This document shows positions 1-61,077 of a stretch of 61,077 nucleotides of DNA, in pieces. Position numbers and translations under genes: made by a program. The notes below the pieces were generated by a model. That model was not told where the DNA came from and ran no database searches. It worked only from the letters and a program-made list of their open reading frames with translations. The first letter of the stretch is position 1, and each line of letters starts with the position of its first letter. Origin of the DNA: a virus; the IMG/VR virus record IMGVR_UViG_3300030098_000471, positions 1 through 61,077 of that record; one strand, 5' to 3'.

Positions 1-195
1 AACTTTTGGCCTTTCAACACATTTTCCTGTTTTTATTTCTGCATTAACTGAACTATTAACTATAGCTTTTACCTGTGTTTTATAAATTTCACATTGATAT
101 TTTTCTGGAAATGGGCCTATTACAGCTTTTTCTTCCACAGGTATATTCATAGGAGAAAGTGTAAGAAAAGCTATGACTGATACATAATAAAACAT
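1..195 (-). CDS. Small exported protein, left copy, cut by the window edge
   Basis: This is the same gene as the one at 60621-60821. The reading frame starts at the ATG at 195 and runs off the window two codons before its stop. The N-terminus is a hydrophobic signal-like segment, followed by a short polar domain with two cysteines. It sits immediately after the 98-residue gene at 196-492. Its function is not recognised. Confidence 0.7.
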   Translation of the reverse strand, partial: MFYYVSVIAFLTLSPMNIPVEEKAVIGPFPEKYQCEIYKTQVKAIVNSSVNAEIKTGKCVERPKV

Positions 196-451
196 TTAAA
201 TTAAACTTTCTCTTTCTATCATTTCTTTCCAATTTTTTTTAATAGTTTCTGTCCATAAAGCATTAGCTATTGACTGTACTGATGCGTCTTCTCCACTTAT
301 ATCTGTATCTGTATGTACCCAACTACCATCAGAATTTTTAACAGATGAATATGGAACAATAGAATGTCTATGTGGAACTCTTGAAATTTCAACACTATCT
401 TCTTTAACAATAGTATCTACTCTTACAGATATTGCTCCGCTAGTTGGATTT
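1..451. repeat. Left copy of imperfect terminal direct repeat
   Basis: This 451-base stretch is repeated at 60627-61077 with 11 substitutions (positions 78, 115, 121, 183, 211, 234, 237, 313, 317, 318 and 357 of this copy) and no indels. Every difference is a transition. The copies carry the same two genes in the same frame, so the simplest reading is the overlap of a circular or circularly permuted genome whose two ends came from slightly different strains. A true tandem duplication is possible but less likely. Confidence 0.9.
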
Positions 452-492
452 GAATCAATTTGAAAAATTTCAGTTTCTTTTGTAATAGCCAT
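196..492 (-). CDS. Hypothetical virion-arm protein, 98 aa
   Basis: I do not recognise this protein. It is a soluble, charged 98-residue polypeptide with no membrane segment. It lies between the large repeat-rich tail fibre gene and the small exported protein, inside the tail cluster, and reads in the late direction. The second, truncated copy at 60822-61077 differs by a few residues (for example KN versus ED near the C-terminus), which shows the reading frame is maintained between the two strain variants. A tail-fibre accessory or chaperone role is only a guess from position. Confidence 0.7.
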   Translation of the reverse strand: MAITKETEIFQIDSNPTSGAISVRVDTIVKEDSVEISRVPHRHSIVPYSSVKNSDGSWVHTDTDISGEDASVQSIANALWTETIKKNWKEMIERESLI

Positions 493-503
493 ATTATTAT
501 TTC

Positions 504-3311
504 CTAAGTTTTATATATTCCACTAAAGTATAACCACATTGCACCAGTTGCGTTATGTTGAGTTTCTGACCATCCTGCTGCTGTTTTTGATTGGTAGAAA
601 GCTACATCACTTGCTTGAAAAAATGGAGAGATATTTGTTGTTCCACTCGCTATGGTTGCTCCGGTATGAACCGACATATTTCCACTCATCTGGTTGGCCG
701 GGCTGGGTGTGAAAGGTAATCCTGTAATTCTAATACCTCCAGCAGCCCCTGTGGTATTCACACCAGCAAAAGCAGCAGTAACATAAACAAGATTACCTAT
801 TTTAGTATAATTACCTGTAACTGTAACAGCACTACTTGGATCTGATGTACTTCCTTCTAATGCTGCAGTCCAAGTGCCTTCTTCATAATCATCGAGAAGA
901 TTAGCTGCTGTGGCTGATGTAACTCCTAAATATACACCTTTATTTGCAGTTCCAAAAAATAGGTTACCACCAGTAATTTCAATATCACTTTGACCTGTTG
1001 CAACTTCTAACACTGCAGTGTCGTCGTCTCGTTTTAAAGTTATGTCATTTGTCGAGCCTTGTCCTGTAATTATAATTCCTTCTGTACTTGTGTAACCTAT
1101 TGCTGCATCATCACCTGATGCTGTATCACCAGTTACATTAAGTGTACCACTTGCAATTATATCTCCTGCTACTGATACACCTGTTCCTATAGTTTTTAAT
1201 CTGGCAGTATTATCATTGTATAATTCAACAGCACCATCAGTAGTAAAAGTTGCTTTAGTTTCTGAACCATCTGAGTTTTGAATATATAATGTATTATCTC
1301 CCCTAATATATAAATCTCCAGAACCAGAATCATCAATAAAACTATTATTTCCATTATGATAAATTTTTAAATCATCACTTGTACCTAATTTAATTTGGTC
1401 ATTATCTTGCATATCAAGATCATTATTAAGAGTCATTACTCCTGCAACAGATACAGTACTTTGTAAATGTGTAGCCCCTACAACTGTTACAGTAGATGCA
1501 AAGTGTGAAGCCCCACCTACACTCAATGTTGATGCTAGGCTAACTGCACCTGTTACACTCAGAGTTCCACCTACTGATACATTTCCACCTACAGCTAAGT
1601 TACCTGATACAGATACATCACCATCGTAGGTAATCCCACCTGCAGCAAAAAATGTACCACCTACTGATACATTACCAGCTACATCTAAATTACCACTTAC
1701 AGATACACTATCTTCAAAGATTGCTGAACCAGCTATTGTTACTGTAGAATTAAGTTGTGTTGCTCCACCTACAACTAATGCACCAGAAACTGATACATCA
1801 TCTTCAAACTCTGCTTTACCTGTAATATTACTTGTACCACCTACTGATACATTACCAGCTACATCTAAAGTTGACCCTAAACTTGTAGCTCCTGCTATAG
1901 TTGTAGTACCACCAATGTTTACATTGCCTGATACTGATACACTATCTTTAAATGTTCCAGCACCTGCTACTGTTACTGTTGATAGAAAACTAGATGCACC
2001 ACCTACACTTAATGTTGATGCTAAACTTACTGCACCTCCTATAGTTGTAGTACCACCAATATTTACATTGCCTGATACTGATACATCATCTTCAAACTCT
2101 GCTTTACCTGTAATATTACTTGTACCACCTATAGATGTATTACCTGTAACATCTAATGTACCACCTACTGTTACATTGCTCTTCAAAGCTGCTGCACCTA
2201 CTACCGTTACAGTAGAAGCAAAAGTAGCTGCACCTCCTACTGAAGCAGTGCTTTGTAAATGAGTAGCACCTACAATAGTTGTAGTTCCTCCTACTATTAA
2301 ATTACCTGATACAGAGACATCATCTTCAAATTCTGCTTTACCTGTAATATTACTTGTACCACCTACTGATACATTGCCACTTGCTGCTAAGTTACCACTT
2401 ACAGATACACCATCATTAAATACAGCACTACCTACAAAGTTAGATGTTCCACTAACAGATAATAAACCACCTACATGTACAAATCCAGATACAGATACAT
2501 TATCAACAATACCAACAGAAGCTGCTACATTAGTTAGATTTGAACCATCACCATAATAGTAAGCTGCTGTTACATTACCACCTATACAAGCATTACCACC
2601 TATAATAATATTACCACTTACCGATACATCATCTTCAAAGGTAGCTTTACCTACAGCTTTAAGTAGACCACCAACACAAGCAGATGTTGCTACATCAAGT
2701 CTTCCACTTACTGATACATCATTTTTAAACTCTGCTTTACCAGTAAATGTAGAAGCACCAAGAGCTTTAAATGTACCACTTACTGATACATTATTATCAA
2801 ATGTAGCAGCACCTTCTACTGTAACTGTAGACTTAAATGTAGCTGCACCAACAGCCGTTACAGTGCTTTGAAGCTGTGTTGCTCCTGATACTGTTACTGT
2901 AGAACCAAACTGTGCAGCACCACCAACTGATACAGCAGCTTGTAAATGTGTAGCTCCTACAATAGTTGTAGTACCACTAACATATAGATTACCACCTACT
3001 GTTGCATTACTTACTGATATATTACCTGCAATTGTAGCAGTAACACCTGTAATATTAGAACCATCTCCATAGAATGCAGATGCACAAACTTTATCATCAA
3101 CATGAAGATTACCATCAAGAGATGTGTCTCCTGTTACAGCAAGAGTTCCTGTAAACTTGGCTGCACCAGTAGCAAGTTGGAAAGAACTATCAGTGCCATC
3201 ACCAGTTTCAATAGTAGTCAAGCCAGCACTAACACCACTATTAGTACTTACTCCTAATCTAAGGAGTTGCTTATAAGTATTTGATATTAATTTTCCTGTT
3301 AATTCTGTCAT
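504..3311 (-). CDS. Repeat-rich tail fibre protein, 935 aa
   Basis: This is a probable receptor-binding fibre on the virion tail. Residues of roughly 60-600 are dozens of short degenerate beta-type modules (variants of STVTVxGA, VSVSGN and NVSVGGT), expected to form a long trimeric beta-structured shaft. The C-terminal third carries motifs frequent in marine phage fibres: DLKIYHNGNNSFIDDSG, an LYIRGDNTLYIQNSDGSE segment, and an EGTWTAAL head-like domain. The ATG at 3311 overlaps the stop of the upstream zinc-ribbon gene as ATGA, so I prefer it to a GTG four codons upstream. Related modules occur in the 332-aa protein at 58829-59827. Cysteine-containing modules (for example GNACIGGN) are unusual for such shafts. 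Confidence 0.85.
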   Translation of the reverse strand: MTELTGKLISNTYKQLLRLGVSTNSGVSAGLTTIETGDGTDSSFQLATGAAKFTGTLAVTGDTSLDGNLHVDDKVCASAFYGDGSNITGVTATIAGNISVSNATVGGNLYVSGTTTIVGATHLQAAVSVGGAAQFGSTVTVSGATQLQSTVTAVGAATFKSTVTVEGAATFDNNVSVSGTFKALGASTFTGKAEFKNDVSVSGRLDVATSACVGGLLKAVGKATFEDDVSVSGNIIIGGNACIGGNVTAAYYYGDGSNLTNVAASVGIVDNVSVSGFVHVGGLLSVSGTSNFVGSAVFNDGVSVSGNLAASGNVSVGGTSNITGKAEFEDDVSVSGNLIVGGTTTIVGATHLQSTASVGGAATFASTVTVVGAAALKSNVTVGGTLDVTGNTSIGGTSNITGKAEFEDDVSVSGNVNIGGTTTIGGAVSLASTLSVGGASSFLSTVTVAGAGTFKDSVSVSGNVNIGGTTTIAGATSLGSTLDVAGNVSVGGTSNITGKAEFEDDVSVSGALVVGGATQLNSTVTIAGSAIFEDSVSVSGNLDVAGNVSVGGTFFAAGGITYDGDVSVSGNLAVGGNVSVGGTLSVTGAVSLASTLSVGGASHFASTVTVVGATHLQSTVSVAGVMTLNNDLDMQDNDQIKLGTSDDLKIYHNGNNSFIDDSGSGDLYIRGDNTLYIQNSDGSETKATFTTDGAVELYNDNTARLKTIGTGVSVAGDIIASGTLNVTGDTASGDDAAIGYTSTEGIIITGQGSTNDITLKRDDDTAVLEVATGQSDIEITGGNLFFGTANKGVYLGVTSATAANLLDDYEEGTWTAALEGSTSDPSSAVTVTGNYTKIGNLVYVTAAFAGVNTTGAAGGIRITGLPFTPSPANQMSGNMSVHTGATIASGTTNISPFFQASDVAFYQSKTAAGWSETQHNATGAMWLYFSGIYKT

Positions 3312-3583
3312 ATTGTATTCCACCAGTTGTCAGTGTCTTCCCATTTGGTTGTTGCTTGTTGCCATGTAAGACCTCTACCACCATCATCAGGTCTTGGGTC
3401 ACGTATAGCAGGGTTATCTCGTACATCGGGTACTTTATTTTGTGGGTGATTTTCTAAGTCATACTGTCCTTCAAAACAATCTGGACATGTTATCATGTGA
3501 TAACTATTTAAACGCATTACTCTATGTGGATATACAAATCCACATGTATCACACATTGCTAATGCATTTTTATTACTTGCCAT
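3308..3583 (-). CDS. Zinc-ribbon protein, 91 aa
   Basis: The N-terminal half has two CxxC pairs (CDTCGF and CPDCFE, about residues 11-14 and 33-36), a typical zinc-ribbon spacing. The C-terminal half is acidic and tryptophan-rich, with a WQQATTKWEDTDNWW-like end. The gene overlaps the adaptor gene upstream by one base and the tail fibre downstream by ATGA, so it is translationally coupled to the tail genes. I suspect a small tail or assembly component, but no function can be assigned. Confidence 0.75.
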   Translation of the reverse strand: MASNKNALAMCDTCGFVYPHRVMRLNSYHMITCPDCFEGQYDLENHPQNKVPDVRDNPAIRDPRPDDGGRGLTWQQATTKWEDTDNWWNTI

Positions 3584-4257
3584 TATACATACCTTAATTT
3601 TGGAACAACCTTCATAGTTGCTCTTTCTCTATCTTCCTGCATAGCTCTTGCAAGTGTTTCTTCATAGTTTGTTTTTAACATTGTTATTCTACCAGCTTCT
3701 ACACCCGGACGTTTCATTGACATGTAATATGCTAGGCCACATGTAAGACAAGGTAAAAACCTTTTAGGTAAATCAGCATTCTGTCCTGCTGACTTATCTA
3801 CGTCTTGTAGTTCACTAATAACTTCTATCTTTATAACATCAGTAGAATTTTCAGGTATAGGCCATAAAGAAAGAACAGGATTAGCTCTACCTCTACGTAT
3901 TGAATACTGAGAAGGTCTTCCTGTCTGTGTTTTGTTTGGTATTAATAAATATTCTTCAGGAGATATACGTTCTAGTTGTAAGTCTGTATCATCTCTATTG
4001 AGTACAACTTCAAGAGCATCTACTGTAGAAGAAGATAAATCATAGGCTGTCGTGCTTGCAGCAACAGTTACAGAAGAAACAGAAGTACTCCAGAGAAGAA
4101 CACCTCTATTTTGCCAATCCTTTAACATAAGATTTATAGAACGTCTAGCAGATGCAGGTTCATGACCAAGGGTTTGCTCTCCCCCAATCATTTCCATTGC
4201 TTCCTGTATTACTTCATCTATGTCAAGATTAAAATTATATGTACCTGATACTGCCAT
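3583..4257 (-). CDS. Head-tail adaptor / tail tubular A-like protein, 224 aa
   Basis: The layout matches podoviral adaptor proteins of the P22 gp4 / T7 gp11 type: an N-terminal helical part (DEVIQEAMEMIGGEQ, then RRSINLMLKDWQNRG) followed by a beta part with VTVAASTTAYDL and PSQYSIRRG, and a C-terminal helix. Such proteins form the ring below the portal. The weakest point is that a second adaptor-like protein lies at 8304-8981, so which of the two docks to the portal is not decided by sequence alone. Confidence 0.7.
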   Translation of the reverse strand: MAVSGTYNFNLDIDEVIQEAMEMIGGEQTLGHEPASARRSINLMLKDWQNRGVLLWSTSVSSVTVAASTTAYDLSSSTVDALEVVLNRDDTDLQLERISPEEYLLIPNKTQTGRPSQYSIRRGRANPVLSLWPIPENSTDVIKIEVISELQDVDKSAGQNADLPKRFLPCLTCGLAYYMSMKRPGVEAGRITMLKTNYEETLARAMQEDRERATMKVVPKLRYV

Positions 4258-4637
4258 TATTTCCTATACCTTGCTGTTTTCTTAGCTATTCTTTTTGGCT
4301 GCTTCACGAACTGCTTCCCTGCAGCAGTCCCTTTTCTCTTTGCTCTGGTGGTCGCTGCATATTCCTTTGAGGATAATGCCTTGATTGCTTTTGTTGGAAG
4401 ATACCGTTCTCCTGTCTTGCTGCTTGGTTTGCCTGACTTGGTTCTCCATTTTTGTTTACTCCATTTAGAAAGTTTATTACTTGGTTTTTTCTTACCTGAG
4501 TAAGTACCACCAGCATCTTTATAATACTTAGTTGCTAGTTGCATTGCCCTTGCTGAATGTTTACCACCCATCTTAGCCTTGGCTCGAGCTTTAGCAGCAG
4601 CCCATTTCTTAGGGTCACGCTTCTTGGCTATTGCCAT
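4257..4637 (-). CDS. Very basic DUF5872-like protein, 126 aa
   Basis: The protein is extremely rich in Lys, Arg and Ala. Its middle carries KWSKQKWRTKSGKPSS, then ERYLPTKAIKALSSKEYAA, then RAKRKGTAAGKQF. This order matches what I recall of DUF5872, a small family found in phages and large eukaryotic DNA viruses. The charge suggests nucleic-acid binding, perhaps DNA condensed in the capsid; that is inference. It is the first of three consecutive small basic genes joined by one-base overlaps. Confidence 0.7.
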   Translation of the reverse strand: MAIAKKRDPKKWAAAKARAKAKMGGKHSARAMQLATKYYKDAGGTYSGKKKPSNKLSKWSKQKWRTKSGKPSSKTGERYLPTKAIKALSSKEYAATTRAKRKGTAAGKQFVKQPKRIAKKTARYRK

Positions 4638-4807
4638 TATCGTCCTACTTTCTTCATTGCCTCTTTATGAGCAGCACCAAAAGTTTTTCCTTTTCGCATT
4701 GCTGCTTTCATACTAGCCATATGTTTAACAGTATGATGTTTAGCATGTCTTTGTAGAGTTTGCTTTTGTCTCATTGTAAGAGGTTTAGAAGTTGTTTTCT
4801 TAGGCAT
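4637..4807 (-). CDS. Small basic histidine-rich protein, 56 aa
   Basis: The start is taken at the ATG at 4807, which overlaps the preceding stop as TAATG; a longer in-frame start upstream would overlap more. The sequence is Lys/His-rich, with an RHAKHHTVKHMASMKAAM helix and a C-terminal FGAAHKEAMKKVG. Similar short basic proteins occur near virion genes of marine phages. A DNA-binding virion protein is plausible but unproven. Confidence 0.65.
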   Translation of the reverse strand: MPKKTTSKPLTMRQKQTLQRHAKHHTVKHMASMKAAMRKGKTFGAAHKEAMKKVGR

Positions 4808-5109
4808 TAACACCTCCACCTTTTTCTAGCTTGTCTTAATCTACTGTTAGGATTCTTAGCAGCCTTGGGAAACTTCTTCATTTGCCCTGCTGATCTAGCA
4901 CAATATGATTTACGTCTTGCTGCACGTTTACCAGTAGGTTTTTTTTCAGTAACAGCAGTCTTTAATTTAGAACCGGGATTTTTACGTCTATATGCAGCTA
5001 CACCTTTCTTGGTCATACCAGCACCAGACTTGGTAGGACGTTTATGACCACCACCTATGGTCAGTCCTTTCATACCTGTCCCTTTTCTTTTTGTTTTACG
5101 TGCCGCCAC
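4807..5109 (-). CDS. Basic DUF6321-like protein, 100 aa
   Basis: The N-terminus is a Lys/Arg/Gly-rich tail. The C-terminal half has RRKSYCARSAGQMKKFP, then a run of basic residues ending in RKRWRC. The CAR-S-G-M ... RKW-x-C pattern matches what I recall of DUF6321, another family shared by phages and giant eukaryotic viruses. Two cysteines bracket this domain. The gene lies between the 416-aa virion-arm protein and the 56-aa basic gene, with one-base overlaps on both sides. Confidence 0.7.
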   Translation of the reverse strand: MAARKTKRKGTGMKGLTIGGGHKRPTKSGAGMTKKGVAAYRRKNPGSKLKTAVTEKKPTGKRAARRKSYCARSAGQMKKFPKAAKNPNSRLRQARKRWRC

Positions 5110-6359
5110 TATATTGCTCTTGGTTCATAATTATAAGGATTCCGTTCTGTTATAGAACCCCCTTTTTTAAAAGGGATTATTTTATCTCCTTTAGTTTTAA
5201 CCACCATTGGTGTTTTTGGTTTTTTAGTTTTACCCGTCTTATCAGCTAAAGCATCTTCTATCATTTTTTTTTCTTTTTTAAAGTCAGATGGTTTAGCTCT
5301 TATTGCTCCTCTAGCAAATACAAGAGGACCAACTTGTATAACTTCTTCAGCACTTTTTAAAGGTGATCCTGATAATTTATTATAAAAATAACTTGTTCTA
5401 TAGGGATTCATACCAACTTGTACCCATTCACTTTTATCTTTAGGATCAATATATTTATTACCCTTTTTATTGGCTAAAATTCTTTCTGCTCTTTTAGCCG
5501 TTAAACTATCATCTACATTTTTCCAATCACCATGTATTCTAGCAATCGTTCCTTTATTTGCTCCACCTTTTGCTTTTGTTTTTGCTATATTTAATGCTCC
5601 TTTTGCAGCAGATTTAAATTCTACATTATTAAGTGTTGCTGTTTTACCATATCCTATGGCTTTTCCACCATCTTTTATTCCATCATGTATAGATACAACC
5701 CACTGATTATAATTATCATATGCTGGTATATCTAGACGAGAAGCAACTCTTGTTCCATTTTTTAGTTTTTTATTTAAATTTATAATACCTGTTTCAACTT
5801 GAGGTTTTTTTAAAGCACCTATTATATTTTCAAAAGAAGGAACTTCAACCATGTTTTCTATTGGTTTAATAGGTAAATCTCTTTTTACAATATTTCTAAA
5901 TTCTTTAGAAGTAATTTCTCCTTTGTCTAGTTTTACAGCAGCTTCACTAACTGAATCTTTTTGTTTTTGTTTGTTTGCTAATTTATTTTCAGCTTTCCAA
6001 GCAGCTTGATACTCATCTAAATTATTAAGCAAAGAACGTAAACCCTTATATCCACTTTTTCCTATTGTATAACCAGCAACAGTTCCACCCGGACCGCCAA
6101 TACTACCAGCAAGTCCTCCAATAAGTCCTAATAGTTCCGCAAGAACATCTGCACCACCTTCACTACCACGTTTACGAACACCAGTAACAAAACCTGAACC
6201 GGGAAGCATTTCTGCAATAGGTTTAACAACACTTGCTGCTCCTTCTAAACTTTGAAGTCCTACCTCTGGTAATTTTCTTGCAGGTAAAGTAGGTTCAGAA
6301 GTTCCAACTTCAGCAGGTGGCATATAATCAAGTGGTATATTAATACGTCCTCTAGCCAT
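5109..6359 (-). CDS. Putative internal virion protein with ERNPY tail motif, 416 aa
   Basis: The protein is not recognised as a named family. Residues of about 60-110 form a Gly/Ala-rich hydrophobic stretch (LLGLIGGLAGSIGGPGG), followed by a long polar, lysine-rich region. The last residues are FKKGGSITERNPYNYEPRAI, almost the same ending as the 605-aa protein at 46395-48212. The hydrophobic-glycine patch plus basic remainder resembles podovirus ejection proteins, so packaging inside the capsid is an inference from composition and from its place in the late block. Confidence 0.65.
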   Translation of the reverse strand: MARGRINIPLDYMPPAEVGTSEPTLPARKLPEVGLQSLEGAASVVKPIAEMLPGSGFVTGVRKRGSEGGADVLAELLGLIGGLAGSIGGPGGTVAGYTIGKSGYKGLRSLLNNLDEYQAAWKAENKLANKQKQKDSVSEAAVKLDKGEITSKEFRNIVKRDLPIKPIENMVEVPSFENIIGALKKPQVETGIINLNKKLKNGTRVASRLDIPAYDNYNQWVVSIHDGIKDGGKAIGYGKTATLNNVEFKSAAKGALNIAKTKAKGGANKGTIARIHGDWKNVDDSLTAKRAERILANKKGNKYIDPKDKSEWVQVGMNPYRTSYFYNKLSGSPLKSAEEVIQVGPLVFARGAIRAKPSDFKKEKKMIEDALADKTGKTKKPKTPMVVKTKGDKIIPFKKGGSITERNPYNYEPRAI

Positions 6360-6373
6360 TTTAATCTTTCATG

Positions 6374-6571
6374 TTACTTTTTCTGCGCTTTGCTGCCATA
6401 AGTATACTTATACTTTTCTTTTAAATAATGCGTAAGTTCTTTCCAATATTCATCAAAACAATCAAAATCTTCTTTTAAAGGTTTAACACAACTATGGTCT
6501 ACTAAACTATAATCATCTTCTCCTGCTTCTACAGATTGTTTATATCGTTTTAAAAACTCTGCACCGATCAT
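6374..6571 (-). CDS. Hypothetical protein, 65 aa
   Basis: The ATG at 6571 overlaps the stop of the upstream gene as TAATG, so it is preferred to a start 13 codons further upstream. The polypeptide is charged and aromatic, with FLKRYKQSVEAGED, a single HSC and a tyrosine-rich LKEKYKYTYG end. No family is recognised. It belongs to the run of small late genes between capsid and tail genes. Confidence 0.6.
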   Translation of the reverse strand: MIGAEFLKRYKQSVEAGEDDYSLVDHSCVKPLKEDFDCFDEYWKELTHYLKEKYKYTYGSKAQKK

Positions 6572-7002
6572 TAAAATCCTCTGAGTGCGGCTCCTTGACC
6601 ACGAAGACAAATACGTTTCTTTGATTTAGTTTTCTTTTTCTTCATCTTCTTTTTAATGCTACCACCCTTTTTCAAATCATATCCTTCTATATAATTATCA
6701 AGGGGTATCTCAGCATCTGCAAAAGCTTCTTCAGTACCTACTATATCTCCAGTGACACTTTTAAAAATTTTATTATCAAGTCCGGGCATCTCCTTTTTCT
6801 TACCAAATGCACCAGCTAAAGCTTTACCAAATTTAGCTATAGAATCACTTTGTTTTCTTTTTCTAAACTTAGGAGAAACTCCTGTACGAACTTTACCTAT
6901 ATCTGGTATTTTTAAAGGTGCTTGTCTTCTAGCTTTAGATAATAATTTCTTTTTTCTATAATCAAAAGAACGTCTTTTATTTTTAGATTTAGGTTCAAGC
7001 AT
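6571..7002 (-). CDS. Basic hypothetical protein with GGSI segment, 143 aa
   Basis: The protein starts with a strongly basic region, continues with a central FGKALAGAFGKKKEMPG segment, and ends in DLKKGGSIKKKMKKKK followed by a second basic stretch. The KKGGSI element resembles the one near the C-terminus of the 416-aa protein just downstream. No enzymatic motif is visible. It is probably a DNA-contacting or capsid-internal component, judged only from charge and neighbours. Confidence 0.6.
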   Translation of the reverse strand: MLEPKSKNKRRSFDYRKKKLLSKARRQAPLKIPDIGKVRTGVSPKFRKRKQSDSIAKFGKALAGAFGKKKEMPGLDNKIFKSVTGDIVGTEEAFADAEIPLDNYIEGYDLKKGGSIKKKMKKKKTKSKKRICLRGQGAALRGF

Positions 7003-7004
7003 AA

Positions 7005-7181
7005 TTAACTTTCTACTTTAAAAGCTTTACCTTGTTCATAATCTTCATCAACCACAACATCTTGGGGTGGACCTTTTACATCTGGTCCTTTTCGTGCTGC
7101 CCCATACCCTTGTCCTGTAGGTCTGCCTACAATCTCATCTAGGTTATGAGGACGTTTAATAAGAGTATGGGGTCCAGCCAT
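7005..7181 (-). CDS. Hypothetical protein, 58 aa
   Basis: The ATG at 7181 follows an AAGGAGAAAT Shine-Dalgarno sequence, so it is chosen over an upstream start. The protein is rich in Pro and Gly (MAGPHTLIKRPHNLDEIVG, then GPDVKGPPQDVVVDED) with a mixed-charge C-terminus. No known domain is recognised. It lies between a membrane-anchored 51-aa protein and a basic 143-aa protein in the late arm. Confidence 0.6.
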   Translation of the reverse strand: MAGPHTLIKRPHNLDEIVGRPTGQGYGAARKGPDVKGPPQDVVVDEDYEQGKAFKVES

Positions 7182-7182
7182 T

Positions 7183-7338
7183 TTATTTCTCCTTCTTATA
7201 TTTTCTATAGATAAACCATGCACCTATACAAATAGCTGCAATAATTGCTATACCTATTCCAAGACTACTATCTTCTTGTACAGGTTTTGTTTCTACTTTA
7301 GCAGGTTGTTCTACAACTGCTACGGTTTTCTTATCCAT
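7183..7338 (-). CDS. Single-pass membrane protein, 51 aa
   Basis: The gene starts at the ATG at 7338, overlapping the upstream stop as TAATG, and ends two bases before the next start. The first 28 residues are polar (TVAVVEQPAKVETKP), then LGIGIAIIAAICIGAWFIY forms one transmembrane helix, then a lysine-rich cytoplasmic-type tail. It could be an ejection or infection-stage membrane protein; no family is recognised. Confidence 0.65.
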   Translation of the reverse strand: MDKKTVAVVEQPAKVETKPVQEDSSLGIGIAIIAAICIGAWFIYRKYKKEK

Positions 7339-7556
7339 TATGATCTCCTCTTTCTACCTTTCTTTGCCATTGCTGCCATTTTCTTAGGACCATATTTTTT
7401 ACGACCTATAAATGCTGCAAGAGCTTTAGGATTTTTTGCTCCACGTTTCTTTAGTTTCGTTGTCAGGGCTTTGAATCTAGCCCCACTCCCTAGTTTTGGT
7501 TTACGTTTCTTTGGTGACTTCATGATCTGTTGTCCAGCACTAGACCTATTAATCAT
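7338..7556 (-). CDS. Small basic protein, 72 aa
   Basis: A lysine/arginine-rich protein with SGARFKALTTKLKKRGAKNP followed by ALAAFIGRKKYGPKKM. Short basic proteins with this GxRFKAL ... ALAAxIGRKKYG pattern recur in marine phage genomes as far as I remember, without a known function. The start at 7556 overlaps the preceding gene by eight bases; a shorter start at 7523 is possible. Nucleic-acid binding is likely from charge alone. Confidence 0.65.
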   Translation of the reverse strand: MINRSSAGQQIMKSPKKRKPKLGSGARFKALTTKLKKRGAKNPKALAAFIGRKKYGPKKMAAMAKKGRKRRS

Positions 7557-8304
7557 AACTATTATCGACTACCTGACCACCCGTCATACGATAAGTAATG
7601 GGTCCACCTTTTTTATAACCTTTTATTCTACCACCTGATTTTAATTTATCTATTACACTATAATCTACTGTTACAGAACTATCACTTTTTCCTTCTTTAG
7701 GTTTTTTTAATCTTATAGGTTTCTTTTTAGGAAGCGGTGCTTTTGTTGCTTTCTTTTTCTGAACTTTCTTTAAAATTGCTTTTCTACGATCAGCTTCAGT
7801 TTGACGTTTATCACCTAAAGAAGGTGCTTTTTTTGATTTCTTTTTAGAATCATACATACTATTAACAAGTACACTACCTCCTACTCCAACTCCTGTTCCA
7901 ACGGCAAAACCTTCTGCTCGTCTTTTTTTAGTATAATCAGCAACTCTTTTTCTTCCTATTATAGCACTTTGATTTGTTCTGCCTCCTGAAGTAACACCCG
8001 GCGCACCCTTTGGTCCTTGATCTGGACTATAATGTAAAGCTTTATCAACTCCTCTTTTAACTTTTTCTTTACCTTTTCCAGCAGCTTTCATTGCTGCTTT
8101 CATTCCTGCTTTAATAGTTTTTACACCTTTTGCTATTGCTGGTATAGCTTTAGAAGCTGCACCTCCAATTGGAATAGCCCCTGCTGCTAAACCCATAGCA
8201 GTATAGCCAACACCACCTTTAGATTTTTTACGTTGTTTTTCAACTTTAGGCTCTCTTTTTTCAGCACTGGCTTTAGCAGTTTTTAAACCTTTTTTCATTG
8301 TCAT
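7549..8304 (-). CDS. Basic virion-arm protein with GG motifs, 251 aa
   Basis: The N-terminal part alternates lysine-rich segments with a Gly/Ala-rich hydrophobic patch (YTAMGLAAGAIPIGGAA). A second glycine patch (GTGVGVGGSVLVN) follows, then a proline/lysine-rich stretch. The C-terminus carries three GG motifs: SGGRIKGY, KKGGPITYRM and TGGQVVDN. This composition recurs in the 143-aa, 416-aa and 605-aa proteins. A capsid-internal or ejected protein is inferred; there is no enzymatic signature. Confidence 0.6.
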   Translation of the reverse strand: MTMKKGLKTAKASAEKREPKVEKQRKKSKGGVGYTAMGLAAGAIPIGGAASKAIPAIAKGVKTIKAGMKAAMKAAGKGKEKVKRGVDKALHYSPDQGPKGAPGVTSGGRTNQSAIIGRKRVADYTKKRRAEGFAVGTGVGVGGSVLVNSMYDSKKKSKKAPSLGDKRQTEADRRKAILKKVQKKKATKAPLPKKKPIRLKKPKEGKSDSSVTVDYSVIDKLKSGGRIKGYKKGGPITYRMTGGQVVDNSYD

Positions 8305-8981
8305 TATAATGATCCTTGTTGTAAAGTATCAGGACCACCAGCAGGTGATGCAGCAACTGCCATATCATCTTGTCGTGTCCTTCTAGCTTGGTTTCTAAGT
8401 GTAGTAACTGCTGCTTGATATTGTGATTGCCATGCAGTAATATTACTCCAATCTTTCATATACATTGTTGCTTCTATCATTGTTGCATAGAATAAAGCAT
8501 CATAACAATAGTTACTAAAATAATTTTGTGTTGTAACACTTGTTCCTGTAGCCGAAGCAAGAGCTAAAGGTTGTGAAGCTGTTTGTATTTCTCCTGTTAC
8601 AGTAGAAGCAGGAGTTGGTACAATAAATATAGAAGTGTTATTCTTACGTGCGTAGTAACGAGGTGTACCTGTAGAAGCACTTACAGGCCAGTAGTCATTA
8701 CAATATTCAATTGTTCTTTGTAACAGATTTGTTTTAATACTAGAGGCACTGGTCGTAAAGTTTACATTACGAACTATACGTACCCTATCTCCAAGACTTA
8801 CAACTGCATTACCAGCCGTAAGCGTAATAGCAGTATACTCATCCAGACCAGCATCATCAATGTCTTTGGTCAGGCGTATTTCTGCCCTGCTAATGAAATT
8901 AGGTATCTCATTAGTAAATTCTGTGCCATCATTTTCAGTCGTATTAATAATGGCTGATTTTAAATCTGCATAGGTTGCCAT
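8304..8981 (-). CDS. SU10-type head-tail adaptor protein, 225 aa
   Basis: The N-terminus MATYADLKSAIINTTEN followed by EIPNFISRAEIRLTKDID matches the family of SU10-like adaptor proteins, which begin with ATYxxLKxxI and an IPxFIxxAExRL helix. They assemble as a ring under the portal. The ATG at 8981 is chosen since the longer frame would reach into the upstream 113-aa gene. Its place, two genes after the capsid gene, fits a connector protein. Confidence 0.8.
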   Translation of the reverse strand: MATYADLKSAIINTTENDGTEFTNEIPNFISRAEIRLTKDIDDAGLDEYTAITLTAGNAVVSLGDRVRIVRNVNFTTSASSIKTNLLQRTIEYCNDYWPVSASTGTPRYYARKNNTSIFIVPTPASTVTGEIQTASQPLALASATGTSVTTQNYFSNYCYDALFYATMIEATMYMKDWSNITAWQSQYQAAVTTLRNQARRTRQDDMAVAASPAGGPDTLQQGSL

Positions 8982-8983
8982 GA

Positions 8984-9325
8984 TTAACCTACGAATGCAG
9001 TTAATACACATCCATCAGTAGGACCAGATACACTCACAACACCATAAACAGGAACACCAAGTTCCCCCATATAAATGTCAGTTGCTTCATTGGCAGCTAC
9101 CTGAAATTTAATTGCAGTACCTTCTGCTGTTTTATTGGTAATCTGCCTTTGCCCTTTAATTGAATAAGAACCAGCAGCACTTGCTACAGCATGTACAGCT
9201 AAAATACGAGTTGTTGTAGGCTGTGGGCTATCACCAGCACCATTACTTCCTACAGTTGTATCATCTTCTACATATGTAAGAACTGCATCACCTGTTGCAA
9301 TTCCAACTTTAATATTTGTTGTCAT
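8984..9325 (-). CDS. Small virion protein, 113 aa
   Basis: The protein is all-beta in appearance and rich in Ala, Gly, Thr and Val, with TRILAVHAVASAAGSYSIKG and a C-terminal GVVSVSGPTDGCVLTAFVG. It lies directly after the major capsid gene and before the adaptor, has a good ribosome site (AAGGAGATATC) and its own upstream hairpin. A decoration or head-completion protein is the likely role; no named family is recognised. Confidence 0.7.
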   Translation of the reverse strand: MTTNIKVGIATGDAVLTYVEDDTTVGSNGAGDSPQPTTTRILAVHAVASAAGSYSIKGQRQITNKTAEGTAIKFQVAANEATDIYMGELGVPVYGVVSVSGPTDGCVLTAFVG

Positions 9326-9344
9326 GATATCTCCTTATAAGTAT

Positions 9345-9373
9345 GAGAGGAGTAGCACTTGACTACCCCTCTC
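9345..9373 (-). promoter_or_regulatory. Hairpin between capsid gene and next gene
   Basis: GAGAGG/CCTCTC and GTAG/CTAC pair into a ten-base-pair stem with one internal mismatch and a seven-base loop. There is no T-run on the - strand after it, so it is more likely a partial terminator, mRNA 3'-end stabiliser or processing site that sets capsid mRNA above downstream mRNAs. Confidence 0.45.
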
Positions 9374-9386
9374 TACTATAGTTGCA

Positions 9387-10304
9387 TTAGCCAGCGGAAC
9401 CGAAGAACCCACGCCAATCAGAGACACCGAAGCTATAACGCTCACGGGCTTTGAAACGAAGGTTTCCAGTATCGAAGTCAGGCTCCATCTTGGTCTGAAG
9501 CGGAGAACGAATGAACATTTTTGTTCCATTCGGTGCATCAGTTTTAACAAACCACGCATCAGTATCAGTGAAGCGACGGTTGATGAAGTAGCCTTCAGGC
9601 ACCATACCCATATTACGAACAGCATTGATAGCATTCGTGTTAGGGTTGGCATCTGCTGCACTGGTTCCCGTATTACCGGGGCTGCTGAGTACCTTGTCAG
9701 CAACGGCCCAATAGTCAACAGGGATGTGCAAAGAAACAGCACTGGCACCAATCAGAATACCACGATCATCTTTGATCTTCTGAATAGACGTTAGTGCAGT
9801 TTCAAGAGTTGCTTCTGATAGGTCAGACGCAGCCAAAAGGTTGGACTGATTACCATCAGAAATAGTTGGGTGAGCCGCAGAGAAGAATGCAGCACCATCA
9901 CCAATAGTATCAGAGAAACCATTGTTGAAAATGTTTGCAGCTTTCACCTGTTTGGTATTTGCCATTGCTCGTGCAAGACCTTTCGCACGAAGTTTAGCAA
10001 ACGTATCATACAGATTATCTTCCATTGCTTCTTCAGTGACAGCAAAGGCAAGAGCTACAGTCTCAGCCGTATAACGGGCCGTGTAGCTTTCCTGTGCGTC
10101 ATCATAAGAAACTGCGGAACCCTCACCTTTAGTAGGTGCAGTACCGAAACCAGTGAAGAGTACTTCTTCTTCAAAGGCACGATCCGAGTTCTCGATTTCA
10201 AAGAGAGGCTCATGCTCATTGTTCACCTCTCCATACTCCATTCCAAATACGGCATTAAGACCGGGAAGGAGTTCTTTACTAATACTAGCTCTATTTATAG
10301 CCAT
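9387..10304 (-). CDS. Major capsid protein, Mu gpT-like, 305 aa
   Basis: The protein forms the icosahedral shell. It begins MAINRASISKELLPGLNAVFG and continues with GEGSAVSYDDAQESYTARY and a FAVTEEAMEDNLYDTF helix, then an AHPTISDGNQSNLL segment, and ends in RFKARERYSFGVSDWRGF. This is the pattern of the Mu gpT / HK97-fold family. Length about 300 residues fits. Base composition here is visibly less AT-rich and codons more regular than in neighbours, as expected of a highly expressed gene. Scaffold, decoration and adaptor genes flank it. Confidence 0.9.
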   Translation of the reverse strand: MAINRASISKELLPGLNAVFGMEYGEVNNEHEPLFEIENSDRAFEEEVLFTGFGTAPTKGEGSAVSYDDAQESYTARYTAETVALAFAVTEEAMEDNLYDTFAKLRAKGLARAMANTKQVKAANIFNNGFSDTIGDGAAFFSAAHPTISDGNQSNLLAASDLSEATLETALTSIQKIKDDRGILIGASAVSLHIPVDYWAVADKVLSSPGNTGTSAADANPNTNAINAVRNMGMVPEGYFINRRFTDTDAWFVKTDAPNGTKMFIRSPLQTKMEPDFDTGNLRFKARERYSFGVSDWRGFFGSAG

Positions 10305-10319
10305 AATAAATCCTCCCTA

Positions 10320-10934
10320 TTATGCCGAAGAAGCCGTAGCCGTTACGTATCGGTCACGGTGCATATTCAACCAGACTTCTACGATTGGATAAGCATCAGA
10401 ATCCTTTTCATCAGGATACTTGGCTTTACCAACGACTCGTACTTGTTTTTCGGATTCAGCACCACTTGCACCATCTACGTAATAACTGGATTGACCAGTA
10501 GTTGTATTACCAGATGAAGCAGTAGAACTGACGGTTACGTTATAGTTCTTGACAATCGCCAACTCTGCAGCCGACAATGACAAGGATGCTTGAATGTAAT
10601 AAGTCTGATCAGGATCAGTTATTACAAAAAATTTAATATCCGTGGCACTCGTTCCACCGTTCCAATAACGTGCGAACTTTTGCTCTCCATTTTCAACATA
10701 TTGACATCCCATGAAAACACCAGAAGGTTTAAGAGTACCTGCAACATATGGTGAAATAGTTGCAAAGTTAGCTCCCGGTAAAACCACAGGGTCGCCAGTA
10801 AAAATGTTGTTGGTGGGTGAACCTGCCATGCCAGTTGAAGTCAACGTGATCATGTCGGTTACAGCCTCATTATTATAGGCACCACCTTTTTTACGAGCAG
10901 GAATGAAACCACGAAATGCTTTAGTAGTAGACAT
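10320..10934 (-). CDS. Probable capsid decoration / head protein, 204 aa
   Basis: The sequence looks all-beta, with FRGFIPARKKGGAYNN at the start, a central GDPVVLPG ... PYVAGTLKPSGVFMGCQYV segment and a C-terminal PIVEVWLNMHRDRYVT. It lies immediately upstream of the major capsid gene, where decoration or capsid-stabilising proteins often sit. I do not recognise a named family. The clean ribosome site AAGGAGATG and lower AT content suggest high expression. Confidence 0.65.
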   Translation of the reverse strand: MSTTKAFRGFIPARKKGGAYNNEAVTDMITLTSTGMAGSPTNNIFTGDPVVLPGANFATISPYVAGTLKPSGVFMGCQYVENGEQKFARYWNGGTSATDIKFFVITDPDQTYYIQASLSLSAAELAIVKNYNVTVSSTASSGNTTTGQSSYYVDGASGAESEKQVRVVGKAKYPDEKDSDAYPIVEVWLNMHRDRYVTATASSA

Positions 10935-10962
10935 TGTTTCATCTCCTTAATTAAGAAAAAGA

Positions 10963-11457
10963 CTAGTTCTGAAAAGAAGGTCGCCTTCCTCGTGTTGTTA
11001 CTGATTTACTTGTGTTGGAGATAGGCATACGAGAATCAGAGTTTTTCATGAGTTGTGCATTAACTGCATCCATCATGTCATTCGCTTTATTCTCATAGAA
11101 CTTTCTCCTAGCCTTTACCTTACCTGCTGGCATCTTTGCCAAAGCTAAGTCTCCACGACAGACTGTACCAAGGTATCGGCCCTCGTCCCTCACGAAGGAC
11201 GTAACAGCTAATTCAGGAACTTCATCAGGAGTTACAAAGACCCAACCTGCTTGTTGTTTCTTACCAACATTAGCAATGTCATCTTGACCTTTTAACGATA
11301 TACGTATCCAACGAAGGGCCATGCCTTCATTATCAAAACGTGCTTGTACCACATCTGGTATGGTGAGGGCATCGGGTTCCTCAAAGGTCCAATCTTCTTC
11401 TCTTGTATTCTGTTCTCTCAAACTGTCACTACGTGTTTCATTTCGTGTTGTATTCAT
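10963..11457 (-). CDS. Conserved head-cluster protein, 164 aa
   Basis: The protein is soluble, with an acidic N-terminus and a compact centre: ARFDNEGMALRWIRISLKGQ, then GWVFVTPDEVPEL, then DLALAKMPAGKVKARRKFYENKA. It is placed between scaffold and decoration genes, where marine podoviruses tend to carry an unnamed conserved gene. The central WIRxxxxGxDD ... GW-F-V-x-PDEVP pattern is distinctive, but I cannot attach a function. An assembly role is an inference from position. Confidence 0.65.
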   Translation of the reverse strand: MNTTRNETRSDSLREQNTREEDWTFEEPDALTIPDVVQARFDNEGMALRWIRISLKGQDDIANVGKKQQAGWVFVTPDEVPELAVTSFVRDEGRYLGTVCRGDLALAKMPAGKVKARRKFYENKANDMMDAVNAQLMKNSDSRMPISNTSKSVTTRGRRPSFQN

Positions 11458-11474
11458 TTTGTTCTCCCACGCTA

Positions 11475-12401
11475 CTATTTATAAACATCTGTATACTCAC
11501 CATCAGCTTTTGCTACTTTAAGCTTTTGGGCCGCATACGTTTCAAGAGGTATATTCCATTTCTCAGCTAATCTCATATCTTCTTGCGTGAGCTTAACTTT
11601 GTTTTTAGAACTCGGAGAGGAGCGAGTACTCCCCGATACCACTTGAGCAGGACTTGACGTAGTTTCCTGCACACGTTCTTGAACTTCTCCAAACTTATGT
11701 GGAAAAGTATTTTTAATTCTGTTATCAATTTCTTGATAAAATTCATTATCACTTGGATTGTAGCCTTCATTTTTTAATTCTGCATCTATTGCTAATGCAG
11801 CAGCAGTCATAACATTATCTTTACCAAACCATTCATTAGATTCTGCCCATTCCTCTGCTTTTGGATCAGCCGCTGGTTGCGGTATTTGTTGTTGCTGTTG
11901 TACTGGTTGAGCGACAGGTTGTTGATTCTGACGTTCATAATTAGCTTTAGCATTGGTAACTTGTTTTAAATCATTCTGAGCTTCATTTAACATTTCTTGA
12001 GCATTGAGAAGTTTTTCTTTTTCTCCTTCATCAAATGCTTCTAAATAAACTGCTCTTGCCAATGCTATCTTATCTGTTAATTGTTTTTCAGAAATATCAA
12101 GAGTATGTTTACTTATATTTTTTACTTCATTTTCTCTAGTCTGAAGTTTTTGTGTTAGTTCTTCATTCTGCTGCATAATAGCAGCTAGTTGCTCTTCTTT
12201 TTCTTTTCTTTGTCTAACAAGCTGCCTAATTCTTTTTTGCGCTCCTGAAGTTTCTATCCCCTCTAACTCTTGAGGTTCTTCTTTATCTTCAACTTTAGGT
12301 TTTGTTTCTACTTCCTCTACAGCTTTTTCTTCAATTTCATATTCAACTTTATCTTGAGAAGGAATATTAACATCTCCCCAATCTTCATTATCTTTTGCCA
12401 T
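11475..12401 (-). CDS. Capsid scaffold protein, 308 aa
   Basis: The protein is highly charged with an acidic N-terminus (about 50 residues), a coiled coil of about 60-150 (RIRQLVRQRKEKEEQLAAIM onward), a Gln/Pro-rich linker (about 160-180) and a C-terminal helical region. The order acidic start, coiled coil and basic C-terminal helix is that of scaffolding proteins that drive procapsid assembly and leave before DNA packaging. It lies two genes upstream of the capsid gene. A late promoter at 12458-12486 directly precedes it. Confidence 0.75.
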   Translation of the reverse strand: MAKDNEDWGDVNIPSQDKVEYEIEEKAVEEVETKPKVEDKEEPQELEGIETSGAQKRIRQLVRQRKEKEEQLAAIMQQNEELTQKLQTRENEVKNISKHTLDISEKQLTDKIALARAVYLEAFDEGEKEKLLNAQEMLNEAQNDLKQVTNAKANYERQNQQPVAQPVQQQQQIPQPAADPKAEEWAESNEWFGKDNVMTAAALAIDAELKNEGYNPSDNEFYQEIDNRIKNTFPHKFGEVQERVQETTSSPAQVVSGSTRSSPSSKNKVKLTQEDMRLAEKWNIPLETYAAQKLKVAKADGEYTDVYK

Positions 12402-12457
12402 TATATTCTCCGTTGTTTACGAGACAAACGCTTTACGTATAAATTAATTACTATACT

Positions 12458-12486
12458 ATTATACCACACTTTTTGCTTCAATGCAA
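12458..12486 (-). promoter_or_regulatory. Late sigma70-type promoter before scaffold gene
   Basis: On the - strand TTGCAT (12486-12481) is followed by a 17-bp spacer and TATAAT (12463-12458). The surrounding 35 bases are almost identical to the promoter at 18385-18413. It would drive scaffold, decoration and capsid genes from a start near 12450. Confidence 0.75.
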
Positions 12487-12493
12487 GTTATGT

Positions 12494-12910
12494 TTATCCT
12501 TTTCCTAAATTAAATGTTGGATCAAGGTCTTTTGGATCATCTATTCGCATAATTATTTGATCATCAAAAAGTAATATTAGTCTAACACCTTGATAAAAAA
12601 GTTTTGTACCAGCATGTTTTCCATAACATACATAGTCTCCTACACTACACCAAGAACCGTTAGGAAATTTATCTACATCTTTGTAGGCTAACTCACCTAA
12701 TCCTATTACTTCACCTACTGTTGTGAGATAACTAATATCATCCTTGGTAGAATCTGGTATAAATATACCTCCTTTTGTTTTACTCTTTACCGATACTGGT
12801 TTTATTAACACATGAAAGCCCGGTAATACTGGTAAACTTTCAATATCTTTTTCTTCTGCATCAATCCACTCATCGTTTTTTAACGCATTACCCATTTGTA
12901 CTTGTCTCAT
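12494..12910 (-). CDS. GroES-like co-chaperonin, 138 aa
   Basis: Co-chaperonins cap the host GroEL to fold large phage proteins such as the capsid subunit. The region of about 27-125 shows the Cpn10 pattern: VLPGFHVLIKPV, then GGIFIPDSTKDD, GEVIGLGELAY, and SVGDYVCYGKHAGTK before a final FDDQIIMRID strand. The stretch GGIFIPDST corresponds to the mobile loop region. An N-terminal extension of about 25 residues is longer than in bacterial GroES, similar to phage versions such as T4 gp31. The gene sits between portal and scaffold. Confidence 0.85.
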   Translation of the reverse strand: MRQVQMGNALKNDEWIDAEEKDIESLPVLPGFHVLIKPVSVKSKTKGGIFIPDSTKDDISYLTTVGEVIGLGELAYKDVDKFPNGSWCSVGDYVCYGKHAGTKLFYQGVRLILLFDDQIIMRIDDPKDLDPTFNLGKG

Positions 12911-13099
12911 CTAATCCTCGTTATACATCCTTTTCTTTACAATTTCAGTTAAATTAGTTCTTGCCCAATCTAAACCTTGTATAGAACCTACAAGTTGTCT
13001 ATAATGGGCAAAGTCTTCTGCAGCACCATCACCCAATGATGCTTTTAATCTTTCAATTTCATTATTAAACTCTTGAATAATCTCATCCCAAATTTCCAT
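12911..13099 (-). CDS. Hypothetical helical protein, 62 aa
   Basis: This short all-helical protein has FNNEIERLKASLGDGAAED followed by FAHYRQLVGSIQGLDWART. Similar proteins near portal genes (with an HYRxLVGxIxGL motif) are, as far as I recall, widespread in podoviruses but have no proven function. It ends one base before the GroES-like start, so the two are probably co-translated. Confidence 0.7.
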   Translation of the reverse strand: MEIWDEIIQEFNNEIERLKASLGDGAAEDFAHYRQLVGSIQGLDWARTNLTEIVKKRMYNED

Positions 13100-13110
13100 T
13101 GAAATTATAA

Positions 13111-13284
13111 CTACTCTTTTCTAGTGCTTTTCTTTGGATTAGGCATCTCATAAGATTCCTTATCCCATTCATTTAAGGCACTACGCATACTACGTCCACC
13201 CCAAACATCTTGTTTAAATGGATCACCAAAACCTTTGGAAGTATTCTTTACATGCTCTGGATAACCCTTACCCTTCTTCATCAT
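13111..13284 (-). CDS. Short conserved-looking protein, 57 aa
   Basis: A 57-residue frame starts at 13284 as MMKKGKGYPEHVKNTSKGFG and ends at the TAG at 13113-13111. Its ATG overlaps the portal stop as ATGA, it fills the gap between the portal and the 62-aa gene, and GGAGAAG lies just upstream of the start. It is basic, with an aromatic WGGRSMRSALNEWDKESYEM core. No family is recognised. Confidence 0.6.
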   Translation of the reverse strand: MMKKGKGYPEHVKNTSKGFGDPFKQDVWGGRSMRSALNEWDKESYEMPNPKKSTRKE

Positions 13285-15758
13285 GAGTCTTCTCCTTTTT
13301 TCATTTCTTCAATTGCAATACGTGACAATGTATTAAGTTTAGTATTCTCTATATCTTTATCATCTTTTAATTCTTCAACTTTAAGTTTACCAAGATTATT
13401 AAGTGCTGTAATTTCTTTCTTGGATTCTCTATCTGCTTCAGCCTTCTCACGCTTAAAGTTATCAGAAGCACCAGACTCAATCATATCAAGTATCTGTTCA
13501 TTCTCTTTAAGTTCAAGCTCTTTTGTTTTAAGTTCAAGTTCAGCAGCATTAACAACCGTATCAGATTGTAGTTTCTGTTGTTGTAGTTTAACCTTCTCTT
13601 GTTCAAGCATAACAAGCTGCTCTTCTGGTGTAGGTGGTGGTGGCTGTTGATTGGCTTGCATAACTTTCTGTGCAGCCTGTGCCATAGCCATTTCAACAAT
13701 AGCAGGTTGATCTTGTTGATCCTGTGGAACTTGTTGTAATTCTTGAGATGTAACACCATTCATTTGTTCCTGATACTTCATTACAGAATGTTCTTGTACA
13801 TTAGATTCAAGAACAGGTTTAATTCTAGCCATAATAGGATTAGCACCATTAGCAGGATCTTGAAGATAAGCCATCTTTACCTGTATATGGGCATCATGAT
13901 TCTGTGCAGGAAAAGCTGCAATAGGTAAACCTTTGGTTACTGCCATGATATCAGATACAGGATCAAGCGGTTGTGGCTCAATCTTGGGTGGCAATATCTG
14001 TTCTAGGTTAGGCATATTGGCTGCATTGAGAATAGTTCTATTGAGTTCCTCAATGTTAAACATTCCCGGTGGGGATTGCTGTGCCATTTGCAGAGCCATA
14101 TTTGCCAACATCATACGATGAGCATTAGAAGGAATGTTAGGATCAGAGACAGGTATAATATCTACTCGTCCATCAAAGTCAGCTTTAAATATACTACGAT
14201 CTTCAAATGGTACTTCATATGGATATTCATCTGGTAGATAATCATAATCTATCTGTGCCAGTATTCTAAATTCATCTTTCTGTGACTTGTGTAATCTTTT
14301 ATGAACTGCAGAGAAGAACTTACTAGAAGCTTCCAGCAATGCCATTGTTGTACCCACGGGTCCATAGGAGGCAGCATCAGAGATAACTTGCTCAGTACTA
14401 TCCGCAAACTTCTGACCAGCAGCAGTTACGAACCCAAGCATCTGGAAGAGCGTTGAGGAAGGCTCTTTATAGGGCAGGGGAACTATAGCCCTAGATAAAT
14501 CAATACCAGTTGCTTCGACCTCCTTGAACTCGCCGGGGGCGATAGGATCATTGTCGCCAACCATCCGCACTCCTTTGGCCTTAAATCCTCCCGGTAAATT
14601 AGCAAACTGTCCTGCATCAATTAAGGAGCGCATCGCAGCAGTTGCCGACATGGTGAGATTACCAAGGAAATGGATCAGGCCCAATCCATAGAATCCAAAG
14701 CCCGGTACAAACCTGTAATGAACGAAATGACTTCGCTTTTCTTTGTTTGGATCGTCCTGCTTGTAGTTTCTACGAATACTTAAAACTTCTCTTGACTGTT
14801 CTTCTACAGTCACAATGTAAGGGCATGGCACACCTTCTTCTTCAATATCAAGATAACAATGCTGTTCCAGTATAACATATTGTGGATCAGAATCATATGA
14901 AGGTGTAATTCCCAGAATATTATCAATCTTACTTGCAAATCCACTTACTGAAAGCTGTGATGGTGCTGGAAGATCAATATCTTTATAGACACCAGCCATC
15001 ATATCCAGTTTCATATCTACTGGACTTTTATGTATTACATGTGTATAACGATCTGCATTTCTAAGATCACTTGCGTAGTAAGACACATAGAACTGGTCTA
15101 TTGGTATAAATTCTGATACAGGTCGCTTTAGTGTTGAACTATAATAAATCTTTTTAAATGCTGAACCTATAAGTGGAAGATGAAAAAGCATTCTTTCAAA
15201 TTCATCAAAATACTCTGGCATCTGCTCAGTAAGCTGAAAGTTCATAAAGTTCTGAACTCTATTGGACTGCATTTCTTTTTCTGGTGTAGCTGCACCAAGT
15301 ATCTGAGCCTTGACAGGACCAGAAGAAGGAAATAATTCTTGCGTAGCTTTTGATTGAAACTTAACAGCCGACTCAATTAGAAGAGGATGTACAGCAGTAC
15401 ACGCACCTTGAAATGGTTCTGAGCCTTCTTCCAGTTTTAGACCAAGCAGATCAAAACCTCTCTCAAACATAGACTCCCATTCAGCCCTGCTATCTTTATC
15501 TGCATTATAATTTTCTATAACATCAGAAGATATTTCTTGAAGAATTTCTTCATCTATATTTTCACTTAGATCACCATACCACTCACTAATTTCTTGTGAA
15601 GGTTCCATCATAGCTTCTTCTGAAGAGAAGTCTACAATAACACCACCATCAGTAGGATCAATCTCAATAGATACATTGGACTGTTCTTCAGGAACCATTG
15701 CAATAACATTGGTTTCTGTTTCAGGAATCATATCAAAAGGATTACGTTCTGTTGCCAT
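13281..15758 (-). CDS. Portal protein, P22-like, 825 aa
   Basis: The dodecameric ring through which DNA is packaged and ejected. Residues of about 120-165 carry EPFQGACTAVHPLLIESAV and KFQSKATQELFPSSGPVK, a strong signature of P22-type portals of marine podoviruses. The core continues through YYSSTLKRPVSEFIPIDQF and GFYGLGLIHFLGN. The last 200 residues are Gln/Glu-rich coiled coil (barrel-like), as in the extended P22 portal. The N-terminus begins MATERNPFDM, which resembles the ERNPY motif ending two other virion-arm proteins. Neighbours (terminase, scaffold, capsid) agree. Confidence 0.9.
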   Translation of the reverse strand: MATERNPFDMIPETETNVIAMVPEEQSNVSIEIDPTDGGVIVDFSSEEAMMEPSQEISEWYGDLSENIDEEILQEISSDVIENYNADKDSRAEWESMFERGFDLLGLKLEEGSEPFQGACTAVHPLLIESAVKFQSKATQELFPSSGPVKAQILGAATPEKEMQSNRVQNFMNFQLTEQMPEYFDEFERMLFHLPLIGSAFKKIYYSSTLKRPVSEFIPIDQFYVSYYASDLRNADRYTHVIHKSPVDMKLDMMAGVYKDIDLPAPSQLSVSGFASKIDNILGITPSYDSDPQYVILEQHCYLDIEEEGVPCPYIVTVEEQSREVLSIRRNYKQDDPNKEKRSHFVHYRFVPGFGFYGLGLIHFLGNLTMSATAAMRSLIDAGQFANLPGGFKAKGVRMVGDNDPIAPGEFKEVEATGIDLSRAIVPLPYKEPSSTLFQMLGFVTAAGQKFADSTEQVISDAASYGPVGTTMALLEASSKFFSAVHKRLHKSQKDEFRILAQIDYDYLPDEYPYEVPFEDRSIFKADFDGRVDIIPVSDPNIPSNAHRMMLANMALQMAQQSPPGMFNIEELNRTILNAANMPNLEQILPPKIEPQPLDPVSDIMAVTKGLPIAAFPAQNHDAHIQVKMAYLQDPANGANPIMARIKPVLESNVQEHSVMKYQEQMNGVTSQELQQVPQDQQDQPAIVEMAMAQAAQKVMQANQQPPPPTPEEQLVMLEQEKVKLQQQKLQSDTVVNAAELELKTKELELKENEQILDMIESGASDNFKREKAEADRESKKEITALNNLGKLKVEELKDDKDIENTKLNTLSRIAIEEMKKGEDS

Positions 15759-15761
15759 TAT

Positions 15762-17666
15762 TTAATTCCTATAAAGTACATTGCGTATTCCACCACCACC
15801 TTTTGCAAAGGCTTGATCAATTTCTTCTTCATCGTAGTAAGACCAGTTATCATCGTCTTCTTCTTCTTCTTCTATAATAGGCTCTGGTTCTGGTTCTGGT
15901 TCTGGAGGAGGTGGGGGAAGTTCATTTCTTACTCCACCAAGCATACCAATAATACCTTCATAAGTTGCTGGATTTCTATCTAATCCATAAATTGAAGCTA
16001 GTTGTGCTACATTATAGGGACTAACATTACTGGCACCACCATAATAATCTTCATTAAAAGTATTAATTGCACTGGATGCACCTCCAATATCAACAGGTAA
16101 ATAGCTTCCCATTGTTTCACGGGCTAAGTTTTTTCTATATTCTGCTAATTCAAAGGGATCTGAAGAAGTAGGAGGAGCAGTCATAGAAGGTCTATTCATT
16201 GGAAAATCAGGAACAGTATACTTGCTAGGTTGTCCTAGTTTTTCAAGATATAGTTCCATTGCTGATTTTTCTTTTGCCTGACCACCTTCATTTCTATAAA
16301 CCATACCACCTGCTGATCTATATTTTAACATATCTTCAACAGCAGCAAGATTTGCTTGACGGCGTTTTTCTTCTTCAATTTCTGCTCTGACTTTTTCTAA
16401 AGTATTCCTTCTGCGGTCAGCTTCAGTTTGCCTCGGCCCACCCAAAGGTGAATTAATTCCTCTAACTTCTCTTGCAGAAAGTGATGGTAAATCTAATACA
16501 TTAACTATATCTTGTATTCTTTGATCTTCAATAGCGGCTCTATTCCTTGCATCTCTTTTATCAGCCTCTGTCTGTATTGCTGTAAACGCAGTATTTGCTC
16601 TAACACTATTCATATCAGCTAGTGCATCTCTATATGCTTGAGCATCACGATCAACCAAACCTAAAACATCTGTAGCATATTGATTTGCTGTTGCTACTGC
16701 ATTTCTATCAGCTTTTTCTTTACTAAGTTGTGCTTGAACTGCTTGTGGTGATACATAACCTTCTGATCCTTTTTCTCCTTTAAGACCATCTCTAAACTCA
16801 CCAATACCTGCAAGACCTGAAAGATCTTTATCAGAACCAGCTAATCTAGAAAGTGTTTGACTAGTTGAAGGAGTTCTTGAGAATGCACTAACTAAACTAT
16901 CTTTTGCTTTACCAAAAAGACCACTAATACCACCTAGTTCATCTATAGTTTTACCAAGTTGTATTGTTGGACTAAATTCCATAGCAGCTTTACCTAGTTG
17001 TCCACCAAGCGCACTAAACATATCAGGACCAGTATAAGTATAGTTACCAAATTTATCCACAGCTACTTGTGCATCAAGGTCTTTAGCTGCAAGTTCTTTA
17101 TTTAGTGCCACAGCATCTCTTTGATTTGATATATCAATAGAACGATCAAGCTTATCAAAATATCCTAAGTCTTGTCTTTCATTATATCCAATTAAACCTA
17201 AATCTTCTAATTTATCTATTTCTTCCATAGATAAACCTATACCACCATCAATATCACCAATAGCTTGTCCAGATAAATCTGCAGAAGCCATATCTGCAGC
17301 AGCTTGTCCAGCACTTGCTTGAGCTTCAGGATTTGCTCCTGCTGCCGCCGCTGCCGCTGCTGCTGCATCTGCTGCTGCCATTGCCTCTGCTGCTTGATCA
17401 GCAGTTAAACCAGTATCTTCACCATAACCTTGTGGATCACCTTGTATCCCTTGACCCATAGATGGACCTGCTTTTTCTCCTGTAATTTGACCAAGTTCTG
17501 CATCATCCCTATCTCTAGCAGTTTGGGTATTATTACCACCACCTTCACCATCTTCACCATCACCACCAAAGCAGCAATGCTGAAGTTCATATTCATTGAA
17601 GTAGTTTAACCACGGCTGTTTAGCAGGGCCATCATTCCACATTTGTTTTTTAAATTCTTTCAACAT
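15762..17666 (-). CDS. Large Ala/Asp-rich virion-arm protein, 634 aa
   Basis: No named family is recognised. The N-terminal region has a Gly/Glu-rich patch with two cysteines, then a run of about 40 Ala-rich residues (about 95-130), a long polar helical centre with repeated RQTEADRR elements, and a strongly acidic Pro/Glu-rich stretch near the C-terminus. Two GG elements occur: RSAGGMVYRNEGG and the final KGGGGIRNVLYRN. RQTEADRR also occurs in the 251-aa basic protein (7549-8304). It lies between the HlyC-like gene and the portal; an internal virion protein is suspected. Confidence 0.6.
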   Translation of the reverse strand: MLKEFKKQMWNDGPAKQPWLNYFNEYELQHCCFGGDGEDGEGGGNNTQTARDRDDAELGQITGEKAGPSMGQGIQGDPQGYGEDTGLTADQAAEAMAAADAAAAAAAAAGANPEAQASAGQAAADMASADLSGQAIGDIDGGIGLSMEEIDKLEDLGLIGYNERQDLGYFDKLDRSIDISNQRDAVALNKELAAKDLDAQVAVDKFGNYTYTGPDMFSALGGQLGKAAMEFSPTIQLGKTIDELGGISGLFGKAKDSLVSAFSRTPSTSQTLSRLAGSDKDLSGLAGIGEFRDGLKGEKGSEGYVSPQAVQAQLSKEKADRNAVATANQYATDVLGLVDRDAQAYRDALADMNSVRANTAFTAIQTEADKRDARNRAAIEDQRIQDIVNVLDLPSLSAREVRGINSPLGGPRQTEADRRRNTLEKVRAEIEEEKRRQANLAAVEDMLKYRSAGGMVYRNEGGQAKEKSAMELYLEKLGQPSKYTVPDFPMNRPSMTAPPTSSDPFELAEYRKNLARETMGSYLPVDIGGASSAINTFNEDYYGGASNVSPYNVAQLASIYGLDRNPATYEGIIGMLGGVRNELPPPPPEPEPEPEPIIEEEEEDDDNWSYYDEEEIDQAFAKGGGGIRNVLYRN

Positions 17667-18102
17667 TGTTCACCCTATTGCTCCCCAACCGTTTAAAATT
17701 AACTTTATTTGGTAATCCTAATTCTTTTCTTAGGTTATCCAATCTCTTAATTGCAATACGTGTACCACCAAAAGGACATATCACATCTATCAACCAAAGG
17801 TTATCTCCACTATTCCAATCGTGTGGTTGAATCTTTCTTGTTTTATTTTTATAACCTTCTTCAGCTTCTTCTGGTAACATTGCCCAACTTGCATAACAGA
17901 GTGGAACTTCTTCATCTACATATATTCTGTATTGGTTTAACTTTAGTGGTGGTATAACCAATCGCTGTATATCTTTTATAGTCCAGTTCTCATGTTTGTT
18001 AGACAATGATAATATAAATAATACCTTTTCTAAATCACTTTGATAATCGTGTTGCAATAATCTCTTCTGCCTTTGGTAGTAATCTAATACCACAATATCC
18101 AA
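17650..18102 (-). CDS. HlyC-like lysine acyltransferase, 150 aa
   Basis: The family (RTX toxin-activating acyltransferases, HlyC/ApxC) moves a fatty acyl chain from acyl-ACP to lysines of a protein. Visible hallmarks: His37 in the SNKHENW segment, QYRIYVDEEVPLCYASWAML (about 57-76), DWNSGDNLWLIDVICPFGG (about 95-113) with Asp106 at the catalytic position. Length fits the family. No RTX toxin is seen, so the target may be a virion or host protein. The frame overlaps the holin gene by 68 bases; the true start could be a later non-ATG codon. It lies in the packaging/lysis segment between holin and the Ala-rich protein. Confidence 0.75.
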   Translation of the reverse strand: MDIVVLDYYQRQKRLLQHDYQSDLEKVLFILSLSNKHENWTIKDIQRLVIPPLKLNQYRIYVDEEVPLCYASWAMLPEEAEEGYKNKTRKIQPHDWNSGDNLWLIDVICPFGGTRIAIKRLDNLRKELGLPNKVNFKRLGSNRVNNVERI

Positions 18103-18328
18103 TCATGAATGCTATGGCTGGACCCCAAGTCATATCCAAGGCCCAATGTTTCATTATGGGTGGTATAAACCATTCTGCAGCTATCCACCCTACAATAACT
18201 GCTAGACCAACATCTTTAATAGCAGTCCAGTTAAAGTTTTTCTTTGTTAATACATTTGTTAAACCACCCACACCGCTTGATAAAATACAACAAGTCTTTG
18301 CGCCTAGCGTTTGAATCAACCACTCCAT
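18035..18328 (-). CDS. Putative holin, 97 aa
   Basis: The ATG at 18328 follows AAAAGGAGAGC, a strong ribosome site, so it is preferred to an ATG 13 codons upstream. Three hydrophobic stretches are seen: an N-terminal one (ILSSGVGGLTNVL region, weak), DVGLAVIVGWIAAEWFI and WGPAIAFMIGYCGIRLL, followed by a charged C-terminus. This is the profile of a small phage holin that opens the inner membrane for the endolysin. A second holin candidate is at 43916-44326, so roles may be split. Confidence 0.6.
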   Translation of the reverse strand: MEWLIQTLGAKTCCILSSGVGGLTNVLTKKNFNWTAIKDVGLAVIVGWIAAEWFIPPIMKHWALDMTWGPAIAFMIGYCGIRLLPKAEEIIATRLSK

Positions 18329-18384
18329 GACTGCTCTCCTTTTAAACTGTAACCATATACTATCCAATATTTTTATTATACACT

Positions 18385-18413
18385 ATTATACCACACTTTT
18401 CGCTTCAATGCAA
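18385..18413 (-). promoter_or_regulatory. Late sigma70-type promoter before holin gene
   Basis: TTGCAT (18413-18408, - strand), a 17-bp spacer and TATAAT (18390-18385). The sequence from -40 to -5 repeats that at 12458-12486 almost base for base. It begins two bases after the terL stop codon. Confidence 0.75.
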
Positions 18414-18414
18414 G

Positions 18415-19959
18415 TTAAAATGTCCAATAAGTTTTTTTCTTCTCTGTTACTTCGTCATCATAGTGTGGATCATCGGGGTGTGTCAGGTGCCAAGATTCTT
18501 TCATATAATGTATTGCCATTGTCATGGCATCCACTTGGTCATCATGGGCCGCATTGGGAAACCTTAGTAATTCTTCTATTAATTCATCTGACCATTTCTT
18601 ATTATTGGGTATCCACATTCTACCAGCTTCTATAATGGGTGAAGCCGCATATACTCTGGATACCTTATCTCTATCTGGATTATATTCCAGTACAGGTAGT
18701 CCACCCCTTCTCATATCCTGTATCAGAGACTGTCCACTTGCCTTCTTCTCCACCATACACACGTCTGGCCTGTGTTCATCATAAAGTTTCTGTGCAAGCT
18801 TTCTCAGTTCTGGATATTCAAACCTGCCACGTATGTTTCCCAATAATATCAGGTTAGGTGTAAAATCTTCATATCCCTTTTCATCTTGATTATACATGGA
18901 GAAGATACCCCATGTCTGTATGACACTATAATCAGCCGTAGTCTTTGTAGAGAATGCCGTATCATAGGTCTGTATTATGAAGTCACAGGTAGGTGGCTCT
19001 TCGTAGTCCCAATGTTTAAGCCATCTCTTTTTTATAATACCTCCTTCTTCTGGTGTGGGGTCTTGCATGTAGAGAGCATTCCAATATCGACTACCATTAC
19101 TGGCTTTAATCTCGCTCTCGTCCATTTTTAAAATATCATCACTCTTCCATTCGGGAAAGTAACTAGATCCTACAGGTAAGTCAAGCAATTGCGCTGCTTC
19201 TTCGTCCACCCATGCAGGTATTCTAATTACTTCCCAAGGGATCGTTTCAAACTCTCCCATATTCTCCTGTTGTTTTAGTAGCCAGCCACATAGATCATCA
19301 TAATGATACCGTGTATTAATTATAACTATAGAACCATTGGGCATAATACGGGTTCTAAGCCCTGCTGGATACCATTCTTTAATATATTTTCTACCTGATG
19401 CACTGATTGCGTCCTCTTCAGACATTACATCGTCCAATATAGCTATATGTGCGCCTCGTCCAGCTATTTGAGAGCGTACACCAGCAGCATAGTAGGTTCC
19501 ATTTTGATTTGTCTTCCACTTACCAGCAGCTCTTACGTCGCTCCTGAGAGAGACTCCTTTAAAAATTTTTTGGAACTCTTCCGTATTGACAATATCCCTT
19601 ACAGATCTACCAAAATCACTGGATAACTGGTCACTATGAGAGACAGTCAGTATTTCATGTGCAGGATTTCTACCAATATACCAAGCAGGAAACAATTTTG
19701 AGCAGATAACAGACTTTGATGATCGTGGAGGAAGAAAGACCATCAGTCGTTTTGTTTTACCAGACTCTAAATCTTTTAATTTATTAGAAATAAGTTCAAT
19801 ATGTTTACCCATGCGCCAATCAGAGACAAGCATAGGAGCCATCATTCTAACAAATGTGAGAAAATCACTATTAGATTCTTGATTTACTTTAATATCTAGT
19901 AAATCTTTTAAGTTAATAAAGGGTTTTAGGTACTCGTTAGTACTTTCTAGTAATTCCAT
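18415..19959 (-). CDS. terL: Terminase large subunit, 514 aa
   Basis: The motor-nuclease that packages DNA. The ATPase domain shows a Walker A-like PPRSSKS (77-83) and Walker B IAILDDV (172-178) followed by a catalytic-type SEED. The nuclease domain has the three acidic motifs: QTYDTAFS (Asp333), VCMVEKKASG, and HDDQVDAM near 475. Length fits the family. The gene is first in the late arm. The -10 box of its promoter ends eight bases before the ATG, and there is no ribosome site, so its mRNA may be leaderless. Confidence 0.95.
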   Translation of the reverse strand: MELLESTNEYLKPFINLKDLLDIKVNQESNSDFLTFVRMMAPMLVSDWRMGKHIELISNKLKDLESGKTKRLMVFLPPRSSKSVICSKLFPAWYIGRNPAHEILTVSHSDQLSSDFGRSVRDIVNTEEFQKIFKGVSLRSDVRAAGKWKTNQNGTYYAAGVRSQIAGRGAHIAILDDVMSEEDAISASGRKYIKEWYPAGLRTRIMPNGSIVIINTRYHYDDLCGWLLKQQENMGEFETIPWEVIRIPAWVDEEAAQLLDLPVGSSYFPEWKSDDILKMDESEIKASNGSRYWNALYMQDPTPEEGGIIKKRWLKHWDYEEPPTCDFIIQTYDTAFSTKTTADYSVIQTWGIFSMYNQDEKGYEDFTPNLILLGNIRGRFEYPELRKLAQKLYDEHRPDVCMVEKKASGQSLIQDMRRGGLPVLEYNPDRDKVSRVYAASPIIEAGRMWIPNNKKWSDELIEELLRFPNAAHDDQVDAMTMAIHYMKESWHLTHPDDPHYDDEVTEKKKTYWTF

Positions 19960-19966
19960 AGGTACT

Positions 19967-19995
19967 ATTATACACTATTTTGTTCTCCAATGCAA
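19967..19995 (-). promoter_or_regulatory. Late promoter of terL, near-leaderless
   Basis: TTGCAT (19995-19990, - strand), a 17-bp spacer and TATAAT (19972-19967). Expected start of transcription is at about 19960, one base before the terL ATG at 19959. The same -35, -10 and spacing occur at 12458 and 18385. Confidence 0.75.
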
Positions 19996-20224
19996 CTATT
20001 AAATTAAAATAATTATAAAAAATATAAATTAAAGTAACTTTAAAGTAACTTTATAGCCGCCCCAAAGGTTTTGAAGAGAAGTCCGTAATTTTTTAAAAAT
20101 ATTTGTCAGTGCTGTTTTATATATATACAGTGGCGGCGAATTTTTCCCCGTGGTATCGCACGAGCCTTTATAATTGCCGAATTTTTAAAAATAAAAGATA
20201 CCTTATAAATATATATTCCAAACT

Positions 20225-20241
20225 TTCTAGAAATTCTAGAA
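20225..20241. repeat. Double palindrome TTCTAGAA-A-TTCTAGAA, copy 1
   Basis: Two TTCTAGAA octamers separated by one A. This is the only copy in the divergent region, just left of the 20244-20288 inverted repeat. See the other copies at 21286, 21522, 22986, 23720, 24626 and 28332. Confidence 0.8.
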
Positions 20242-20243
20242 TA

Positions 20244-20288
20244 ATTACAGAGATAGCCAGTGTATATCGTCCCTTGTGTCTCTGTAAT
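20244..20288. repeat. 10-bp perfect inverted repeat
   Basis: ATTACAGAGA (20244-20253) pairs with TCTCTGTAAT (20279-20288) across a 25-base loop. It directly follows the double palindrome at 20225-20241. It may be an operator or a cruciform near an origin. Confidence 0.6.
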
Positions 20289-20402
20289 GCCGCACCATGC
20301 ACCCCAAACCCTAGCAAATCCACCATTATTTTATTTTGTACATTCCCAGAAACTAGCCATTTTATATCAAATATCGACGATATATAGACCAAATTAACCT
20401 TG

Positions 20403-20423
20403 TAAGTCATTGAAAACATTGAA
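20403..20423 (+). repeat. Iteron-like direct repeat, copy 1
   Basis: A 21-bp sequence, TAAGTCATTGAAAACATTGAA, is repeated exactly at 20469-20489, 66 bases apart. Each copy contains two CATTGAA heptamers, giving four heptamers in about 90 bases. Such spaced repeats are typical of initiator or regulator binding sites. Confidence 0.6.
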
Positions 20424-20468
20424 CAAAACCCATAATTAACGATCATCATTTACTAAATTATCAAAAAC

Positions 20469-20489
20469 TAAGTCATTGAAAACATTGAA
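20469..20489 (+). repeat. Iteron-like direct repeat, copy 2
   Basis: Identical to 20403-20423 over 21 bases and similar for a few bases beyond (YAAA). It lies about 100 bases upstream of the first early gene. Confidence 0.6.
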
Positions 20490-20538
20490 TAAATTACACC
20501 GATTTGACTATATTTTTCAATTCGGTTACTTTTTAAAC

Positions 20539-20555
20539 ATCATCCACTTGATGAT
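20539..20555 (+). promoter_or_regulatory. Hairpin in the leader of the first early gene
   Basis: ATCATC and GATGAT pair around the loop CACTT, about 30 bases upstream of the ATG at 20588. It could be an operator or mRNA leader stem. Confidence 0.4.
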
Positions 20556-20587
20556 ACATTTTAAACTTAAAAAAAGGAATTAAGATA

Positions 20588-21241
20588 ATGACCACAACAC
20601 AAGATCTAGTTACATTCATTAATGCTGGATTAAAAAGAGACTTAAACAATCAAGAAAAAACATTCTTGAAAACTTTGGGATATAAAAAAGAGAAAGGAAA
20701 ACTAGTCTGGACAACAGAAAGACTAGATGCTACTGAAGAAAACCCCGAAGGAATTGCAAAAGTTACTGGCGATTTAATCATATCAATCAGTGATAAATGT
20801 AGCATGAAGAACTGGAGTGATAAAAAAGTAGCGGCCTATGATAAAGAAAATGGCACATGTTACAGCAAGCTATTAAATTTTATTACAGATAAAACGGAAA
20901 GAAACACCACTAGATCACTTTATAGGTGGTTTGCTGAAAATTATAACGAGGCAATGGTTGTGCTTTTTGAACGTCACGACGCTAACAAAAAGACAACATC
21001 ACTTGAAAGTCTCAAAAAGCACACAATTTCAGCTATCAAGAAACTAGAGAAAGAAACTTCAGAGACTTCAGAGACTGCAGAAACTGAAGAGACTGCAGAG
21101 ATAGTCAAGCCAGCCTCAGAGGAAGAAGATGCAAAGGCTATAATATTGATACTAAAGGATGCTAAAAAGGCTGGCAGAGATACAAAAGCTATTTTGCAAA
21201 TGATGGGAGACATGTTGAAAGCTGAGAAACTAAACAAATAA
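20588..21241 (+). CDS. First early protein, unknown, 217 aa
   Basis: The function is not recognised. It is the first gene of the early arm, preceded by AAAAAAAGGAATTAAGATA. The N-terminal 150 residues look like a compact folded domain (LVTFINAGLKRDLNNQEKTF, later TTRSLYRWFAENYNEAMVV). A Thr/Glu/Ser repeat (SETSETAETEETAE) follows, then a C-terminal helix with DAKKAGRDTKAILQMMGDML. A linker of this kind between two domains suggests a regulator or host-takeover protein. A strong hairpin lies just after the stop. Confidence 0.75.
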   Translation: MTTTQDLVTFINAGLKRDLNNQEKTFLKTLGYKKEKGKLVWTTERLDATEENPEGIAKVTGDLIISISDKCSMKNWSDKKVAAYDKENGTCYSKLLNFITDKTERNTTRSLYRWFAENYNEAMVVLFERHDANKKTTSLESLKKHTISAIKKLEKETSETSETAETEETAEIVKPASEEEDAKAIILILKDAKKAGRDTKAILQMMGDMLKAEKLNK

Positions 21242-21250
21242 CAGAATTTA

Positions 21251-21281
21251 GGGAGTGTTTGCAGACTTCGCAGACACTCCC
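21251..21281 (+). terminator. Strong hairpin after the first early gene
   Basis: GGGAGTGTTTGC pairs with GCAGACACTCCC (12 base pairs with one G-T) around a seven-base loop, nine bases after the stop codon. It is followed by AAATTT rather than a long T-run, so it may act as a partial terminator or 3'-end stabiliser. Confidence 0.6.
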
Positions 21282-21285
21282 AAAT

Positions 21286-21302
21286 TTCTAGAATTTCTAG
21301 AA
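21286..21302. repeat. Double palindrome, copy 2 (inverted centre)
   Basis: TTCTAGAA-T-TTCTAGAA, the reverse complement of the other copies. It begins five bases after the hairpin of 21251-21281 and precedes the 43-aa gene. Confidence 0.8.
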
Positions 21303-21367
21303 ACTTGCAACATTAATTTAAATATGTTATAAGTTTGTATAAATTCAAAAATTAGAAAGGATTAAAA

Positions 21368-21499
21368 ATGTCAAATACAATTAATGAAATGATTCTTGAA
21401 AATTTTTTCGAGGAATTCCTAGCTAAAGGATTTTCGGAAGAGGATGCTGAGAGGCTCTCTCACGAGAAGATCGAAAATACCCCTACACCTTGGGGTTAA
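21368..21499 (+). CDS. Small acidic early protein, 43 aa
   Basis: A 43-residue frame with start MSNTINEMILENFFEEF and end KIENTPTPWG, preceded by AGAAAGGATTAAAA. It is acidic and helical (FFEEFLAKGFSEEDAERLS). It follows the double palindrome at 21286 and precedes another at 21522, so it is probably a single-gene unit. Small acidic early proteins often inhibit host enzymes; nothing more can be said. Confidence 0.6.
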   Translation: MSNTINEMILENFFEEFLAKGFSEEDAERLSHEKIENTPTPWG

Positions 21500-21521
21500 G
21501 ATAAAAGGATTAATTATAAAC

Positions 21522-21538
21522 TTCTAGAAATTCTAGAA
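21522..21538. repeat. Double palindrome, copy 3
   Basis: TTCTAGAAATTCTAGAA, followed by ACTTGAAAGGA and the ATG at 21556. The same arrangement (palindrome, ACTTGAAAGGA, A-run, ATG) recurs at 23720. Confidence 0.85.
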
Positions 21539-21555
21539 ACTTGAAAGGAAAGAAA

Positions 21556-21783
21556 ATGTCAAATTTAAAACCAATCGCAAGCAATATGAAGGAGTTAATT
21601 GTTAATGGTGTATCAATTCTATTTAGTTATGAAACACCAGTTGCCGGATGGAATAACGAGGGAGCATTTAGAACTGAGAAAAAGTATTCAGCAACAACAA
21701 CTAAACATATTAACAAATACTTAGGTGGAAAAGATATAGGCCGCACAGTATCGCAACAATATATCAATAGCCTAGTATCATAA
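21556..21783 (+). CDS. Conserved phage protein (DUF8033-like), 75 aa
   Basis: Start taken at the ATG at 21556 behind GAAAGGAAAGAAA; a TTG five codons upstream lies in the ribosome site. The sequence NGVSILFSYETPVAGW followed by TEKKYSATTTKHINKYLGG resembles a widespread small phage family (VSYxTPVA ... TTKHINKWL) that I recall as DUF8033, of unknown function. Confidence 0.75.
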   Translation: MSNLKPIASNMKELIVNGVSILFSYETPVAGWNNEGAFRTEKKYSATTTKHINKYLGGKDIGRTVSQQYINSLVS

Positions 21784-21798
21784 TTAGTTTATATATAG

Positions 21799-21824
21799 GG
21801 TAGTATGTGTCAGCATGTACTACC
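21799..21824 (+). promoter_or_regulatory. Seven-bp leader hairpin
   Basis: GGTAGTA pairs perfectly with TACTACC around a 12-base loop, between the 75-aa and 89-aa genes. There is no T-run. It may be a leader structure controlling the gene at 21856. Confidence 0.4.
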
Positions 21825-21855
21825 TCAATATGTAAACCAAATAGGACTAAACACA

Positions 21856-22125
21856 ATGGCAAAATCAAAACCGTACTACGGGAATTTTACCCCTAATAAA
21901 TTGTTAAAAGCTAGGCAAAATTATGATGATATTCATACCGCACCAGATAACACGATAAAAAATTTAGACGGTAATCACATTATAGATAGTCATCAAATTG
22001 CTCTAATGCGGCATGACCATTTTACCAAAATGTACAACAAACATAAAAGGGAACAATGGTTTAAAAATAAAGATCATAATAAATGGATAGATAGTACTTG
22101 CAATGAATTAAAAAAACTGTTATAA
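21856..22125 (+). CDS. Hypothetical early protein, 89 aa
   Basis: Start chosen at the ATG at 21856 (MAKSKPYYGNFTPNKLLKAR), after AGGACTAAACACA; a longer frame would begin in the hairpin leader. It is basic and histidine-rich (HIIDSHQIALMRHDHFTKMY, then KHKREQWFKNKDHNK). No family is recognised; a nucleic-acid-binding protein is possible. Confidence 0.65.
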   Translation: MAKSKPYYGNFTPNKLLKARQNYDDIHTAPDNTIKNLDGNHIIDSHQIALMRHDHFTKMYNKHKREQWFKNKDHNKWIDSTCNELKKLL

Positions 22126-22136
22126 ACTTATAGAAA

Positions 22137-22255
22137 TTAAATAATAAATAGGGTTTTCTAGGTATGGTGGGGCGTACTCCTCACAAAACTCATAGGCTGA
22201 TCACCTTATCGGATGAAATAGTATTCATATTTAGAAAATCCTATCTATTATTTAA
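22137..22255 (+). ncRNA. Cloverleaf-like structured element, 119 nt
   Basis: The outer arms 22137-22160 and 22232-22255 are complementary over 24 positions with only one mismatch and one G-U. The 71 bases between them can form three consecutive stem-loops, each with a six-base loop: 22167-22172/22179-22184, 22097+100 to 22201 with 22208-22212 (that is, 22197-22201/22208-22212), and 22213-22217/22224-22228. The result is a four-way junction. There is no T-arm consensus or CCA context, so it is not an ordinary tRNA. It lies in a 161-base gene-free gap. It may be an RNA product, an mRNA control element or a DNA cruciform. Confidence 0.4.
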
Positions 22256-22286
22256 GTCTAACAAGTAAATTCTAGGAGATTGCGAA

Positions 22287-22448
22287 ATGCAAAACAAAAT
22301 TAAAACAATGAAATTTAATCAACAAGAATATAAAGAAATGTACCGAGAGTTTTATCTAGAGGGTAACGTCCAGCCCACAACTAAAGGATTTGGGGAATTT
22401 TTAGATTGGCGTAAAAATGTTGAAGCATTATTTAACAATAAGGATTAA
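22287..22448 (+). CDS. Small early protein, 53 aa
   Basis: A 53-residue frame preceded by TAGGAGATTGCGAA. It starts MQNKIKTMKFNQQEYKEMYR and continues EFYLEGNVQPTTKGFGEF, ending NKD. It is helical and mixed in charge. It lies just downstream of the structured element at 22137-22255, which may control it. No family is recognised. Confidence 0.6.
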   Translation: MQNKIKTMKFNQQEYKEMYREFYLEGNVQPTTKGFGEFLDWRKNVEALFNNKD

Positions 22449-22466
22449 CACTGAAAGGAAAAAACA

Positions 22467-22763
22467 ATGGCAATAAAAAAACACACAAGAGAAACTAAAC
22501 AAAAGATATTTGATTTAGTGGATAGTGGTCTAAGTAGACGTGAGGTAGGTGAAATAATGGGCATGACAAAAAATGCTATCATAGGAATAATGCGTGACGC
22601 TGGTAAATGTAAGAAAGCAAACTATGCCTATGTATCTTACAAAGTAGATACGATTAATAATAATTATGATAAATCAGTAGCGTTTAATGAACATAAAGAA
22701 ATAATCTCACAATATGAGATATCTAAAAAAAGATTATTAGCGGTGAATCCATTTGGATATTAA
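22467..22763 (+). CDS. GcrA-like helix-turn-helix regulator, 98 aa
   Basis: GcrA is a cell-cycle transcription factor of alphaproteobacteria that works with sigma70 and methylated DNA. Residues of about 10-48 (KQKIFDLVDSGLSRREVGEIMG, then MTKNAIIGIMRDAG) follow the GcrA N-terminal pattern, in which a SxxxIAxxLG-xTRNAVIG helix-turn-helix recognises DNA. The C-terminal half has no further motif. A role in redirecting host or early phage promoters is inferred, and the family supports an alphaproteobacterial host. A generic HTH protein is the alternative. Confidence 0.65.
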   Translation: MAIKKHTRETKQKIFDLVDSGLSRREVGEIMGMTKNAIIGIMRDAGKCKKANYAYVSYKVDTINNNYDKSVAFNEHKEIISQYEISKKRLLAVNPFGY

Positions 22764-22791
22764 AAAATAATTGTCTTAAAAGGAAAATAAA

Positions 22792-22980
22792 ATGATTATG
22801 AAAATATTAAATGGATTTTGTTTTGCAGGTTTAATGCTTGCATCTATTCTAACAATGGCATGCGGCATAACATGGGACACTGGTCAAGTATGGTATGGGC
22901 AAGCTATTGCTACATGTTTTATACTAATGTCATTAGTGCTTGCATATGTGGCAATATTAGTGCTAGTATGGAGACATTGA
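22792..22980 (+). CDS. Two-pass membrane protein, 62 aa
   Basis: Two hydrophobic helices (GFCFAGLMLASILTMAC and CFILMSLVLAYVAILVLVW) are joined by a short polar loop WDTGQVWYGQA. It starts after AAAAGGAAAATAAA. Small early membrane proteins may exclude superinfecting phages or alter the host membrane; this one is not a recognised family. Confidence 0.7.
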   Translation: MIMKILNGFCFAGLMLASILTMACGITWDTGQVWYGQAIATCFILMSLVLAYVAILVLVWRH

Positions 22981-22985
22981 TAAAC

Positions 22986-23002
22986 TTCTAGAAATTCTAG
23001 AA
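22986..23002. repeat. Double palindrome, copy 4
   Basis: TTCTAGAAATTCTAGAA, five bases after the preceding stop codon, followed by CTTTGAAAGGG and the ATG of the GP88-like gene at 23021. Confidence 0.85.
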
Positions 23003-23020
23003 CTTTGAAAGGGTAAAAAA

Positions 23021-23659
23021 ATGTTAGTAAAAGAAGCTAAACAGTTTGGCAACATATCCAAGGGCAACACCAAAATGCCGGGAACTACGTTTGCCATTGA
23101 TGCATTTGCCTGTAACGTAGGCAGTAAACTTGCAAAGATTGAGGGTACGCCATGCTTCAGTTGCTATGCTCGCAAGTTACAAAAGTTAAGACCTAGTGTA
23201 GATCAAGGATGGAAAGCTAACCTTGCTAAATGGCAACAAGCTAACAAATCTAAATGGGTGCAAGCTATGACATTTCAAATTAACCGCTACAATGTAGACG
23301 GATACCATAGATGGTTTGATAGTGGCGACTTACAATCATTGGAAATGCTACGCAATATCATAGACGTGGCACTACTAACACCACATATAAAACATTGGCT
23401 ACCTACACAAGAACGTGGCATAGTGGAAGCATACCGCAAACAATATGGGCAAGAGCCTGATAACCTAGTCATAAGAGTATCCGCCTCAAAAGTAGATGCA
23501 AAGACTATGCCTAGATTTGCAAATACATCTATGGTATTTACCAAACATGGCAAGGCATTGGGGAAAGAGTGCAAGGCCAGAACGAGAGGCAATCAATGTG
23601 GAGATTGTCGGGCATGCTGGTCAAAAGATGTAGAAGTTATAGCTTACCCGAAGCATTAA
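23021..23659 (+). CDS. GP88-family phage protein, 212 aa
   Basis: The family (phage gene product 88) is widespread but its role is unknown to me. Visible features: FACNVGSKLAKIEGTPCFSCYARK (two thirds conserved cysteines) near the N-terminus, HRWFDSGDLQSLEMLRNIIDVA in the middle, HWLPTQERGIVEAYR, and a C-terminal cysteine cluster (CKARTRGNQCGDCRACW). The cysteine spacing suggests a metal or Fe-S site. It follows a double palindrome, and a promoter-like sequence lies just downstream. Confidence 0.75.
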   Translation: MLVKEAKQFGNISKGNTKMPGTTFAIDAFACNVGSKLAKIEGTPCFSCYARKLQKLRPSVDQGWKANLAKWQQANKSKWVQAMTFQINRYNVDGYHRWFDSGDLQSLEMLRNIIDVALLTPHIKHWLPTQERGIVEAYRKQYGQEPDNLVIRVSASKVDAKTMPRFANTSMVFTKHGKALGKECKARTRGNQCGDCRACWSKDVEVIAYPKH

Positions 23660-23668
23660 AAAAAAAAC

Positions 23669-23697
23669 TAGACAATGTAGTATGAGTAGTGTATAGT
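23669..23697 (+). promoter_or_regulatory. Sigma70-like promoter
   Basis: TAGACA (23669-23674), a 17-bp spacer and TATAGT (23692-23697), in the gap after the GP88-like gene. Transcription would start near 23705, just upstream of the double palindrome at 23720, placing that palindrome in the mRNA leader or downstream operator position. Confidence 0.5.
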
Positions 23698-23719
23698 AGT
23701 ATCAGTACACTAAACAAAC

Positions 23720-23736
23720 TTCTAGAAATTCTAGAA
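23720..23736. repeat. Double palindrome, copy 5
   Basis: TTCTAGAAATTCTAGAA followed by ACTTGAAAGGA and the ATG at 23754. Flanks match copy 3 for about ten bases on each side. Confidence 0.85.
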
Positions 23737-23753
23737 ACTTGAAAGGAAAAAAA

Positions 23754-23966
23754 ATGATACAGGATAATGTTGAGATTGATGTACTACAAGCACAGCTAGA
23801 TAGTATACCTGTAGACATTGAGTTGATAGCAGTTAAAAACTCAAGACAAATACAAGTAATATTGGAAGGTCAAGTGTATAAAACTTTTCCATCTGTCTCA
23901 GCATTTAAACAAACATTGAGAAACACTTTTGATATTGTAGAAAAAAGTAGAAAGGATAGAAGATAA
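23754..23966 (+). CDS. Small early protein, 70 aa
   Basis: Start at the ATG at 23754 after GAAAGGAAAAAA. A mixed-charge protein (QDNVEIDVLQAQLDSIPVDI, then VYKTFPSVSAFKQTL). It ends in a TAATG overlap with the next gene. No family is recognised. Confidence 0.65.
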   Translation: MIQDNVEIDVLQAQLDSIPVDIELIAVKNSRQIQVILEGQVYKTFPSVSAFKQTLRNTFDIVEKSRKDRR

Positions 23967-24121
23967 TGAGTAACCAACACAACGACGCTATTAAAGAGAT
24001 GTTGTTTGAAGCGGCAATGACTTCATTAGTCTCCAATGGTGCGCCAGATAATGAAGACACAGAACTAAAAGCTGTTAAAATTGTAGCCCAACAATGGGAA
24101 AACTACAGAGAAGGGGAATAA
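23966..24121 (+). CDS. Small early protein, 51 aa
   Basis: A 51-residue frame whose ATG overlaps the previous stop (TAATG). It reads MSNQHNDAIKEMLFEAAMTS ... VAQQWENYREGE, an acidic helical protein. The next gene begins two bases after its stop, so these genes are translated in series. No family is recognised. Confidence 0.6.
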   Translation: MSNQHNDAIKEMLFEAAMTSLVSNGAPDNEDTELKAVKIVAQQWENYREGE

Positions 24122-24122
24122 A

Positions 24123-24398
24123 ATGAGAAAGAAAAATCCATTTGGTAAAAGTACCACCCAAGATAAACCCTACGCCATATATGAAGATGGGCATGGGTGG
24201 CAATGGCGTGTATTAAAAACATATCAACACCCTGACAATGAAAAGGGTAATGAGTATGCACGATGGCTTGTGTCAGCAACGTCACCACTAATGCACGATG
24301 GTGGTTATGAAATGGGCGACCAATATTCTAATTTAGTATTGGAGTCTGGTTATCTAACATCAGCTACCGATGAGTGGAAACAATTTTATGGAGATTAA
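24123..24398 (+). CDS. Hypothetical early protein, 91 aa
   Basis: A compact protein rich in Trp, Tyr and Gly: YAIYEDGHGWQWRVLKTYQH, then NEYARWLVSATSPLMHDGG, then DEWKQFYGD. It has the look of a small beta-sheet domain. It is preceded by GAAGGGGAATAAA and followed within two bases by the next gene. Function unknown. Confidence 0.65.
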   Translation: MRKKNPFGKSTTQDKPYAIYEDGHGWQWRVLKTYQHPDNEKGNEYARWLVSATSPLMHDGGYEMGDQYSNLVLESGYLTSATDEWKQFYGD

Positions 24399-24399
24399 A

Positions 24400-24618
24400 A
24401 TGGATATGCACCCACAAGTATATATGTTTAGAGCAGTAGCAACTAGAGCCGCATTAAAATTGTGGAATAAACATGGCATTAGACCCAATAGACGGACAAC
24501 TAAGCGCACTCTATTAGATATAGCTACAATTTATACAGGTAATAAGTATAAAAATAGTAAAAAAAGTAGTGAACAAGCATATAATGACTTGACATTATGG
24601 ATTAAAAGTAATAGTTAA
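24400..24618 (+). CDS. Hypothetical early protein, 72 aa
   Basis: Start taken at the ATG at 24400 (MDMHPQVYMFRAVATRAALK), directly after the previous stop. Basic and helical, with KHGIRPNRRTTKRTLLDIAT and a Lys/Ser-rich YKNSKKSSEQAYND. A double palindrome follows eight bases after its stop. No family is recognised. Confidence 0.65.
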   Translation: MDMHPQVYMFRAVATRAALKLWNKHGIRPNRRTTKRTLLDIATIYTGNKYKNSKKSSEQAYNDLTLWIKSNS

Positions 24619-24625
24619 ATAAAAC

Positions 24626-24642
24626 TTCTAGAAATTCTAGAA
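24626..24642. repeat. Double palindrome, copy 6
   Basis: TTCTAGAAATTCTAGAA, 33 bases upstream of the ATG at 24675. Left flank AAAC is shared with copies 3, 4 and 5. Confidence 0.85.
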
Positions 24643-24674
24643 CTTTAAAGTATTTAAAACAAGAGAGATGACCA

Positions 24675-24995
24675 ATGAGACAGATAACATTAACTGAATT
24701 TATTGCCAACGTAAAAATGACCTGCGGCTCTTCATTTTATGGTCGAGATGATGGAACAACACCTCACTCATTTTACTTGAAAGCCGCTAGAAGTATGTTA
24801 AGACGAAGATTAGAAAAAGATTTGGAAAAATTTGACTACCCTCGTGATTATTATTTTTCTAAAGAGGATTCAGAAAAACTAGCAGAAGTTTACGCAGACA
24901 CAGCCAAACTTATTCATGAGAAGATGAATAAATTTAACAATGAATATAATAAAATACAAAGATTAGCGGCGATGGTAAATAAACAAGAGAGATGA
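24675..24995 (+). CDS. Hypothetical early protein, 106 aa
   Basis: The gene starts within the recurring leader AGAGATGACCAATG. It is a helical, charged protein: TLTEFIANVKMTCGSSFYGR, then SMLRRRLEKDLEKFDYPRDY, then DTAKLIHEKMNKFNNEYNK. No family is recognised. It is followed three bases later by the DnaJ-type zinc protein, whose leader is the same. Confidence 0.65.
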   Translation: MRQITLTEFIANVKMTCGSSFYGRDDGTTPHSFYLKAARSMLRRRLEKDLEKFDYPRDYYFSKEDSEKLAEVYADTAKLIHEKMNKFNNEYNKIQRLAAMVNKQER

Positions 24996-24998
24996 CCA

Positions 24999-25253
24999 AT
25001 GACTGATAATAAATGGTGGCACATAGTAACATGGTGTAAGTGGTGCAACGGTGAAGGCTATACCACTGACAATAACCCAAGCAAAAAAGCAGAAGTGTGT
25101 GATGACTGTGATGGTATAGGTGAGCATACTTATGTCGAAGAAGAATGGCGTTATGAAGATGAGCAGGAAGTACGAGATAACTATGAAGATATAAAATCAA
25201 TTGAATTGTTGGAGGGTACATCATGGGGAAGTCCAACACTAAGCATGGAGTAA
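24999..25253 (+). CDS. DnaJ-type zinc-finger protein, 84 aa
   Basis: Two CxxCxGxG-like elements (CKWCNGEGY and CDDCDGIGE) resemble the central cysteine-rich domain of DnaJ, which binds zinc and unfolded proteins. A very acidic tail (EEEWRYEDEQEVRDNYED) follows. There is no J domain, so it is not a full co-chaperone; small phage proteins of this kind are common and of unknown role. The leader AGAGATGACCAATG precedes it. Confidence 0.7.
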   Translation: MTDNKWWHIVTWCKWCNGEGYTTDNNPSKKAEVCDDCDGIGEHTYVEEEWRYEDEQEVRDNYEDIKSIELLEGTSWGSPTLSME

Positions 25254-25360
25254 AGAAAGTAAATACCTATGCTAAATCATTACAAAATAATAAGTATAGA
25301 CAACGTGTAGTACCTAGTGCTAAAAAGTATAAACGAAATAGGAGAGTTGAAGATGAGTGA
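25223..25360 (+). CDS. Short basic protein, 45 aa
   Basis: A 45-residue frame (MGKSNTKHGVKKVNTYAKSL, then KYRQRVVPSAKKYKRNRR) starts inside the end of the zinc protein behind TTGGAGGGTACATC and overlaps the next gene at its stop. The pattern RQRV followed by basic residues slightly recalls ribosome-rescue ArfA tails, but the similarity is weak. Probably an RNA- or DNA-binding peptide. Confidence 0.5.
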   Translation: MGKSNTKHGVKKVNTYAKSLQNNKYRQRVVPSAKKYKRNRRVEDE

Positions 25361-25532
25361 TAGAACAGTAGCGATTGAAGGTTGGGATCAACTTGAGTGG
25401 TTAATGAGTGATAGATGGGATATGACATTACAAGAAGCCTTGCAATGTATGGTTGATAATAATCAAGATATGAAGTTTCTTAATGATGTTAAAGGGTTAC
25501 ACGTATTAAAAATAGCCAATGGAGAAGGATAA
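25353..25532 (+). CDS. Hypothetical acidic protein, 59 aa
   Basis: Start at the ATG at 25353 (MSDRTVAIEGWDQLEWLMSD), behind AGGAGAGTTGAAG and overlapping the preceding stop. Acidic and tryptophan-containing, with LQEALQCMVDNNQDMKF. It ends at a TAATG overlap with the next gene. No family is recognised. Confidence 0.65.
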   Translation: MSDRTVAIEGWDQLEWLMSDRWDMTLQEALQCMVDNNQDMKFLNDVKGLHVLKIANGEG

Positions 25533-25717
25533 TGTTATTAGAACGTACATCAATGCTTAGTGATAAGACTACGACAATGGAGTTACCCATAACCAATGAA
25601 CAGCTTGATCGTTGGAGACAGGGAGAACTTATTCAAAATGTATTTCCTGACTTGACACCGGATGAACGTGAGTTTATAATGACAGGTATTACAGCAGAAG
25701 AATGGAGAACCCTATGA
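25532..25717 (+). CDS. Conserved small phage protein, 61 aa
   Basis: The C-terminal two thirds, LPITNEQLDRWRQGELIQNV and PDLTPDEREFIMTGITAEEW, match a family I recall from many tailed phages (LPITxEQL ... FPxLxxxEREFIxTGITxxEW) with no proven role. The first ten residues may not be translated, as a second ATG lies at 25556. A perfect consensus promoter overlaps codons for LTPDEREFIM. Confidence 0.75.
   Translation: MLLERTSMLSDKTTTMELPITNEQLDRWRQGELIQNVFPDLTPDEREFIMTGITAEEWRTL
25652..25680 (+). promoter_or_regulatory. Consensus promoter inside the 61-aa gene
   Basis: TTGACA (25652-25657), 17-bp spacer, TATAAT (25675-25680): both boxes fit the sigma70 consensus fully. It lies in coding sequence, 34 bases before the ATG of the next gene at 25714. 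Its coding context is a conserved protein motif, so chance cannot be excluded. Confidence 0.55.
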
Positions 25718-26205
25718 ATATATTTTATTTGCATCGTGATCCTGTCGTTGCAGCGCAGATGCAATGTGACAAGCACGTAGTCAAGATGATATTGGAAAGC
25801 GCACAGATGCTCTCTACTGCTCACCGTGTATTGGATGGAGATGACTACGCTAATTCACGAGGACTGTATAAACTGGTGCATGAAAACCATCCTAGCACAC
25901 GCTGGGTACGCTCTCATCATAAACACTACAATTGGTTATGGAAACATATGATAGCCTTGATGGAAGAGTACACACACCGCTATGATAAAGTTCACGAGAC
26001 AGAACGATTAAATGATCCACTGTCCATATCACCAGTTAATATTAATTTCAGCGATCACTTCTTAGACCCACCACAATGTATGCCTGATCAGTATAAAAAC
26101 AAAGATACTGTGCAAGCCTATCGTGATTATTATATTGGAGAAAAATCTAACTTTGCTAAATGGAATAAGTGTGGTAATATACCTGAGTGGTACAAGATGG
26201 GATGA
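25714..26205 (+). CDS. Conserved phage protein with CDKHVVKM motif, 163 aa
   Basis: The ATG at 25714 overlaps the preceding stop (ATGA). The sequence AAQMQCDKHVVKMILESAQM, then LSTAHRVLDG, ENHPSTRWVR, and EEYTHRYDKVH, then YRDYYIGEK is a signature of a widespread phage/bacterial family, in some annotations called pyrimidine-dimer glycosylase-like; I see no clear match to T4 DenV, so I leave it unnamed. The many conserved His residues hint at a metal or catalytic site. Confidence 0.75.
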   Translation: MNIFYLHRDPVVAAQMQCDKHVVKMILESAQMLSTAHRVLDGDDYANSRGLYKLVHENHPSTRWVRSHHKHYNWLWKHMIALMEEYTHRYDKVHETERLNDPLSISPVNINFSDHFLDPPQCMPDQYKNKDTVQAYRDYYIGEKSNFAKWNKCGNIPEWYKMG

Positions 26206-26246
26206 CCATATTAAGGATGTAGCATTTGATATAGAGGAGATGACCA

Positions 26247-26441
26247 ATGACTAAAAAATATTATCCCCATGTATGGGATTTAACATTTTGTCTTATGGAT
26301 ATCGACGGAAATCCAAAAAAAGACAAAGAGGGAAATATAATTTTGTATGAGGATTACAAGATGGATTGCAGTTCAATTTGTGATTTTGTTGATGAAAATA
26401 ATTTAACACAGATAAAAGAGAAAGAGAAGGACAATAACTAA
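26247..26441 (+). CDS. Hypothetical early protein, 64 aa
   Basis: The gene begins in the recurring leader GAGATGACCAATG. The protein is acidic with aromatic residues: YYPHVWDLTFCLMDIDGNPK, then LYEDYKMDCSSICDFVDENN. Three cysteines are present. No family is recognised. Downstream follows a 161-base gap with a tandem repeat. Confidence 0.6.
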   Translation: MTKKYYPHVWDLTFCLMDIDGNPKKDKEGNIILYEDYKMDCSSICDFVDENNLTQIKEKEKDNN

Positions 26442-26474
26442 TACAAAAAAGAAAAGAAATATCTATGCTAAGCC

Positions 26475-26572
26475 TTGACAGCGGCTCCCGACTACTCCTT
26501 TAAATAGGGTGACGTGAGTGGCTCCCGACTACTCCTTTAAATAGGGTGGCGTGAAGAAATCGGGTAGCTGTC
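26475..26572 (+). repeat. Tandem 37-bp repeat enclosed by a long-range stem
   Basis: Two 35-base units (26483-26517 and 26520-26554), period 37, differ at one base; each starts GGCTCCCGACTACTCC and holds TTTAAATAGGGTG. Outside them GACAGC (26477-26482) pairs with GCTGTC (26567-26572), and CCCGA of unit 1 pairs with TCGGG (26560-26564). A TTGACA lies at 26475. It lies in the leader of the gene at 26603. It could be a regulatory RNA, tandem operators or weak promoters. Confidence 0.55.
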
Positions 26573-26602
26573 GTTTATTTTTGTAAATTAGGAGAGTGAC
26601 CA

Positions 26603-26965
26603 ATGAATATACACCCAAGCCTAGAGAAGTTACCTAAAGATCACAGGCTACATCCAGATAAGGTGAAGCAGTGGATCAAGGTTAATACCGATATGCTTGC
26701 ATCTATTCGTAAGGATGTGAGAAACAATGTTAAGGGTGCTATTGCTAGACAAGCAGACATTGAAGGTTACATTAAGAACATGCGTAAATATCTAAGAGAT
26801 GGTGATTGGATTGATATGTTCTATGGTGTAAATCAAGAAGGTAAAATAATGTTGAAGTGTGTAGCTATGGCATATAACAGTGACGGCACAGCCAAGCGTG
26901 ACGTTGGAACATGGTATCCAGACATGGGTATCTATACAAAGGAGATGGACGATGAGACTACCTGA
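26603..26965 (+). CDS. Hypothetical protein, 120 aa
   Basis: The leader is GAGAGTGACCAATG, a variant of the recurring one. The protein is lysine-rich and helical in its first half (KLPKDHRLHPDKVKQWIKVN, then DVRNNVKGAIARQADIEGYI) and aromatic in the second (DGDWIDMFYGVNQEGKIM). No family is recognised. It follows the tandem repeat region, which may control it, and overlaps the next gene by 14 bases. Confidence 0.65.
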   Translation: MNIHPSLEKLPKDHRLHPDKVKQWIKVNTDMLASIRKDVRNNVKGAIARQADIEGYIKNMRKYLRDGDWIDMFYGVNQEGKIMLKCVAMAYNSDGTAKRDVGTWYPDMGIYTKEMDDETT

Positions 26966-27143
26966 TGGATGGATGTCTCCCTATGAGTGGGAGCTATGGA
27001 TGGAAAATACTTATGATGAAATGCCATCATGGTATAGTGATGTTAATCTGAGAGAGGATGCCTATAGGGAATACCTCAAGGACAACGCACAATATACTTC
27101 AAAAGAGGTAACTAAAGAAAGGTTGAGAAAGTTTCTTAAATAA
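26952..27143 (+). CDS. Hypothetical protein, 63 aa
   Basis: Start chosen at the ATG at 26952 (MRLPDGWMSPYEWELWMENT) behind AAAGGAGATGGACG; an earlier in-frame start lies deep in the previous gene. Very rich in Trp and Tyr, with EMPSWYSDVNLREDAYREYL. No family is recognised. Confidence 0.6.
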   Translation: MRLPDGWMSPYEWELWMENTYDEMPSWYSDVNLREDAYREYLKDNAQYTSKEVTKERLRKFLK

Positions 27144-27154
27144 TATAATCATAG

Positions 27155-27183
27155 TTGCATGCTACAAGATAGTATGATATAAT
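27155..27183 (+). promoter_or_regulatory. Sigma70-type promoter
   Basis: TTGCAT (27155-27160), 17-bp spacer, TATAAT (27178-27183), in the gap after 27143. The -35 and -10 boxes are the same as in the three late promoters of the other strand. It would give a leader of about 15 bases for the gene at 27206. Confidence 0.75.
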
Positions 27184-27205
27184 GTTATTATGAAGGATAT
27201 AAATT

Positions 27206-27382
27206 ATGAACAAATATAATTTTAAATATCACGATGAAGTACCTGATAATCTAGCAGATTATGTAGTAGATGTATGTATCTTCTCTGGGCTAGAAATAAA
27301 TAGCTTGACAGATATTAAATTATCTGATATAAATGGTTTTCTAAATGGTCTTGAAGAACAAGCTGATGAGGTAGTTGAATGA
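27206..27382 (+). CDS. Small acidic protein, 58 aa
   Basis: A 58-residue frame preceded by GAAGGATATAAATT. It reads MNKYNFKYHDEVPDNLADYV and continues with a hydrophobic-acidic pattern (LEINSLTDIKLSDINGFLNG). It overlaps the cupin start by ATGA. A second promoter-like sequence lies within it at 27305-27333. No family is recognised. Confidence 0.6.
   Translation: MNKYNFKYHDEVPDNLADYVVDVCIFSGLEINSLTDIKLSDINGFLNGLEEQADEVVE
27305..27333 (+). promoter_or_regulatory. Promoter-like sequence inside the 58-aa gene
   Basis: TTGACA (27305-27310), 17-bp spacer, TATAAA (27328-27333), 46 bases before the cupin ATG at 27379. Confidence 0.5.
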
Positions 27383-27807
27383 GTGTAGTAGAGGGTAAGG
27401 TGTGGGGTACAACAATGCCCCTTATTCAGAGGCCACAGCTAGAGGTACATAGTATCTTTGTTAATGCTGGTGGCTATTGTTCCAAGCATAAACATCAATC
27501 AAAGATAAATGCTTTTTATGTAGAGGAAGGAGAATTAGAAATACATAGATGGAAAGATTATAACTTGGTAGATGTTACAATCTTATATAATGAAGATGTA
27601 GCTATAGTTCCTGCTGGTGAGTATCACATGTTTAATGCTAGAACAGATACTAAAGCACTGGAGATATACTGGTCTGAGTTACATATCAATGACATTGAAA
27701 GAGAAATAGTAGGAGGAGTTGATGAGACTCTTGATCTATTTAATTCTCCAAAGAAAAATAACTTTGCAAAAGTATTTAATATAGATGACTTAGAGGGGAG
27801 AAACTAA
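27379..27807 (+). CDS. Cupin-fold protein, 142 aa
   Basis: Cupins are small beta-barrels that bind a metal with two His and a Glu. Here GGYCSKHKHQSKINAFYVEEGELE (about 35-58) supplies the first motif (H-x-H ... E) and VPAGEYHMFNA (about 80-90) the second. The arrangement is like mannose-6-phosphate isomerase type II / sugar-modifying cupins. A role in nucleotide-sugar or glycan metabolism is possible and would link it to the glycosyltransferase cassette; this is inference. Confidence 0.7.
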   Translation: MSVVEGKVWGTTMPLIQRPQLEVHSIFVNAGGYCSKHKHQSKINAFYVEEGELEIHRWKDYNLVDVTILYNEDVAIVPAGEYHMFNARTDTKALEIYWSELHINDIEREIVGGVDETLDLFNSPKKNNFAKVFNIDDLEGRN

Positions 27808-27992
27808 TGTCTGTTATAATGGAAGTAGCAAAACAAAGTGGCAGTCCTAGATTAATTATGAAGGAAGATTATAATTCTCTAGATTTTTCAGAGAAGTTAC
27901 AATGTCTAGTATCAATACGCACAGCTATTGAAAAAGAAATAGCCTTTACTGAAAAAGACTTCAGAAGATTTGTTAATAAACGTAGGTTCTAA
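27807..27992 (+). CDS. Hypothetical protein, 61 aa
   Basis: The start overlaps the cupin stop (TAATG). A helical protein: SGSPRLIMKEDYNSLDFSEK, then LQCLVSIRTAIEKEIAFTEK, ending in a basic RRFVNKRRF. No family is recognised. Confidence 0.6.
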   Translation: MSVIMEVAKQSGSPRLIMKEDYNSLDFSEKLQCLVSIRTAIEKEIAFTEKDFRRFVNKRRF

Positions 27993-28005
27993 AAGGATTA
28001 ATACA

Positions 28006-28260
28006 ATGGATAAAGATTTTTTTGAGTGGCTGTTCAAAGCACTAAAGATTGATGTCAATGGTAGGTCAATGTACTCAAACATTTATAAAGATGGATTTAA
28101 AAATGTTAATCGTTATACAAGAGCAGGTAAGAACGGTAAGTTTGTTACGTGTCCTCACTGTCATGCTGATACTCTTGTCTATCATTTCTCATGGGTTAAA
28201 ATGAGTTGTAATAATTGTATGGCATCTGTTGATAAAGATGATTGGCTGGTTAAAGTGTGA
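28006..28260 (+). CDS. Zinc-ribbon protein, 84 aa
   Basis: Start chosen at the ATG at 28006 behind AAAAGGATTAATACA. The C-terminal half holds two CxxC pairs (CPHCHAD and CNNCMAS) 17 residues apart, a zinc ribbon of the kind seen in small nucleic-acid-binding phage proteins. The N-terminal half (DFFEWLFKALKIDVNGRSMY) is helical. Function unknown. Confidence 0.65.
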   Translation: MDKDFFEWLFKALKIDVNGRSMYSNIYKDGFKNVNRYTRAGKNGKFVTCPHCHADTLVYHFSWVKMSCNNCMASVDKDDWLVKV

Positions 28261-28337
28261 TGTATAAAATATTATTATTGTTATTATTTTTTAGTACATC
28301 TGCACTGGCACATATTTTACAGGAGATAAAGTTCTAG
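28260..28337 (+). CDS. Signal-peptide-like micro-ORF, 25 aa
   Basis: Start overlaps the previous stop (TGATG). The peptide MYKILLLLLFFSTSALAHIL is a near-perfect signal peptide with an ALA cleavage site, followed by only seven residues (ILQEIKF). Its TAG stop lies inside the double palindrome at 28332. It may be a membrane-active peptide or a remnant of a longer exported protein. Confidence 0.4.
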   Translation: MYKILLLLLFFSTSALAHILQEIKF

Positions 28338-28348
28338 AAATTCTAGAA
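28332..28348. repeat. Double palindrome, copy 7
   Basis: TTCTAGAAATTCTAGAA, 14 bases before the ATG at 28363 and about 3.7 kb from copy 6. Flanks here (AAG left, GTTT right) differ from the other copies. Confidence 0.85.
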
Positions 28349-28362
28349 GTTTAAATATAAAC

Positions 28363-28566
28363 ATGTTTGTAATTGTTCAAGATATAATTAAAGAAGCACA
28401 TAAAGACTTGAAAGAGTTTGATTGCTTTGATATTTTGACAACCCCTACTGGATTTCCAATGAAGTTTAAAACAGAAGGGGAAGCAATCAAATTTCTAAAT
28501 GACTTAGGAATTGATATGCCAACAGAATCAGATCAAGGAGAAATTAGAATTGACAGACTCCATTAA
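28363..28566 (+). CDS. Hypothetical protein, 67 aa
   Basis: A small mixed-charge protein: FVIVQDIIKEAHKDLKEFDC, then FPMKFKTEGEAIKFLNDLGI. The centre FKTEGEAIKFL resembles short domains that read a sequence property such as those in phage single-domain accessory proteins; no firm family. It follows the double palindrome. Confidence 0.6.
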   Translation: MFVIVQDIIKEAHKDLKEFDCFDILTTPTGFPMKFKTEGEAIKFLNDLGIDMPTESDQGEIRIDRLH

Positions 28567-28738
28567 ACAATACAACGCTATGGTAACTCAACTAAATAAA
28601 AATATAAGTTCGCTTCAAATTATAAATAAACGTCAGGCTGAAACCATCAAACAGTTGAGAAGAGAATTATCTATAGCACGTCAAGAAAAAGGTTCTGGTA
28701 ATATGTGGGCTGAGTTAGATGACAGCAGAGATAATTAA
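28550..28738 (+). CDS. Coiled-coil protein, 62 aa
   Basis: A TTG at 28550 follows AAGGAG by nine bases and is the best start; an internal ATG is at 28580. The protein is one long helix (NKNISSLQIINKRQAETIKQ, then LRRELSIARQEKGSG), typical of a small coiled coil. It overlaps both neighbours. Function unknown. Confidence 0.55.
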   Translation: MTDSIKQYNAMVTQLNKNISSLQIINKRQAETIKQLRRELSIARQEKGSGNMWAELDDSRDN

Positions 28739-28904
28739 TTTTTATAAACACTGGAAAGCACGTCAAGAAACATTAAGGAAATCAATGGGTTATCCAGATG
28801 ATCTGTGGTACATGATGCTCGACAATGGGTATGATCCTTTAGATATAGATGAAGTAAAAAAATTCATAGATGATTTTGAAAAGGATATAGTGGGAAATGA
28901 CTAA
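28719..28904 (+). CDS. Hypothetical protein, 61 aa
   Basis: MTAEIINFYKHWKARQETLR is followed by an acidic stretch (DLWYMMLDNGYDPLDIDEVK). Overlaps the genes before and after by 20 and 8 bases, as usual in this compact segment. No family is recognised. Confidence 0.6.
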   Translation: MTAEIINFYKHWKARQETLRKSMGYPDDLWYMMLDNGYDPLDIDEVKKFIDDFEKDIVGND

Positions 28905-29082
28905 AAATTTATGGCAAAAAGACAGAGCAACCCTATTTAAAAATTATGTACGACAGTATAAAGAAGAAGGCTATGACGTAAAAGAAGCAAGGCAGTTAGC
29001 CAAGATTGAAATCAATGAAGTCATGGCAGACAAGGAAGACTTTGTAGATAATCTTTGGAAAGAAACTTTTGAAGATGTATAA
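28897..29082 (+). CDS. Hypothetical protein, 61 aa
   Basis: A helical, charged protein (KDRATLFKNYVRQYKEEGYD, then VKEARQLAKIEINEVMADKE). It overlaps its neighbours by 8 and 14 bases. No family is recognised. Confidence 0.6.
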   Translation: MTKNLWQKDRATLFKNYVRQYKEEGYDVKEARQLAKIEINEVMADKEDFVDNLWKETFEDV

Positions 29083-29263
29083 TTTAGTTTATAAAAATAA
29101 GATATTACAAAGATACAGAACAAAGCGTGAAGCAAAGAAAGAACTTGACGATAGATCAAACTTGTGCTATATGTTAAGAGTAAATCCTTCTGAAGCATAT
29201 TCAATTACGAAAGGAAAGACCCATGCAACCAGAAGAAAAAGGTTGGAAAGGGCCATGCTCTGA
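29069..29263 (+). CDS. Hypothetical basic protein, 64 aa
   Basis: A basic protein (YKNKILQRYRTKREAKKELD, ending THATRRKRLERAML); the first six bases may be skipped in favour of the ATG at 29075. Its 3' end overlaps the primase-helicase start by 41 bases in another frame, which is more than usual here, so its true end is sure but its importance is not. Confidence 0.55.
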   Translation: MKMYNLVYKNKILQRYRTKREAKKELDDRSNLCYMLRVNPSEAYSITKGKTHATRRKRLERAML

Positions 29264-30863
29264 GTGTGGATCATCCGATGCCAACCATCACTATCCTGAT
29301 GGACACACCTTCTGTTACAGTTGTAAGACTCATAAACCTGCAAAGGAAGTAACCACTATGGCTACAGTACAATCCAATACAAATCAAAACTCTCTGAAGT
29401 TACTAAACTCTAGTAGACTTGCTGAGTACAATGATATACCTGAACGTAAGATTACAAAGGAGACTGCAAGAAAATTTAATACCCTCACCAAGAAGAAGGG
29501 ATCAATGACAACTCACCATGTCTATCAATACTATGACAGTAAGGGCAATCACATCTGTAACAAGGTGCGTGATACTGCCAACAAAAAGTTCTGGTCTGAA
29601 GGCAACATGAATGGGGCTGGTCTGTTTGGTCAGAATGTGTTTACCCAAAAGGCAAAGTTCATTACCATTACAGAGGGCGAGGTAGATGCTATGTCTGCCT
29701 ATCAGCTAATGGGTTCTCAGTGGCCTGTTGTCTCACTCAAGAATGGTGCGGCATCAGCGGTATCAAACTGCAAGCAATCGTTTGAATACCTAAATCAATT
29801 CGGTAATATTGTATTGTGTTTTGATAATGACAAGGCAGGTAGAAAAGCGGCAAACGAAGTTGCTGAAATATTTGAACCCAATAAATGTAAGATAATGCAA
29901 CTTGATTTAAAGGATGCCAATGAGTGCCTCAAGGTAGGCATGAGGTCAGAAGACTTTATCAATGCTTGGTGGGCCGCAAAACCTTTTACTCCTGCTGGCA
30001 TTATTAATCTACATGATCTTGGGGACAGTCTCTATGATGAAGACTATTGTGAGACTTGCCTGTACCCTTGGTCTGATCTCAATGAGAAGACCTATGGTAT
30101 GAGAACAGGTGAGCTTGTCACGTTCACCAGTGGGGCTGGCATGGGCAAGTCAAGCATCATGCGTGAACTCATGCACCACCTCATGATGAATACCAAGGAT
30201 AACATTGGTGTCTTGGCAATGGAAGAGAGTGTACGTAACACAGCCTTCAACATCATGAGTGTCGAGGCCAACGCTAGGCTTTACATTAAAGAAGTGCGTG
30301 AACAGTTTTCACCTGAACAACTACGTGAATGGCAAGAAAAAACCATAGGAACAAAAAGGTTCTTTGCCTTTGACCACTTTGGTTCAATTAGTAACGATGA
30401 AATCCTAGCTCGTGTACGCTACATGGCTAAAGCATTGGAGACTAAGTGGGTGATACTGGATCACCTCAGTATCTTGGTGTCTGGTCAAGAAGATAATGGT
30501 GATGAACGTAAGTCAATAGATATTCTAATGACCAAGTTAAGGTCACTGGTGGAAGAGACAGGCATAGGCTTGCTACTGGTGAGCCACCTACGTAGGCCAG
30601 CAGGTGATAGAGGTCATGAGGATGGGCGTGAGGTATCTCTCTCACACCTACGAGGCTCTGCCAGCATTGCACATCTAAGTGATGCGGTCATAGCCTTGGA
30701 GCGCAACCAGCAAGCAGACGATGAGCAAGCTGCCAACACTACTACCATACGTATTCTAAAGAACAGGTACACTGGTGACACAGGTATTGCTTGTTATCTA
30801 CACTATGATAAAGAAACTGGTCGAATGACACAGATTGATAACCCTTTTATGGAGAATGAGTAA
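29223..30863 (+). CDS. T7 gp4-like primase-helicase, 546 aa
   Basis: The protein unwinds the replication fork and makes primers. An N-terminal zinc motif (C12, C15, C31, C34, in CSECG and FCYSCK) is followed by a TOPRIM primase domain (EGEVDAMSAYQ about 150, FDNDKAGRKAA about 200) and a RecA-type hexameric helicase domain with Walker A GAGMGKSS (about 303-310) and SHLRRPAGDRGHEDGR before a GSASIAHLSD motif. This is the T7 gp4 layout. It is the first large replication gene after the small early genes. Confidence 0.95.
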   Translation: MQPEEKGWKGPCSECGSSDANHHYPDGHTFCYSCKTHKPAKEVTTMATVQSNTNQNSLKLLNSSRLAEYNDIPERKITKETARKFNTLTKKKGSMTTHHVYQYYDSKGNHICNKVRDTANKKFWSEGNMNGAGLFGQNVFTQKAKFITITEGEVDAMSAYQLMGSQWPVVSLKNGAASAVSNCKQSFEYLNQFGNIVLCFDNDKAGRKAANEVAEIFEPNKCKIMQLDLKDANECLKVGMRSEDFINAWWAAKPFTPAGIINLHDLGDSLYDEDYCETCLYPWSDLNEKTYGMRTGELVTFTSGAGMGKSSIMRELMHHLMMNTKDNIGVLAMEESVRNTAFNIMSVEANARLYIKEVREQFSPEQLREWQEKTIGTKRFFAFDHFGSISNDEILARVRYMAKALETKWVILDHLSILVSGQEDNGDERKSIDILMTKLRSLVEETGIGLLLVSHLRRPAGDRGHEDGREVSLSHLRGSASIAHLSDAVIALERNQQADDEQAANTTTIRILKNRYTGDTGIACYLHYDKETGRMTQIDNPFMENE

Positions 30864-31375
30864 TGGCTTGGTTAGATAAAGATAAGGAAAGAAAATGGAA
30901 AAGGGAATATAAGAAAAGCCGATATGAAAATGATCCTGAGTTTAAAGAAAAAGAAAAAGCTAGGAGAAGAAAATATACTGCTACACATCCTGAACAAGGT
31001 AAAGTTCAAGGTCAAAGATGGAAAGAAAAAGCTACTACCCTAGCTTCAGATGCTTTTTTCACAGCTAAAATTAATAGCTTGAGAGGAAGAGCCAAAGAAA
31101 AAAATTTAGATTTTAATTTAGATAAAGAATTTTTAAAAATTATTTTTCCTAAAGATAATAAGTGTCCTGCATTAAAAATAAAATTTAAAACAGGCAATGA
31201 AGGGGGCAGGTATAATTCTCCTAGCGTTGATCGAATTGATAATTCAAAAGGATATGTAAAAGGTAATATTATTTGGGTATCAAACCTAGCCAACATGATT
31301 ATGTCAAGTGGCACACCTCAACAGGTGTTAGATGTAGGAAAGTTTTTTAAAGAACAGATGGAGAATATAAAATGA
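30863..31375 (+). CDS. HNH / endonuclease VII-like nuclease, 170 aa
   Basis: The N-terminus is a basic helical region. The core holds KCPALKIKFK, then PSVDRIDNSKGYVKGNIIWV and SNLANMIMSSGT, a signature of HNH-like and T4 endonuclease VII-related phage proteins (S-x-DRID ... KGYVxGNxxWVS ... AN). It may resolve branched DNA or act as a selfish homing nuclease. It overlaps the helicase stop by one base and the next gene by four, so it is part of the operon. Confidence 0.75.
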   Translation: MAWLDKDKERKWKREYKKSRYENDPEFKEKEKARRRKYTATHPEQGKVQGQRWKEKATTLASDAFFTAKINSLRGRAKEKNLDFNLDKEFLKIIFPKDNKCPALKIKFKTGNEGGRYNSPSVDRIDNSKGYVKGNIIWVSNLANMIMSSGTPQQVLDVGKFFKEQMENIK

Positions 31376-31836
31376 ATACAATGGGGAAGCGCAAACAATT
31401 TGATAGGGCATTGTATGAAGTAGCAGATAGAGATGCAAAGGCCGCTACCTTGAAGTACATTAAAGACATGAACTACACCACCATAGATACAAAGGAACGA
31501 AAAGACTTTGATATTATCTGTAAGGCTGAAGATAATATTCATCACCTCTATGAAGTAGAAATAAAATATTCTTGGAAGGGTGATTGGAATCCTACTTGGA
31601 AGGAGATACGAATACCTTATCGCAAGAGTCGCTTACTTACTAAGTGGAAGGAGCAATACCCTGACGCACTCTTCACATTCATAGTGTGGCGTAATGATTG
31701 TAAACAAGCATGGCATATTGACGCAAATATTTTACTTGACTGTGAGGTAAAAGAAGTGTCTAATAGGAACATCAGAAAGGGTGAGAAGTTCTTCCACATT
31801 AACGTAGAGGATGCTTGTCTCATTGAGGTAGATTAA
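31372..31836 (+). CDS. PD-(D/E)XK nuclease-like protein, 154 aa
   Basis: The motif DFDIIC followed by HLYEVEIKYSWKGDW (about residues 46-68) gives D ... E-x-K of the PD-(D/E)XK fold. Placement between HNH protein and polymerase is like that of T7 endonuclease I (gp3) and related nucleases, which cut junctions or degrade host DNA. The second promoter-like sequence for the polymerase lies inside its 3' part. Confidence 0.65.
   Translation: MNTMGKRKQFDRALYEVADRDAKAATLKYIKDMNYTTIDTKERKDFDIICKAEDNIHHLYEVEIKYSWKGDWNPTWKEIRIPYRKSRLLTKWKEQYPDALFTFIVWRNDCKQAWHIDANILLDCEVKEVSNRNIRKGEKFFHINVEDACLIEVD
31736..31764 (+). promoter_or_regulatory. Promoter-like sequence before DNA polymerase
   Basis: TTGACT (31736-31741), 17-bp spacer, TCTAAT (31759-31764), inside the 154-aa nuclease gene and 73 bases upstream of the polymerase ATG. 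Each box has one mismatch to the sigma70 consensus. Confidence 0.45.
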
Positions 31837-33471
31837 ATGACAACAGCTATAGTTGATATTGAAACAGATAGTTTGAATGCAACAAAGATACATTGTATCG
31901 TAGCAAGGAGTTATGAAACAAATAAAGTTAAGGCGTGGGTAGGGCAGGAGTGTTCAGAGTTTGCTAGTTGGTCGCAGCAGATTGATACTTTTATTATGCA
32001 CAATGGTATCAGCTTTGATGCTCCTGTCCTAAATCGTATACTAGGATGTAACATAAAGCTTAATCAAATACGTGATACTCTTATTGAGTCACAGCTTTAC
32101 AATCCCATAAGAGATGGTGGGCATTCTCTTGAGGCATGGGGCAAGAGCCTTGGCTTTGAGAAGGGAGACTTCCATGACTTCTCAGAGTACTCTCCTGAGA
32201 TGCTGGAGTATTGTAAACGTGATACAGAGGTAACACGTCTGGTAGCACAGGAGCTAGAGAAAGAAGGCAAGGATTTTAGTTCTCAGTCTTATGAGTTAGA
32301 GCGTAAGGTCAGAGCTATAATAGATAAGCAACAGAACAATGGCTTTGCTTTTAAATTAAAAGAAGCTATGATCCTACAGGCTCAGTTGCAAGATGAGTTA
32401 CATGATCTAGAGCGTAAAGCAGAGGAAGACTTTGAACCCACAGTGGTTGAATTAAAAACCAAGACCAAGTATATACCTTTTAATATAGCAAGTCGTAAGC
32501 AGATAGCAGAGAGACTACAGGTTAAAGGGTGGAAGCCCAAGCAGATGACTGATAAAGGTAACGTAATTATTAATGAGGCAGTCTTATCAAAGATTGATAT
32601 GCCCGAAGCCAAGATGTTTAACAGGTATTTCCTATTGCAAAAACGCACTGGCTTATTAAAGTCTTGGATATCAGAATGTCAAGAAGATAACCGTGTACGT
32701 GGGAGGGTAATGACACTGCGTACCATAACAGGAAGGATGGCACATGCAGTACCTAATATGGCACAAGTCCCTGCTATCTATAGTCCTTACGGCAGAGAAT
32801 GCAGGGGCTTATGGACAGTGGATGATCAATCTAAATATCGCTTGGTAGGTGTTGATGCCAGTGGTCTTGAACTGAGATGCTTGGCTCACTACATGAATGA
32901 CCCTGAGTATACCAACATCGTATTGACAGGTGATGTACACACAGCTAATCAGCAAGCCGCTGGATTAAGAACCAGAGATCAAGCCAAGACTTTTATCTAT
33001 GCTTTTCTCTATGGTGCAGGGCCAACCAAGATTGGTAAGGTGGTTGGTAAAGGGCCAGCCGCAGGGCAGAACCTTATTAAAAAATTCTTGGAGCGTACAC
33101 CAGCATTGGGAAGACTAAGAGATAACGTAGCAAGATGGTCTAAGAGTGGCACCATACCTGCACTGGATGGTAGGTTATTACATATTAGGTCAGAACATGC
33201 GGCATTAAACACCCTACTTCAAGGTGCTGGTGCTATAATATGTAAGCAATGGCTTGTTCATATCATGGAACGAGTCATAAAGGCTGACCTAGATGTAAGG
33301 TTGGTTGCTTCAATTCATGATGAATATCAATTTGAAGTAGCTATACCAGATGTAAATAGGTTTTGTAAATTAACAAAGGAGGCAATGACACAGACACAAA
33401 AAATACTTGGAGTTAAATGTGAATTAGACTGTGATTATAAAGTTGGAGAAACATGGGCTGATACACATTAA
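31837..33471 (+). CDS. Family-A DNA polymerase, T7-like, 544 aa
   Basis: The replicative polymerase. The 3'-5' exonuclease part shows DIETDS (7-12), MHNGISFDAPVL (about 60-72) and YCKRDTEV (about 128-135). The polymerase part shows motif A VGVDASGLELR (about 340), motif B RDQAKTFIYAFLYGAG (about 378-393) with the Lys and Tyr typical of T7 polymerase, and motif C SIHDEYQ (about 490). At 544 aa it is shorter than T7 polymerase (about 700), suggesting that the thioredoxin-binding insertion is missing or reduced. Confidence 0.95.
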   Translation: MTTAIVDIETDSLNATKIHCIVARSYETNKVKAWVGQECSEFASWSQQIDTFIMHNGISFDAPVLNRILGCNIKLNQIRDTLIESQLYNPIRDGGHSLEAWGKSLGFEKGDFHDFSEYSPEMLEYCKRDTEVTRLVAQELEKEGKDFSSQSYELERKVRAIIDKQQNNGFAFKLKEAMILQAQLQDELHDLERKAEEDFEPTVVELKTKTKYIPFNIASRKQIAERLQVKGWKPKQMTDKGNVIINEAVLSKIDMPEAKMFNRYFLLQKRTGLLKSWISECQEDNRVRGRVMTLRTITGRMAHAVPNMAQVPAIYSPYGRECRGLWTVDDQSKYRLVGVDASGLELRCLAHYMNDPEYTNIVLTGDVHTANQQAAGLRTRDQAKTFIYAFLYGAGPTKIGKVVGKGPAAGQNLIKKFLERTPALGRLRDNVARWSKSGTIPALDGRLLHIRSEHAALNTLLQGAGAIICKQWLVHIMERVIKADLDVRLVASIHDEYQFEVAIPDVNRFCKLTKEAMTQTQKILGVKCELDCDYKVGETWADTH

Positions 33472-33475
33472 GTAC

Positions 33476-33504
33476 TTGACAAATTAAATTAGATAGTGTA
33501 TACT
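33476..33504 (+). promoter_or_regulatory. Sigma70-type promoter of the ssDNA-binding gene
   Basis: TTGACA (33476-33481), 17-bp spacer, TATACT (33499-33504), directly after the polymerase stop. With the terminator at 34058-34095 it makes the next gene an autonomous unit. Confidence 0.8.
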
Positions 33505-33575
33505 AATGGAGTTAAAGTAGTAGACAAATATATCAACAGCCACGATGGTGTGGCACTAAACACAAGGAGAAACAT

Positions 33576-34049
33576 ATGGCTATTCAACCTTTATATTTAA
33601 CTGGTAAATGTTATTGGGCTTCTGTTGTAGAACCCAATAGTACGTTTGAACCAACATGGCAAGTTGATCTTTGCCTTGATGAAGATACTAAAGCTTTAGT
33701 TCAACAAGCTGGTTTAAAGGTTCGTAATAAAGATGACGAGCGTGGAGAGTTTGTCACATTAAAGCGTAAGGTGCAGGGTAAGAATGGCCCACGCAAAGCA
33801 CCTATGGTAGTGGATTCCCAAAACAATCCTTGGGATAATAAACTTATTGGGAATGGTAGTGTGGTAACGGTAAAAGCCCTTCCCTTTGAGTGGAACTATG
33901 CAGGTAAGTCTGGTAAGTCGGCTGATCTTGCAGGAGTTCAAGTAGTGGAGTTGGTTGAGTATGGGGATAAAGACTTTGATGTTGTAGAAGGTGGCTATGT
34001 TAATAAAGCAGCCACTGAAATGTCAGATGATATTCCATTTGGTAACTAA
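33576..34049 (+). CDS. Probable single-stranded DNA-binding protein, 157 aa
   Basis: The protein has an OB-fold-like beta pattern (GKCYWASVVEPNSTFEPTWQ, VDLCLDEDTK ... RGEFVTLKRKVQ), a VVTVKALPFEWN region, and an acidic C-terminal tail ending DDIPFGN, typical of SSB proteins, where the acidic aromatic tip binds partners. It has its own promoter and terminator, which suits a protein needed in large amounts. The family assignment (DUF2815-like) is from memory; the SSB role is an inference from fold, tail and position. Confidence 0.7.
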   Translation: MAIQPLYLTGKCYWASVVEPNSTFEPTWQVDLCLDEDTKALVQQAGLKVRNKDDERGEFVTLKRKVQGKNGPRKAPMVVDSQNNPWDNKLIGNGSVVTVKALPFEWNYAGKSGKSADLAGVQVVELVEYGDKDFDVVEGGYVNKAATEMSDDIPFGN

Positions 34050-34057
34050 GTGAGGAT

Positions 34058-34095
34058 GGGGTGCCGCATTAGGGTTAGTGTGGCACCCTATTTTT
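34058..34095 (+). terminator. Rho-independent terminator after the SSB gene
   Basis: GGGTGCC (34059-34065) pairs with GGCACCC (34082-34088) and is followed by TATTTTT. It lies eight bases after the ssb stop, so most transcripts from the promoter at 33476 would end here. Confidence 0.75.
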
Positions 34096-34098
34096 ATT

Positions 34099-34953
34099 AT
34101 GAAAAAAATTGAAACATTAGTAGAAGATATATATGATCTTTTCAATCTTACTCCTATAGAAAGGGATGAAAAAGAAGTAGATAAACTCATAGATAAGTTT
34201 GGAGATATGCTTAAAGTTCATATCAAAGAATTTATGTATAGTAAGCCGAGAGATGGTCATCTAAGGTTGTCTGGTATTGGTAAACCAAACAGACAGTTGT
34301 GGTATGATGTTAATACAGAAACAACGGAAGAAAGTTTACCATCAAGCACAAGGATTAAATTTCTTTACGGTTATATATTGGAAGAATTATTATTATTATG
34401 TGCCGAAGTTGCTGGTCATACAGTAGAAGCACAGCAAAAAGAAGTATCAGTAGAAGGAGTATTAGGACATCAGGATGCAATTATTGATGGGGTTTTGGTT
34501 GATTGTAAGTCTGCTTCTGGAAGAAGCTTTGACAAGTTTGCTTCTCATAACATAGCAGAAGATGACCCCTTTGGTTACATAGCACAGATATCTGCGTATG
34601 CTCAAGCCAATGGCATAGATAAAGCAGCTTTCCTTGCTATAGATAAATCTACAGGTAAGATTTGCTTAACACCTGTTCATTCAATGGAGATGATAAATGC
34701 TGGTGACAGGGTTAAGAAAATTAAAAAAATTGTGGCAGGAGATAATGTACCTGATAGGTGTTACGATGCTGTACCTGATGGGAAGTCTGGTAATTATAAG
34801 CTTCCTATTGGTTGTGTTTATTGTAGACACAAGGAGTTGTGTTGGTCTGATGCTAATCAAGGGCAAGGCATTCGCACATTCAAGTATGCACATGGTAAAA
34901 GATATCTGGTACAGGTTGCAAAGACACCTGAAGTTGAGGAACTAACTAACTAA
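34099..34953 (+). CDS. Cas4/RecB-like exonuclease, 284 aa
   Basis: An ssDNA/dsDNA exonuclease of the PD-(D/E)XK superfamily. The catalytic stretch reads GHQDAIIDGVLVDCKSASG with D, D and K as expected, followed by YIAQISAYAQANG (QxxxY motif). The C-terminal CVYCRHKELCW (C-x2-C-x5-C) with an earlier Cys resembles the Fe-S staple of Cas4/AddB nucleases. I prefer the ATG at 34099 because the upstream codons lie inside the terminator hairpin. It may act in host DNA degradation or recombination with the SSB. Confidence 0.8.
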   Translation: MKKIETLVEDIYDLFNLTPIERDEKEVDKLIDKFGDMLKVHIKEFMYSKPRDGHLRLSGIGKPNRQLWYDVNTETTEESLPSSTRIKFLYGYILEELLLLCAEVAGHTVEAQQKEVSVEGVLGHQDAIIDGVLVDCKSASGRSFDKFASHNIAEDDPFGYIAQISAYAQANGIDKAAFLAIDKSTGKICLTPVHSMEMINAGDRVKKIKKIVAGDNVPDRCYDAVPDGKSGNYKLPIGCVYCRHKELCWSDANQGQGIRTFKYAHGKRYLVQVAKTPEVEELTN

Positions 34954-34955
34954 GT

Positions 34956-35384
34956 ATGCACTGGAAGTATCACAAGAAGCCTGATCCCAACAGTCATTTT
35001 GGGTTTGTCTATCTTATTACAAACAAGAAGACAGGTAAAGCTTATGTGGGATGCAAACAGTATTGGCATAAAGTAAAGAGAAAGAAGGGTAGCTCCAAGA
35101 CAACCAAGAGAGAATCCAATTGGGTTGTCTATATGGGTTCCTCTAAATTGCTATTGGAAGATATCAAGAAGACAGGTAAGAGAAATTTTAAGTTTGAGAT
35201 AATAGCAGAGTTTAAAAATAAAAGAAGTTTAAAATACTATGAACTGTACTATCAAATGAAATATAATGTTTTATCATCTACCTTGGAAGGTACAGATGAA
35301 CCAGCATATTATAATAATTATGTAGGTGGTAAGTTCTATAGACCAGTACAAGAGTTTGAGAATGAACCTAAAAGATTTAGATAA
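34956..35384 (+). CDS. GIY-YIG endonuclease, 142 aa
   Basis: The N-terminal domain shows FGFVYLITNKKTGKAYVGCK, the GIY-YIG motif of Seg/UvrC-type nucleases (here FVY ... YVG), with Lys- and Arg-rich segments and KRNFKFEIIAEF beyond. It may be a free-standing homing endonuclease. It overlaps the next gene by 23 bases. No DNA-binding domain is seen at the C-terminus, which is shorter than usual. Confidence 0.75.
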   Translation: MHWKYHKKPDPNSHFGFVYLITNKKTGKAYVGCKQYWHKVKRKKGSSKTTKRESNWVVYMGSSKLLLEDIKKTGKRNFKFEIIAEFKNKRSLKYYELYYQMKYNVLSSTLEGTDEPAYYNNYVGGKFYRPVQEFENEPKRFR

Positions 35385-35706
35385 TATACTAAAGCTACAA
35401 TCAAAAGCTTTTAAAAATCCAGAGAATATACTATTCTTATCAGTTATATACCAAGCATTACTTGATGCAACTGAACCTAAAGTTGAGAATGAAAAGACAA
35501 GTATAACATCTATAAGAAATCAAGCAAAGGCTTGGTTCTTTGCATCAATAGGTGTGACAAGTGAAGACTTTGAACTTATCTGTGATAATGCTGGTCTTAG
35601 ACCCTCAATGGTTAGAGAGTTTGCATACTACATTATTAATTCAGATGATAAAGATGAAGCCAGAAGTAGATTAAACCTTATATGGAAAGGAGCTAGTGAT
35701 AGTTAG
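35362..35706 (+). CDS. Conserved phage protein, helix-turn-helix-like, 114 aa
   Basis: The ATG at 35362 (MNLKDLDNILKLQSKAFKNP) is preferred. The protein holds FLSVIYQALLDATEP and AWFFASIGVTSEDFELICDN followed by AGLRPSMVREFAYYIIN. This double helix pattern is seen in a common phage family of unknown role; the second part may be a DNA-binding helix-turn-helix. It lies between the GIY-YIG gene and the DUF3310 gene. Confidence 0.65.
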   Translation: MNLKDLDNILKLQSKAFKNPENILFLSVIYQALLDATEPKVENEKTSITSIRNQAKAWFFASIGVTSEDFELICDNAGLRPSMVREFAYYIINSDDKDEARSRLNLIWKGASDS

Positions 35707-36045
35707 ATGTCAGACTTACAAAGCGATCATGAATTTTATGAGCCTGAGTATAATATACGTGAATCAAGAGATAATTATGTATTGAGAAGATTAAAAGAAG
35801 ATAGGGAACAAGTTGAGAGAATTAAGAAAGAAGCCCTTAACAAACAGGTAGGTGGTAATCATTATAAAGACTGTGAAATACAACCTGTAGAATATATATA
35901 CTCTAATGGTCTTGACTTCTTAGAAGGTAATGTGGTAAAGTATATAACACGACATAGAGCAAAAGGTGATGGTGAGAAGGACATACGAAAAGTAATACAC
36001 TATGCAGAGATGATATTGGAAATGGTATATAAGAAAGGAGAATAA
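35707..36045 (+). CDS. DUF3310 / T7 gp1.7-like nucleotide kinase, 112 aa
   Basis: The C-terminal domain KQVGGNHYKDCEIQPVEYIY, then GLDFLEGNVVKYITRHRAKG and DIRKVIHYAEMIL is the signature of DUF3310; T7 gp1.7, in this family, phosphorylates dTMP and dGMP. The first 40 residues are a charged extension. It sits directly before nrdA, in keeping with dNTP supply. Confidence 0.8.
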   Translation: MSDLQSDHEFYEPEYNIRESRDNYVLRRLKEDREQVERIKKEALNKQVGGNHYKDCEIQPVEYIYSNGLDFLEGNVVKYITRHRAKGDGEKDIRKVIHYAEMILEMVYKKGE

Positions 36046-36048
36046 TAT

Positions 36049-37848
36049 ATGTCTCAGATGACCCATCTTGGGATCACAATTAACCCTGCAAGAGACAATT
36101 TATTTGATCAATTAGGAATAGCTAGGTTAAAAGAATCCTACATGTTAGACAACGAACTATCTCCACAAGAGAGGTTTGCTTTTGTATCTAAAACTTTTTC
36201 TTCTAATAATGAACATGCACAAAGATTATATGAATATGCCTCACAACATTGGCTATCTTATTCTACTCCAATACTTTCTTATGGGAGGTCAAAACGTGGC
36301 CTTCCTATTTCATGTTATCTAAACTACATTGAAGATACAGCCGAAGGGCTGGTTAATAATCTATCAGAGACTAACTGGCTATCTATGTATGGTGGTGGAG
36401 TTGGTATTGGGTTTGGTATTCGTTCTGCAGATGAGAAGTCTACAGGTATGATGCCACACCTCAAGATGTATGATGCTTCCAGTTTGGCATACAGACAAGG
36501 TAAAACTCGTAGGGGTAGCTATGCTGCTTATCTTGATATTGATCATCCTGATATACTATTATTTTTAGAGATGCGTAAGCCAACTGGTGATCAAAACTTT
36601 AGATGCCTTAACTTACATCATGGTATTAATATCAGTCATAAGTTTATGCAACTGGTTGAAGATTGTATGACTGATCCGAATAAAGATGATAGCTGGCAAT
36701 TACGTGATCCTCATACAAAAGAAGTTAAAGAAACTGTATCAGCAAGAGATATGTGGCAACGTATACTGGAGATGCGTATGCAAACAGGAGAGCCATATCT
36801 ACACTTCATTGATACGTCTAATGAGAAACTACCTGTATGGCTCAAGCAAATGGGCTTGGAGATTAATCAATCTAATCTATGTTCAGAGATTATACTACCA
36901 ACAAACAAAGAACGTACTGCTGTGTGTTGTCTCTCATCTCTTAACCTTGAGTACTTTGATGAGTGGTCAAAAGAAAAAGGTTTTCTCAAAGATATATTGG
37001 AGATGCTAGACAATGTATTAACAATGTTTATTAATGAAGCACCTGATAGTATTGAACGTGCAAGATATTCTGCCATGCGTGAGCGTAGTGTTGGTGTAGG
37101 AGCATTAGGGTTTCATGCCTACCTGCAAAAGAAAGGAGTCCCTTTTGAATCTGCAATGGCAAAGTCCAGTAATATAAGAATATTTAAACATATTAGATCA
37201 GGTCTTGATTTAGCTAATCGTGAGCTTGGTTCTGAAAGAGGTTCTGCACCTGATGCCTTTGGTACTGGACTTAGGTGTAGTCATGTTATGGCTGTTGCAC
37301 CTAATGCTTCTTCTTCTATTATCATGGGTAATACATCTCCATCTATTGAACCTTGGAGAGCCAACGCTTATAGGCAAGATACCCTCAGTGGTTCTTTTCT
37401 GAATAAGAATAAGTTTTTGGATAAACTTATAGAAAAGAAATGCCAAGACAATGAGAACCTTAACTATGATCGTATCTGGTCTTCTATTATAGCTAATGAT
37501 GGTTCAGTACAACACCTAAGATGTCTAACAGATGAAGAAAAAGATTTATATAAAACAGCTATGGAGATTGACCAGAGGTGGGTCATTGAACATGCTGCTG
37601 ACAGGCAAGAATATATTGACCAATCACAATCACTCAATGTATTCTTTAGGCCAGATGCAAACATAACTTATCTACATGCTGTACATTTCCTAGCATGGAA
37701 GAAAGGAGTAAAGACTATGTATTACTGTCGCTCTGAAAAGATTGGTAAGGCTGATAAGGTATCACGTAAGATTGAACGTGAGATTATCAAGGAGATTGAT
37801 ATTGAATCTCTTGCTTCTGGTGAAGAGTGTTTAGCGTGTGAAGGTTAA
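36049..37848 (+). CDS. nrdA: Ribonucleotide reductase class Ia large subunit, 599 aa
   Basis: Reduces ribonucleotides to deoxyribonucleotides for phage DNA. The cysteines of the active site are visible in PISCYLN (about residue 88), NLCSEIILP and AVCCLSSLNL (about 280-300). The finger loop NASSSIIMGNTSPSIEP and C-terminal MYYCRSEKIG tyrosine pair are present, and the tail ECLACEG holds the redox CxxC pair. With 599 residues it lacks the N-terminal ATP-cone of cellular NrdA, so allosteric shut-off by dATP is probably lost. Confidence 0.95.
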   Translation: MSQMTHLGITINPARDNLFDQLGIARLKESYMLDNELSPQERFAFVSKTFSSNNEHAQRLYEYASQHWLSYSTPILSYGRSKRGLPISCYLNYIEDTAEGLVNNLSETNWLSMYGGGVGIGFGIRSADEKSTGMMPHLKMYDASSLAYRQGKTRRGSYAAYLDIDHPDILLFLEMRKPTGDQNFRCLNLHHGINISHKFMQLVEDCMTDPNKDDSWQLRDPHTKEVKETVSARDMWQRILEMRMQTGEPYLHFIDTSNEKLPVWLKQMGLEINQSNLCSEIILPTNKERTAVCCLSSLNLEYFDEWSKEKGFLKDILEMLDNVLTMFINEAPDSIERARYSAMRERSVGVGALGFHAYLQKKGVPFESAMAKSSNIRIFKHIRSGLDLANRELGSERGSAPDAFGTGLRCSHVMAVAPNASSSIIMGNTSPSIEPWRANAYRQDTLSGSFLNKNKFLDKLIEKKCQDNENLNYDRIWSSIIANDGSVQHLRCLTDEEKDLYKTAMEIDQRWVIEHAADRQEYIDQSQSLNVFFRPDANITYLHAVHFLAWKKGVKTMYYCRSEKIGKADKVSRKIEREIIKEIDIESLASGEECLACEG

Positions 37849-37865
37849 TTGAAAGGATATTAATT

Positions 37866-38438
37866 ATGGAACTTACTGCTGAGATAGCTAGAGAATTATT
37901 AACTTACAATCCTGATACTGGTAAACTTTACTGGAAAGAAAGACCAGCAAAATATTTTAAAAATCCTAAATGGCATATGAAGTCTTGGAATAATAAATTT
38001 GCTGGTAAAGAAGCACTTACAAACATTACTCGTAGAAAATCTGGACAGATAGCTAGATTAGAAGGCCATGTATTAAACAAAAGTTATTACACACATCGTA
38101 TAGCGTGGTTAATGTATTATGGTGAGTGGCCTAAAAATCAAATAGACCATATAAATCAAGACCCTACAGATAATAGAATAAAAAATCTTAGGGATGTAAC
38201 TAACTCTGAAAATAGTAAAAATAAAACATTACAAAAAAATAATACAACTGGTTATGTAGGGGTGTATTTTTATAAACATAAACGGTATAAAAAATATCGT
38301 GCAAGAATACGTATTAATACTATTTTAAAACATTTAGGATATTATGACACTGCTGAAGAAGCAGCAGCAGCTAGAGCAGTAGCAAATATTAATTACAACT
38401 TTCATCCTAATCATGGCAATCATAAAGTAACTACATGA
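37866..38438 (+). CDS. HNH homing endonuclease with AP2-like domain, 190 aa
   Basis: A free-standing selfish nuclease between nrdA and nrdB. HRIAWLMYYGEWPKNQIDHI, then DPTDNRIKNLRDVTNSENSKN is the HNH signature, and the C-terminal GYVGVYFYKHKRYKKYRARI, then GYYDTAEEAAAARAVA is an AP2-like DNA-binding domain. Such nucleases often lodge in nrd operons. It is more AT-rich in codon use than nrdA and nrdB. Confidence 0.85.
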   Translation: MELTAEIARELLTYNPDTGKLYWKERPAKYFKNPKWHMKSWNNKFAGKEALTNITRRKSGQIARLEGHVLNKSYYTHRIAWLMYYGEWPKNQIDHINQDPTDNRIKNLRDVTNSENSKNKTLQKNNTTGYVGVYFYKHKRYKKYRARIRINTILKHLGYYDTAEEAAAARAVANINYNFHPNHGNHKVTT

Positions 38439-38605
38439 GAACCAGTATGATTTATAAATGGTATTGTCATCTAAGGAGTAAAGACTATGGAATTTGTACC
38501 AGCTTCTTTTGCGCTGTGTCCAACAGCAAACATGATTTTGACCACGAAGAAGACATCCCTCGAAAGTGGATTGATAACAGAGGAGAAAGACCCTATGATG
38601 GATAA
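38435..38605 (+). CDS. Small protein between HNH gene and nrdB, 56 aa
   Basis: A 56-residue frame starts at an ATG overlapping the HNH stop (ATGA) and ends overlapping the nrdB start. It reads MRTSMIYKWYCHLRSKDYGI, then CTSFFCAVSNSKHDFDHEED, and ends IPRKWIDNRGERPYDG. The balanced composition and tight fit with both neighbours suggest it is coding rather than the alternative frame that would extend nrdB upstream. Three cysteines; no family recognised. Confidence 0.5.
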   Translation: MRTSMIYKWYCHLRSKDYGICTSFFCAVSNSKHDFDHEEDIPRKWIDNRGERPYDG

Positions 38606-39575
38606 GTTAAAGCTACAAGATAAACGTAATTACTTTAAACCTTTTCATTATCCTTGGGCCTATGACCTATGGTTAAAGCATGAGCAATCACATTGGTTAC
38701 ATACTGAAGTACCTATGATTGAAGACATTAAAGATTGGAAGAACAACCTATCTACAGAGGAGAAGTATTTTCTTACCAACATCTTCAGGTTCTTTACGCA
38801 GTCTGACATTGATGTAGCTGGTGGGTATATAGACAACTACCTACCTAATTTTCCACAACCTGAAGTACGCATGATGCTATCAGGGTTTGCTGCTAGAGAA
38901 GCACTACACATTGCAGCTTACTCGCACCTGATAGAATCTTTGGGTATGCCTGATACTACATACAATGAGTTCTTGGAATACGATGCCATGCGTGAGAAGC
39001 ATGAATACTTCATGTCTAATGTGAATAACAAGAAGATATCCTTGCCAATAAAGATTGCTGCTATCAGTGCATTTACAGAAGGACTAGCATTGTTTTCCAG
39101 CTTCATTATGCTTCTTAACTTTCCTCGACATGGTAAGATGAAGGGTATGGGGCAGATTGTTACATGGTCTATAGTAGATGAAACACAACACGCAGAAGGT
39201 ATGATTAAGTTATTTAGAACCTATATCGAAGAGAACATGAAAGAATGGAATGATGAAACTAAGTCAGCTATCTATAGTATAGCAGAAATAATGGTTGACC
39301 TAGAAGATAAGTTTGTAGATCTTTCCTTCAAGATGGGTAAGGTTGAAGGACTACGTGATACTGAAGTAAAAGAATACATAAGATATATTGCAGACCGTAG
39401 GCTTATCTCTATGGGAATGAAAGGAATCTTCAAAGTTAAACGTAATCCCCTACCTTGGGTAGAGACTATGATTAATGCACCTACACATACTAACTTCTTT
39501 GAAAACCATTCCACTGACTATGCCAAGGGTGCATTGACAGGTAGCTGGTCAGAAGTATGGGCAGAAAGTGCTTGA
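38595..39575 (+). CDS. nrdB: Ribonucleotide reductase class Ia small subunit, 326 aa
   Basis: Carries the diiron-tyrosyl radical needed by NrdA. The first iron-ligand helix FFTQSDIDVAGGY, AREALHIAAYSHLIESLG (E-x2-H and the tyrosine) and DETQHAEGM (E-x2-H) are visible. The start MMDKLKLQDKRNYFKPF at 38595, preceded by GAGGAGAAAG, gives a normal N-terminus; an upstream ATG would add 36 residues that look unlike NrdB and read over a different frame. The final 12 codons contain a consensus promoter. Confidence 0.95.
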   Translation: MMDKLKLQDKRNYFKPFHYPWAYDLWLKHEQSHWLHTEVPMIEDIKDWKNNLSTEEKYFLTNIFRFFTQSDIDVAGGYIDNYLPNFPQPEVRMMLSGFAAREALHIAAYSHLIESLGMPDTTYNEFLEYDAMREKHEYFMSNVNNKKISLPIKIAAISAFTEGLALFSSFIMLLNFPRHGKMKGMGQIVTWSIVDETQHAEGMIKLFRTYIEENMKEWNDETKSAIYSIAEIMVDLEDKFVDLSFKMGKVEGLRDTEVKEYIRYIADRRLISMGMKGIFKVKRNPLPWVETMINAPTHTNFFENHSTDYAKGALTGSWSEVWAESA

Positions 39576-39600
39576 CAAAAAATTAAATGTAGAGTATAAT
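39572..39600 (+). promoter_or_regulatory. Consensus promoter at the nrdB end, leaderless mRNA
   Basis: TTGACA (39572-39577), 17-bp spacer, TATAAT (39595-39600): full consensus. The expected start of transcription is about 39607, which is the A of the next gene's ATG. Confidence 0.75.
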
Positions 39601-39606
39601 TACAAA

Positions 39607-39807
39607 ATGACTGACCTTTATTTAGATACAGAACAAAATACATTGGAAAGTAAAATGAATTATATGAACTTTCTTTTACATGAAATAAGAATATTAAGGG
39701 AAAGAATACAACCCCATGATACAGGACATATTCATACAACAATTAATACCTTAGAACAAAGGGTGAACGAGATACAGAAAGAAATGATATCAGAGAGAGA
39801 TAGATGA
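39607..39807 (+). CDS. Small helical protein, 66 aa
   Basis: The ATG at 39607 lies seven bases after a consensus -10 box, so translation is probably leaderless. The protein is a long helix (DLYLDTEQNTLESKMNYMNF, then LLHEIRILRERIQPHDTGHI) with coiled-coil character. It overlaps the glycosyltransferase gene by four bases. Its role may be in the following glycan cassette; no family is recognised. Confidence 0.65.
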   Translation: MTDLYLDTEQNTLESKMNYMNFLLHEIRILRERIQPHDTGHIHTTINTLEQRVNEIQKEMISERDR

Positions 39808-40580
39808 AGAAATCCCCAAATACAGTTTACATAGGCTATGATCCAAAGGAAGATATAGCCTATGAAGTTTTAAAGTTTACGATTGAAAGAATAGCTGTAG
39901 ATAATGTACGTATTGTCCCTATCAAGCGTGATGTACTTAGACGCATGGGCATGTACACAAGAACATACAGCACAGTCAATGGTCAAATGATTGACACGAT
40001 TGATGCTAAACCTTTTTCCAGTGAGTTTAGTTTTACTCGCTTTCTAGTACCAGCCATGAACATGTATGAAGGTTGGGCATTATATATGGACTGCGATATG
40101 TATCTCAGAACAGATATCAATGAACTGTTTGAAGAGTATAATACAGATTACTATCCATTGTATTGTGTCAAGCATGACTATCAACCCAAAGAAGGTTATA
40201 AGATGGATGGACGTAAGCAAGAGAACTACCGTAGAAAGAACTGGTCTAGTTTTATGTTGTTCAACTGTGGTCATGAATTAAATAAACAGCTAACACCAGA
40301 GATTGTTAATACGCAAACAGGTGGTTGGTTACATGGTTTTGAGTGGTTGCCTGATAAAGAATCAGATATTGGTACGATACATCAAGAGTGGAACTGGTTA
40401 GATAATCATTCACCAAAAGACATTGAAGCCAAGAATGTACACTTCACAACAGGTGGGCCTTGGTTCAAGGAATGGAAATGTGGTAGGGATATTGATGGTA
40501 TGTATGCTGCAGAGTGGAATGGAGATTATACCTATCTTGCTGGTCATGGTAAAATAAAGCCTTTAGAATGGGAAAAATGA
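39804..40580 (+). CDS. Glycosyltransferase (GT8-like), 258 aa
   Basis: A nucleotide-sugar-dependent transferase. N-terminal IGYDPKEDIAYEVLKFTIER, a central RFLVPAMNMYEGWALYMDCDMYLRTD with the metal-binding DxD-type DCD, and a late VHFTTGGPWFKEW fit the GT8-like pattern. It is the first gene of a four-gene cassette (39804-43664) that could modify host surface glycans, phage proteins or DNA. Overlaps the next gene by 13 bases. Confidence 0.8.
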   Translation: MKKSPNTVYIGYDPKEDIAYEVLKFTIERIAVDNVRIVPIKRDVLRRMGMYTRTYSTVNGQMIDTIDAKPFSSEFSFTRFLVPAMNMYEGWALYMDCDMYLRTDINELFEEYNTDYYPLYCVKHDYQPKEGYKMDGRKQENYRRKNWSSFMLFNCGHELNKQLTPEIVNTQTGGWLHGFEWLPDKESDIGTIHQEWNWLDNHSPKDIEAKNVHFTTGGPWFKEWKCGRDIDGMYAAEWNGDYTYLAGHGKIKPLEWEK

Positions 40581-42952
40581 GATATAAATTTGTAACATGT
40601 TTTAATGAGGAGTATCTACAGAAGATGACTTCTCAGCTACTCAAGCTTATGAGTAGTTCTTGGCAATCTTCTATTGATATTCATTGTTATTACTATGATA
40701 TTGATATAAAGAATTATTCTTTACCCAAAGCCAAGAACATTCATTATCATAATCTTGAAGAGATAGAAGACTTTAAAGCCTGTAGAGAGATTTGCAAGAA
40801 GCATGATGGTACAGAAGGTGGAGCAGTACAATACAATACTGCAATAGATGCCTATAACTTTGTACCAAAGGTCATAGCTCTGACAGAGACTGCATTTACT
40901 AATGGTAACTCTTGGTTGTTCTGGATAGATGCAGACACAATGTCCAAGAAGCTTATTAGAGTTTCTGATATTGATAAACTTCTACCAGAAAAACAAGAGA
41001 AGTGTGATATAGTAACCTTGACCAATGAAGAAGGTGGCTATGAATTTTTCTTGCAGGGCTTCAATCTGTCACGTCAAACACCAGTGGATATGCTTGGTGA
41101 TTTAAGAGGTGCTTACTTATCTAAAGAGTTTTTAAACTATCGTGAGTGGCATGATGGTTTTCTCATGAACAGGTTGATGACTATCTACATGGCTCATGGT
41201 ATGAGAGTACATGAAGTCAGTTATCAAAACTCCATAGCTGGTGATATGTTTATTCATCTGCAGGGTAGTACTAATGTAGCTCTACGTGACATGGATGGCA
41301 ATCGTATGTTTGAATTATCTGATGAAGAAGTATCCCCTGATATACTTCCCAACAGATACAAGCAGCTTGCTGATGTTATAAGGCTCTATAAACCAAAGAC
41401 TATTCTTGAAACAGGCACATGGAATGGTGGACGTGCTATTGAAATGTCTTTGGCTGCATTGGAGAACAACGACTCAGTGCATTACATAGGCTATGACCTG
41501 TTTGAAGATGCGACTATGGAGACAGATGAAGAAGAGTTCAATGTTAAACCACACAATACATTAGCAGCCGTTGAAAAAAGGTTTAAAGAATTTGCCAATG
41601 TAATAAAAGAAAGAGATGGTAAAACATTTACTTGGAAATTACATAAAGGAAATGTACGAGATATACTAGATAGTAAGTCTTTTAATAAAGTTGACCTTGC
41701 TATGATTGGTAGTGGTAACAGTATCAAGACTGTTAAACATGAATACAACATATTAAAAGACATACCAATAGTAGTCATGGATCATTACTTTACAGAAGAT
41801 GATGAAAAAATACCACCTGAACAATATCATGGAGTTAAACTTGCATTTGATAAGATACCTACGAAGAAAGTTAATGCTGAAGAAACTACTGAAGATGGTT
41901 GGACCGTGTTCGATGAAACTGTTGCTACTAGGAAATACGTTCTTCCTTCTGGTGATACTGTCATTGGCGGTGGTCATACTCATCTGTGTTTAGTTCTTCA
42001 TGATGAAAAACTTGTTGATTGTCCTGATGAGCTAAAGAGAGTTCCCATTGTCGTACATCCTAGAGATTGTGTACCACAAGACTTTATACAAGATAATATT
42101 AAAGCTAATATGAAACTTATTGATAAAGATAAGTGGATACACAAACATCCTATTCATAGAGAATCAGCAATACTTGTTTCTGCTGGACCTTATCTTGATA
42201 TCAAACAATTAAAACAAACCATTAAAGACTTGGGTAATCCAAAAGTAGTTTGTGTTAAACATTCTTATCCTACTTTAATTAAGAATGATATCAAGCCTTG
42301 GTGTTGTGTTATCCTAGACCCTCGACCAATTACAGGTACGAGTACACATGGTATTATACGTAAGGATCTATTTAAGAAGATAGATAAAAGTACCAAGTTT
42401 ATGGTAGCTTCAATGACAGACCCTTCTGTTACAGAGTTTCTAATTGAAAAAGACTGTGAGATATGGGGATGGCATGCTTTTACTGATGGCCTTAGACAAG
42501 AAGATGAACAAGGTAAATCAATAAAGAACCAGCAAGTCAAGATAATGGAAGAGTTAAACATACCCAAGGGTGCTACTCTCATTACTGGTGGTACGTGTGC
42601 TGCCATGAGAAGCATTGGTATGCTACATACAATGGGCTTCAGGGATGTACATCTCTTTGGATTTGATTGCTGTATGGAAGAGCCTACCAAAGAACAGAAG
42701 ACAGAGACTACAGGAGATTTGGAAGGTGGTGAAACACCTAGACCCAAATACTTTCAGGTAACAGTGGGTAATAATACATACTGGACTACAGGAGAGCTAC
42801 TTGCTATGGCTCAAGACTGTGAGAAAATATTCTCTGATGAAGGTCTTGAAGGTGTCTTGACATTTCATGGAGAAGATACAATGGTAGCTGACCTATGGGA
42901 AATAAAAGAATCTCAAGAGAAACGTCCACAATTTAAGGGTTATTATGATTGA
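40568..42952 (+). CDS. Three-domain fusion: glycosyltransferase, methyltransferase, DUF115-like, 794 aa
   Basis: An unusual fusion. Residues of about 1-260 resemble a glycosyltransferase (SSWQSSIDIHCYYYDIDIKN and LFWIDADTMSKKL with DxD). Residues of about 270-420 look like a class I SAM-methyltransferase (ILETGTWNGGRAIEMSLAAL, then YIGYDLFEDA). Residues of about 520-790 resemble DUF115 (RESAILVSAGPYLDIKQLKQ, then PWCCVILDPRP, then GTCAAMRSIGMLHTMGFRDV), the family that includes flagellin-glycosylation proteins. Together the domains suggest modification of a glycan on a protein or surface. The acceptor is unknown. Confidence 0.7.
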   Translation: MGKMRYKFVTCFNEEYLQKMTSQLLKLMSSSWQSSIDIHCYYYDIDIKNYSLPKAKNIHYHNLEEIEDFKACREICKKHDGTEGGAVQYNTAIDAYNFVPKVIALTETAFTNGNSWLFWIDADTMSKKLIRVSDIDKLLPEKQEKCDIVTLTNEEGGYEFFLQGFNLSRQTPVDMLGDLRGAYLSKEFLNYREWHDGFLMNRLMTIYMAHGMRVHEVSYQNSIAGDMFIHLQGSTNVALRDMDGNRMFELSDEEVSPDILPNRYKQLADVIRLYKPKTILETGTWNGGRAIEMSLAALENNDSVHYIGYDLFEDATMETDEEEFNVKPHNTLAAVEKRFKEFANVIKERDGKTFTWKLHKGNVRDILDSKSFNKVDLAMIGSGNSIKTVKHEYNILKDIPIVVMDHYFTEDDEKIPPEQYHGVKLAFDKIPTKKVNAEETTEDGWTVFDETVATRKYVLPSGDTVIGGGHTHLCLVLHDEKLVDCPDELKRVPIVVHPRDCVPQDFIQDNIKANMKLIDKDKWIHKHPIHRESAILVSAGPYLDIKQLKQTIKDLGNPKVVCVKHSYPTLIKNDIKPWCCVILDPRPITGTSTHGIIRKDLFKKIDKSTKFMVASMTDPSVTEFLIEKDCEIWGWHAFTDGLRQEDEQGKSIKNQQVKIMEELNIPKGATLITGGTCAAMRSIGMLHTMGFRDVHLFGFDCCMEEPTKEQKTETTGDLEGGETPRPKYFQVTVGNNTYWTTGELLAMAQDCEKIFSDEGLEGVLTFHGEDTMVADLWEIKESQEKRPQFKGYYD

Positions 42953-43664
42953 ATCAAATAGATTTTTTAGTCGGTATTCTCCTTCACCTAGATATACTCA
43001 ACTTCTTGAAGAGTATAAGGAGATGCATAAGAGTTCAAAGGGTATGTTCAATGGACGTAGCCTTGTAAAGTATGTTGATATAATTAAAAATTATTTGGAG
43101 AAGAATGAATGTAAAACACTTATTGATTATGGTTGTGGTAAAGGACTTCTCTATACAGATGATTATGAACTAGTAACTGAGAAGAAGCCTTACTATAGTA
43201 ATATTAACAAACCATTAAATGAGTATTGGAATCTAACAAAACATTCTTTATATGACCCTGCACATGAAGAACATAGTGAATTTCCTATGGGATTATATGA
43301 TGCGTCTATATGTACTGATGTATTAGAACATGTACCTACTGATGACCTTCATTGGGTTATTAGAGAGATATGTGGCTTTGCAACCAAGATGGTCTTTCTC
43401 AACATAGCTTGTATGCCAGCTTTGAAGAAGCTTAAAGATGGTAGTAATGTTCATATATCATTACATAAACCTGAAGATTGGTTACAGTTTATTGCTGAGA
43501 TTATAGATAAGAGTAATAAAGATATAATAGTTTATGCTTTCTTTGATGTCTTTGATGATAATGAAAAATTAGTTACACAAGGATTTAAAATACATAGACG
43601 AATTAATATCGTACCATTAACTCAGAAAGATGAAAAGGGTACAGCTTTAATGGAGGAAAAATGA
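42945..43664 (+). CDS. SAM-dependent methyltransferase, 239 aa
   Basis: A class I methyltransferase: LIDYGCGKGLLYTDDYEL (about 62-80) is the SAM-binding glycine motif, and YDASICTDVLEHVPTDDLHW (about 118-137) holds motif IV with the VLEHV stretch. The N-terminus KEMHKSSKGMFNGRSLVKYV resembles phage and capsule-cluster methyltransferases. It overlaps the fusion gene by eight bases and probably acts on the same substrate. Confidence 0.8.
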   Translation: MIESNRFFSRYSPSPRYTQLLEEYKEMHKSSKGMFNGRSLVKYVDIIKNYLEKNECKTLIDYGCGKGLLYTDDYELVTEKKPYYSNINKPLNEYWNLTKHSLYDPAHEEHSEFPMGLYDASICTDVLEHVPTDDLHWVIREICGFATKMVFLNIACMPALKKLKDGSNVHISLHKPEDWLQFIAEIIDKSNKDIIVYAFFDVFDDNEKLVTQGFKIHRRINIVPLTQKDEKGTALMEEK

Positions 43665-43900
43665 AAATATTTTTTATTGCAGTAGTAATGTGGTGGTCAA
43701 ATGTTATAGAACAGCCATACCTAAATACAGTAGAAATAGAAACAAAAAATAATAAACCACTTTTCTTTAGTACAGAAAAAAAATGTTATCAGTATATACA
43801 AAAAAATATTGATGATATAAAATCATTTGGTTATATTACTTTTCCAACTGCTAATGCAATAATAATGATAAAATGTATTGAAAAAAAGGGAATGGTTTAA
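43661..43900 (+). CDS. Small exported protein, 79 aa
   Basis: A signal peptide-like N-terminus (MKIFFIAVVMWWSNVIEQPY) is followed by a polar domain with two cysteines (STEKKCYQYIQKNIDD, MIKCIEKKG). The design parallels the small exported protein at 60621-60821. It overlaps the methyltransferase by four bases and precedes the holin. Superinfection exclusion or an outer-membrane lysis factor are possible but unproven. Confidence 0.6.
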   Translation: MKIFFIAVVMWWSNVIEQPYLNTVEIETKNNKPLFFSTEKKCYQYIQKNIDDIKSFGYITFPTANAIIMIKCIEKKGMV

Positions 43901-43915
43901 TAAAGGAGAAGAATA

Positions 43916-44326
43916 ATGGTATTAGGAATAGCAGATTCAATAGTAGGAGTAGCAGGTAAGGTACTTGATAAGTTTGTAGCAGACAAAGACCTGAAAGCTA
44001 AGTTAGATTTTGAGCTACGCAAGGCATATGCTGATGCCAACCTTGCTCAGATAGATGTCAACAAAGAACAAGCGAAACATCCCAGCCTGTTTGTTGCAGG
44101 GGCTAGGCCCAGCATCATGTGGATATGTGCTTTTGGTCTAGGTTGGCAGTTTGTTTTTCTCCCTGTAGCTGCATGGTATATAGCATTGACAGGTCAACCT
44201 ATACCCCTACCAGAGATTGAAACTGAAGGCTTGATGTCTCTAACACTGGCATTATTGGGTCTTGGTGGTATGCGTACCTTTGAAAAAAGAAACGGTACAC
44301 ACAGAAATAATATGAAGCACCGTTAA
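43916..44326 (+). CDS. Holin of the GTA 3TM type, 136 aa
   Basis: The sequence begins with a charged helix (LDKFVADKDLKAKLDFELRK), continues KHPSLFVAGARPSIMWICAFGLG, a long hydrophobic stretch with FVFLPVAAWYIAL, and ends in LMSLTLALLGLGGMRTFEK. The ARPSIMW and LGLGGMRTFEK motifs fit the GTA_holin_3TM family, best known from gene-transfer agents of alphaproteobacteria. It lies directly upstream of the small terminase candidate, unlike the first holin candidate that sits by terL. Confidence 0.75.
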   Translation: MVLGIADSIVGVAGKVLDKFVADKDLKAKLDFELRKAYADANLAQIDVNKEQAKHPSLFVAGARPSIMWICAFGLGWQFVFLPVAAWYIALTGQPIPLPEIETEGLMSLTLALLGLGGMRTFEKRNGTHRNNMKHR

Positions 44327-44763
44327 TGGGACTCAATGAGAAACAAGAGAAGTTTGCACAGTCCTATATTCTACATAGGAATGCAACTGAAGCTGCCAAG
44401 GCTGCAGGATATGCTGCAGGTTCAGCAGCCAATCAAGGTTATAGACTTATTAACAATGATGAAGTAGCTGAACGTGTTAGAGAACTAGAGAATGAACTTG
44501 AAACTAACGTAGATGTTATTGAAGAGATTGAGAACCAATATACATTTGCAAGAGCCAATGGTCATACTAACAGTGCGTTGAAAGCCCTTGAGTTGTTATC
44601 AAGAGTGCGTGGCAATAACTCAGATATAGATACAAACCTAGATGAGAAGTCTTTAGAGGATGGAATAGTACAGTGCCTTAATATTTTAGGTGCAGATAAA
44701 GTACTTAATATGTTAAATAAATGTGACTTCATGAAAGAAGAAGATAACAATGATACTGATTAG
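44326..44763 (+). CDS. terS: Terminase small subunit, 145 aa
   Basis: The N-terminal MGLNEKQEKFAQSYILHRNATEAAKAAGYAAGS with NQGYRLINNDEVAERV follows the Terminase_2 pattern (KQxxFVxxY ... NATxAAxxAGY ... LLxxxxVxxRI), a helix-turn-helix that recognises the packaging site. The C-terminal half is acidic and helical, as usual for ring formation. It is distant from terL, on the other strand and at the far end of the early arm, which is atypical. It overlaps the holin stop (TAATG). Confidence 0.7.
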   Translation: MGLNEKQEKFAQSYILHRNATEAAKAAGYAAGSAANQGYRLINNDEVAERVRELENELETNVDVIEEIENQYTFARANGHTNSALKALELLSRVRGNNSDIDTNLDEKSLEDGIVQCLNILGADKVLNMLNKCDFMKEEDNNDTD

Positions 44764-45496
44764 TCCTCCTTTTGGTAATTATATTTCTTTAGATGAATGC
44801 ACCAGTGTAAAAGGAACCTACACTTATTTTAAAAGAAGGGGATTAATAAAACAAATACTAAAAACTCTACGTCCTGTTAAAGGAGGATGGAGAAACTCTA
44901 TTGGATTACGTAACAAAGGCATATGTAATATAGAAAAATATGATAGAAATTGTATATATAGTATCACAGCATTAAAGGCAACTTCTAAAATTTATTATCC
45001 ACCTTGGTCTGCTATTCATTTCCAAATTCCCAGAAGAGTTTCGCTGGAATTAAATATAGGATGTCCTAATGTATCAAACATATCAGAACTTAGAGACTAT
45101 CATGCTATACATTTTATAAAAAAATTTAATAATGTTATTGTTAAAGTTCCCCCAACATTTAAACTAGATGATATCATTAGAATACACGATCTTGGTATTA
45201 CCAAATTTCATTTAAGTAATACTCTACCTATGGTAGATCACAATGGAAATGGGTATGGTATCAGTGGTAAGAGATTAAAAGAACAGAACCTGCCCCTTAT
45301 AGAAAGTGTTGCATCATATTTTACCACACAAAATACACCAGTATCTATCATAGCAGGGGGTGGTATCTACAGAGAAAAGGATGTACATGACTACTATAAT
45401 GTAGGAGCTACAGATTACAGTCTAAGTACTGTGTTCTTTACTCCTTGGAGAGTACCTGAAGTACTGGATACCATCAAAAATCTAAATCGACAGTAG
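44750..45496 (+). CDS. Dihydroorotate dehydrogenase-like TIM-barrel protein, 248 aa
   Basis: DHODH oxidises dihydroorotate with FMN in pyrimidine synthesis. Visible features: LELNIGCPNV (about 102, matching NxxSPN-type motif with Cys at the general-base position), NVIVKVPPTFKLDD (K of the FMN site), FHLSNTLPMVDHNGNGYGIS with GKRLKEQ, and IIAGGGIYREKDVHDYYNVG (phosphate site). The usual N-terminal segment is short. The likely role is boosting pyrimidine or another FMN reaction; a divergent paralogue with altered substrate is equally possible. It overlaps the small terminase by 14 bases. Confidence 0.7.
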   Translation: MILISPPFGNYISLDECTSVKGTYTYFKRRGLIKQILKTLRPVKGGWRNSIGLRNKGICNIEKYDRNCIYSITALKATSKIYYPPWSAIHFQIPRRVSLELNIGCPNVSNISELRDYHAIHFIKKFNNVIVKVPPTFKLDDIIRIHDLGITKFHLSNTLPMVDHNGNGYGISGKRLKEQNLPLIESVASYFTTQNTPVSIIAGGGIYREKDVHDYYNVGATDYSLSTVFFTPWRVPEVLDTIKNLNRQ

Positions 45497-45509
45497 GTGG
45501 GGTAGAAGC

Positions 45510-45592
45510 CCCATAGAGAAGCATCTTATTTTACCCCTACCTAGACTACCTTTGTACTAAAGAAGGCTACTGTATGGGCCTCTATGGGCTTT
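45510..45592. terminator. Bidirectional terminator-like structure
   Basis: Between the convergent ends of the two arms, CCCATAGAG (about 45513-45521) pairs with CTCTATGGG (about 45581-45589), forming a nine-base-pair long-range stem, with a GGGG/CCCC hairpin at its left shoulder and TTTT following on the right. It separates early and late transcription units. Confidence 0.5.
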
Positions 45593-45603
45593 TAAAAGGG
45601 TAT

Positions 45604-45870
45604 CTAAGAGTAATATGGAGAGGTAACTTCCCCTTCCTCGTGTGATACACTAAAAACATCATCAGGAAATTCATTTATTAACATGTCTTCTACCCCTAAT
45701 TTAAGGGTGAAGGTACTGGCAGCACACCCTGCACATGATCCTGTAAGCTTAACATGTACATTCTTGGTATCTTCATCATAAGATAGTAACTGTATATGCC
45801 CACCATGCATAGCAATAGAAGGGGCTACCTTATCAGCCAAAGCATCTTCTATCTTAGCAAAGGTTGTCAT
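45604..45870 (-). CDS. NifU C-terminal / Nfu-type Fe-S scaffold, 88 aa
   Basis: Nfu proteins carry a Fe-S cluster on a CxxC pair. Here GSCAGCAASTFTLKLGVEDML has it (about residues 48-68), preceded by VAPSIAMHGGHIQLLSYDED, the usual GG-x-hydrophobic pattern. The ATG at 45870 is preferred. The length fits a minimal Nfu domain. It is the last gene of the late arm. It may support host or phage Fe-S proteins during infection, such as the Cas4-like nuclease; this is inference. Confidence 0.85.
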   Translation of the reverse strand: MTTFAKIEDALADKVAPSIAMHGGHIQLLSYDEDTKNVHVKLTGSCAGCAASTFTLKLGVEDMLINEFPDDVFSVSHEEGEVTSPYYS

Positions 45871-45887
45871 TTTCAATCTTCCTCAAC

Positions 45888-46082
45888 TTACCCATTAAAA
45901 TGTTTATTATATTCTTCAACCCATTTACTAAATCGTTTTTGAAAGACACATGGTATTATTGCATGTATTACTAGAACAAAAGACATAACAAATGTTTCTG
46001 CTGCCATACCCAATGCAAATATAAAATGGGTAGGGTAGGTCATCTTAACTTCTTTTAAATGTTTCTGCATATTAATACCCAT
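45888..46082 (-). CDS. DUF6356-like membrane protein, 64 aa
   Basis: After a short basic start, MTYPTHFIFALGMAAETFVM and FVLVIHAIIPCVFQKRFSKW follow the order of DUF6356 (H-x-F-A-xxMA ... IHAxxPxxF), a small family of membrane-type proteins in phages and alphaproteobacteria, from memory. One or two hydrophobic segments. The start at 46082 overlaps the previous gene; an alternative is at 46070. Confidence 0.55.
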   Translation of the reverse strand: MGINMQKHLKEVKMTYPTHFIFALGMAAETFVMSFVLVIHAIIPCVFQKRFSKWVEEYNKHFNG

Positions 46083-46398
46083 ACTGTCTAGGAGATTGTC
46101 TCCCCTTTTTTGGTTTTAACAGCTTAAAAATTCTTTCATGTTGTTTTATTATCTTCTTTGATTTGTTTCTACCTTCTTGAAGTTCTTTCTTTATATCTTC
46201 CATATCTTTCATGACACGTTCCAAATCAAATTGCATCTTGGCTTGGGTAACAACAACAGACTTTTGTGACTCCTGTTCATAGAATTTATATACTGTTTCT
46301 ACTTTGCTATCCAGCTTGGAGACATACCATATCAATCCTATAGCTTGTAGAACCATAGCAAATATTAGTGCATAATTTAATTTAATATTATCCATCAT
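46072..46398 (-). CDS. Membrane-anchored coiled-coil protein, 108 aa
   Basis: An N-terminal hydrophobic helix (LNYALIFAMVLQAIGLIWYV) is followed by a long coiled coil (SKLDSKVETVYKFYEQESQK, VMKDMEDIKKELQEG) and a basic C-terminus (KKGRQSPRQYGY). This resembles an inner-membrane spanin or a baseplate/tail accessory protein. It is coupled to the 605-aa gene by a four-base overlap. Confidence 0.6.
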   Translation of the reverse strand: MMDNIKLNYALIFAMVLQAIGLIWYVSKLDSKVETVYKFYEQESQKSVVVTQAKMQFDLERVMKDMEDIKKELQEGRNKSKKIIKQHERIFKLLKPKKGRQSPRQYGY

Positions 46399-48212
46399 AT
46401 ACCTCTTGGTTTATAATCATAGGGGTTACGTTCCATTACAGAACCTCCTCCCCTTTTGTTTTCTTGTTCTGATTGAGAAGTTTTTGCTATTCTAGTAGGA
46501 ACAAATCCAACTTCTTTCATAAGTCTTGTATAATCATCGGGTGATTTTGCTAATGCTACAGCTTGCGCTCTAGCCCATTGTTCTTTTGTTTTAAAACCAG
46601 CAGGTAGTGGGCCAGATATATCTATATCAGGAGCTATTCTTTTATAATTTTCTATTGCTTTTTTTGAAGCCTCGTGTTTTTCTTTTTTAAGTTTGTCTTT
46701 TGCCTTTACTTGCTTAACAGTAGTCTGTTTAGTCTTGGCAAGATCAACAACAATAGGTTCAGAAACATTCATGTATCGTTCACCACCGGGAAAAACTTTT
46801 CCAAATAGATCGTGTTTATCATTCATAATTGTAGTGACCTCTCCTTTTTTATTAATTGAAGTCATATAATTAGCACCACCTATTTCATAAGCATCTGTTT
46901 TCATAGTACCTGTAATAACAGCAGGTTTTCCTTTAAGAACTTGTTTAGGATTTAAAACAGTTAGTCCTGTTTTTTGAAGTGCTTCTAAAAATCCTTTGTT
47001 AGTATATTTCTTTCCAGAAGAAAAAACAGATTTTTTAATATCTGATAAACTTATACTATTTAAACTATATAATTTAGTAGATAAGCCGGGATCAAGTTCT
47101 CCTGCCGAACCTGTATGTACTCTTCTTATATTCATTTGGTGGTTTTTACTTGCATCGTAGCCAATAGCAGGAAGTTTTTTAATACTTTTAAATATTTCTT
47201 GTACACCCTCTTTACCTATACCTGATGGTATTACATCTCCTACTGTTTTAAAATAATCATTTACATTAAAAGTTTTAAAATTTTTAACATGATCAATTTT
47301 ATTTATATTTTTATGTATACCTTCTAATCCACTGTTAGGACCAAAGTACTGCTTTGTCATAGATCGTGTTTGGTTAAATTGACCCATAGCTCGTTTTCCT
47401 GCATCATTAGCTTTTCGCCTTAATTCTTGTGCAGCTTCTTTAAGTTTAATAAATTTTTCTGTCTCAATATTTTTTTTCTTACCTTTATTTTTACCTGATT
47501 TAATTGTTTTAATTTCACCAGTATATGCTGATCCATCTTTCCTCATGGCTCTCATTTGTTTTTCTAAAGGTTTTAATTGAGGAGTTATTTCATTAGAAAC
47601 TTCAAGCGCAGTTTGAGCAGCTTTTCTATCAGCAGCACTGATATTAAAATTGCTTTGAAGTCCTCTAGCTTGAGGATCATATCTAGCTTTAAGTATATTA
47701 CCTATTCCTTCTGGTACAGTTTTTAGATAAGTTAAACCTTGTGTTTTTTTACCTATACCGGGTTTATAAAAACCGGGAATATAGTTTTGTAAATTTGTAA
47801 ATGCTTTTTGTCCTGTTGTTTTAAGTACTTTTTTAACTTCTGAAGGTTTATATCTAAGTCCTCCTTGTCTAGGCTTTATTGATTTTATAAGTCCACTTAC
47901 TGTTCCTGAAGGAAGAAAAGGTATTGCATTTGATAATAAGAAAGCTAGATTAGTTCCACTAGGATCATTTGTATAGCGTCTAATATCTGCTGCTGCGCCA
48001 GTAATATCTCCAACAATAGGAATAATTGATGTATATAAAGCAGCTTGATCAAGTGGGTGCATGTTTCTCACCGCCTCAACATCTGCTAATGCTTGTCTTC
48101 TATCCCTTCTATGTTTAGTTGGATCACCATATTTAAAACGACCTCTACCTCTCGTAGGTGATCGTCCACCTTGACGTATAATAGAACGTAAGCCACTTCT
48201 ATCAACCATCAT
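46395..48212 (-). CDS. Putative internal virion protein with ERNPY tail motif, 605 aa
   Basis: A very basic, alanine-rich protein; the start overlaps the 26-aa gene by ATGA. An N-terminal GGRSPTRGRGRFKYGDPTKH is followed by a hydrophobic region (DQAALYTSIIPIVGDITGAA) and a long polar body. The last residues RGGGSVMERNPYDYKPRGI match the end of the 416-aa protein (5109-6359). Composition fits a DNA-ejection or internal core protein. It lies in the segment with the other ejection and lysis genes. Confidence 0.6.
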   Translation of the reverse strand: MMVDRSGLRSIIRQGGRSPTRGRGRFKYGDPTKHRRDRRQALADVEAVRNMHPLDQAALYTSIIPIVGDITGAAADIRRYTNDPSGTNLAFLLSNAIPFLPSGTVSGLIKSIKPRQGGLRYKPSEVKKVLKTTGQKAFTNLQNYIPGFYKPGIGKKTQGLTYLKTVPEGIGNILKARYDPQARGLQSNFNISAADRKAAQTALEVSNEITPQLKPLEKQMRAMRKDGSAYTGEIKTIKSGKNKGKKKNIETEKFIKLKEAAQELRRKANDAGKRAMGQFNQTRSMTKQYFGPNSGLEGIHKNINKIDHVKNFKTFNVNDYFKTVGDVIPSGIGKEGVQEIFKSIKKLPAIGYDASKNHQMNIRRVHTGSAGELDPGLSTKLYSLNSISLSDIKKSVFSSGKKYTNKGFLEALQKTGLTVLNPKQVLKGKPAVITGTMKTDAYEIGGANYMTSINKKGEVTTIMNDKHDLFGKVFPGGERYMNVSEPIVVDLAKTKQTTVKQVKAKDKLKKEKHEASKKAIENYKRIAPDIDISGPLPAGFKTKEQWARAQAVALAKSPDDYTRLMKEVGFVPTRIAKTSQSEQENKRGGGSVMERNPYDYKPRGI

Positions 48213-48289
48213 TCATCCTTTGTTAAATAAAAACCAAACCAACAAACAATCGCAAGACCTGCTACACAAATTAAAAATTCTATTAACAT
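48209..48289 (-). CDS. Membrane micro-ORF, 26 aa
   Basis: A 26-residue frame with MLIEFLICVAGLAIVCWFGF followed by YLTKDE: one transmembrane helix. Its ATG overlaps the endolysin stop (TAATG), and its stop overlaps the 605-aa start (ATGA). It may be a small lysis accessory (spanin or antiholin); it is too short to be certain. Confidence 0.5.
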   Translation of the reverse strand: MLIEFLICVAGLAIVCWFGFYLTKDE

Positions 48290-48675
48290 TACTTATAACT
48301 CCATATCCAAGGTCTAGGGTTCTCATCACTATCTTCCAGATCATCAATGTGTATAAATCTTTTACTTGCTTTACCTTTTTGTGCTACACCTATACCTGTC
48401 ATACCAGTATCCAGTGCTAGACGTACCAATCTCAGTGCTTCCTTACCCATAACCAATACATCCACAGCCCTGCCCTTGGTGTGTGCTGAGTTTCTTGTAC
48501 CACCTATTGCCATATTATGTGCAGGATGTCGATAACCTGAAGTAATAATCATTGGCTCATTAAACTTTATTCTTAGCTCTATGAGTTTTGACATAAACCT
48601 TTCATTCATGTCACACTCTCCAGTACCTCTACATTGCATCTCCTGCTCTGTAAAGAACTCCCAATTCCTAGACAT
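48289..48675 (-). CDS. Peptidase M15-type endolysin, 128 aa
   Basis: Cleaves D-Ala peptide bonds in murein. GYRHPAHNMAIGGTRNSAHT (about 47-66) carries the zinc-binding His, GRAVDVLVMG the Asp, and RFIHIDDLE (about 108-116) the catalytic His. This is the Peptidase_M15_3 layout without a signal peptide, so it needs a holin to reach the wall. Flanked by a membrane-anchored coiled-coil protein (48675) and the 26-aa membrane peptide. Confidence 0.85.
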   Translation of the reverse strand: MSRNWEFFTEQEMQCRGTGECDMNERFMSKLIELRIKFNEPMIITSGYRHPAHNMAIGGTRNSAHTKGRAVDVLVMGKEALRLVRLALDTGMTGIGVAQKGKASKRFIHIDDLEDSDENPRPWIWSYK

Positions 48676-48923
48676 TACTTTATTATTCTCTCCATTAAAT
48701 TATCCAGCTTACTTTCTACACGATCAAAGCGACTCATAATTTTATCAAGGTCTTTATCAACTTCTTCTTTGAGTGCATAGTCTTTAGCTATTTCCTCTCT
48801 GGTTCTGCTTACCAGTTTTCTATTTTCCTCTATCTTCACATTGATACCTCTCATCCACCATATAAACGAGCCACACGCAAGACTCAGTATAGCATTCCAT
48901 ATCATGTGGCTTGAACCATCCAT
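48675..48923 (-). CDS. Membrane-anchored coiled-coil lysis protein, 82 aa
   Basis: One N-terminal helix (MIWNAILSLACGSFIWWMRG) is followed by a coiled coil (VKIEENRKLVSRTREEIAKD, then LDKIMSRFDRVESKLDNLME). The layout is that of an inner-membrane spanin or holin-like accessory. The stop overlaps the endolysin start, which argues for a joint lysis function. Confidence 0.65.
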   Translation of the reverse strand: MDGSSHMIWNAILSLACGSFIWWMRGINVKIEENRKLVSRTREEIAKDYALKEEVDKDLDKIMSRFDRVESKLDNLMERIIK

Positions 48924-48936
48924 TATTTATTTTCCT

Positions 48937-51900
48937 TTATTTAAATTTATTAAGATAATCGGATAAACTAGTTCCATTAGAATCTTTTGGATTGTATTTA
49001 CCACCAGTTTCTAAAAATTTTTTCATGCCTTCTTTACCACCTAAATGAGCAACAGCAGTAAGTCCATTACGAGTTACAAGAATACCCTTTATTGTTTTTC
49101 CAATGTATGAATTTAATTTTTCATTATTAATATATTTATTTATATCATTAACATGCCAATTAAAAACTTCATTTTGTAATTTAGAATTATTTAAAAATTC
49201 TTTTTTAGTAAATTTTTTCTTGTTAGCTTTTTTAAAGTCTGATAATCTACGATTTCCAAATTGAAATGTACCCATATAACCTTCTGTATTAACAGCAGTA
49301 GGATTATTAGAACTTTCAGATAATGCCATCTGTTCTTTAAAATTATTTTTTTGTTCAGGTTTTACTTTAGGTAATGGAGCAGTAGGTATCTGTCCCTGTT
49401 GCAGTGCAATCTTTAATTGCTCTTCTTCACCTACATTTAATGGACTAACACCTACCAAGTTCTTAAAGAAGTCTCCAATATACCCACCTTCAGCCATGCC
49501 TAAAGGTATAAATTCTGGTTTTTGATTAGTAACTTCTTCTGCATAAGCTTTAGAAAGTTTCCCTATAATTCCAAGTGGATTTCTATCACCAAATTTTTCT
49601 TGTAAAACATTTATTAAATCTCTATTATCTATTGGATTTAAAACAGCTTGAGAAAATGGAGCCTTCATTATCAATAATGCTTCCTCTCCATTTTTTTGAT
49701 ATTCCATATTGGGTCCAGAAACAGCACGAAAAATTCCATTTACACCTAAAGATTTAGGATTGCCGTTTATATCTTGATAAGAAAATAAAGAATATAGATT
49801 TAGTTTCTCTTTTAATTTATTATAGTTTTCTCTTTTTACTTGCATAGATTCTCTATATTCATTTATTATATCTTCAGCAATAGTTGGGGTAATTTGTTCT
49901 GGTTTTAATTGCCTTAAATAACTTGTAAAAGATTTATCACTTAAATCTAACTGACGCATATCTTTGTAAATACTATATCCTATAGATTTATTAATATCAT
50001 TTGTAACAGTTCTTTGCCCTGTCATTAGCCAGCTATTCATATCATCCATAGTTAAAGGATAACCATATGAATTACGAGCTATTTCTGCTACCTCTGAAGC
50101 TTTCATTTGATCAAAGTATGCTCTAACAGCTTGAGATGTTCCCGGCTCTAAAGTCCTAGCAAGTTCAAAAAAAGTACGTTTTATATTTTCACCACTCAGT
50201 CCCGGTTGCTCTTCTGAAAATAAATCTCCATGACCTATCATGCTTGCAGCAATATTAATAAGACCATCCGCTACAAACTTTGGAGATGTATATGGACCTA
50301 AAATAGATTTACCCAATCCTTCAAGAGCATCTCCTATTGTAGTAGAGCTTAACATATCTCCACCAAGTATCCGACCAGTTAATCTTACACCAACTTTACC
50401 AAAATCTGCTGCATCATATTGTGCAGAGTTTGCATATCTACCTATTATAGATCGTTGACCAGTTTTAGAATCTACTATTTCTTTAAAACCTTGTAACACG
50501 TAAGGGTTAGCACCTCTTGCAAAAGATGGTCCTGTTGATTCAATAACTCTTTTATTTATTTCATTTTGTTCAGAAGCAGAAATATTTTCATTAGGAGTTT
50601 CTGTTAATAATTCATTATTAGCATTTACATAAGATTCAAGTCCATAAGTAGTAGCAGCAAAACCTGTTCCTCTTCTAACACCTCTTTTTATTAATCTTGC
50701 ACCTACTTTTATATTTCCTTTTCTTAGTTCATTAGAACCTTTAATTAAATCTGTTAATGAATGTTTAATAATATTTTTAGATGTTCGTACCATTTCAGAA
50801 GGAAATAAAGCATACGTACCAACAGGTAATCTAGATAACATTCTAGCTCCCGGTGCAGCCACACTATATGAAGGCATAACATCACGAACTATTTCAGATG
50901 CCATTGAAAATAATTCATCATCTGAAACAGTATTACCATATATCTTTTTTAATTCTCTGTATTCTATTTCATGAGCTATTAATTTAGCATATGTATCAGG
51001 AACACCATAAGCTTGACTTAAATTTTCCATACCTTTTTTATAAGTTTTTCGTAAAGGGTTTTCTAAAGTTTTACCATATAAATTAATATTTTTACGAATC
51101 ATCTCTGAAGATAAATCACTATCAACAACACCTTCTTCTCTTAATCTTTCTAATCTTTTTAAAGATTCTTTATTATCTAATTTATACATTTGGAATACAT
51201 CTTTAGTTGCTTGTTGAACAACATCATCTTTTCCAATAGCAGAAAATATATATCCATTACTTCCAAGATTTTGAACAGCACCTAAAGTATTTACAAAGTA
51301 TGCAGGTATATCTAAAACTGTTTGAGTAGCCTGACCATATGCAGCAACTTGTGCTAATGTATTACCAAATTTTCCACCACCTAACTTTGAATTACTCCAG
51401 TAATCTATACCATTTTCAAAATAATTAAAAAGTGTTTCATCTGTATAAATATCTTTTAAAAGTTTTCCAGACTGAATACCTTTCTTTCCTAATTCTTGTT
51501 TAACTAAATCTTCTAAATTTTTAGGAGTACGAGCAGGAGGTTGTTTACCTTTTTGTTTTTTAATAGTAGCTCTTTTCTTGGGTAAAAAACTTACAAATCC
51601 ACCTAAATCTATAGTAGCTGTATCTCCATCAGCTTTTTCTAAAGCTTTACGAGCAAACTCATCTAGTGTTGAAAAGTATTCAGCACTTTTAATTAATTTT
51701 TGTTGAGTGGTTAATGTTTCAGCAAGTCTACCTACAGCATCTTTTCTTTCACCTAATAAATTTAATATAGGTTCAGTTAAATCTTGTCTTCTTTTTAAAG
51801 AATTTAAAGATTTTCTAGTGTTTGTTGCAGCTTTAGGAGTAAGATCGCCTAAAATTTTTGGTATGTCTAAAATAAAATCAGTAGAGTCTGTATCACCAGA

Positions 51901-53529
51901 TAAGTTTCTAACTAATGCAGCTATTTTATTATCAATTTGTTCTAGTGTATCTTTAGGATATTGTTTTTTTAGTGCATCTCTTGCACCCTCTACTTTACTT
52001 AAAAACTCTGCATCAACTTTTTTACCTTGAGGATCTAAGGCATCTATAATTTTTTGTAAGTAAGCAGGATTATTAACAGCTTCAAAACTTCTTGTTATAT
52101 AAAATTTACCTTCACTACGATTAACACCTAATTTTTTATCACCTTTTAGTCCAAGTAAATTATTTAATTTATTTTCATTTCCCTCTATTAAACTTCCTAT
52201 TTCTTGTAAAGATTTTAATACTTGAGTTCCTTGTAAGGAAGATGAAATAGTTCCATCATCAAAAAAGTTATTAATATCATCGTCTGTAATTCTTGTATTT
52301 ACTTTATTTTTTATTCTTTCTAATCTATCTGCATTAATTTCTTTTTGTAATTTCTTTAAAGAAGCTTTTATACTTAAACCAACATTGCTTCCTCTTTCTT
52401 TTTTAAGAGCCGCATTAAATACTTCTCTAGGAAGTGTGACATTAGATTTAAAAAATCTTCCTACTTTTGTATTTAGTTCTGCTAATCTCTCTGTTATATT
52501 ATGTCTAACAGGTTTACTTGGATCAACAACATCAGTTTCTTTTTGTAATGTTTTAACTTTAACATTTTGTGTTGAAGGAGCTTCTTCTAAATTCTTACGT
52601 ACAGCATCTGCTATATTTTGAGCATCTCTACCAACAGGCATAACACGACTTAAAATACCACCAGTAATCATTCCAAGACCTGTAGATATAGCTGCTTTTT
52701 CAAAATCTATAGGACCATCTGGTTTAGCAATAATTTGTTCTCCTACATCAAATCCACCGCCATATCCACCACCAGCAACTATTGCAGCCCCTGTTTGTTT
52801 AGCTTTTAAAATTTTAGCAGCTTGGCTTTTTAATTCATCATCTGTTACTTCTTTAACTTTTCTTTTAATAGTTTTATCTTTACCTACATTTTCAACAGCT
52901 TCTTCAACTATATTTTTTTTAGTAAGCTGTGCTGTTATTTGATTTTTAAATGCTAGTTTAGCTGCTGTAGAAGCTGCTTTACCACCAATTAATTTAGCAA
53001 GCACACCTATACCTAATGTACCCACTAAACCTACAATAGTTTCAGGAGCAAGTGCAGTGTTTTTAACAGCCCGTAAAAAACTTTTCATATCTGAATCTGC
53101 TACTTCAAATTGTTGTAGAGAATCAGACCATGCTCTTTGCTGCTCTTTAGACATATCTCCTATATTGTAAGCAGTCAATCCAAGATTAGTTAAATCATTT
53201 CCTAATTGTGAATGACGATCCATAAACCAATCGCCTATACTATTATAACCTTCTTCTTCTGCATTAAACTCTAAGTCGGGATTTTCTTGATTCCAAATTA
53301 TTTTTGCATTTTTTATCCAATCTTTATCAGTAGCTAAAGCAGATACAGTTCGAGACTCTCTATCTTTAATAGCTTTTTCATAAACTTCTTTACCTAAATC
53401 TCTAGTACGAGGTTGTACTTTTTTTAGAACATCAGAAGATATTCTGCCTCTTTTTTTAGGATCAACTGTAACTGTTTCTAAAGAAGAATCTAAAGAAATA
53501 CCTAAAGGAATAAAATTAGAAGATGCCAT
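48937..53529 (-). CDS. Giant ejection protein with C-terminal lysozyme-like domain, 1530 aa
   Basis: A large internal virion protein of the T7 gp16 kind, thought to breach the cell wall and guide DNA entry. The first 1380 residues are a long charged helical body with two short hydrophobic segments near residues 165-215 (IVGLVGTLGIGVLAKLIGG). The last 140 residues (QMALSESSNNPTAVNTEGYM onward, then GTFQFGNRRLSDF) resemble a lytic transglycosylase with catalytic-type Glu. T7 gp16 has this domain at the N-terminus, so the location is reversed. FIPLG occurs at both the N-terminus and before residue 1400. Confidence 0.75.
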   Translation of the reverse strand: MASSNFIPLGISLDSSLETVTVDPKKRGRISSDVLKKVQPRTRDLGKEVYEKAIKDRESRTVSALATDKDWIKNAKIIWNQENPDLEFNAEEEGYNSIGDWFMDRHSQLGNDLTNLGLTAYNIGDMSKEQQRAWSDSLQQFEVADSDMKSFLRAVKNTALAPETIVGLVGTLGIGVLAKLIGGKAASTAAKLAFKNQITAQLTKKNIVEEAVENVGKDKTIKRKVKEVTDDELKSQAAKILKAKQTGAAIVAGGGYGGGFDVGEQIIAKPDGPIDFEKAAISTGLGMITGGILSRVMPVGRDAQNIADAVRKNLEEAPSTQNVKVKTLQKETDVVDPSKPVRHNITERLAELNTKVGRFFKSNVTLPREVFNAALKKERGSNVGLSIKASLKKLQKEINADRLERIKNKVNTRITDDDINNFFDDGTISSSLQGTQVLKSLQEIGSLIEGNENKLNNLLGLKGDKKLGVNRSEGKFYITRSFEAVNNPAYLQKIIDALDPQGKKVDAEFLSKVEGARDALKKQYPKDTLEQIDNKIAALVRNLSGDTDSTDFILDIPKILGDLTPKAATNTRKSLNSLKRRQDLTEPILNLLGERKDAVGRLAETLTTQQKLIKSAEYFSTLDEFARKALEKADGDTATIDLGGFVSFLPKKRATIKKQKGKQPPARTPKNLEDLVKQELGKKGIQSGKLLKDIYTDETLFNYFENGIDYWSNSKLGGGKFGNTLAQVAAYGQATQTVLDIPAYFVNTLGAVQNLGSNGYIFSAIGKDDVVQQATKDVFQMYKLDNKESLKRLERLREEGVVDSDLSSEMIRKNINLYGKTLENPLRKTYKKGMENLSQAYGVPDTYAKLIAHEIEYRELKKIYGNTVSDDELFSMASEIVRDVMPSYSVAAPGARMLSRLPVGTYALFPSEMVRTSKNIIKHSLTDLIKGSNELRKGNIKVGARLIKRGVRRGTGFAATTYGLESYVNANNELLTETPNENISASEQNEINKRVIESTGPSFARGANPYVLQGFKEIVDSKTGQRSIIGRYANSAQYDAADFGKVGVRLTGRILGGDMLSSTTIGDALEGLGKSILGPYTSPKFVADGLINIAASMIGHGDLFSEEQPGLSGENIKRTFFELARTLEPGTSQAVRAYFDQMKASEVAEIARNSYGYPLTMDDMNSWLMTGQRTVTNDINKSIGYSIYKDMRQLDLSDKSFTSYLRQLKPEQITPTIAEDIINEYRESMQVKRENYNKLKEKLNLYSLFSYQDINGNPKSLGVNGIFRAVSGPNMEYQKNGEEALLIMKAPFSQAVLNPIDNRDLINVLQEKFGDRNPLGIIGKLSKAYAEEVTNQKPEFIPLGMAEGGYIGDFFKNLVGVSPLNVGEEEQLKIALQQGQIPTAPLPKVKPEQKNNFKEQMALSESSNNPTAVNTEGYMGTFQFGNRRLSDFKKANKKKFTKKEFLNNSKLQNEVFNWHVNDINKYINNEKLNSYIGKTIKGILVTRNGLTAVAHLGGKEGMKKFLETGGKYNPKDSNGTSLSDYLNKFK

Positions 53530-53537
53530 AATAAAAC

Positions 53538-55733
53538 CTATTGTTGTACAATACCTATGTCGCCATTTTCATTGGCAACTACTTTATATTTTTTACCACC
53601 AATTTGTATAAGTTTATTTATATACTTGCTTTTATCTCGGTTTATAGCTATCGTTGCTCTATCCCTACTACTAAATGTTCCAACTGTTTCAACATTAGAT
53701 TTATCATCGTATTTAGGAGTCTTTGAAAACGCATATCTAGTAGCTTCAAGTTGTGCTTTATAACTTGTACTCCCTAACTCATCTAATTTATTTAGATAGA
53801 GTCTTCTAAATGTTTGCAAACGGTCCATCATGTTTTGATAAAGTGGACTTTTCAAAGAAGGAGAACCTTTTCCTGCACCTAAATTTCCAAACTGGTCAAT
53901 TACAAAGCCATACTCTTTTGCTATTTCCCTCTGTGCTTTTTCAAGCTGACTTCCAAAAGCTTTATCACCTTTACCTTTATTTGCTGCAGCCTTGGCTTTT
54001 AAATAATCACCATGTATTTTATATTCCTCCATAAATCTTTTTCGTATATTACTATCCATGTTTGCTACTTCTACTTGCTGCGCTTTGGTAAGACCCAAGA
54101 ATTTTAATTCACTCTTAAATCCTAATGTATCTACATCTTTCATAAAATCCATTTCATCTTTTGCAAGTGTCATTAACATTTTATTCTTTTCTTTTCTATC
54201 AGCATCTGCATTAAGAGTAGCTTGTTTAAAACCTTCTGCCATATTAGTAAAAGCATTACCACCCGGCTTACCTATTGCTGCCGCAACTGTAAACCAAAAC
54301 TTTTGAAATGCATTTGGATCTTCACCAACAAGGTTTTTAACCATGCTTTGATATTTATTAAATCTGTTTGTTTGTTTTTGTTGAAAAGCTTTTGTCTCTT
54401 TTCTAATACCTTTTATTTCTTCTTTAGTAGCATTTCCAGTTGCTAATACTTTTCCTTCTTCAATCTTTGCTAAATTATTTAAATTTGCAAGTGTCCAACC
54501 CCTTACTCTGTCTACAGCACTAGGATCATCGGCTCTTCTTAAAATATCTGGACCTTCTCCTACTGAAGAGGTAATAGAACCAACATTGGGAGGTGCCAAT
54601 CTATTCATACCTGCTTCTTTAACAGCTTCTCTTGCTGCGTAAATATCTGATACTGGTCTATTTGCACCTGTTTGAAATGCTGCATCTTCATCAAGAAGTT
54701 CTCCTCCTCCTACTTGCCTATACACTATAGGTGGCATAACTTGACTACCCATATTTCTACGCATGTAGTTCATATAAGGTTGAGCTTGAGCCATTGAAGC
54801 AAGACCACCTCCAATAGAACCACCACCTTTAAATGGTAATTTAAAACCACCTTTACCAAATAAACCTACTCCAAGACCAGCCAATGACATTAGAGTTTTA
54901 CCTAATCCCGGTCCACCACCAGCTTGAATACCTGTTGTTGCATAGTTAGGTTGTTTCCATATTGGATTACCTAGAAGAGACTGATACCATTTATTGAGTT
55001 CATTTCGTGCAAACTCTTCTCTATCATAATATTTTGTTTGAGCTTCATCCAACATTGTCTGAGCCATCTGTTGTTTTTCTTTGCCTATAGCATCTAATAA
55101 AGCTTGCTCTTTTATACCACCAGTAAAAATTTGCCTATTTAAATTTGCCAAATCAGTAGCAGTTTGCCTCTCTCTTTCTTTTTGTTGTCTAAATAAGTTC
55201 TGAGCATCTTCATAAGCTTTTTGCTGCCCCGTAGCCTCTATATCAGCCAATAATCTTTGTTGTCCTGCTTCCATTTCAGCAGATTCTATAGCGGCTCTAG
55301 ACCCTAGACCAGACATACCACCTGCAGCTACTGCTTCTGCTTCAAACTCAGGACGCTTTGTTCTTTCATATTGACGTTGGGCTGCTGCTTTCTGAGCATC
55401 AAGGGAAGCTCTAAGATAAGGAGACATATATTTTTGAGCTTCGTCAGGGGTAAATTCAGAGGTAACTCCTCTAGTTAAACCAAGAGCTTCTTGTTGTATA
55501 GGAGCTTGGCTTCCTACTAGAGAAGCTAATCCTTGTTGAGAAGCAATTTGTTCAGGTGTAAAACCAGCAGTAGTCATGCCTGTATATGGTCTATAGCCTC
55601 TTTCTAAATTAGATTCATAGAGCCTTTTATAAGCATCTTGTGCCTCAAGCATATCTTTTTTCATCCACTCAGGATATTGACCTAACTGAGTCCCTGTGGT
55701 AGTGGTTGGTTTATCTCCAAAATTTAACGCCAT
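53538..55733 (-). CDS. Ejection / DNA transfer protein, 731 aa
   Basis: The first half has QYPEWMKKDMLEAQDAYKRL followed by GMTTAGFTPEQIASQQGLA and a long Gln/Ala/Glu-rich coiled coil. The middle is glycine-rich (TLMSLAGLGVGLFGKGGF, KGGGSIGGGLASM) and the C-terminal third is helical. Proteins that begin with this EWxxxxxxxAxxxY pattern are common as internal proteins of marine podoviruses as I recall. It lies beside the 1530-aa protein, in line with a joint ejection core. Confidence 0.65.
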   Translation of the reverse strand: MALNFGDKPTTTTGTQLGQYPEWMKKDMLEAQDAYKRLYESNLERGYRPYTGMTTAGFTPEQIASQQGLASLVGSQAPIQQEALGLTRGVTSEFTPDEAQKYMSPYLRASLDAQKAAAQRQYERTKRPEFEAEAVAAGGMSGLGSRAAIESAEMEAGQQRLLADIEATGQQKAYEDAQNLFRQQKERERQTATDLANLNRQIFTGGIKEQALLDAIGKEKQQMAQTMLDEAQTKYYDREEFARNELNKWYQSLLGNPIWKQPNYATTGIQAGGGPGLGKTLMSLAGLGVGLFGKGGFKLPFKGGGSIGGGLASMAQAQPYMNYMRRNMGSQVMPPIVYRQVGGGELLDEDAAFQTGANRPVSDIYAAREAVKEAGMNRLAPPNVGSITSSVGEGPDILRRADDPSAVDRVRGWTLANLNNLAKIEEGKVLATGNATKEEIKGIRKETKAFQQKQTNRFNKYQSMVKNLVGEDPNAFQKFWFTVAAAIGKPGGNAFTNMAEGFKQATLNADADRKEKNKMLMTLAKDEMDFMKDVDTLGFKSELKFLGLTKAQQVEVANMDSNIRKRFMEEYKIHGDYLKAKAAANKGKGDKAFGSQLEKAQREIAKEYGFVIDQFGNLGAGKGSPSLKSPLYQNMMDRLQTFRRLYLNKLDELGSTSYKAQLEATRYAFSKTPKYDDKSNVETVGTFSSRDRATIAINRDKSKYINKLIQIGGKKYKVVANENGDIGIVQQ

Positions 55734-55735
55734 GA

Positions 55736-56491
55736 CTATACCCTTTCCATCATTGGTCTTAATGCAGCCAATCCATTAATTTGCTCTGGTTGCTGCGTTG
55801 TTCCATAAGCTTTTTGCCGTATATTCTTTACTACTTGATCCATAACATCTGCTCCTGCATCTGCACTACCATTACCTAATGCAGCCATTGTATGAGCATC
55901 AACTACATATTCATCAGGACTTACAGCAAGTGTACCTACTTGATCTCCATCCTTTCTTTCTATTATTGGCATATAAACATTATCTTCCATGCCATGACCT
56001 TTTCCCGGTACTTGACCAGAAAATAAATCACGCATCATAAGATTCATTAATCCACCACCAGTTTCTGCAGTAACAGGAGTTTGAAGAGAAGGCATCAAAG
56101 CATCCATTGGTAAACCTTTTGATGTACTAAGTCCTGCCCTATCTGCTAAGTCTATTATAGCTTCTTCTTGTAATGATTTACCATTTGCTTTAGGTTTAGT
56201 TAAAATTGTATTAAGTGTTTCTTTAAGAGGTGGAGCTAAAGGCATTGGTGGTAATTGAGAATCTTGAGGTGGCATCATAGGAGGCATACCACCATCTATA
56301 GGAGGTGGCATCATAGGAGGCATATCAGTGCCTTGAGGAGGCATAGGAGGTCCACTAGGAGGCATAGGAGGTCCACTAGGAGGCATAGGAGGACTACCAG
56401 CACCCGGAGGTGATTGCATTAATTTAGCATCGTCCCTTAATGTAGAACTTTGCATAACCTCTTTTAATTCTTCCATATTAGGTACTGACAT
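55736..56491 (-). CDS. Proline-rich virion-arm protein, 251 aa
   Basis: Residues of about 28-85 are a run of Pro/Met repeats (GPPMPPSGPPMPPQG and PPMMPP), followed by a helical section (LQEEAIIDLADRAGLSTSKG) and a C-terminal domain with VSPDEYVVDAHTMAALGNGS. The last element, EYVVDA ... ALGNGS, occurs as I recall in several phage virion proteins. The proline stretch is probably a flexible tether. Function unknown. Confidence 0.6.
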   Translation of the reverse strand: MSVPNMEELKEVMQSSTLRDDAKLMQSPPGAGSPPMPPSGPPMPPSGPPMPPQGTDMPPMMPPPIDGGMPPMMPPQDSQLPPMPLAPPLKETLNTILTKPKANGKSLQEEAIIDLADRAGLSTSKGLPMDALMPSLQTPVTAETGGGLMNLMMRDLFSGQVPGKGHGMEDNVYMPIIERKDGDQVGTLAVSPDEYVVDAHTMAALGNGSADAGADVMDQVVKNIRQKAYGTTQQPEQINGLAALRPMMERV

Positions 56492-56697
56492 TACTTCACT
56501 CTTCCATAATTAGATTGTGCTTTTGTTTGATCTGCTATAAAATTTGAATCTTCAACAGATTTTATTTTTTTAAATGTTTTCATTTTCTGTGTTAATAAAT
56601 ATCTACTATGATCAATAACATTACCTTGATTAAGATTACTAATATAAGTGCTATTATTAATTAAATTATGATATTCTTCTGGTGACATTTTTTTCAT
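56491..56697 (-). CDS. Hypothetical protein, 68 aa
   Basis: The ATG at 56697 overlaps the previous stop (TAATG), so the longer upstream start is not needed. The sequence MKKMSPEEYHNLINNSTYIS, then NQGNVIDHSRYLLTQKMKTF is polar. It overlaps the next gene by one base. No family is recognised. Confidence 0.6.
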   Translation of the reverse strand: MKKMSPEEYHNLINNSTYISNLNQGNVIDHSRYLLTQKMKTFKKIKSVEDSNFIADQTKAQSNYGRVK

Positions 56698-56981
56698 TAG
56701 TTTAAATTCTGCCAAGATGTTTCTGTTCCAAGACTAACATATCCTTTATACTTACCACTACTTGCTGAATATGCTATATCTCCTTTACGTGGTCTTCCTA
56801 TATTTGTTACTGTAACAACCGTATAAATATTTGTAGATGGAGCAGCATCAACATCTACATCTCTTGTTTGAAGTTCTGATACTAATAATGCTGCCCAACT
56901 TTCTACTGTGCTATATAACTCTCTTAATTCATCATTACTAATTCCATTAAAGTTTGTTGGAAATGTTGGGTATCTTGCCAT
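56697..56981 (-). CDS. Small tail-cluster protein, 94 aa
   Basis: The N-terminal half is helical (NDELRELYSTVESWAALLVS), the C-terminal half carries NIGRPRKGDIAYSASSGKYK then GYVSLGTETSWQNLN. I recall this GRPRKGDIAYSASSGK-x-KGYVSLGTETSWQ signature in marine phages. It lies between the DNA-stabilisation protein and small unknown genes. A tail-component role is inferred. Confidence 0.65.
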   Translation of the reverse strand: MARYPTFPTNFNGISNDELRELYSTVESWAALLVSELQTRDVDVDAAPSTNIYTVVTVTNIGRPRKGDIAYSASSGKYKGYVSLGTETSWQNLN

Positions 56982-58822
56982 TATCTTTCCCCATCACCTT
57001 GCACCGCTAGTCTAACTTCTCCCCATTGCCAGCTTGCATTTTGTGAACTACAAGACACCCTTATTTTTGCTTGCCTTCCTCTTGCTCTAAAATTAACTTT
57101 ATCTGTTAGTTGTGTAACTTCAAATTCTTTTGTAGTGCTTTCACTACTTTCTGGATAATTCTTAGTTATAATTTTTACTTTTAGTTTTCCTGTGCTTAAA
57201 TCAAAATCAGGTATTAATCTATTCATATATAATATTTGGTTACCATCTTTAATATCAAAATCAGCAGACTCTATAAAAGAAGTAATAGTATTATTATTAG
57301 CAGTAAAATAATCTGGTGGCTCATTATTATAAAGTCTACTTTCATTTGAAGATACACCTGTAGTAATTGTATTACCAAATACTTGTTGATCTGCATATGT
57401 TGTAAAAATACCTGTACCATAAGTCCAGTAATTATTTTCAGGTGAGAATATCACATAACTATCACAGTCTGTAACTCCTGATTCATCTGAAGCATAGAGC
57501 CATATAATTTCTTTAAACTCTGAATTAATACCTGTAAATACTTTATCTTTATATTTTATATTAAGTCTATCAAATATATATTTTTTAACTGTACAATCCA
57601 ATGTTCTTACAGAACCATCATATTTATAAAAATTATCATACCCCATCCAATATGTGATACCATTATAATCTACTGCTGCATGTGGTGCAATCATACCACA
57701 GTTTGTACCAGCCTGTGTAAACTTAAATGTAAATGGTGGTCCTGCAAACTGCATTAACCAAAGAGCATTATCTGTCCATATATTAATAGCAGTTCTTGAA
57801 CGTACACCCCCTACAATCCTAGTACCATCAGTTAAAACTACCTCACCAGATGTAGAACTTACTGAAGGAACCCAATTAGTACGATCATCTTGGTCAGACC
57901 AACGTACCAGCATGGGATTAAATGTACCACTCACAGTAGCAGTAGGAGAATACTCATTGGCTCCCAAGGCTATTAAGTGTCTATCATTGGGCGATACAAC
58001 AATTGAGTTGACACTAATAGGAGAAGTTGTTATAGATGTAGCTCTAACAGGTACAGTAGAAGCATCACTATCAAAATAATATATATTACTTCCATTTCTA
58101 TTTGCTACAACATCATCGCCCCAATTATCAAGACTCCATTGTGTTATATCAAAAACAATATCAGTAGCATCTGCACTGGCTGCTTGATTCCATGCTCTTG
58201 TATCAGAAGCACATACAGTGGCTTGATAAAGAGCAGCACCATAACCTGTACCACCAACAGCTATTGAATTACCTGTGGGTATCAGATAATTAAATGTAGC
58301 TGACCCTACATCACTTCCTGTAGCATTTGCAGCATCTGTTACAGAGATTGTAAATACAGCAGCACTGTCTACCGATACAATTTGATAAGTGTTGCCTTGT
58401 AGACTAACATTATTAAATGCTGCTGAAGATGTAAATGCAACATAATCTCCAACACTTCTACCATGTGCTGCATCAGAACAACAAACTCTAGTTGTGCCAG
58501 AAGAAGTACCAAAACAATTTGTTAAAGTAACGGCTGTAGTAATTGGCGTTATATCTACAATTCTATCACCATCATGTTCATAGAGTTTATTAGGTGTACC
58601 AAACACAGCCCTCTTTTTACTATTAGCACTTTTATATGTAATTAAATCTCTAGCATTCCCATCAAATGTAGCACTAACTTTTGTTTCATACCCACGCATG
58701 TTCTCAGGTTTACCTGCACGAAATCGAACACGGTCACCATCATACCACTTACCTTGTTCTTCATATTGAGTAGATTCTCTATGAAGACCTTGTTTAAGTT
58801 TAATTTTACGTAACTCAGTCAT
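56981..58822 (-). CDS. Tail tubular B / P22 gp10-like DNA stabilisation protein, 613 aa
   Basis: The first residues LRKIKLKQGLHRESTQYEEQ, then GKWYDGDRVRFRAGKPENMR are typical of a family of tail proteins that close the head after packaging (P22 gp10) or form the tail nozzle. The body is beta-rich with repeated SxNxxxxxxDxSG and WTxGTG motifs, ending in WQWGEVRLAVQGDG. Length and position after the fibre genes fit. Confidence 0.75.
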   Translation of the reverse strand: MTELRKIKLKQGLHRESTQYEEQGKWYDGDRVRFRAGKPENMRGYETKVSATFDGNARDLITYKSANSKKRAVFGTPNKLYEHDGDRIVDITPITTAVTLTNCFGTSSGTTRVCCSDAAHGRSVGDYVAFTSSAAFNNVSLQGNTYQIVSVDSAAVFTISVTDAANATGSDVGSATFNYLIPTGNSIAVGGTGYGAALYQATVCASDTRAWNQAASADATDIVFDITQWSLDNWGDDVVANRNGSNIYYFDSDASTVPVRATSITTSPISVNSIVVSPNDRHLIALGANEYSPTATVSGTFNPMLVRWSDQDDRTNWVPSVSSTSGEVVLTDGTRIVGGVRSRTAINIWTDNALWLMQFAGPPFTFKFTQAGTNCGMIAPHAAVDYNGITYWMGYDNFYKYDGSVRTLDCTVKKYIFDRLNIKYKDKVFTGINSEFKEIIWLYASDESGVTDCDSYVIFSPENNYWTYGTGIFTTYADQQVFGNTITTGVSSNESRLYNNEPPDYFTANNNTITSFIESADFDIKDGNQILYMNRLIPDFDLSTGKLKVKIITKNYPESSESTTKEFEVTQLTDKVNFRARGRQAKIRVSCSSQNASWQWGEVRLAVQGDGER

Positions 58823-58828
58823 TTACTA

Positions 58829-59827
58829 TTACTTTAAATCGTTTACCATTACACCATCAACTTTATCAGTAGCTCTTACAGAAAATACTAATAAGTCAAC
58901 AGAACCTCCTGCTGCAGTTAAAACAGGGTCAGACCCACCTGCAAATTGAAATACAGAATTATATCCAAGAGTACGACTTCCTGTTGAATCTTGTATACAA
59001 TAAATATGTCCTGTTTGTCCTACTGTTAAATTAGTAGGAGCCGCTAATGTTCTATTATCAGTTAGCGTTACAACAAACTGATTATTAGTAGCCATATTCA
59101 TAACAATACTTGCTGCATCTGTAAGTGTTGTTATTGCTTGATGTACAGGCGCACCTGAAGCTAATGTTACGGCTCCTTCAAAACGTGTTGTACTTTTATT
59201 TACTTGCGCTCCTTCTACTGTTACAGTGCTTTTAAAATTAGATGCACCTGATACAGTAACTGTAGAATTAAATTTAGCAGCACCTTCTACAGATACAGCA
59301 CCTTTAAAAGTACCTGCACCTACTACCGTTACTGTACTACCTATTTGGGCCGTACCCCCTACAAATAAATTATCAGCAACACAAACATTATTTGGTAAAA
59401 GATTAGCACTTCTTACTGAAGCTCCATCACAAACAACATGTTGAAATGTAGTAGATGACCTTCCTAGAGTAACACCAGTATTACCTGCCACTCGCATCAT
59501 AACAACATCACTATCATTATTAGCAGATACTTTATTTAATACAGCATAGGATTTACTATTATTAGGGACAACAAGAAAGATTGAAGTTGCTACTCCTCCA
59601 ACTGAACCTTTAATTTCCAAGAAAGCTTTACGTGATTGGTCATCAGCACCATCATTATTTGTTAGGTTTACTGTTGCAGCACTACCAATAGATATAGTAG
59701 TATAACCTGCTATAGCTTCATCAGCAAGACTAATAACACCATCATTTAAAATCTGACCCCAACTATTAGGATTTTCTCCATCACCCTGTTTAGTTAGTCT
59801 TAGATTAGTTGTATATGTACTTGCCAT
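58829..59827 (-). CDS. Tail fibre protein with shared shaft modules, 332 aa
   Basis: The N-terminal domain (MASTYTTNLRLTKQGDGENP, NSWGQILNDGVISLADEAIA) is typical of proteins attached to a tail. Residues of about 170-225 are the same degenerate modules (STVTVVGAGTFKGAVSVEGA, AAKFNSTVTVSGA) seen in the 935-aa fibre. The C-terminus is a small beta domain. The protein may anchor the long fibre or be a second fibre. Confidence 0.8.
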   Translation of the reverse strand: MASTYTTNLRLTKQGDGENPNSWGQILNDGVISLADEAIAGYTTISIGSAATVNLTNNDGADDQSRKAFLEIKGSVGGVATSIFLVVPNNSKSYAVLNKVSANNDSDVVMMRVAGNTGVTLGRSSTTFQHVVCDGASVRSANLLPNNVCVADNLFVGGTAQIGSTVTVVGAGTFKGAVSVEGAAKFNSTVTVSGASNFKSTVTVEGAQVNKSTTRFEGAVTLASGAPVHQAITTLTDAASIVMNMATNNQFVVTLTDNRTLAAPTNLTVGQTGHIYCIQDSTGSRTLGYNSVFQFAGGSDPVLTAAGGSVDLLVFSVRATDKVDGVMVNDLK

Positions 59828-59862
59828 TTAACATCTCCTGATATAATATCCAAATCATTTAT

Positions 59863-60621
59863 TTATCCTTGTGTACCTGTAATTGTACCATTATTTGTAA
59901 CTGTTACTGTATTAGAGTTCTTTTTAACTGCGTATCCTGCAGAACCACCAGTACCACCTGTTCCTTGAGAAGTACCTACTGATGCTGCTGAACCATTGCT
60001 TCCTGATGCACCATAATTACCACCATCACCACCATCACCTGAAGTTGCAGAAGAGCCACCACTAGTCTCACTTCCACCTGCTCCACCACTTGTAGCAGCA
60101 TTTGTACCAGCACCACGACCACCAAGACCACCTTGAATACTGACTGGGTCATCGGTATCTTGTTCGCCAAAGGCTCCACCTCCACCACCTCCACCCCCAC
60201 CACCTGCGAGGACAGAAGCACCAGAGTTTACAACAAGAGTAGCATTACAAGCAAATGACATAGCATCACCACCATCTCCACCATTACCACCATTGGCTTG
60301 TGATTGTTGTTCACTACCACTACCTCTAGTACCACTAGCACCACCATAGCCTTTAATATCACCACTGATATATACTATTACAGTATGTATACTACCAATA
60401 GTTCCTGTTTGCCATGCTGGACCTTCAAGATTAGTACCGGGTTCTGCAGAAGTTAAAGTCACACCAGAGTTTAATCTGTAGGTAATCTTTGTTGGTATAT
60501 CATTATCAAATCCTGCTGCATCAAGTAATGTTCTGAGATTAACATTCTCAGCATCAGAGGTAGTAGTAATATCAATACCACCACCCATAGACATCATTAC
60601 ACTTCTTTGAAATCCTGACAT
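59863..60621 (-). CDS. Glycine-rich tail-tip adhesin, 252 aa
   Basis: After an N-terminal domain the protein has long glycine-rich tracts (GGGGGGGGGGAFGEQDTDD, GGLGGRGAGTNAATSGGAG) and a SGNxYGASGSNGS stretch. Polyglycine-II-like adhesins with this look cap tail fibres of T4-like, T5-like and marine phages and contact the receptor. The C-terminus AGYAVKKNSNTVTVTNNGTI is a compact cap. It lies between the fibre genes, in agreement. Confidence 0.8.
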   Translation of the reverse strand: MSGFQRSVMMSMGGGIDITTTSDAENVNLRTLLDAAGFDNDIPTKITYRLNSGVTLTSAEPGTNLEGPAWQTGTIGSIHTVIVYISGDIKGYGGASGTRGSGSEQQSQANGGNGGDGGDAMSFACNATLVVNSGASVLAGGGGGGGGGGAFGEQDTDDPVSIQGGLGGRGAGTNAATSGGAGGSETSGGSSATSGDGGDGGNYGASGSNGSAASVGTSQGTGGTGGSAGYAVKKNSNTVTVTNNGTITGTQG

Positions 60622-60821
60622 TACTTAACTTTTGGCCTTTCAACACATTTTCCTGTTTTTATTTCTGCATTAACTGAACTATTAACTATAGCTTTTACCT
60701 GTGCTTTATAAATTTCACATTGATATTTTTCTGGAAATGGACCTATCACAGCTTTTTCTTCCACAGGTATATTCATAGGAGAAAGTGTAAGAAAAGCTAT
60801 GACTGATATATAATAAAACAT
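60621..60821 (-). CDS. Small exported protein, right copy, 66 aa
   Basis: A signal-like start (MFYYISVIAFLTLSPMNIPV) is followed by a polar domain with two cysteines (KYQCEIYKAQVKAIV, KTGKCVERPKVK). The complete version of the partial copy at 1-195. Its stop overlaps the adhesin start. It may be a periplasmic or exclusion protein; unknown. Confidence 0.7.
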   Translation of the reverse strand: MFYYISVIAFLTLSPMNIPVEEKAVIGPFPEKYQCEIYKAQVKAIVNSSVNAEIKTGKCVERPKVK

Positions 60822-61077
60822 TTAAATTAAACTTTCCCTTTCTATCATTTCTTTCCAATCTTCTTTAATAGTTTCTGTCCATAAAGCATTAGCTATTGAC
60901 TGTACTGATGCGTCTTCTCCACTTATATCTGTATCTGTGTGTGTCCAACTACCATCAGAATTTTTAACAGATGAATATGGAATAATAGAATGTCTATGTG
61001 GAACTCTTGAAATTTCAACACTATCTTCTTTAACAATAGTATCTACTCTTACAGATATTGCTCCGCTAGTTGGATTT
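60627..61077. repeat. Right copy of imperfect terminal direct repeat
   Basis: Repeats bases 1-451 with 11 transitions and no indels. Evidence for circularity or terminal redundancy is discussed under the left copy. Confidence 0.9.
60822..61077 (-). CDS. 98-aa protein, right copy, start missing
   Basis: Same gene as 196-492 but cut at the window end before its start codon. Differences in the overlap change a few residues (for example ETIKEDW here, ETIKKNW there; IIPY here, IVPY there), in frame, which is evidence for coding. Confidence 0.7.
   Translation of the reverse strand, partial: NPTSGAISVRVDTIVKEDSVEISRVPHRHSIIPYSSVKNSDGSWTHTDTDISGEDASVQSIANALWTETIKEDWKEMIERESLI

Follow-up and report, generated by a model that had tools for sequence, protein, structure and literature searches.

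What recognizes a short palindrome that recurs seven times along the early genes of a pelagiphage-like virus, and is it read as DNA or as RNA? The window considered here is the whole of an IMG/VR virus record, a stretch of 61,077 bp classed as linear. Primase/helicase, DNA polymerase A, ribonucleotide reductase and portal genes are recognized in it, and the virus is related to HTVC023P-type pelagiphages; the nearest isolates by TerL are phage 023Pt_psg01 and the Pelagibacter phages HTVC023P and HTVC027P (~40% identity). Gene order around terL in these three isolates differs from that of the window, and a scan of 27-kb stretches from them listed no repeated dyads. No match to the tyrosine integrase family PF00589 was found in the record, which is possibly incomplete, in a search that covered a subset of recombinase families. 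Related viral contigs were gathered by means of their primase and terminase genes; these are metagenomic and share ancestry, so that the counts given below are not independent trials.

The repeated element

The initial annotation described seven copies of a double palindrome, and all seven are exact 17-bp elements of the form TTCTAGAA-W-TTCTAGAA. Their positions, with those of neighboring features, are as follows.

20225..20241, + strand: candidate operator copy 1, TTCTAGAAATTCTAGAA, exact match, in the divergent intergenic region between terL and the first early gene
20588..21241, + strand: first early gene, encoding the 217-aa family A protein, the proposed regulator; co-occurs with the element
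21251..21281, + strand: strong terminator-like hairpin without a clear T-run, just 3' of the first early gene (fold z = -6.6 for 21245-21300)
21286..21302, + strand: candidate operator copy 2, centre T, exact match; a promoter-like TTGCAA-17-TATAAG begins two bases on
21522..21538, + strand: candidate operator copy 3, exact match; ATG of a 75-aa gene 17 bp on
22986..23002, + strand: candidate operator copy 4, exact match; GP88-like gene at 23021, 18 bp on
23669..23697, + strand: sigma70-like promoter TAGACA-17-TATAGT from a promoter scan, upstream of copy 5; sequence kept in contig L106
23720..23736, + strand: candidate operator copy 5, exact match; ATG of a 70-aa gene 17 bp on; promoter-like TAGACA-17-TATAGT upstream
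24626..24642, + strand: candidate operator copy 6, exact match; ATG of a 106-aa gene 32 bp on
28332..28348, + strand: candidate operator copy 7, exact match; ATG of a 67-aa gene 14 bp on

A pattern scan of the whole record returned these seven matches and the reversed-pattern control returned none, while dinucleotide shuffles searched with up to three mismatches gave a mean of 0.71 matches and a maximum of 3. Every one of the 14 TTCTAGAA words in the 61-kb window falls inside the seven pairs and none is solitary, indicating that the pair is the unit. The six copies inside the early operon all lie in gaps between the chosen ORFs, where only about 8% of the operon's positions accommodate a 17-mer. 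Copies 3-7 end 14-32 bp ahead of a start codon; 65 bp separate copy 2 from a 43-aa ORF that follows it, and copy 1 precedes the first early gene by approximately 350 bp. The stop of a possible 25-aa ORF (28261-28339) overlaps copy 7, and the GP88-like gene behind copy 4 matches PF17338 (E=3.5e-21).

The flanks shared by copies 3 and 5, AAAC and ACTTGAAAGGA, are as first described. CTAG, presumed at that time to be rare, is under-represented in the window, though only mildly (170 observed vs 202 expected). A degenerate copy suggested near 22126 is probably not an element copy; it has four mismatches and forms part of the 5' arm of another, strong hairpin of 130 nt. Promoter-like sequences were treated with caution. 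The scan found 46 in the window, which is not above the 41 ± 6 found in shuffles, and the promoter claims made here are based either on conservation, for TAGACA-17-TATAGT, or on reading by eye, as for the TTGCAA-17-TATAAG hexamers by copy 2, which are absent from the scan output. Arrays of TTCnnGAA recall heat-shock elements, an identification that was dismissed, as both the spacing and the domain of life are wrong.

The element and the first early protein

Counts of the motif across related genomes revealed conserved copies, mostly at gene starts, that are confined in this phage group to loci with the family A protein. The element occurs at corresponding places in a near-identical contig (L059/L105/L164) and in a close one (L027/L106/L165), where L106 is without copy 5. 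Within this group, relatives of family A were found only in element-bearing contigs: the near-identical contig, L106/L165, L166, L002 (31%) and partial copies in L116 and L184. Family A has a small number of independent lineages, about five. Conversely, all 30 of the terL contigs that lack families A and B, in each of which the upstream region spans 1.3 kb or more, also lack both this element (class I) and the class II element of family B described below. The element-free contigs include some with a TerL 92-95% identical to that of the window (94-95% in L169, L170 and L171). Contigs L093, L107-L110 and L014 carry the element and end short of the first gene, and are thus neutral as to co-occurrence.

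Individual sites come and go against a conserved background. The copy 7 site is kept before the orthologous gene (28363 in the window) in L107-L109, L093 and L014; before the L126 orthologue the upstream sequence is the same as in L108 and the element is absent. Similarly, L106 has kept the TAGACA-17-TATAGT upstream of the copy 5 position and lost the element itself. In a three-way alignment of the window, L165 and L166, copy 1 is invariant and its flanks are variable, and at orthologous sites the centre base switches between A and T with both half-sites unchanged. The family A proteins of L106 and the window are just 54% identical, as compared with mostly 82-100% for neighboring early proteins, but their operators are the same, a point against the operator reading. 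The pairing of family A protein and element, as predicted from sequence, is well supported by the comparison of loci. A pattern scan of viral contigs at large also matched many unrelated contigs, mostly at a single site, and many of those matches may be due to chance.

Other first proteins and other dyads

When the related loci then gathered were searched systematically for repeated dyads, three types only emerged, TTCTAGA, TTGTGAAA and GTTTACA; several relatives had no repeated dyads of such a kind. The second type belongs to L153, L151 and L218, in which the first protein, family B, is unrelated to family A and which each carry five TTGTGAAA-N2/3-TTTCACAA dyads in the same arrangement as class I. 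The length of the family B operator is 18 bp at all five sites in L153 and 19 bp at all five in both L151 and L218. The proteins differ correspondingly: the L153 protein is 69-71% identical to those of L151 and L218, which are 98% identical to each other. Between L153 and L151 the B protein is the outlier, the other matched early proteins being 83-100% identical and mostly above 95%. The TGTGA-N6-TCACA of L153 resembles the E. coli CRP site, an identification that we rejected because the relatives have N7.

The third type was found in L233, a contig with a TerL 95% identical to that of the window. Its first protein, family C, is again unrelated, and three AGTTTACARTGTAAACT (GTTTACA) dyads are placed before and after the first gene. 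A protein search with the family A protein of L241 as query, and nothing else, led to L249, a distant family A virus (79% similarity). Its flanks proved to contain five TTAGYTAAAAYRTTTTARCTAA dyads (TTAGYTAAAA-TG-TTTTARCTAA), where none were expected: one upstream of the family A gene, one after a terminator-like sequence 3' of the gene and the rest near gene starts or boundaries. The prediction that protein and site are paired held in this case. In L241, likewise a distant family A virus, TTCTAAAATGTTTTAGAA precedes the family A gene by 114 bp, and a core, CTARAA-N1/2-TTYTAG, is common to class I, L241 and L249, with one variant half-site in L249. Across class I, class II, L233 and L249 the site sequence varies by lineage in step with the first protein, and from these sequences protein and sites seem to change together between relatives.

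Two readings fit poorly with this pattern. The first is that the elements mark recombination or mobile-cassette junctions, as might be imagined from L093 and L110, which share a site and its upstream flank and then continue with different sequence, or from the extra gene directly 3' of copy 6 in L106. That sites are precisely present or absent beside unchanged orthologous genes, that they change in concert with the first protein and that the PF00589 search gave no integrase-family match make this very unlikely. The second is that the sites are bound by a host regulator or by the GcrA-like 98-aa protein encoded nearby. The latter was one of two candidate binders named in the initial annotation; the distribution of the element follows that of the other, the 217-aa first early protein, whereas the GcrA-like protein is also present in the element-free relatives L124, L130, L210 and L189. 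Its Pfam GcrA score of 13.9 bits is far under the 26.9 cut-off, the 17-mer does not contain GANTC, the known GcrA site, and a host factor fails to explain the different dyads in close relatives. We consider binding by either hardly credible.

DNA operator or RNA hairpin

Two models had been put forward for the element, a double DNA operator for an early regulator and an mRNA leader hairpin; the evidence favors the former and weakens the latter. As RNA, the elements would be leader hairpins (UUCUAGA-AWU-UCUAGAA) by ribosome-binding sites, where a phage protein or ribonuclease would bind and control translation or processing. The element RNA is indeed foldable (-5.8 to -9.4 kcal/mol), most copies are just upstream of starts and close to ribosome-binding sites, and in many copies the outer A/T flanks lengthen the pairing. 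The centre base is A in the direction of transcription in 17 of 21 copies, as a translational RNA element would also show, and covarying leader hairpins do exist at early genes of some relatives.

The pattern of variation is nonetheless not that of a conserved stem. Twenty-one distinct class I copies were compared: the half-sites show almost no variation, A and T are the only centre bases, and the flanking runs of A and T are conserved. Over 19 aligned copies there are no two-sided changes in the 7-bp stem, variant copies disrupt it without compensation, positions +/-1 are complementary in just 4 of 21 copies, and the "loop" bases beside the centre vary no more than the stem does. Fold z-scores are modest (-0.7 to -2.3) for four of the six folded copies. 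In L249 the sense strand would have a C.A mismatch in three of five copies and one copy lies in the opposite orientation, and the concerted 18/19-bp change of family B is a better fit to dimer spacing on DNA. For comparison, the separate leader hairpin of other relatives, whose loop GAGT(A)TCTTACGA is conserved, shows 16 two-sided cells and scores 0.475 for covariation vs 0.156 when shuffled; that class I stems show no such covariation favors DNA recognition for class I. Rfam returned nothing above gathering score in 19900-29300. We regard the RNA reading as unlikely.

The family A protein

Searches of Pfam and PHROG with family A gave no significant match, and no DNA-binding fold was recognized by the domain databases. 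A fold search with its structure model, which is of limited quality (pLDDT 68), found no match with E below 0.001 in PDB or BFVD. No match to family A or B was obtained by tblastn against a phage collection, no relative of family A was found in the bacterial genomes searched, and papers on phages searched for TTCTAGAA contained nothing relevant. The model has helices at 92-99 and 105-117, and residues W76, S77, N106, T107, R109 and S110 are unchanged across five homologues. The N-T-x-R-S segment common to the aligned family A homologues may be the recognition helix.

Homology among families A, B and C was undetected in profile comparisons of small depth. A similar-looking YG-EL-L/F-G-I/F stretch occurs in both A and B, but with an hhalign probability of 0.2% we do not claim relationship. 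The family B model (pLDDT 54) was too poor for use.

A proposed mechanism

The reading we prefer, to which we assign a probability of about 0.72 from sequence comparison, is that the seven elements are DNA operators of the virus's own first early protein, a regulator that would shut down or tune early transcription. Direct binding, the oligomeric state and repression rather than activation are parts of this reading that we infer. The family A protein, made first, would bind the operators as a symmetric oligomer. With one operator upstream of its gene and one just 3' of it, the protein could regulate itself; the remaining operators would lie at early-operon gene boundaries, directly upstream of ribosome-binding sites, at least one of them just downstream of a promoter-like sequence. 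Bound protein would most likely shut down or tune early transcription by blocking promoters and by presenting an obstacle to elongating RNA polymerase, in the manner of mycobacteriophage stoperators. The same layout, in which the regulator gene is flanked by one site on each side and more lie at or near downstream gene boundaries, is common to class I, class II and L249, suggesting autoregulation together with control of the operon at several points.

Alternatively, the first early protein might activate delayed-early promoters. Copy 2, two bases upstream of TTGCAA-17-TATAAG, is in an activator-like position, one L153 copy likewise precedes a TTGACA-17-TAGTAT, and the strong hairpin after the first gene may allow that gene to be expressed alone. 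However, copies 3, 4, 5 and 7 end 14-18 bp before start codons, which leaves no space for a downstream promoter and leader, and copy 5 follows a promoter-like sequence that is conserved. Copy 2 aside, these distances argue for repression or a road-block, and activation appears rather improbable.

Relation to known systems

The closest parallel is found in the operators, or stoperators, and immunity repressor of Cluster A mycobacteriophages such as L5, Bxb1 and TipsytheTRex, in which many copies of one short site are distributed along the lytic genes, mostly away from promoters, and the site sequence is specific to each phage lineage and matches that lineage's diverged repressor (PMC6550527, PMC9283540). 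The Cluster A sites are asymmetric and bound by a monomer, and the phages are temperate (PMC6550527, PMC9283540). The present system is similar in having multiple copies along early genes (seven over 8 kb in the window, five each in L153, L151, L218 and L249), with a site sequence that differs by lineage in step with the proposed regulator. It differs in that the half-sites are palindromic, the centre flips and one L249 copy is in the opposite orientation, unlike asymmetric sites in one orientation. Here the first early gene would encode the regulator, and no described protein family is related to those found here; unlike the two-domain HTH/stoperator repressor, family A is without a significant Pfam/PHROG match or, by its limited model, a PDB fold match. 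No integrase was detected in the PF00589 search, and the life style is apparently different from that of temperate Cluster A phages.

Lambdoid CI and Cro also act at dyad operators of ~17 bp that have changed together with the repressor in heteroimmune phages, as the operators here seem to do with the proposed regulator. Lambda, though, has few operators, clustered at two promoters; the present viruses have five to seven, scattered at gene boundaries along some 5-8 kb. The role proposed here, damping of early transcription by an early protein, is also that of the delayed-early autoregulators known from lytic phages; unlike them, the first early protein has no recognized fold for DNA binding, and the phage genomes searched gave no relative.

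Protein and operator could be paired from sequence alone, down to a change of operator length made in concert at all five sites, and the comparison yields at least four testable protein-site pairs and new candidate DNA-binding proteins. More tentatively, a first early protein that evolves fast and has no known fold might form, with its scattered dyad operators, a control cassette that closely related marine lytic phages swap as a unit. Such swaps would create orthogonal "regulatory types" in the absence of lysogeny, perhaps serving the exclusion of, or by, co-infecting relatives. With these pairs one can ask if immunity-like specificities occur in phages that appear to be lytic.

Hairpins and repeats in the window

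Five further features were recorded in the window:
20245-20288, hairpin immediately 3' of operator copy 1, the first of the seven 17-bp dyads
20406-20497, AAGTCATTGAAAACATTGAA, present twice in the leader of the first early gene
22128-22258, long, strong hairpin of about 130 nt in noncoding DNA, found by folding
26483-26553, two almost adjoining direct repeats, GGCTCCCGACTACTCCTTTAAATAGGGTG(A/G)CGTGA, in noncoding DNA
30863-31375, Endonuclease VII-like/HNH gene immediately 3' of the primase

The hairpin beside operator copy 1 (fold z = -3.9) carries a compensatory change in L165, a contig of a close relative, where ACAGAGA/TCTCTGT is replaced by ATAGAGA/TCTCTAT. The longer hairpin has a fold z of -6.2 in the window and -8.9 in L106, from the same relative, in which the sequence is almost the same; its 5' arm holds the degenerate dyad copy that the initial annotation had suggested near 22126, and an Rfam search of this hairpin gave no match. 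L106 has no Endonuclease VII-like/HNH gene at the corresponding place after the primase, and L153, a relative with an unrelated first protein, has a homologue of the window's gene at a different location. In the related contig L175, a sequence similar to AAGTCATTGAAAACATTGAA, CTCATTGAAAACATTGAT, lies 3' of the first gene.

Repeated elements in related viruses

Other repeats occur in the relatives:
L171:3763-3985 and L125:1168-1370, TTGCA-AATGAGAATCATT-CGCAA-type dyads, about five per cluster, between terL and the first gene
L219:3709, 6827, 7080 and 7398, and also L220, larger repeated elements in early noncoding regions
L241:4557-4640 and L249:3060-3130, iteron-like arrays of GAATACTTGGT repeated in tandem ahead of the first early gene
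L180:1337-2558, minus strand, example of the leader hairpins

The L171 and L125 dyads resemble Fur-box cores. In L219 and L220, which are more distant relatives of the window, the flanks AGAGATACCA ... TGGTTCTCT are conserved and the inner stem between them varies. The iteron-like repeats of the two distant family A viruses, with a period of 11 in L241 and degenerate in L249, are a possible replication origin.

Repeated leader hairpins occur in L180, L124, L130, L111, L120, L134, L179, L186 and L190.

Most of these hairpins precede the start of an early gene by 40-70 bp. Rfam searches of those from L180 and L124 returned no match. The loop, GAGT(A)TCTTACGA, is conserved and the stems covary from copy to copy; the leader hairpins are a clear candidate for a new family of RNA elements.
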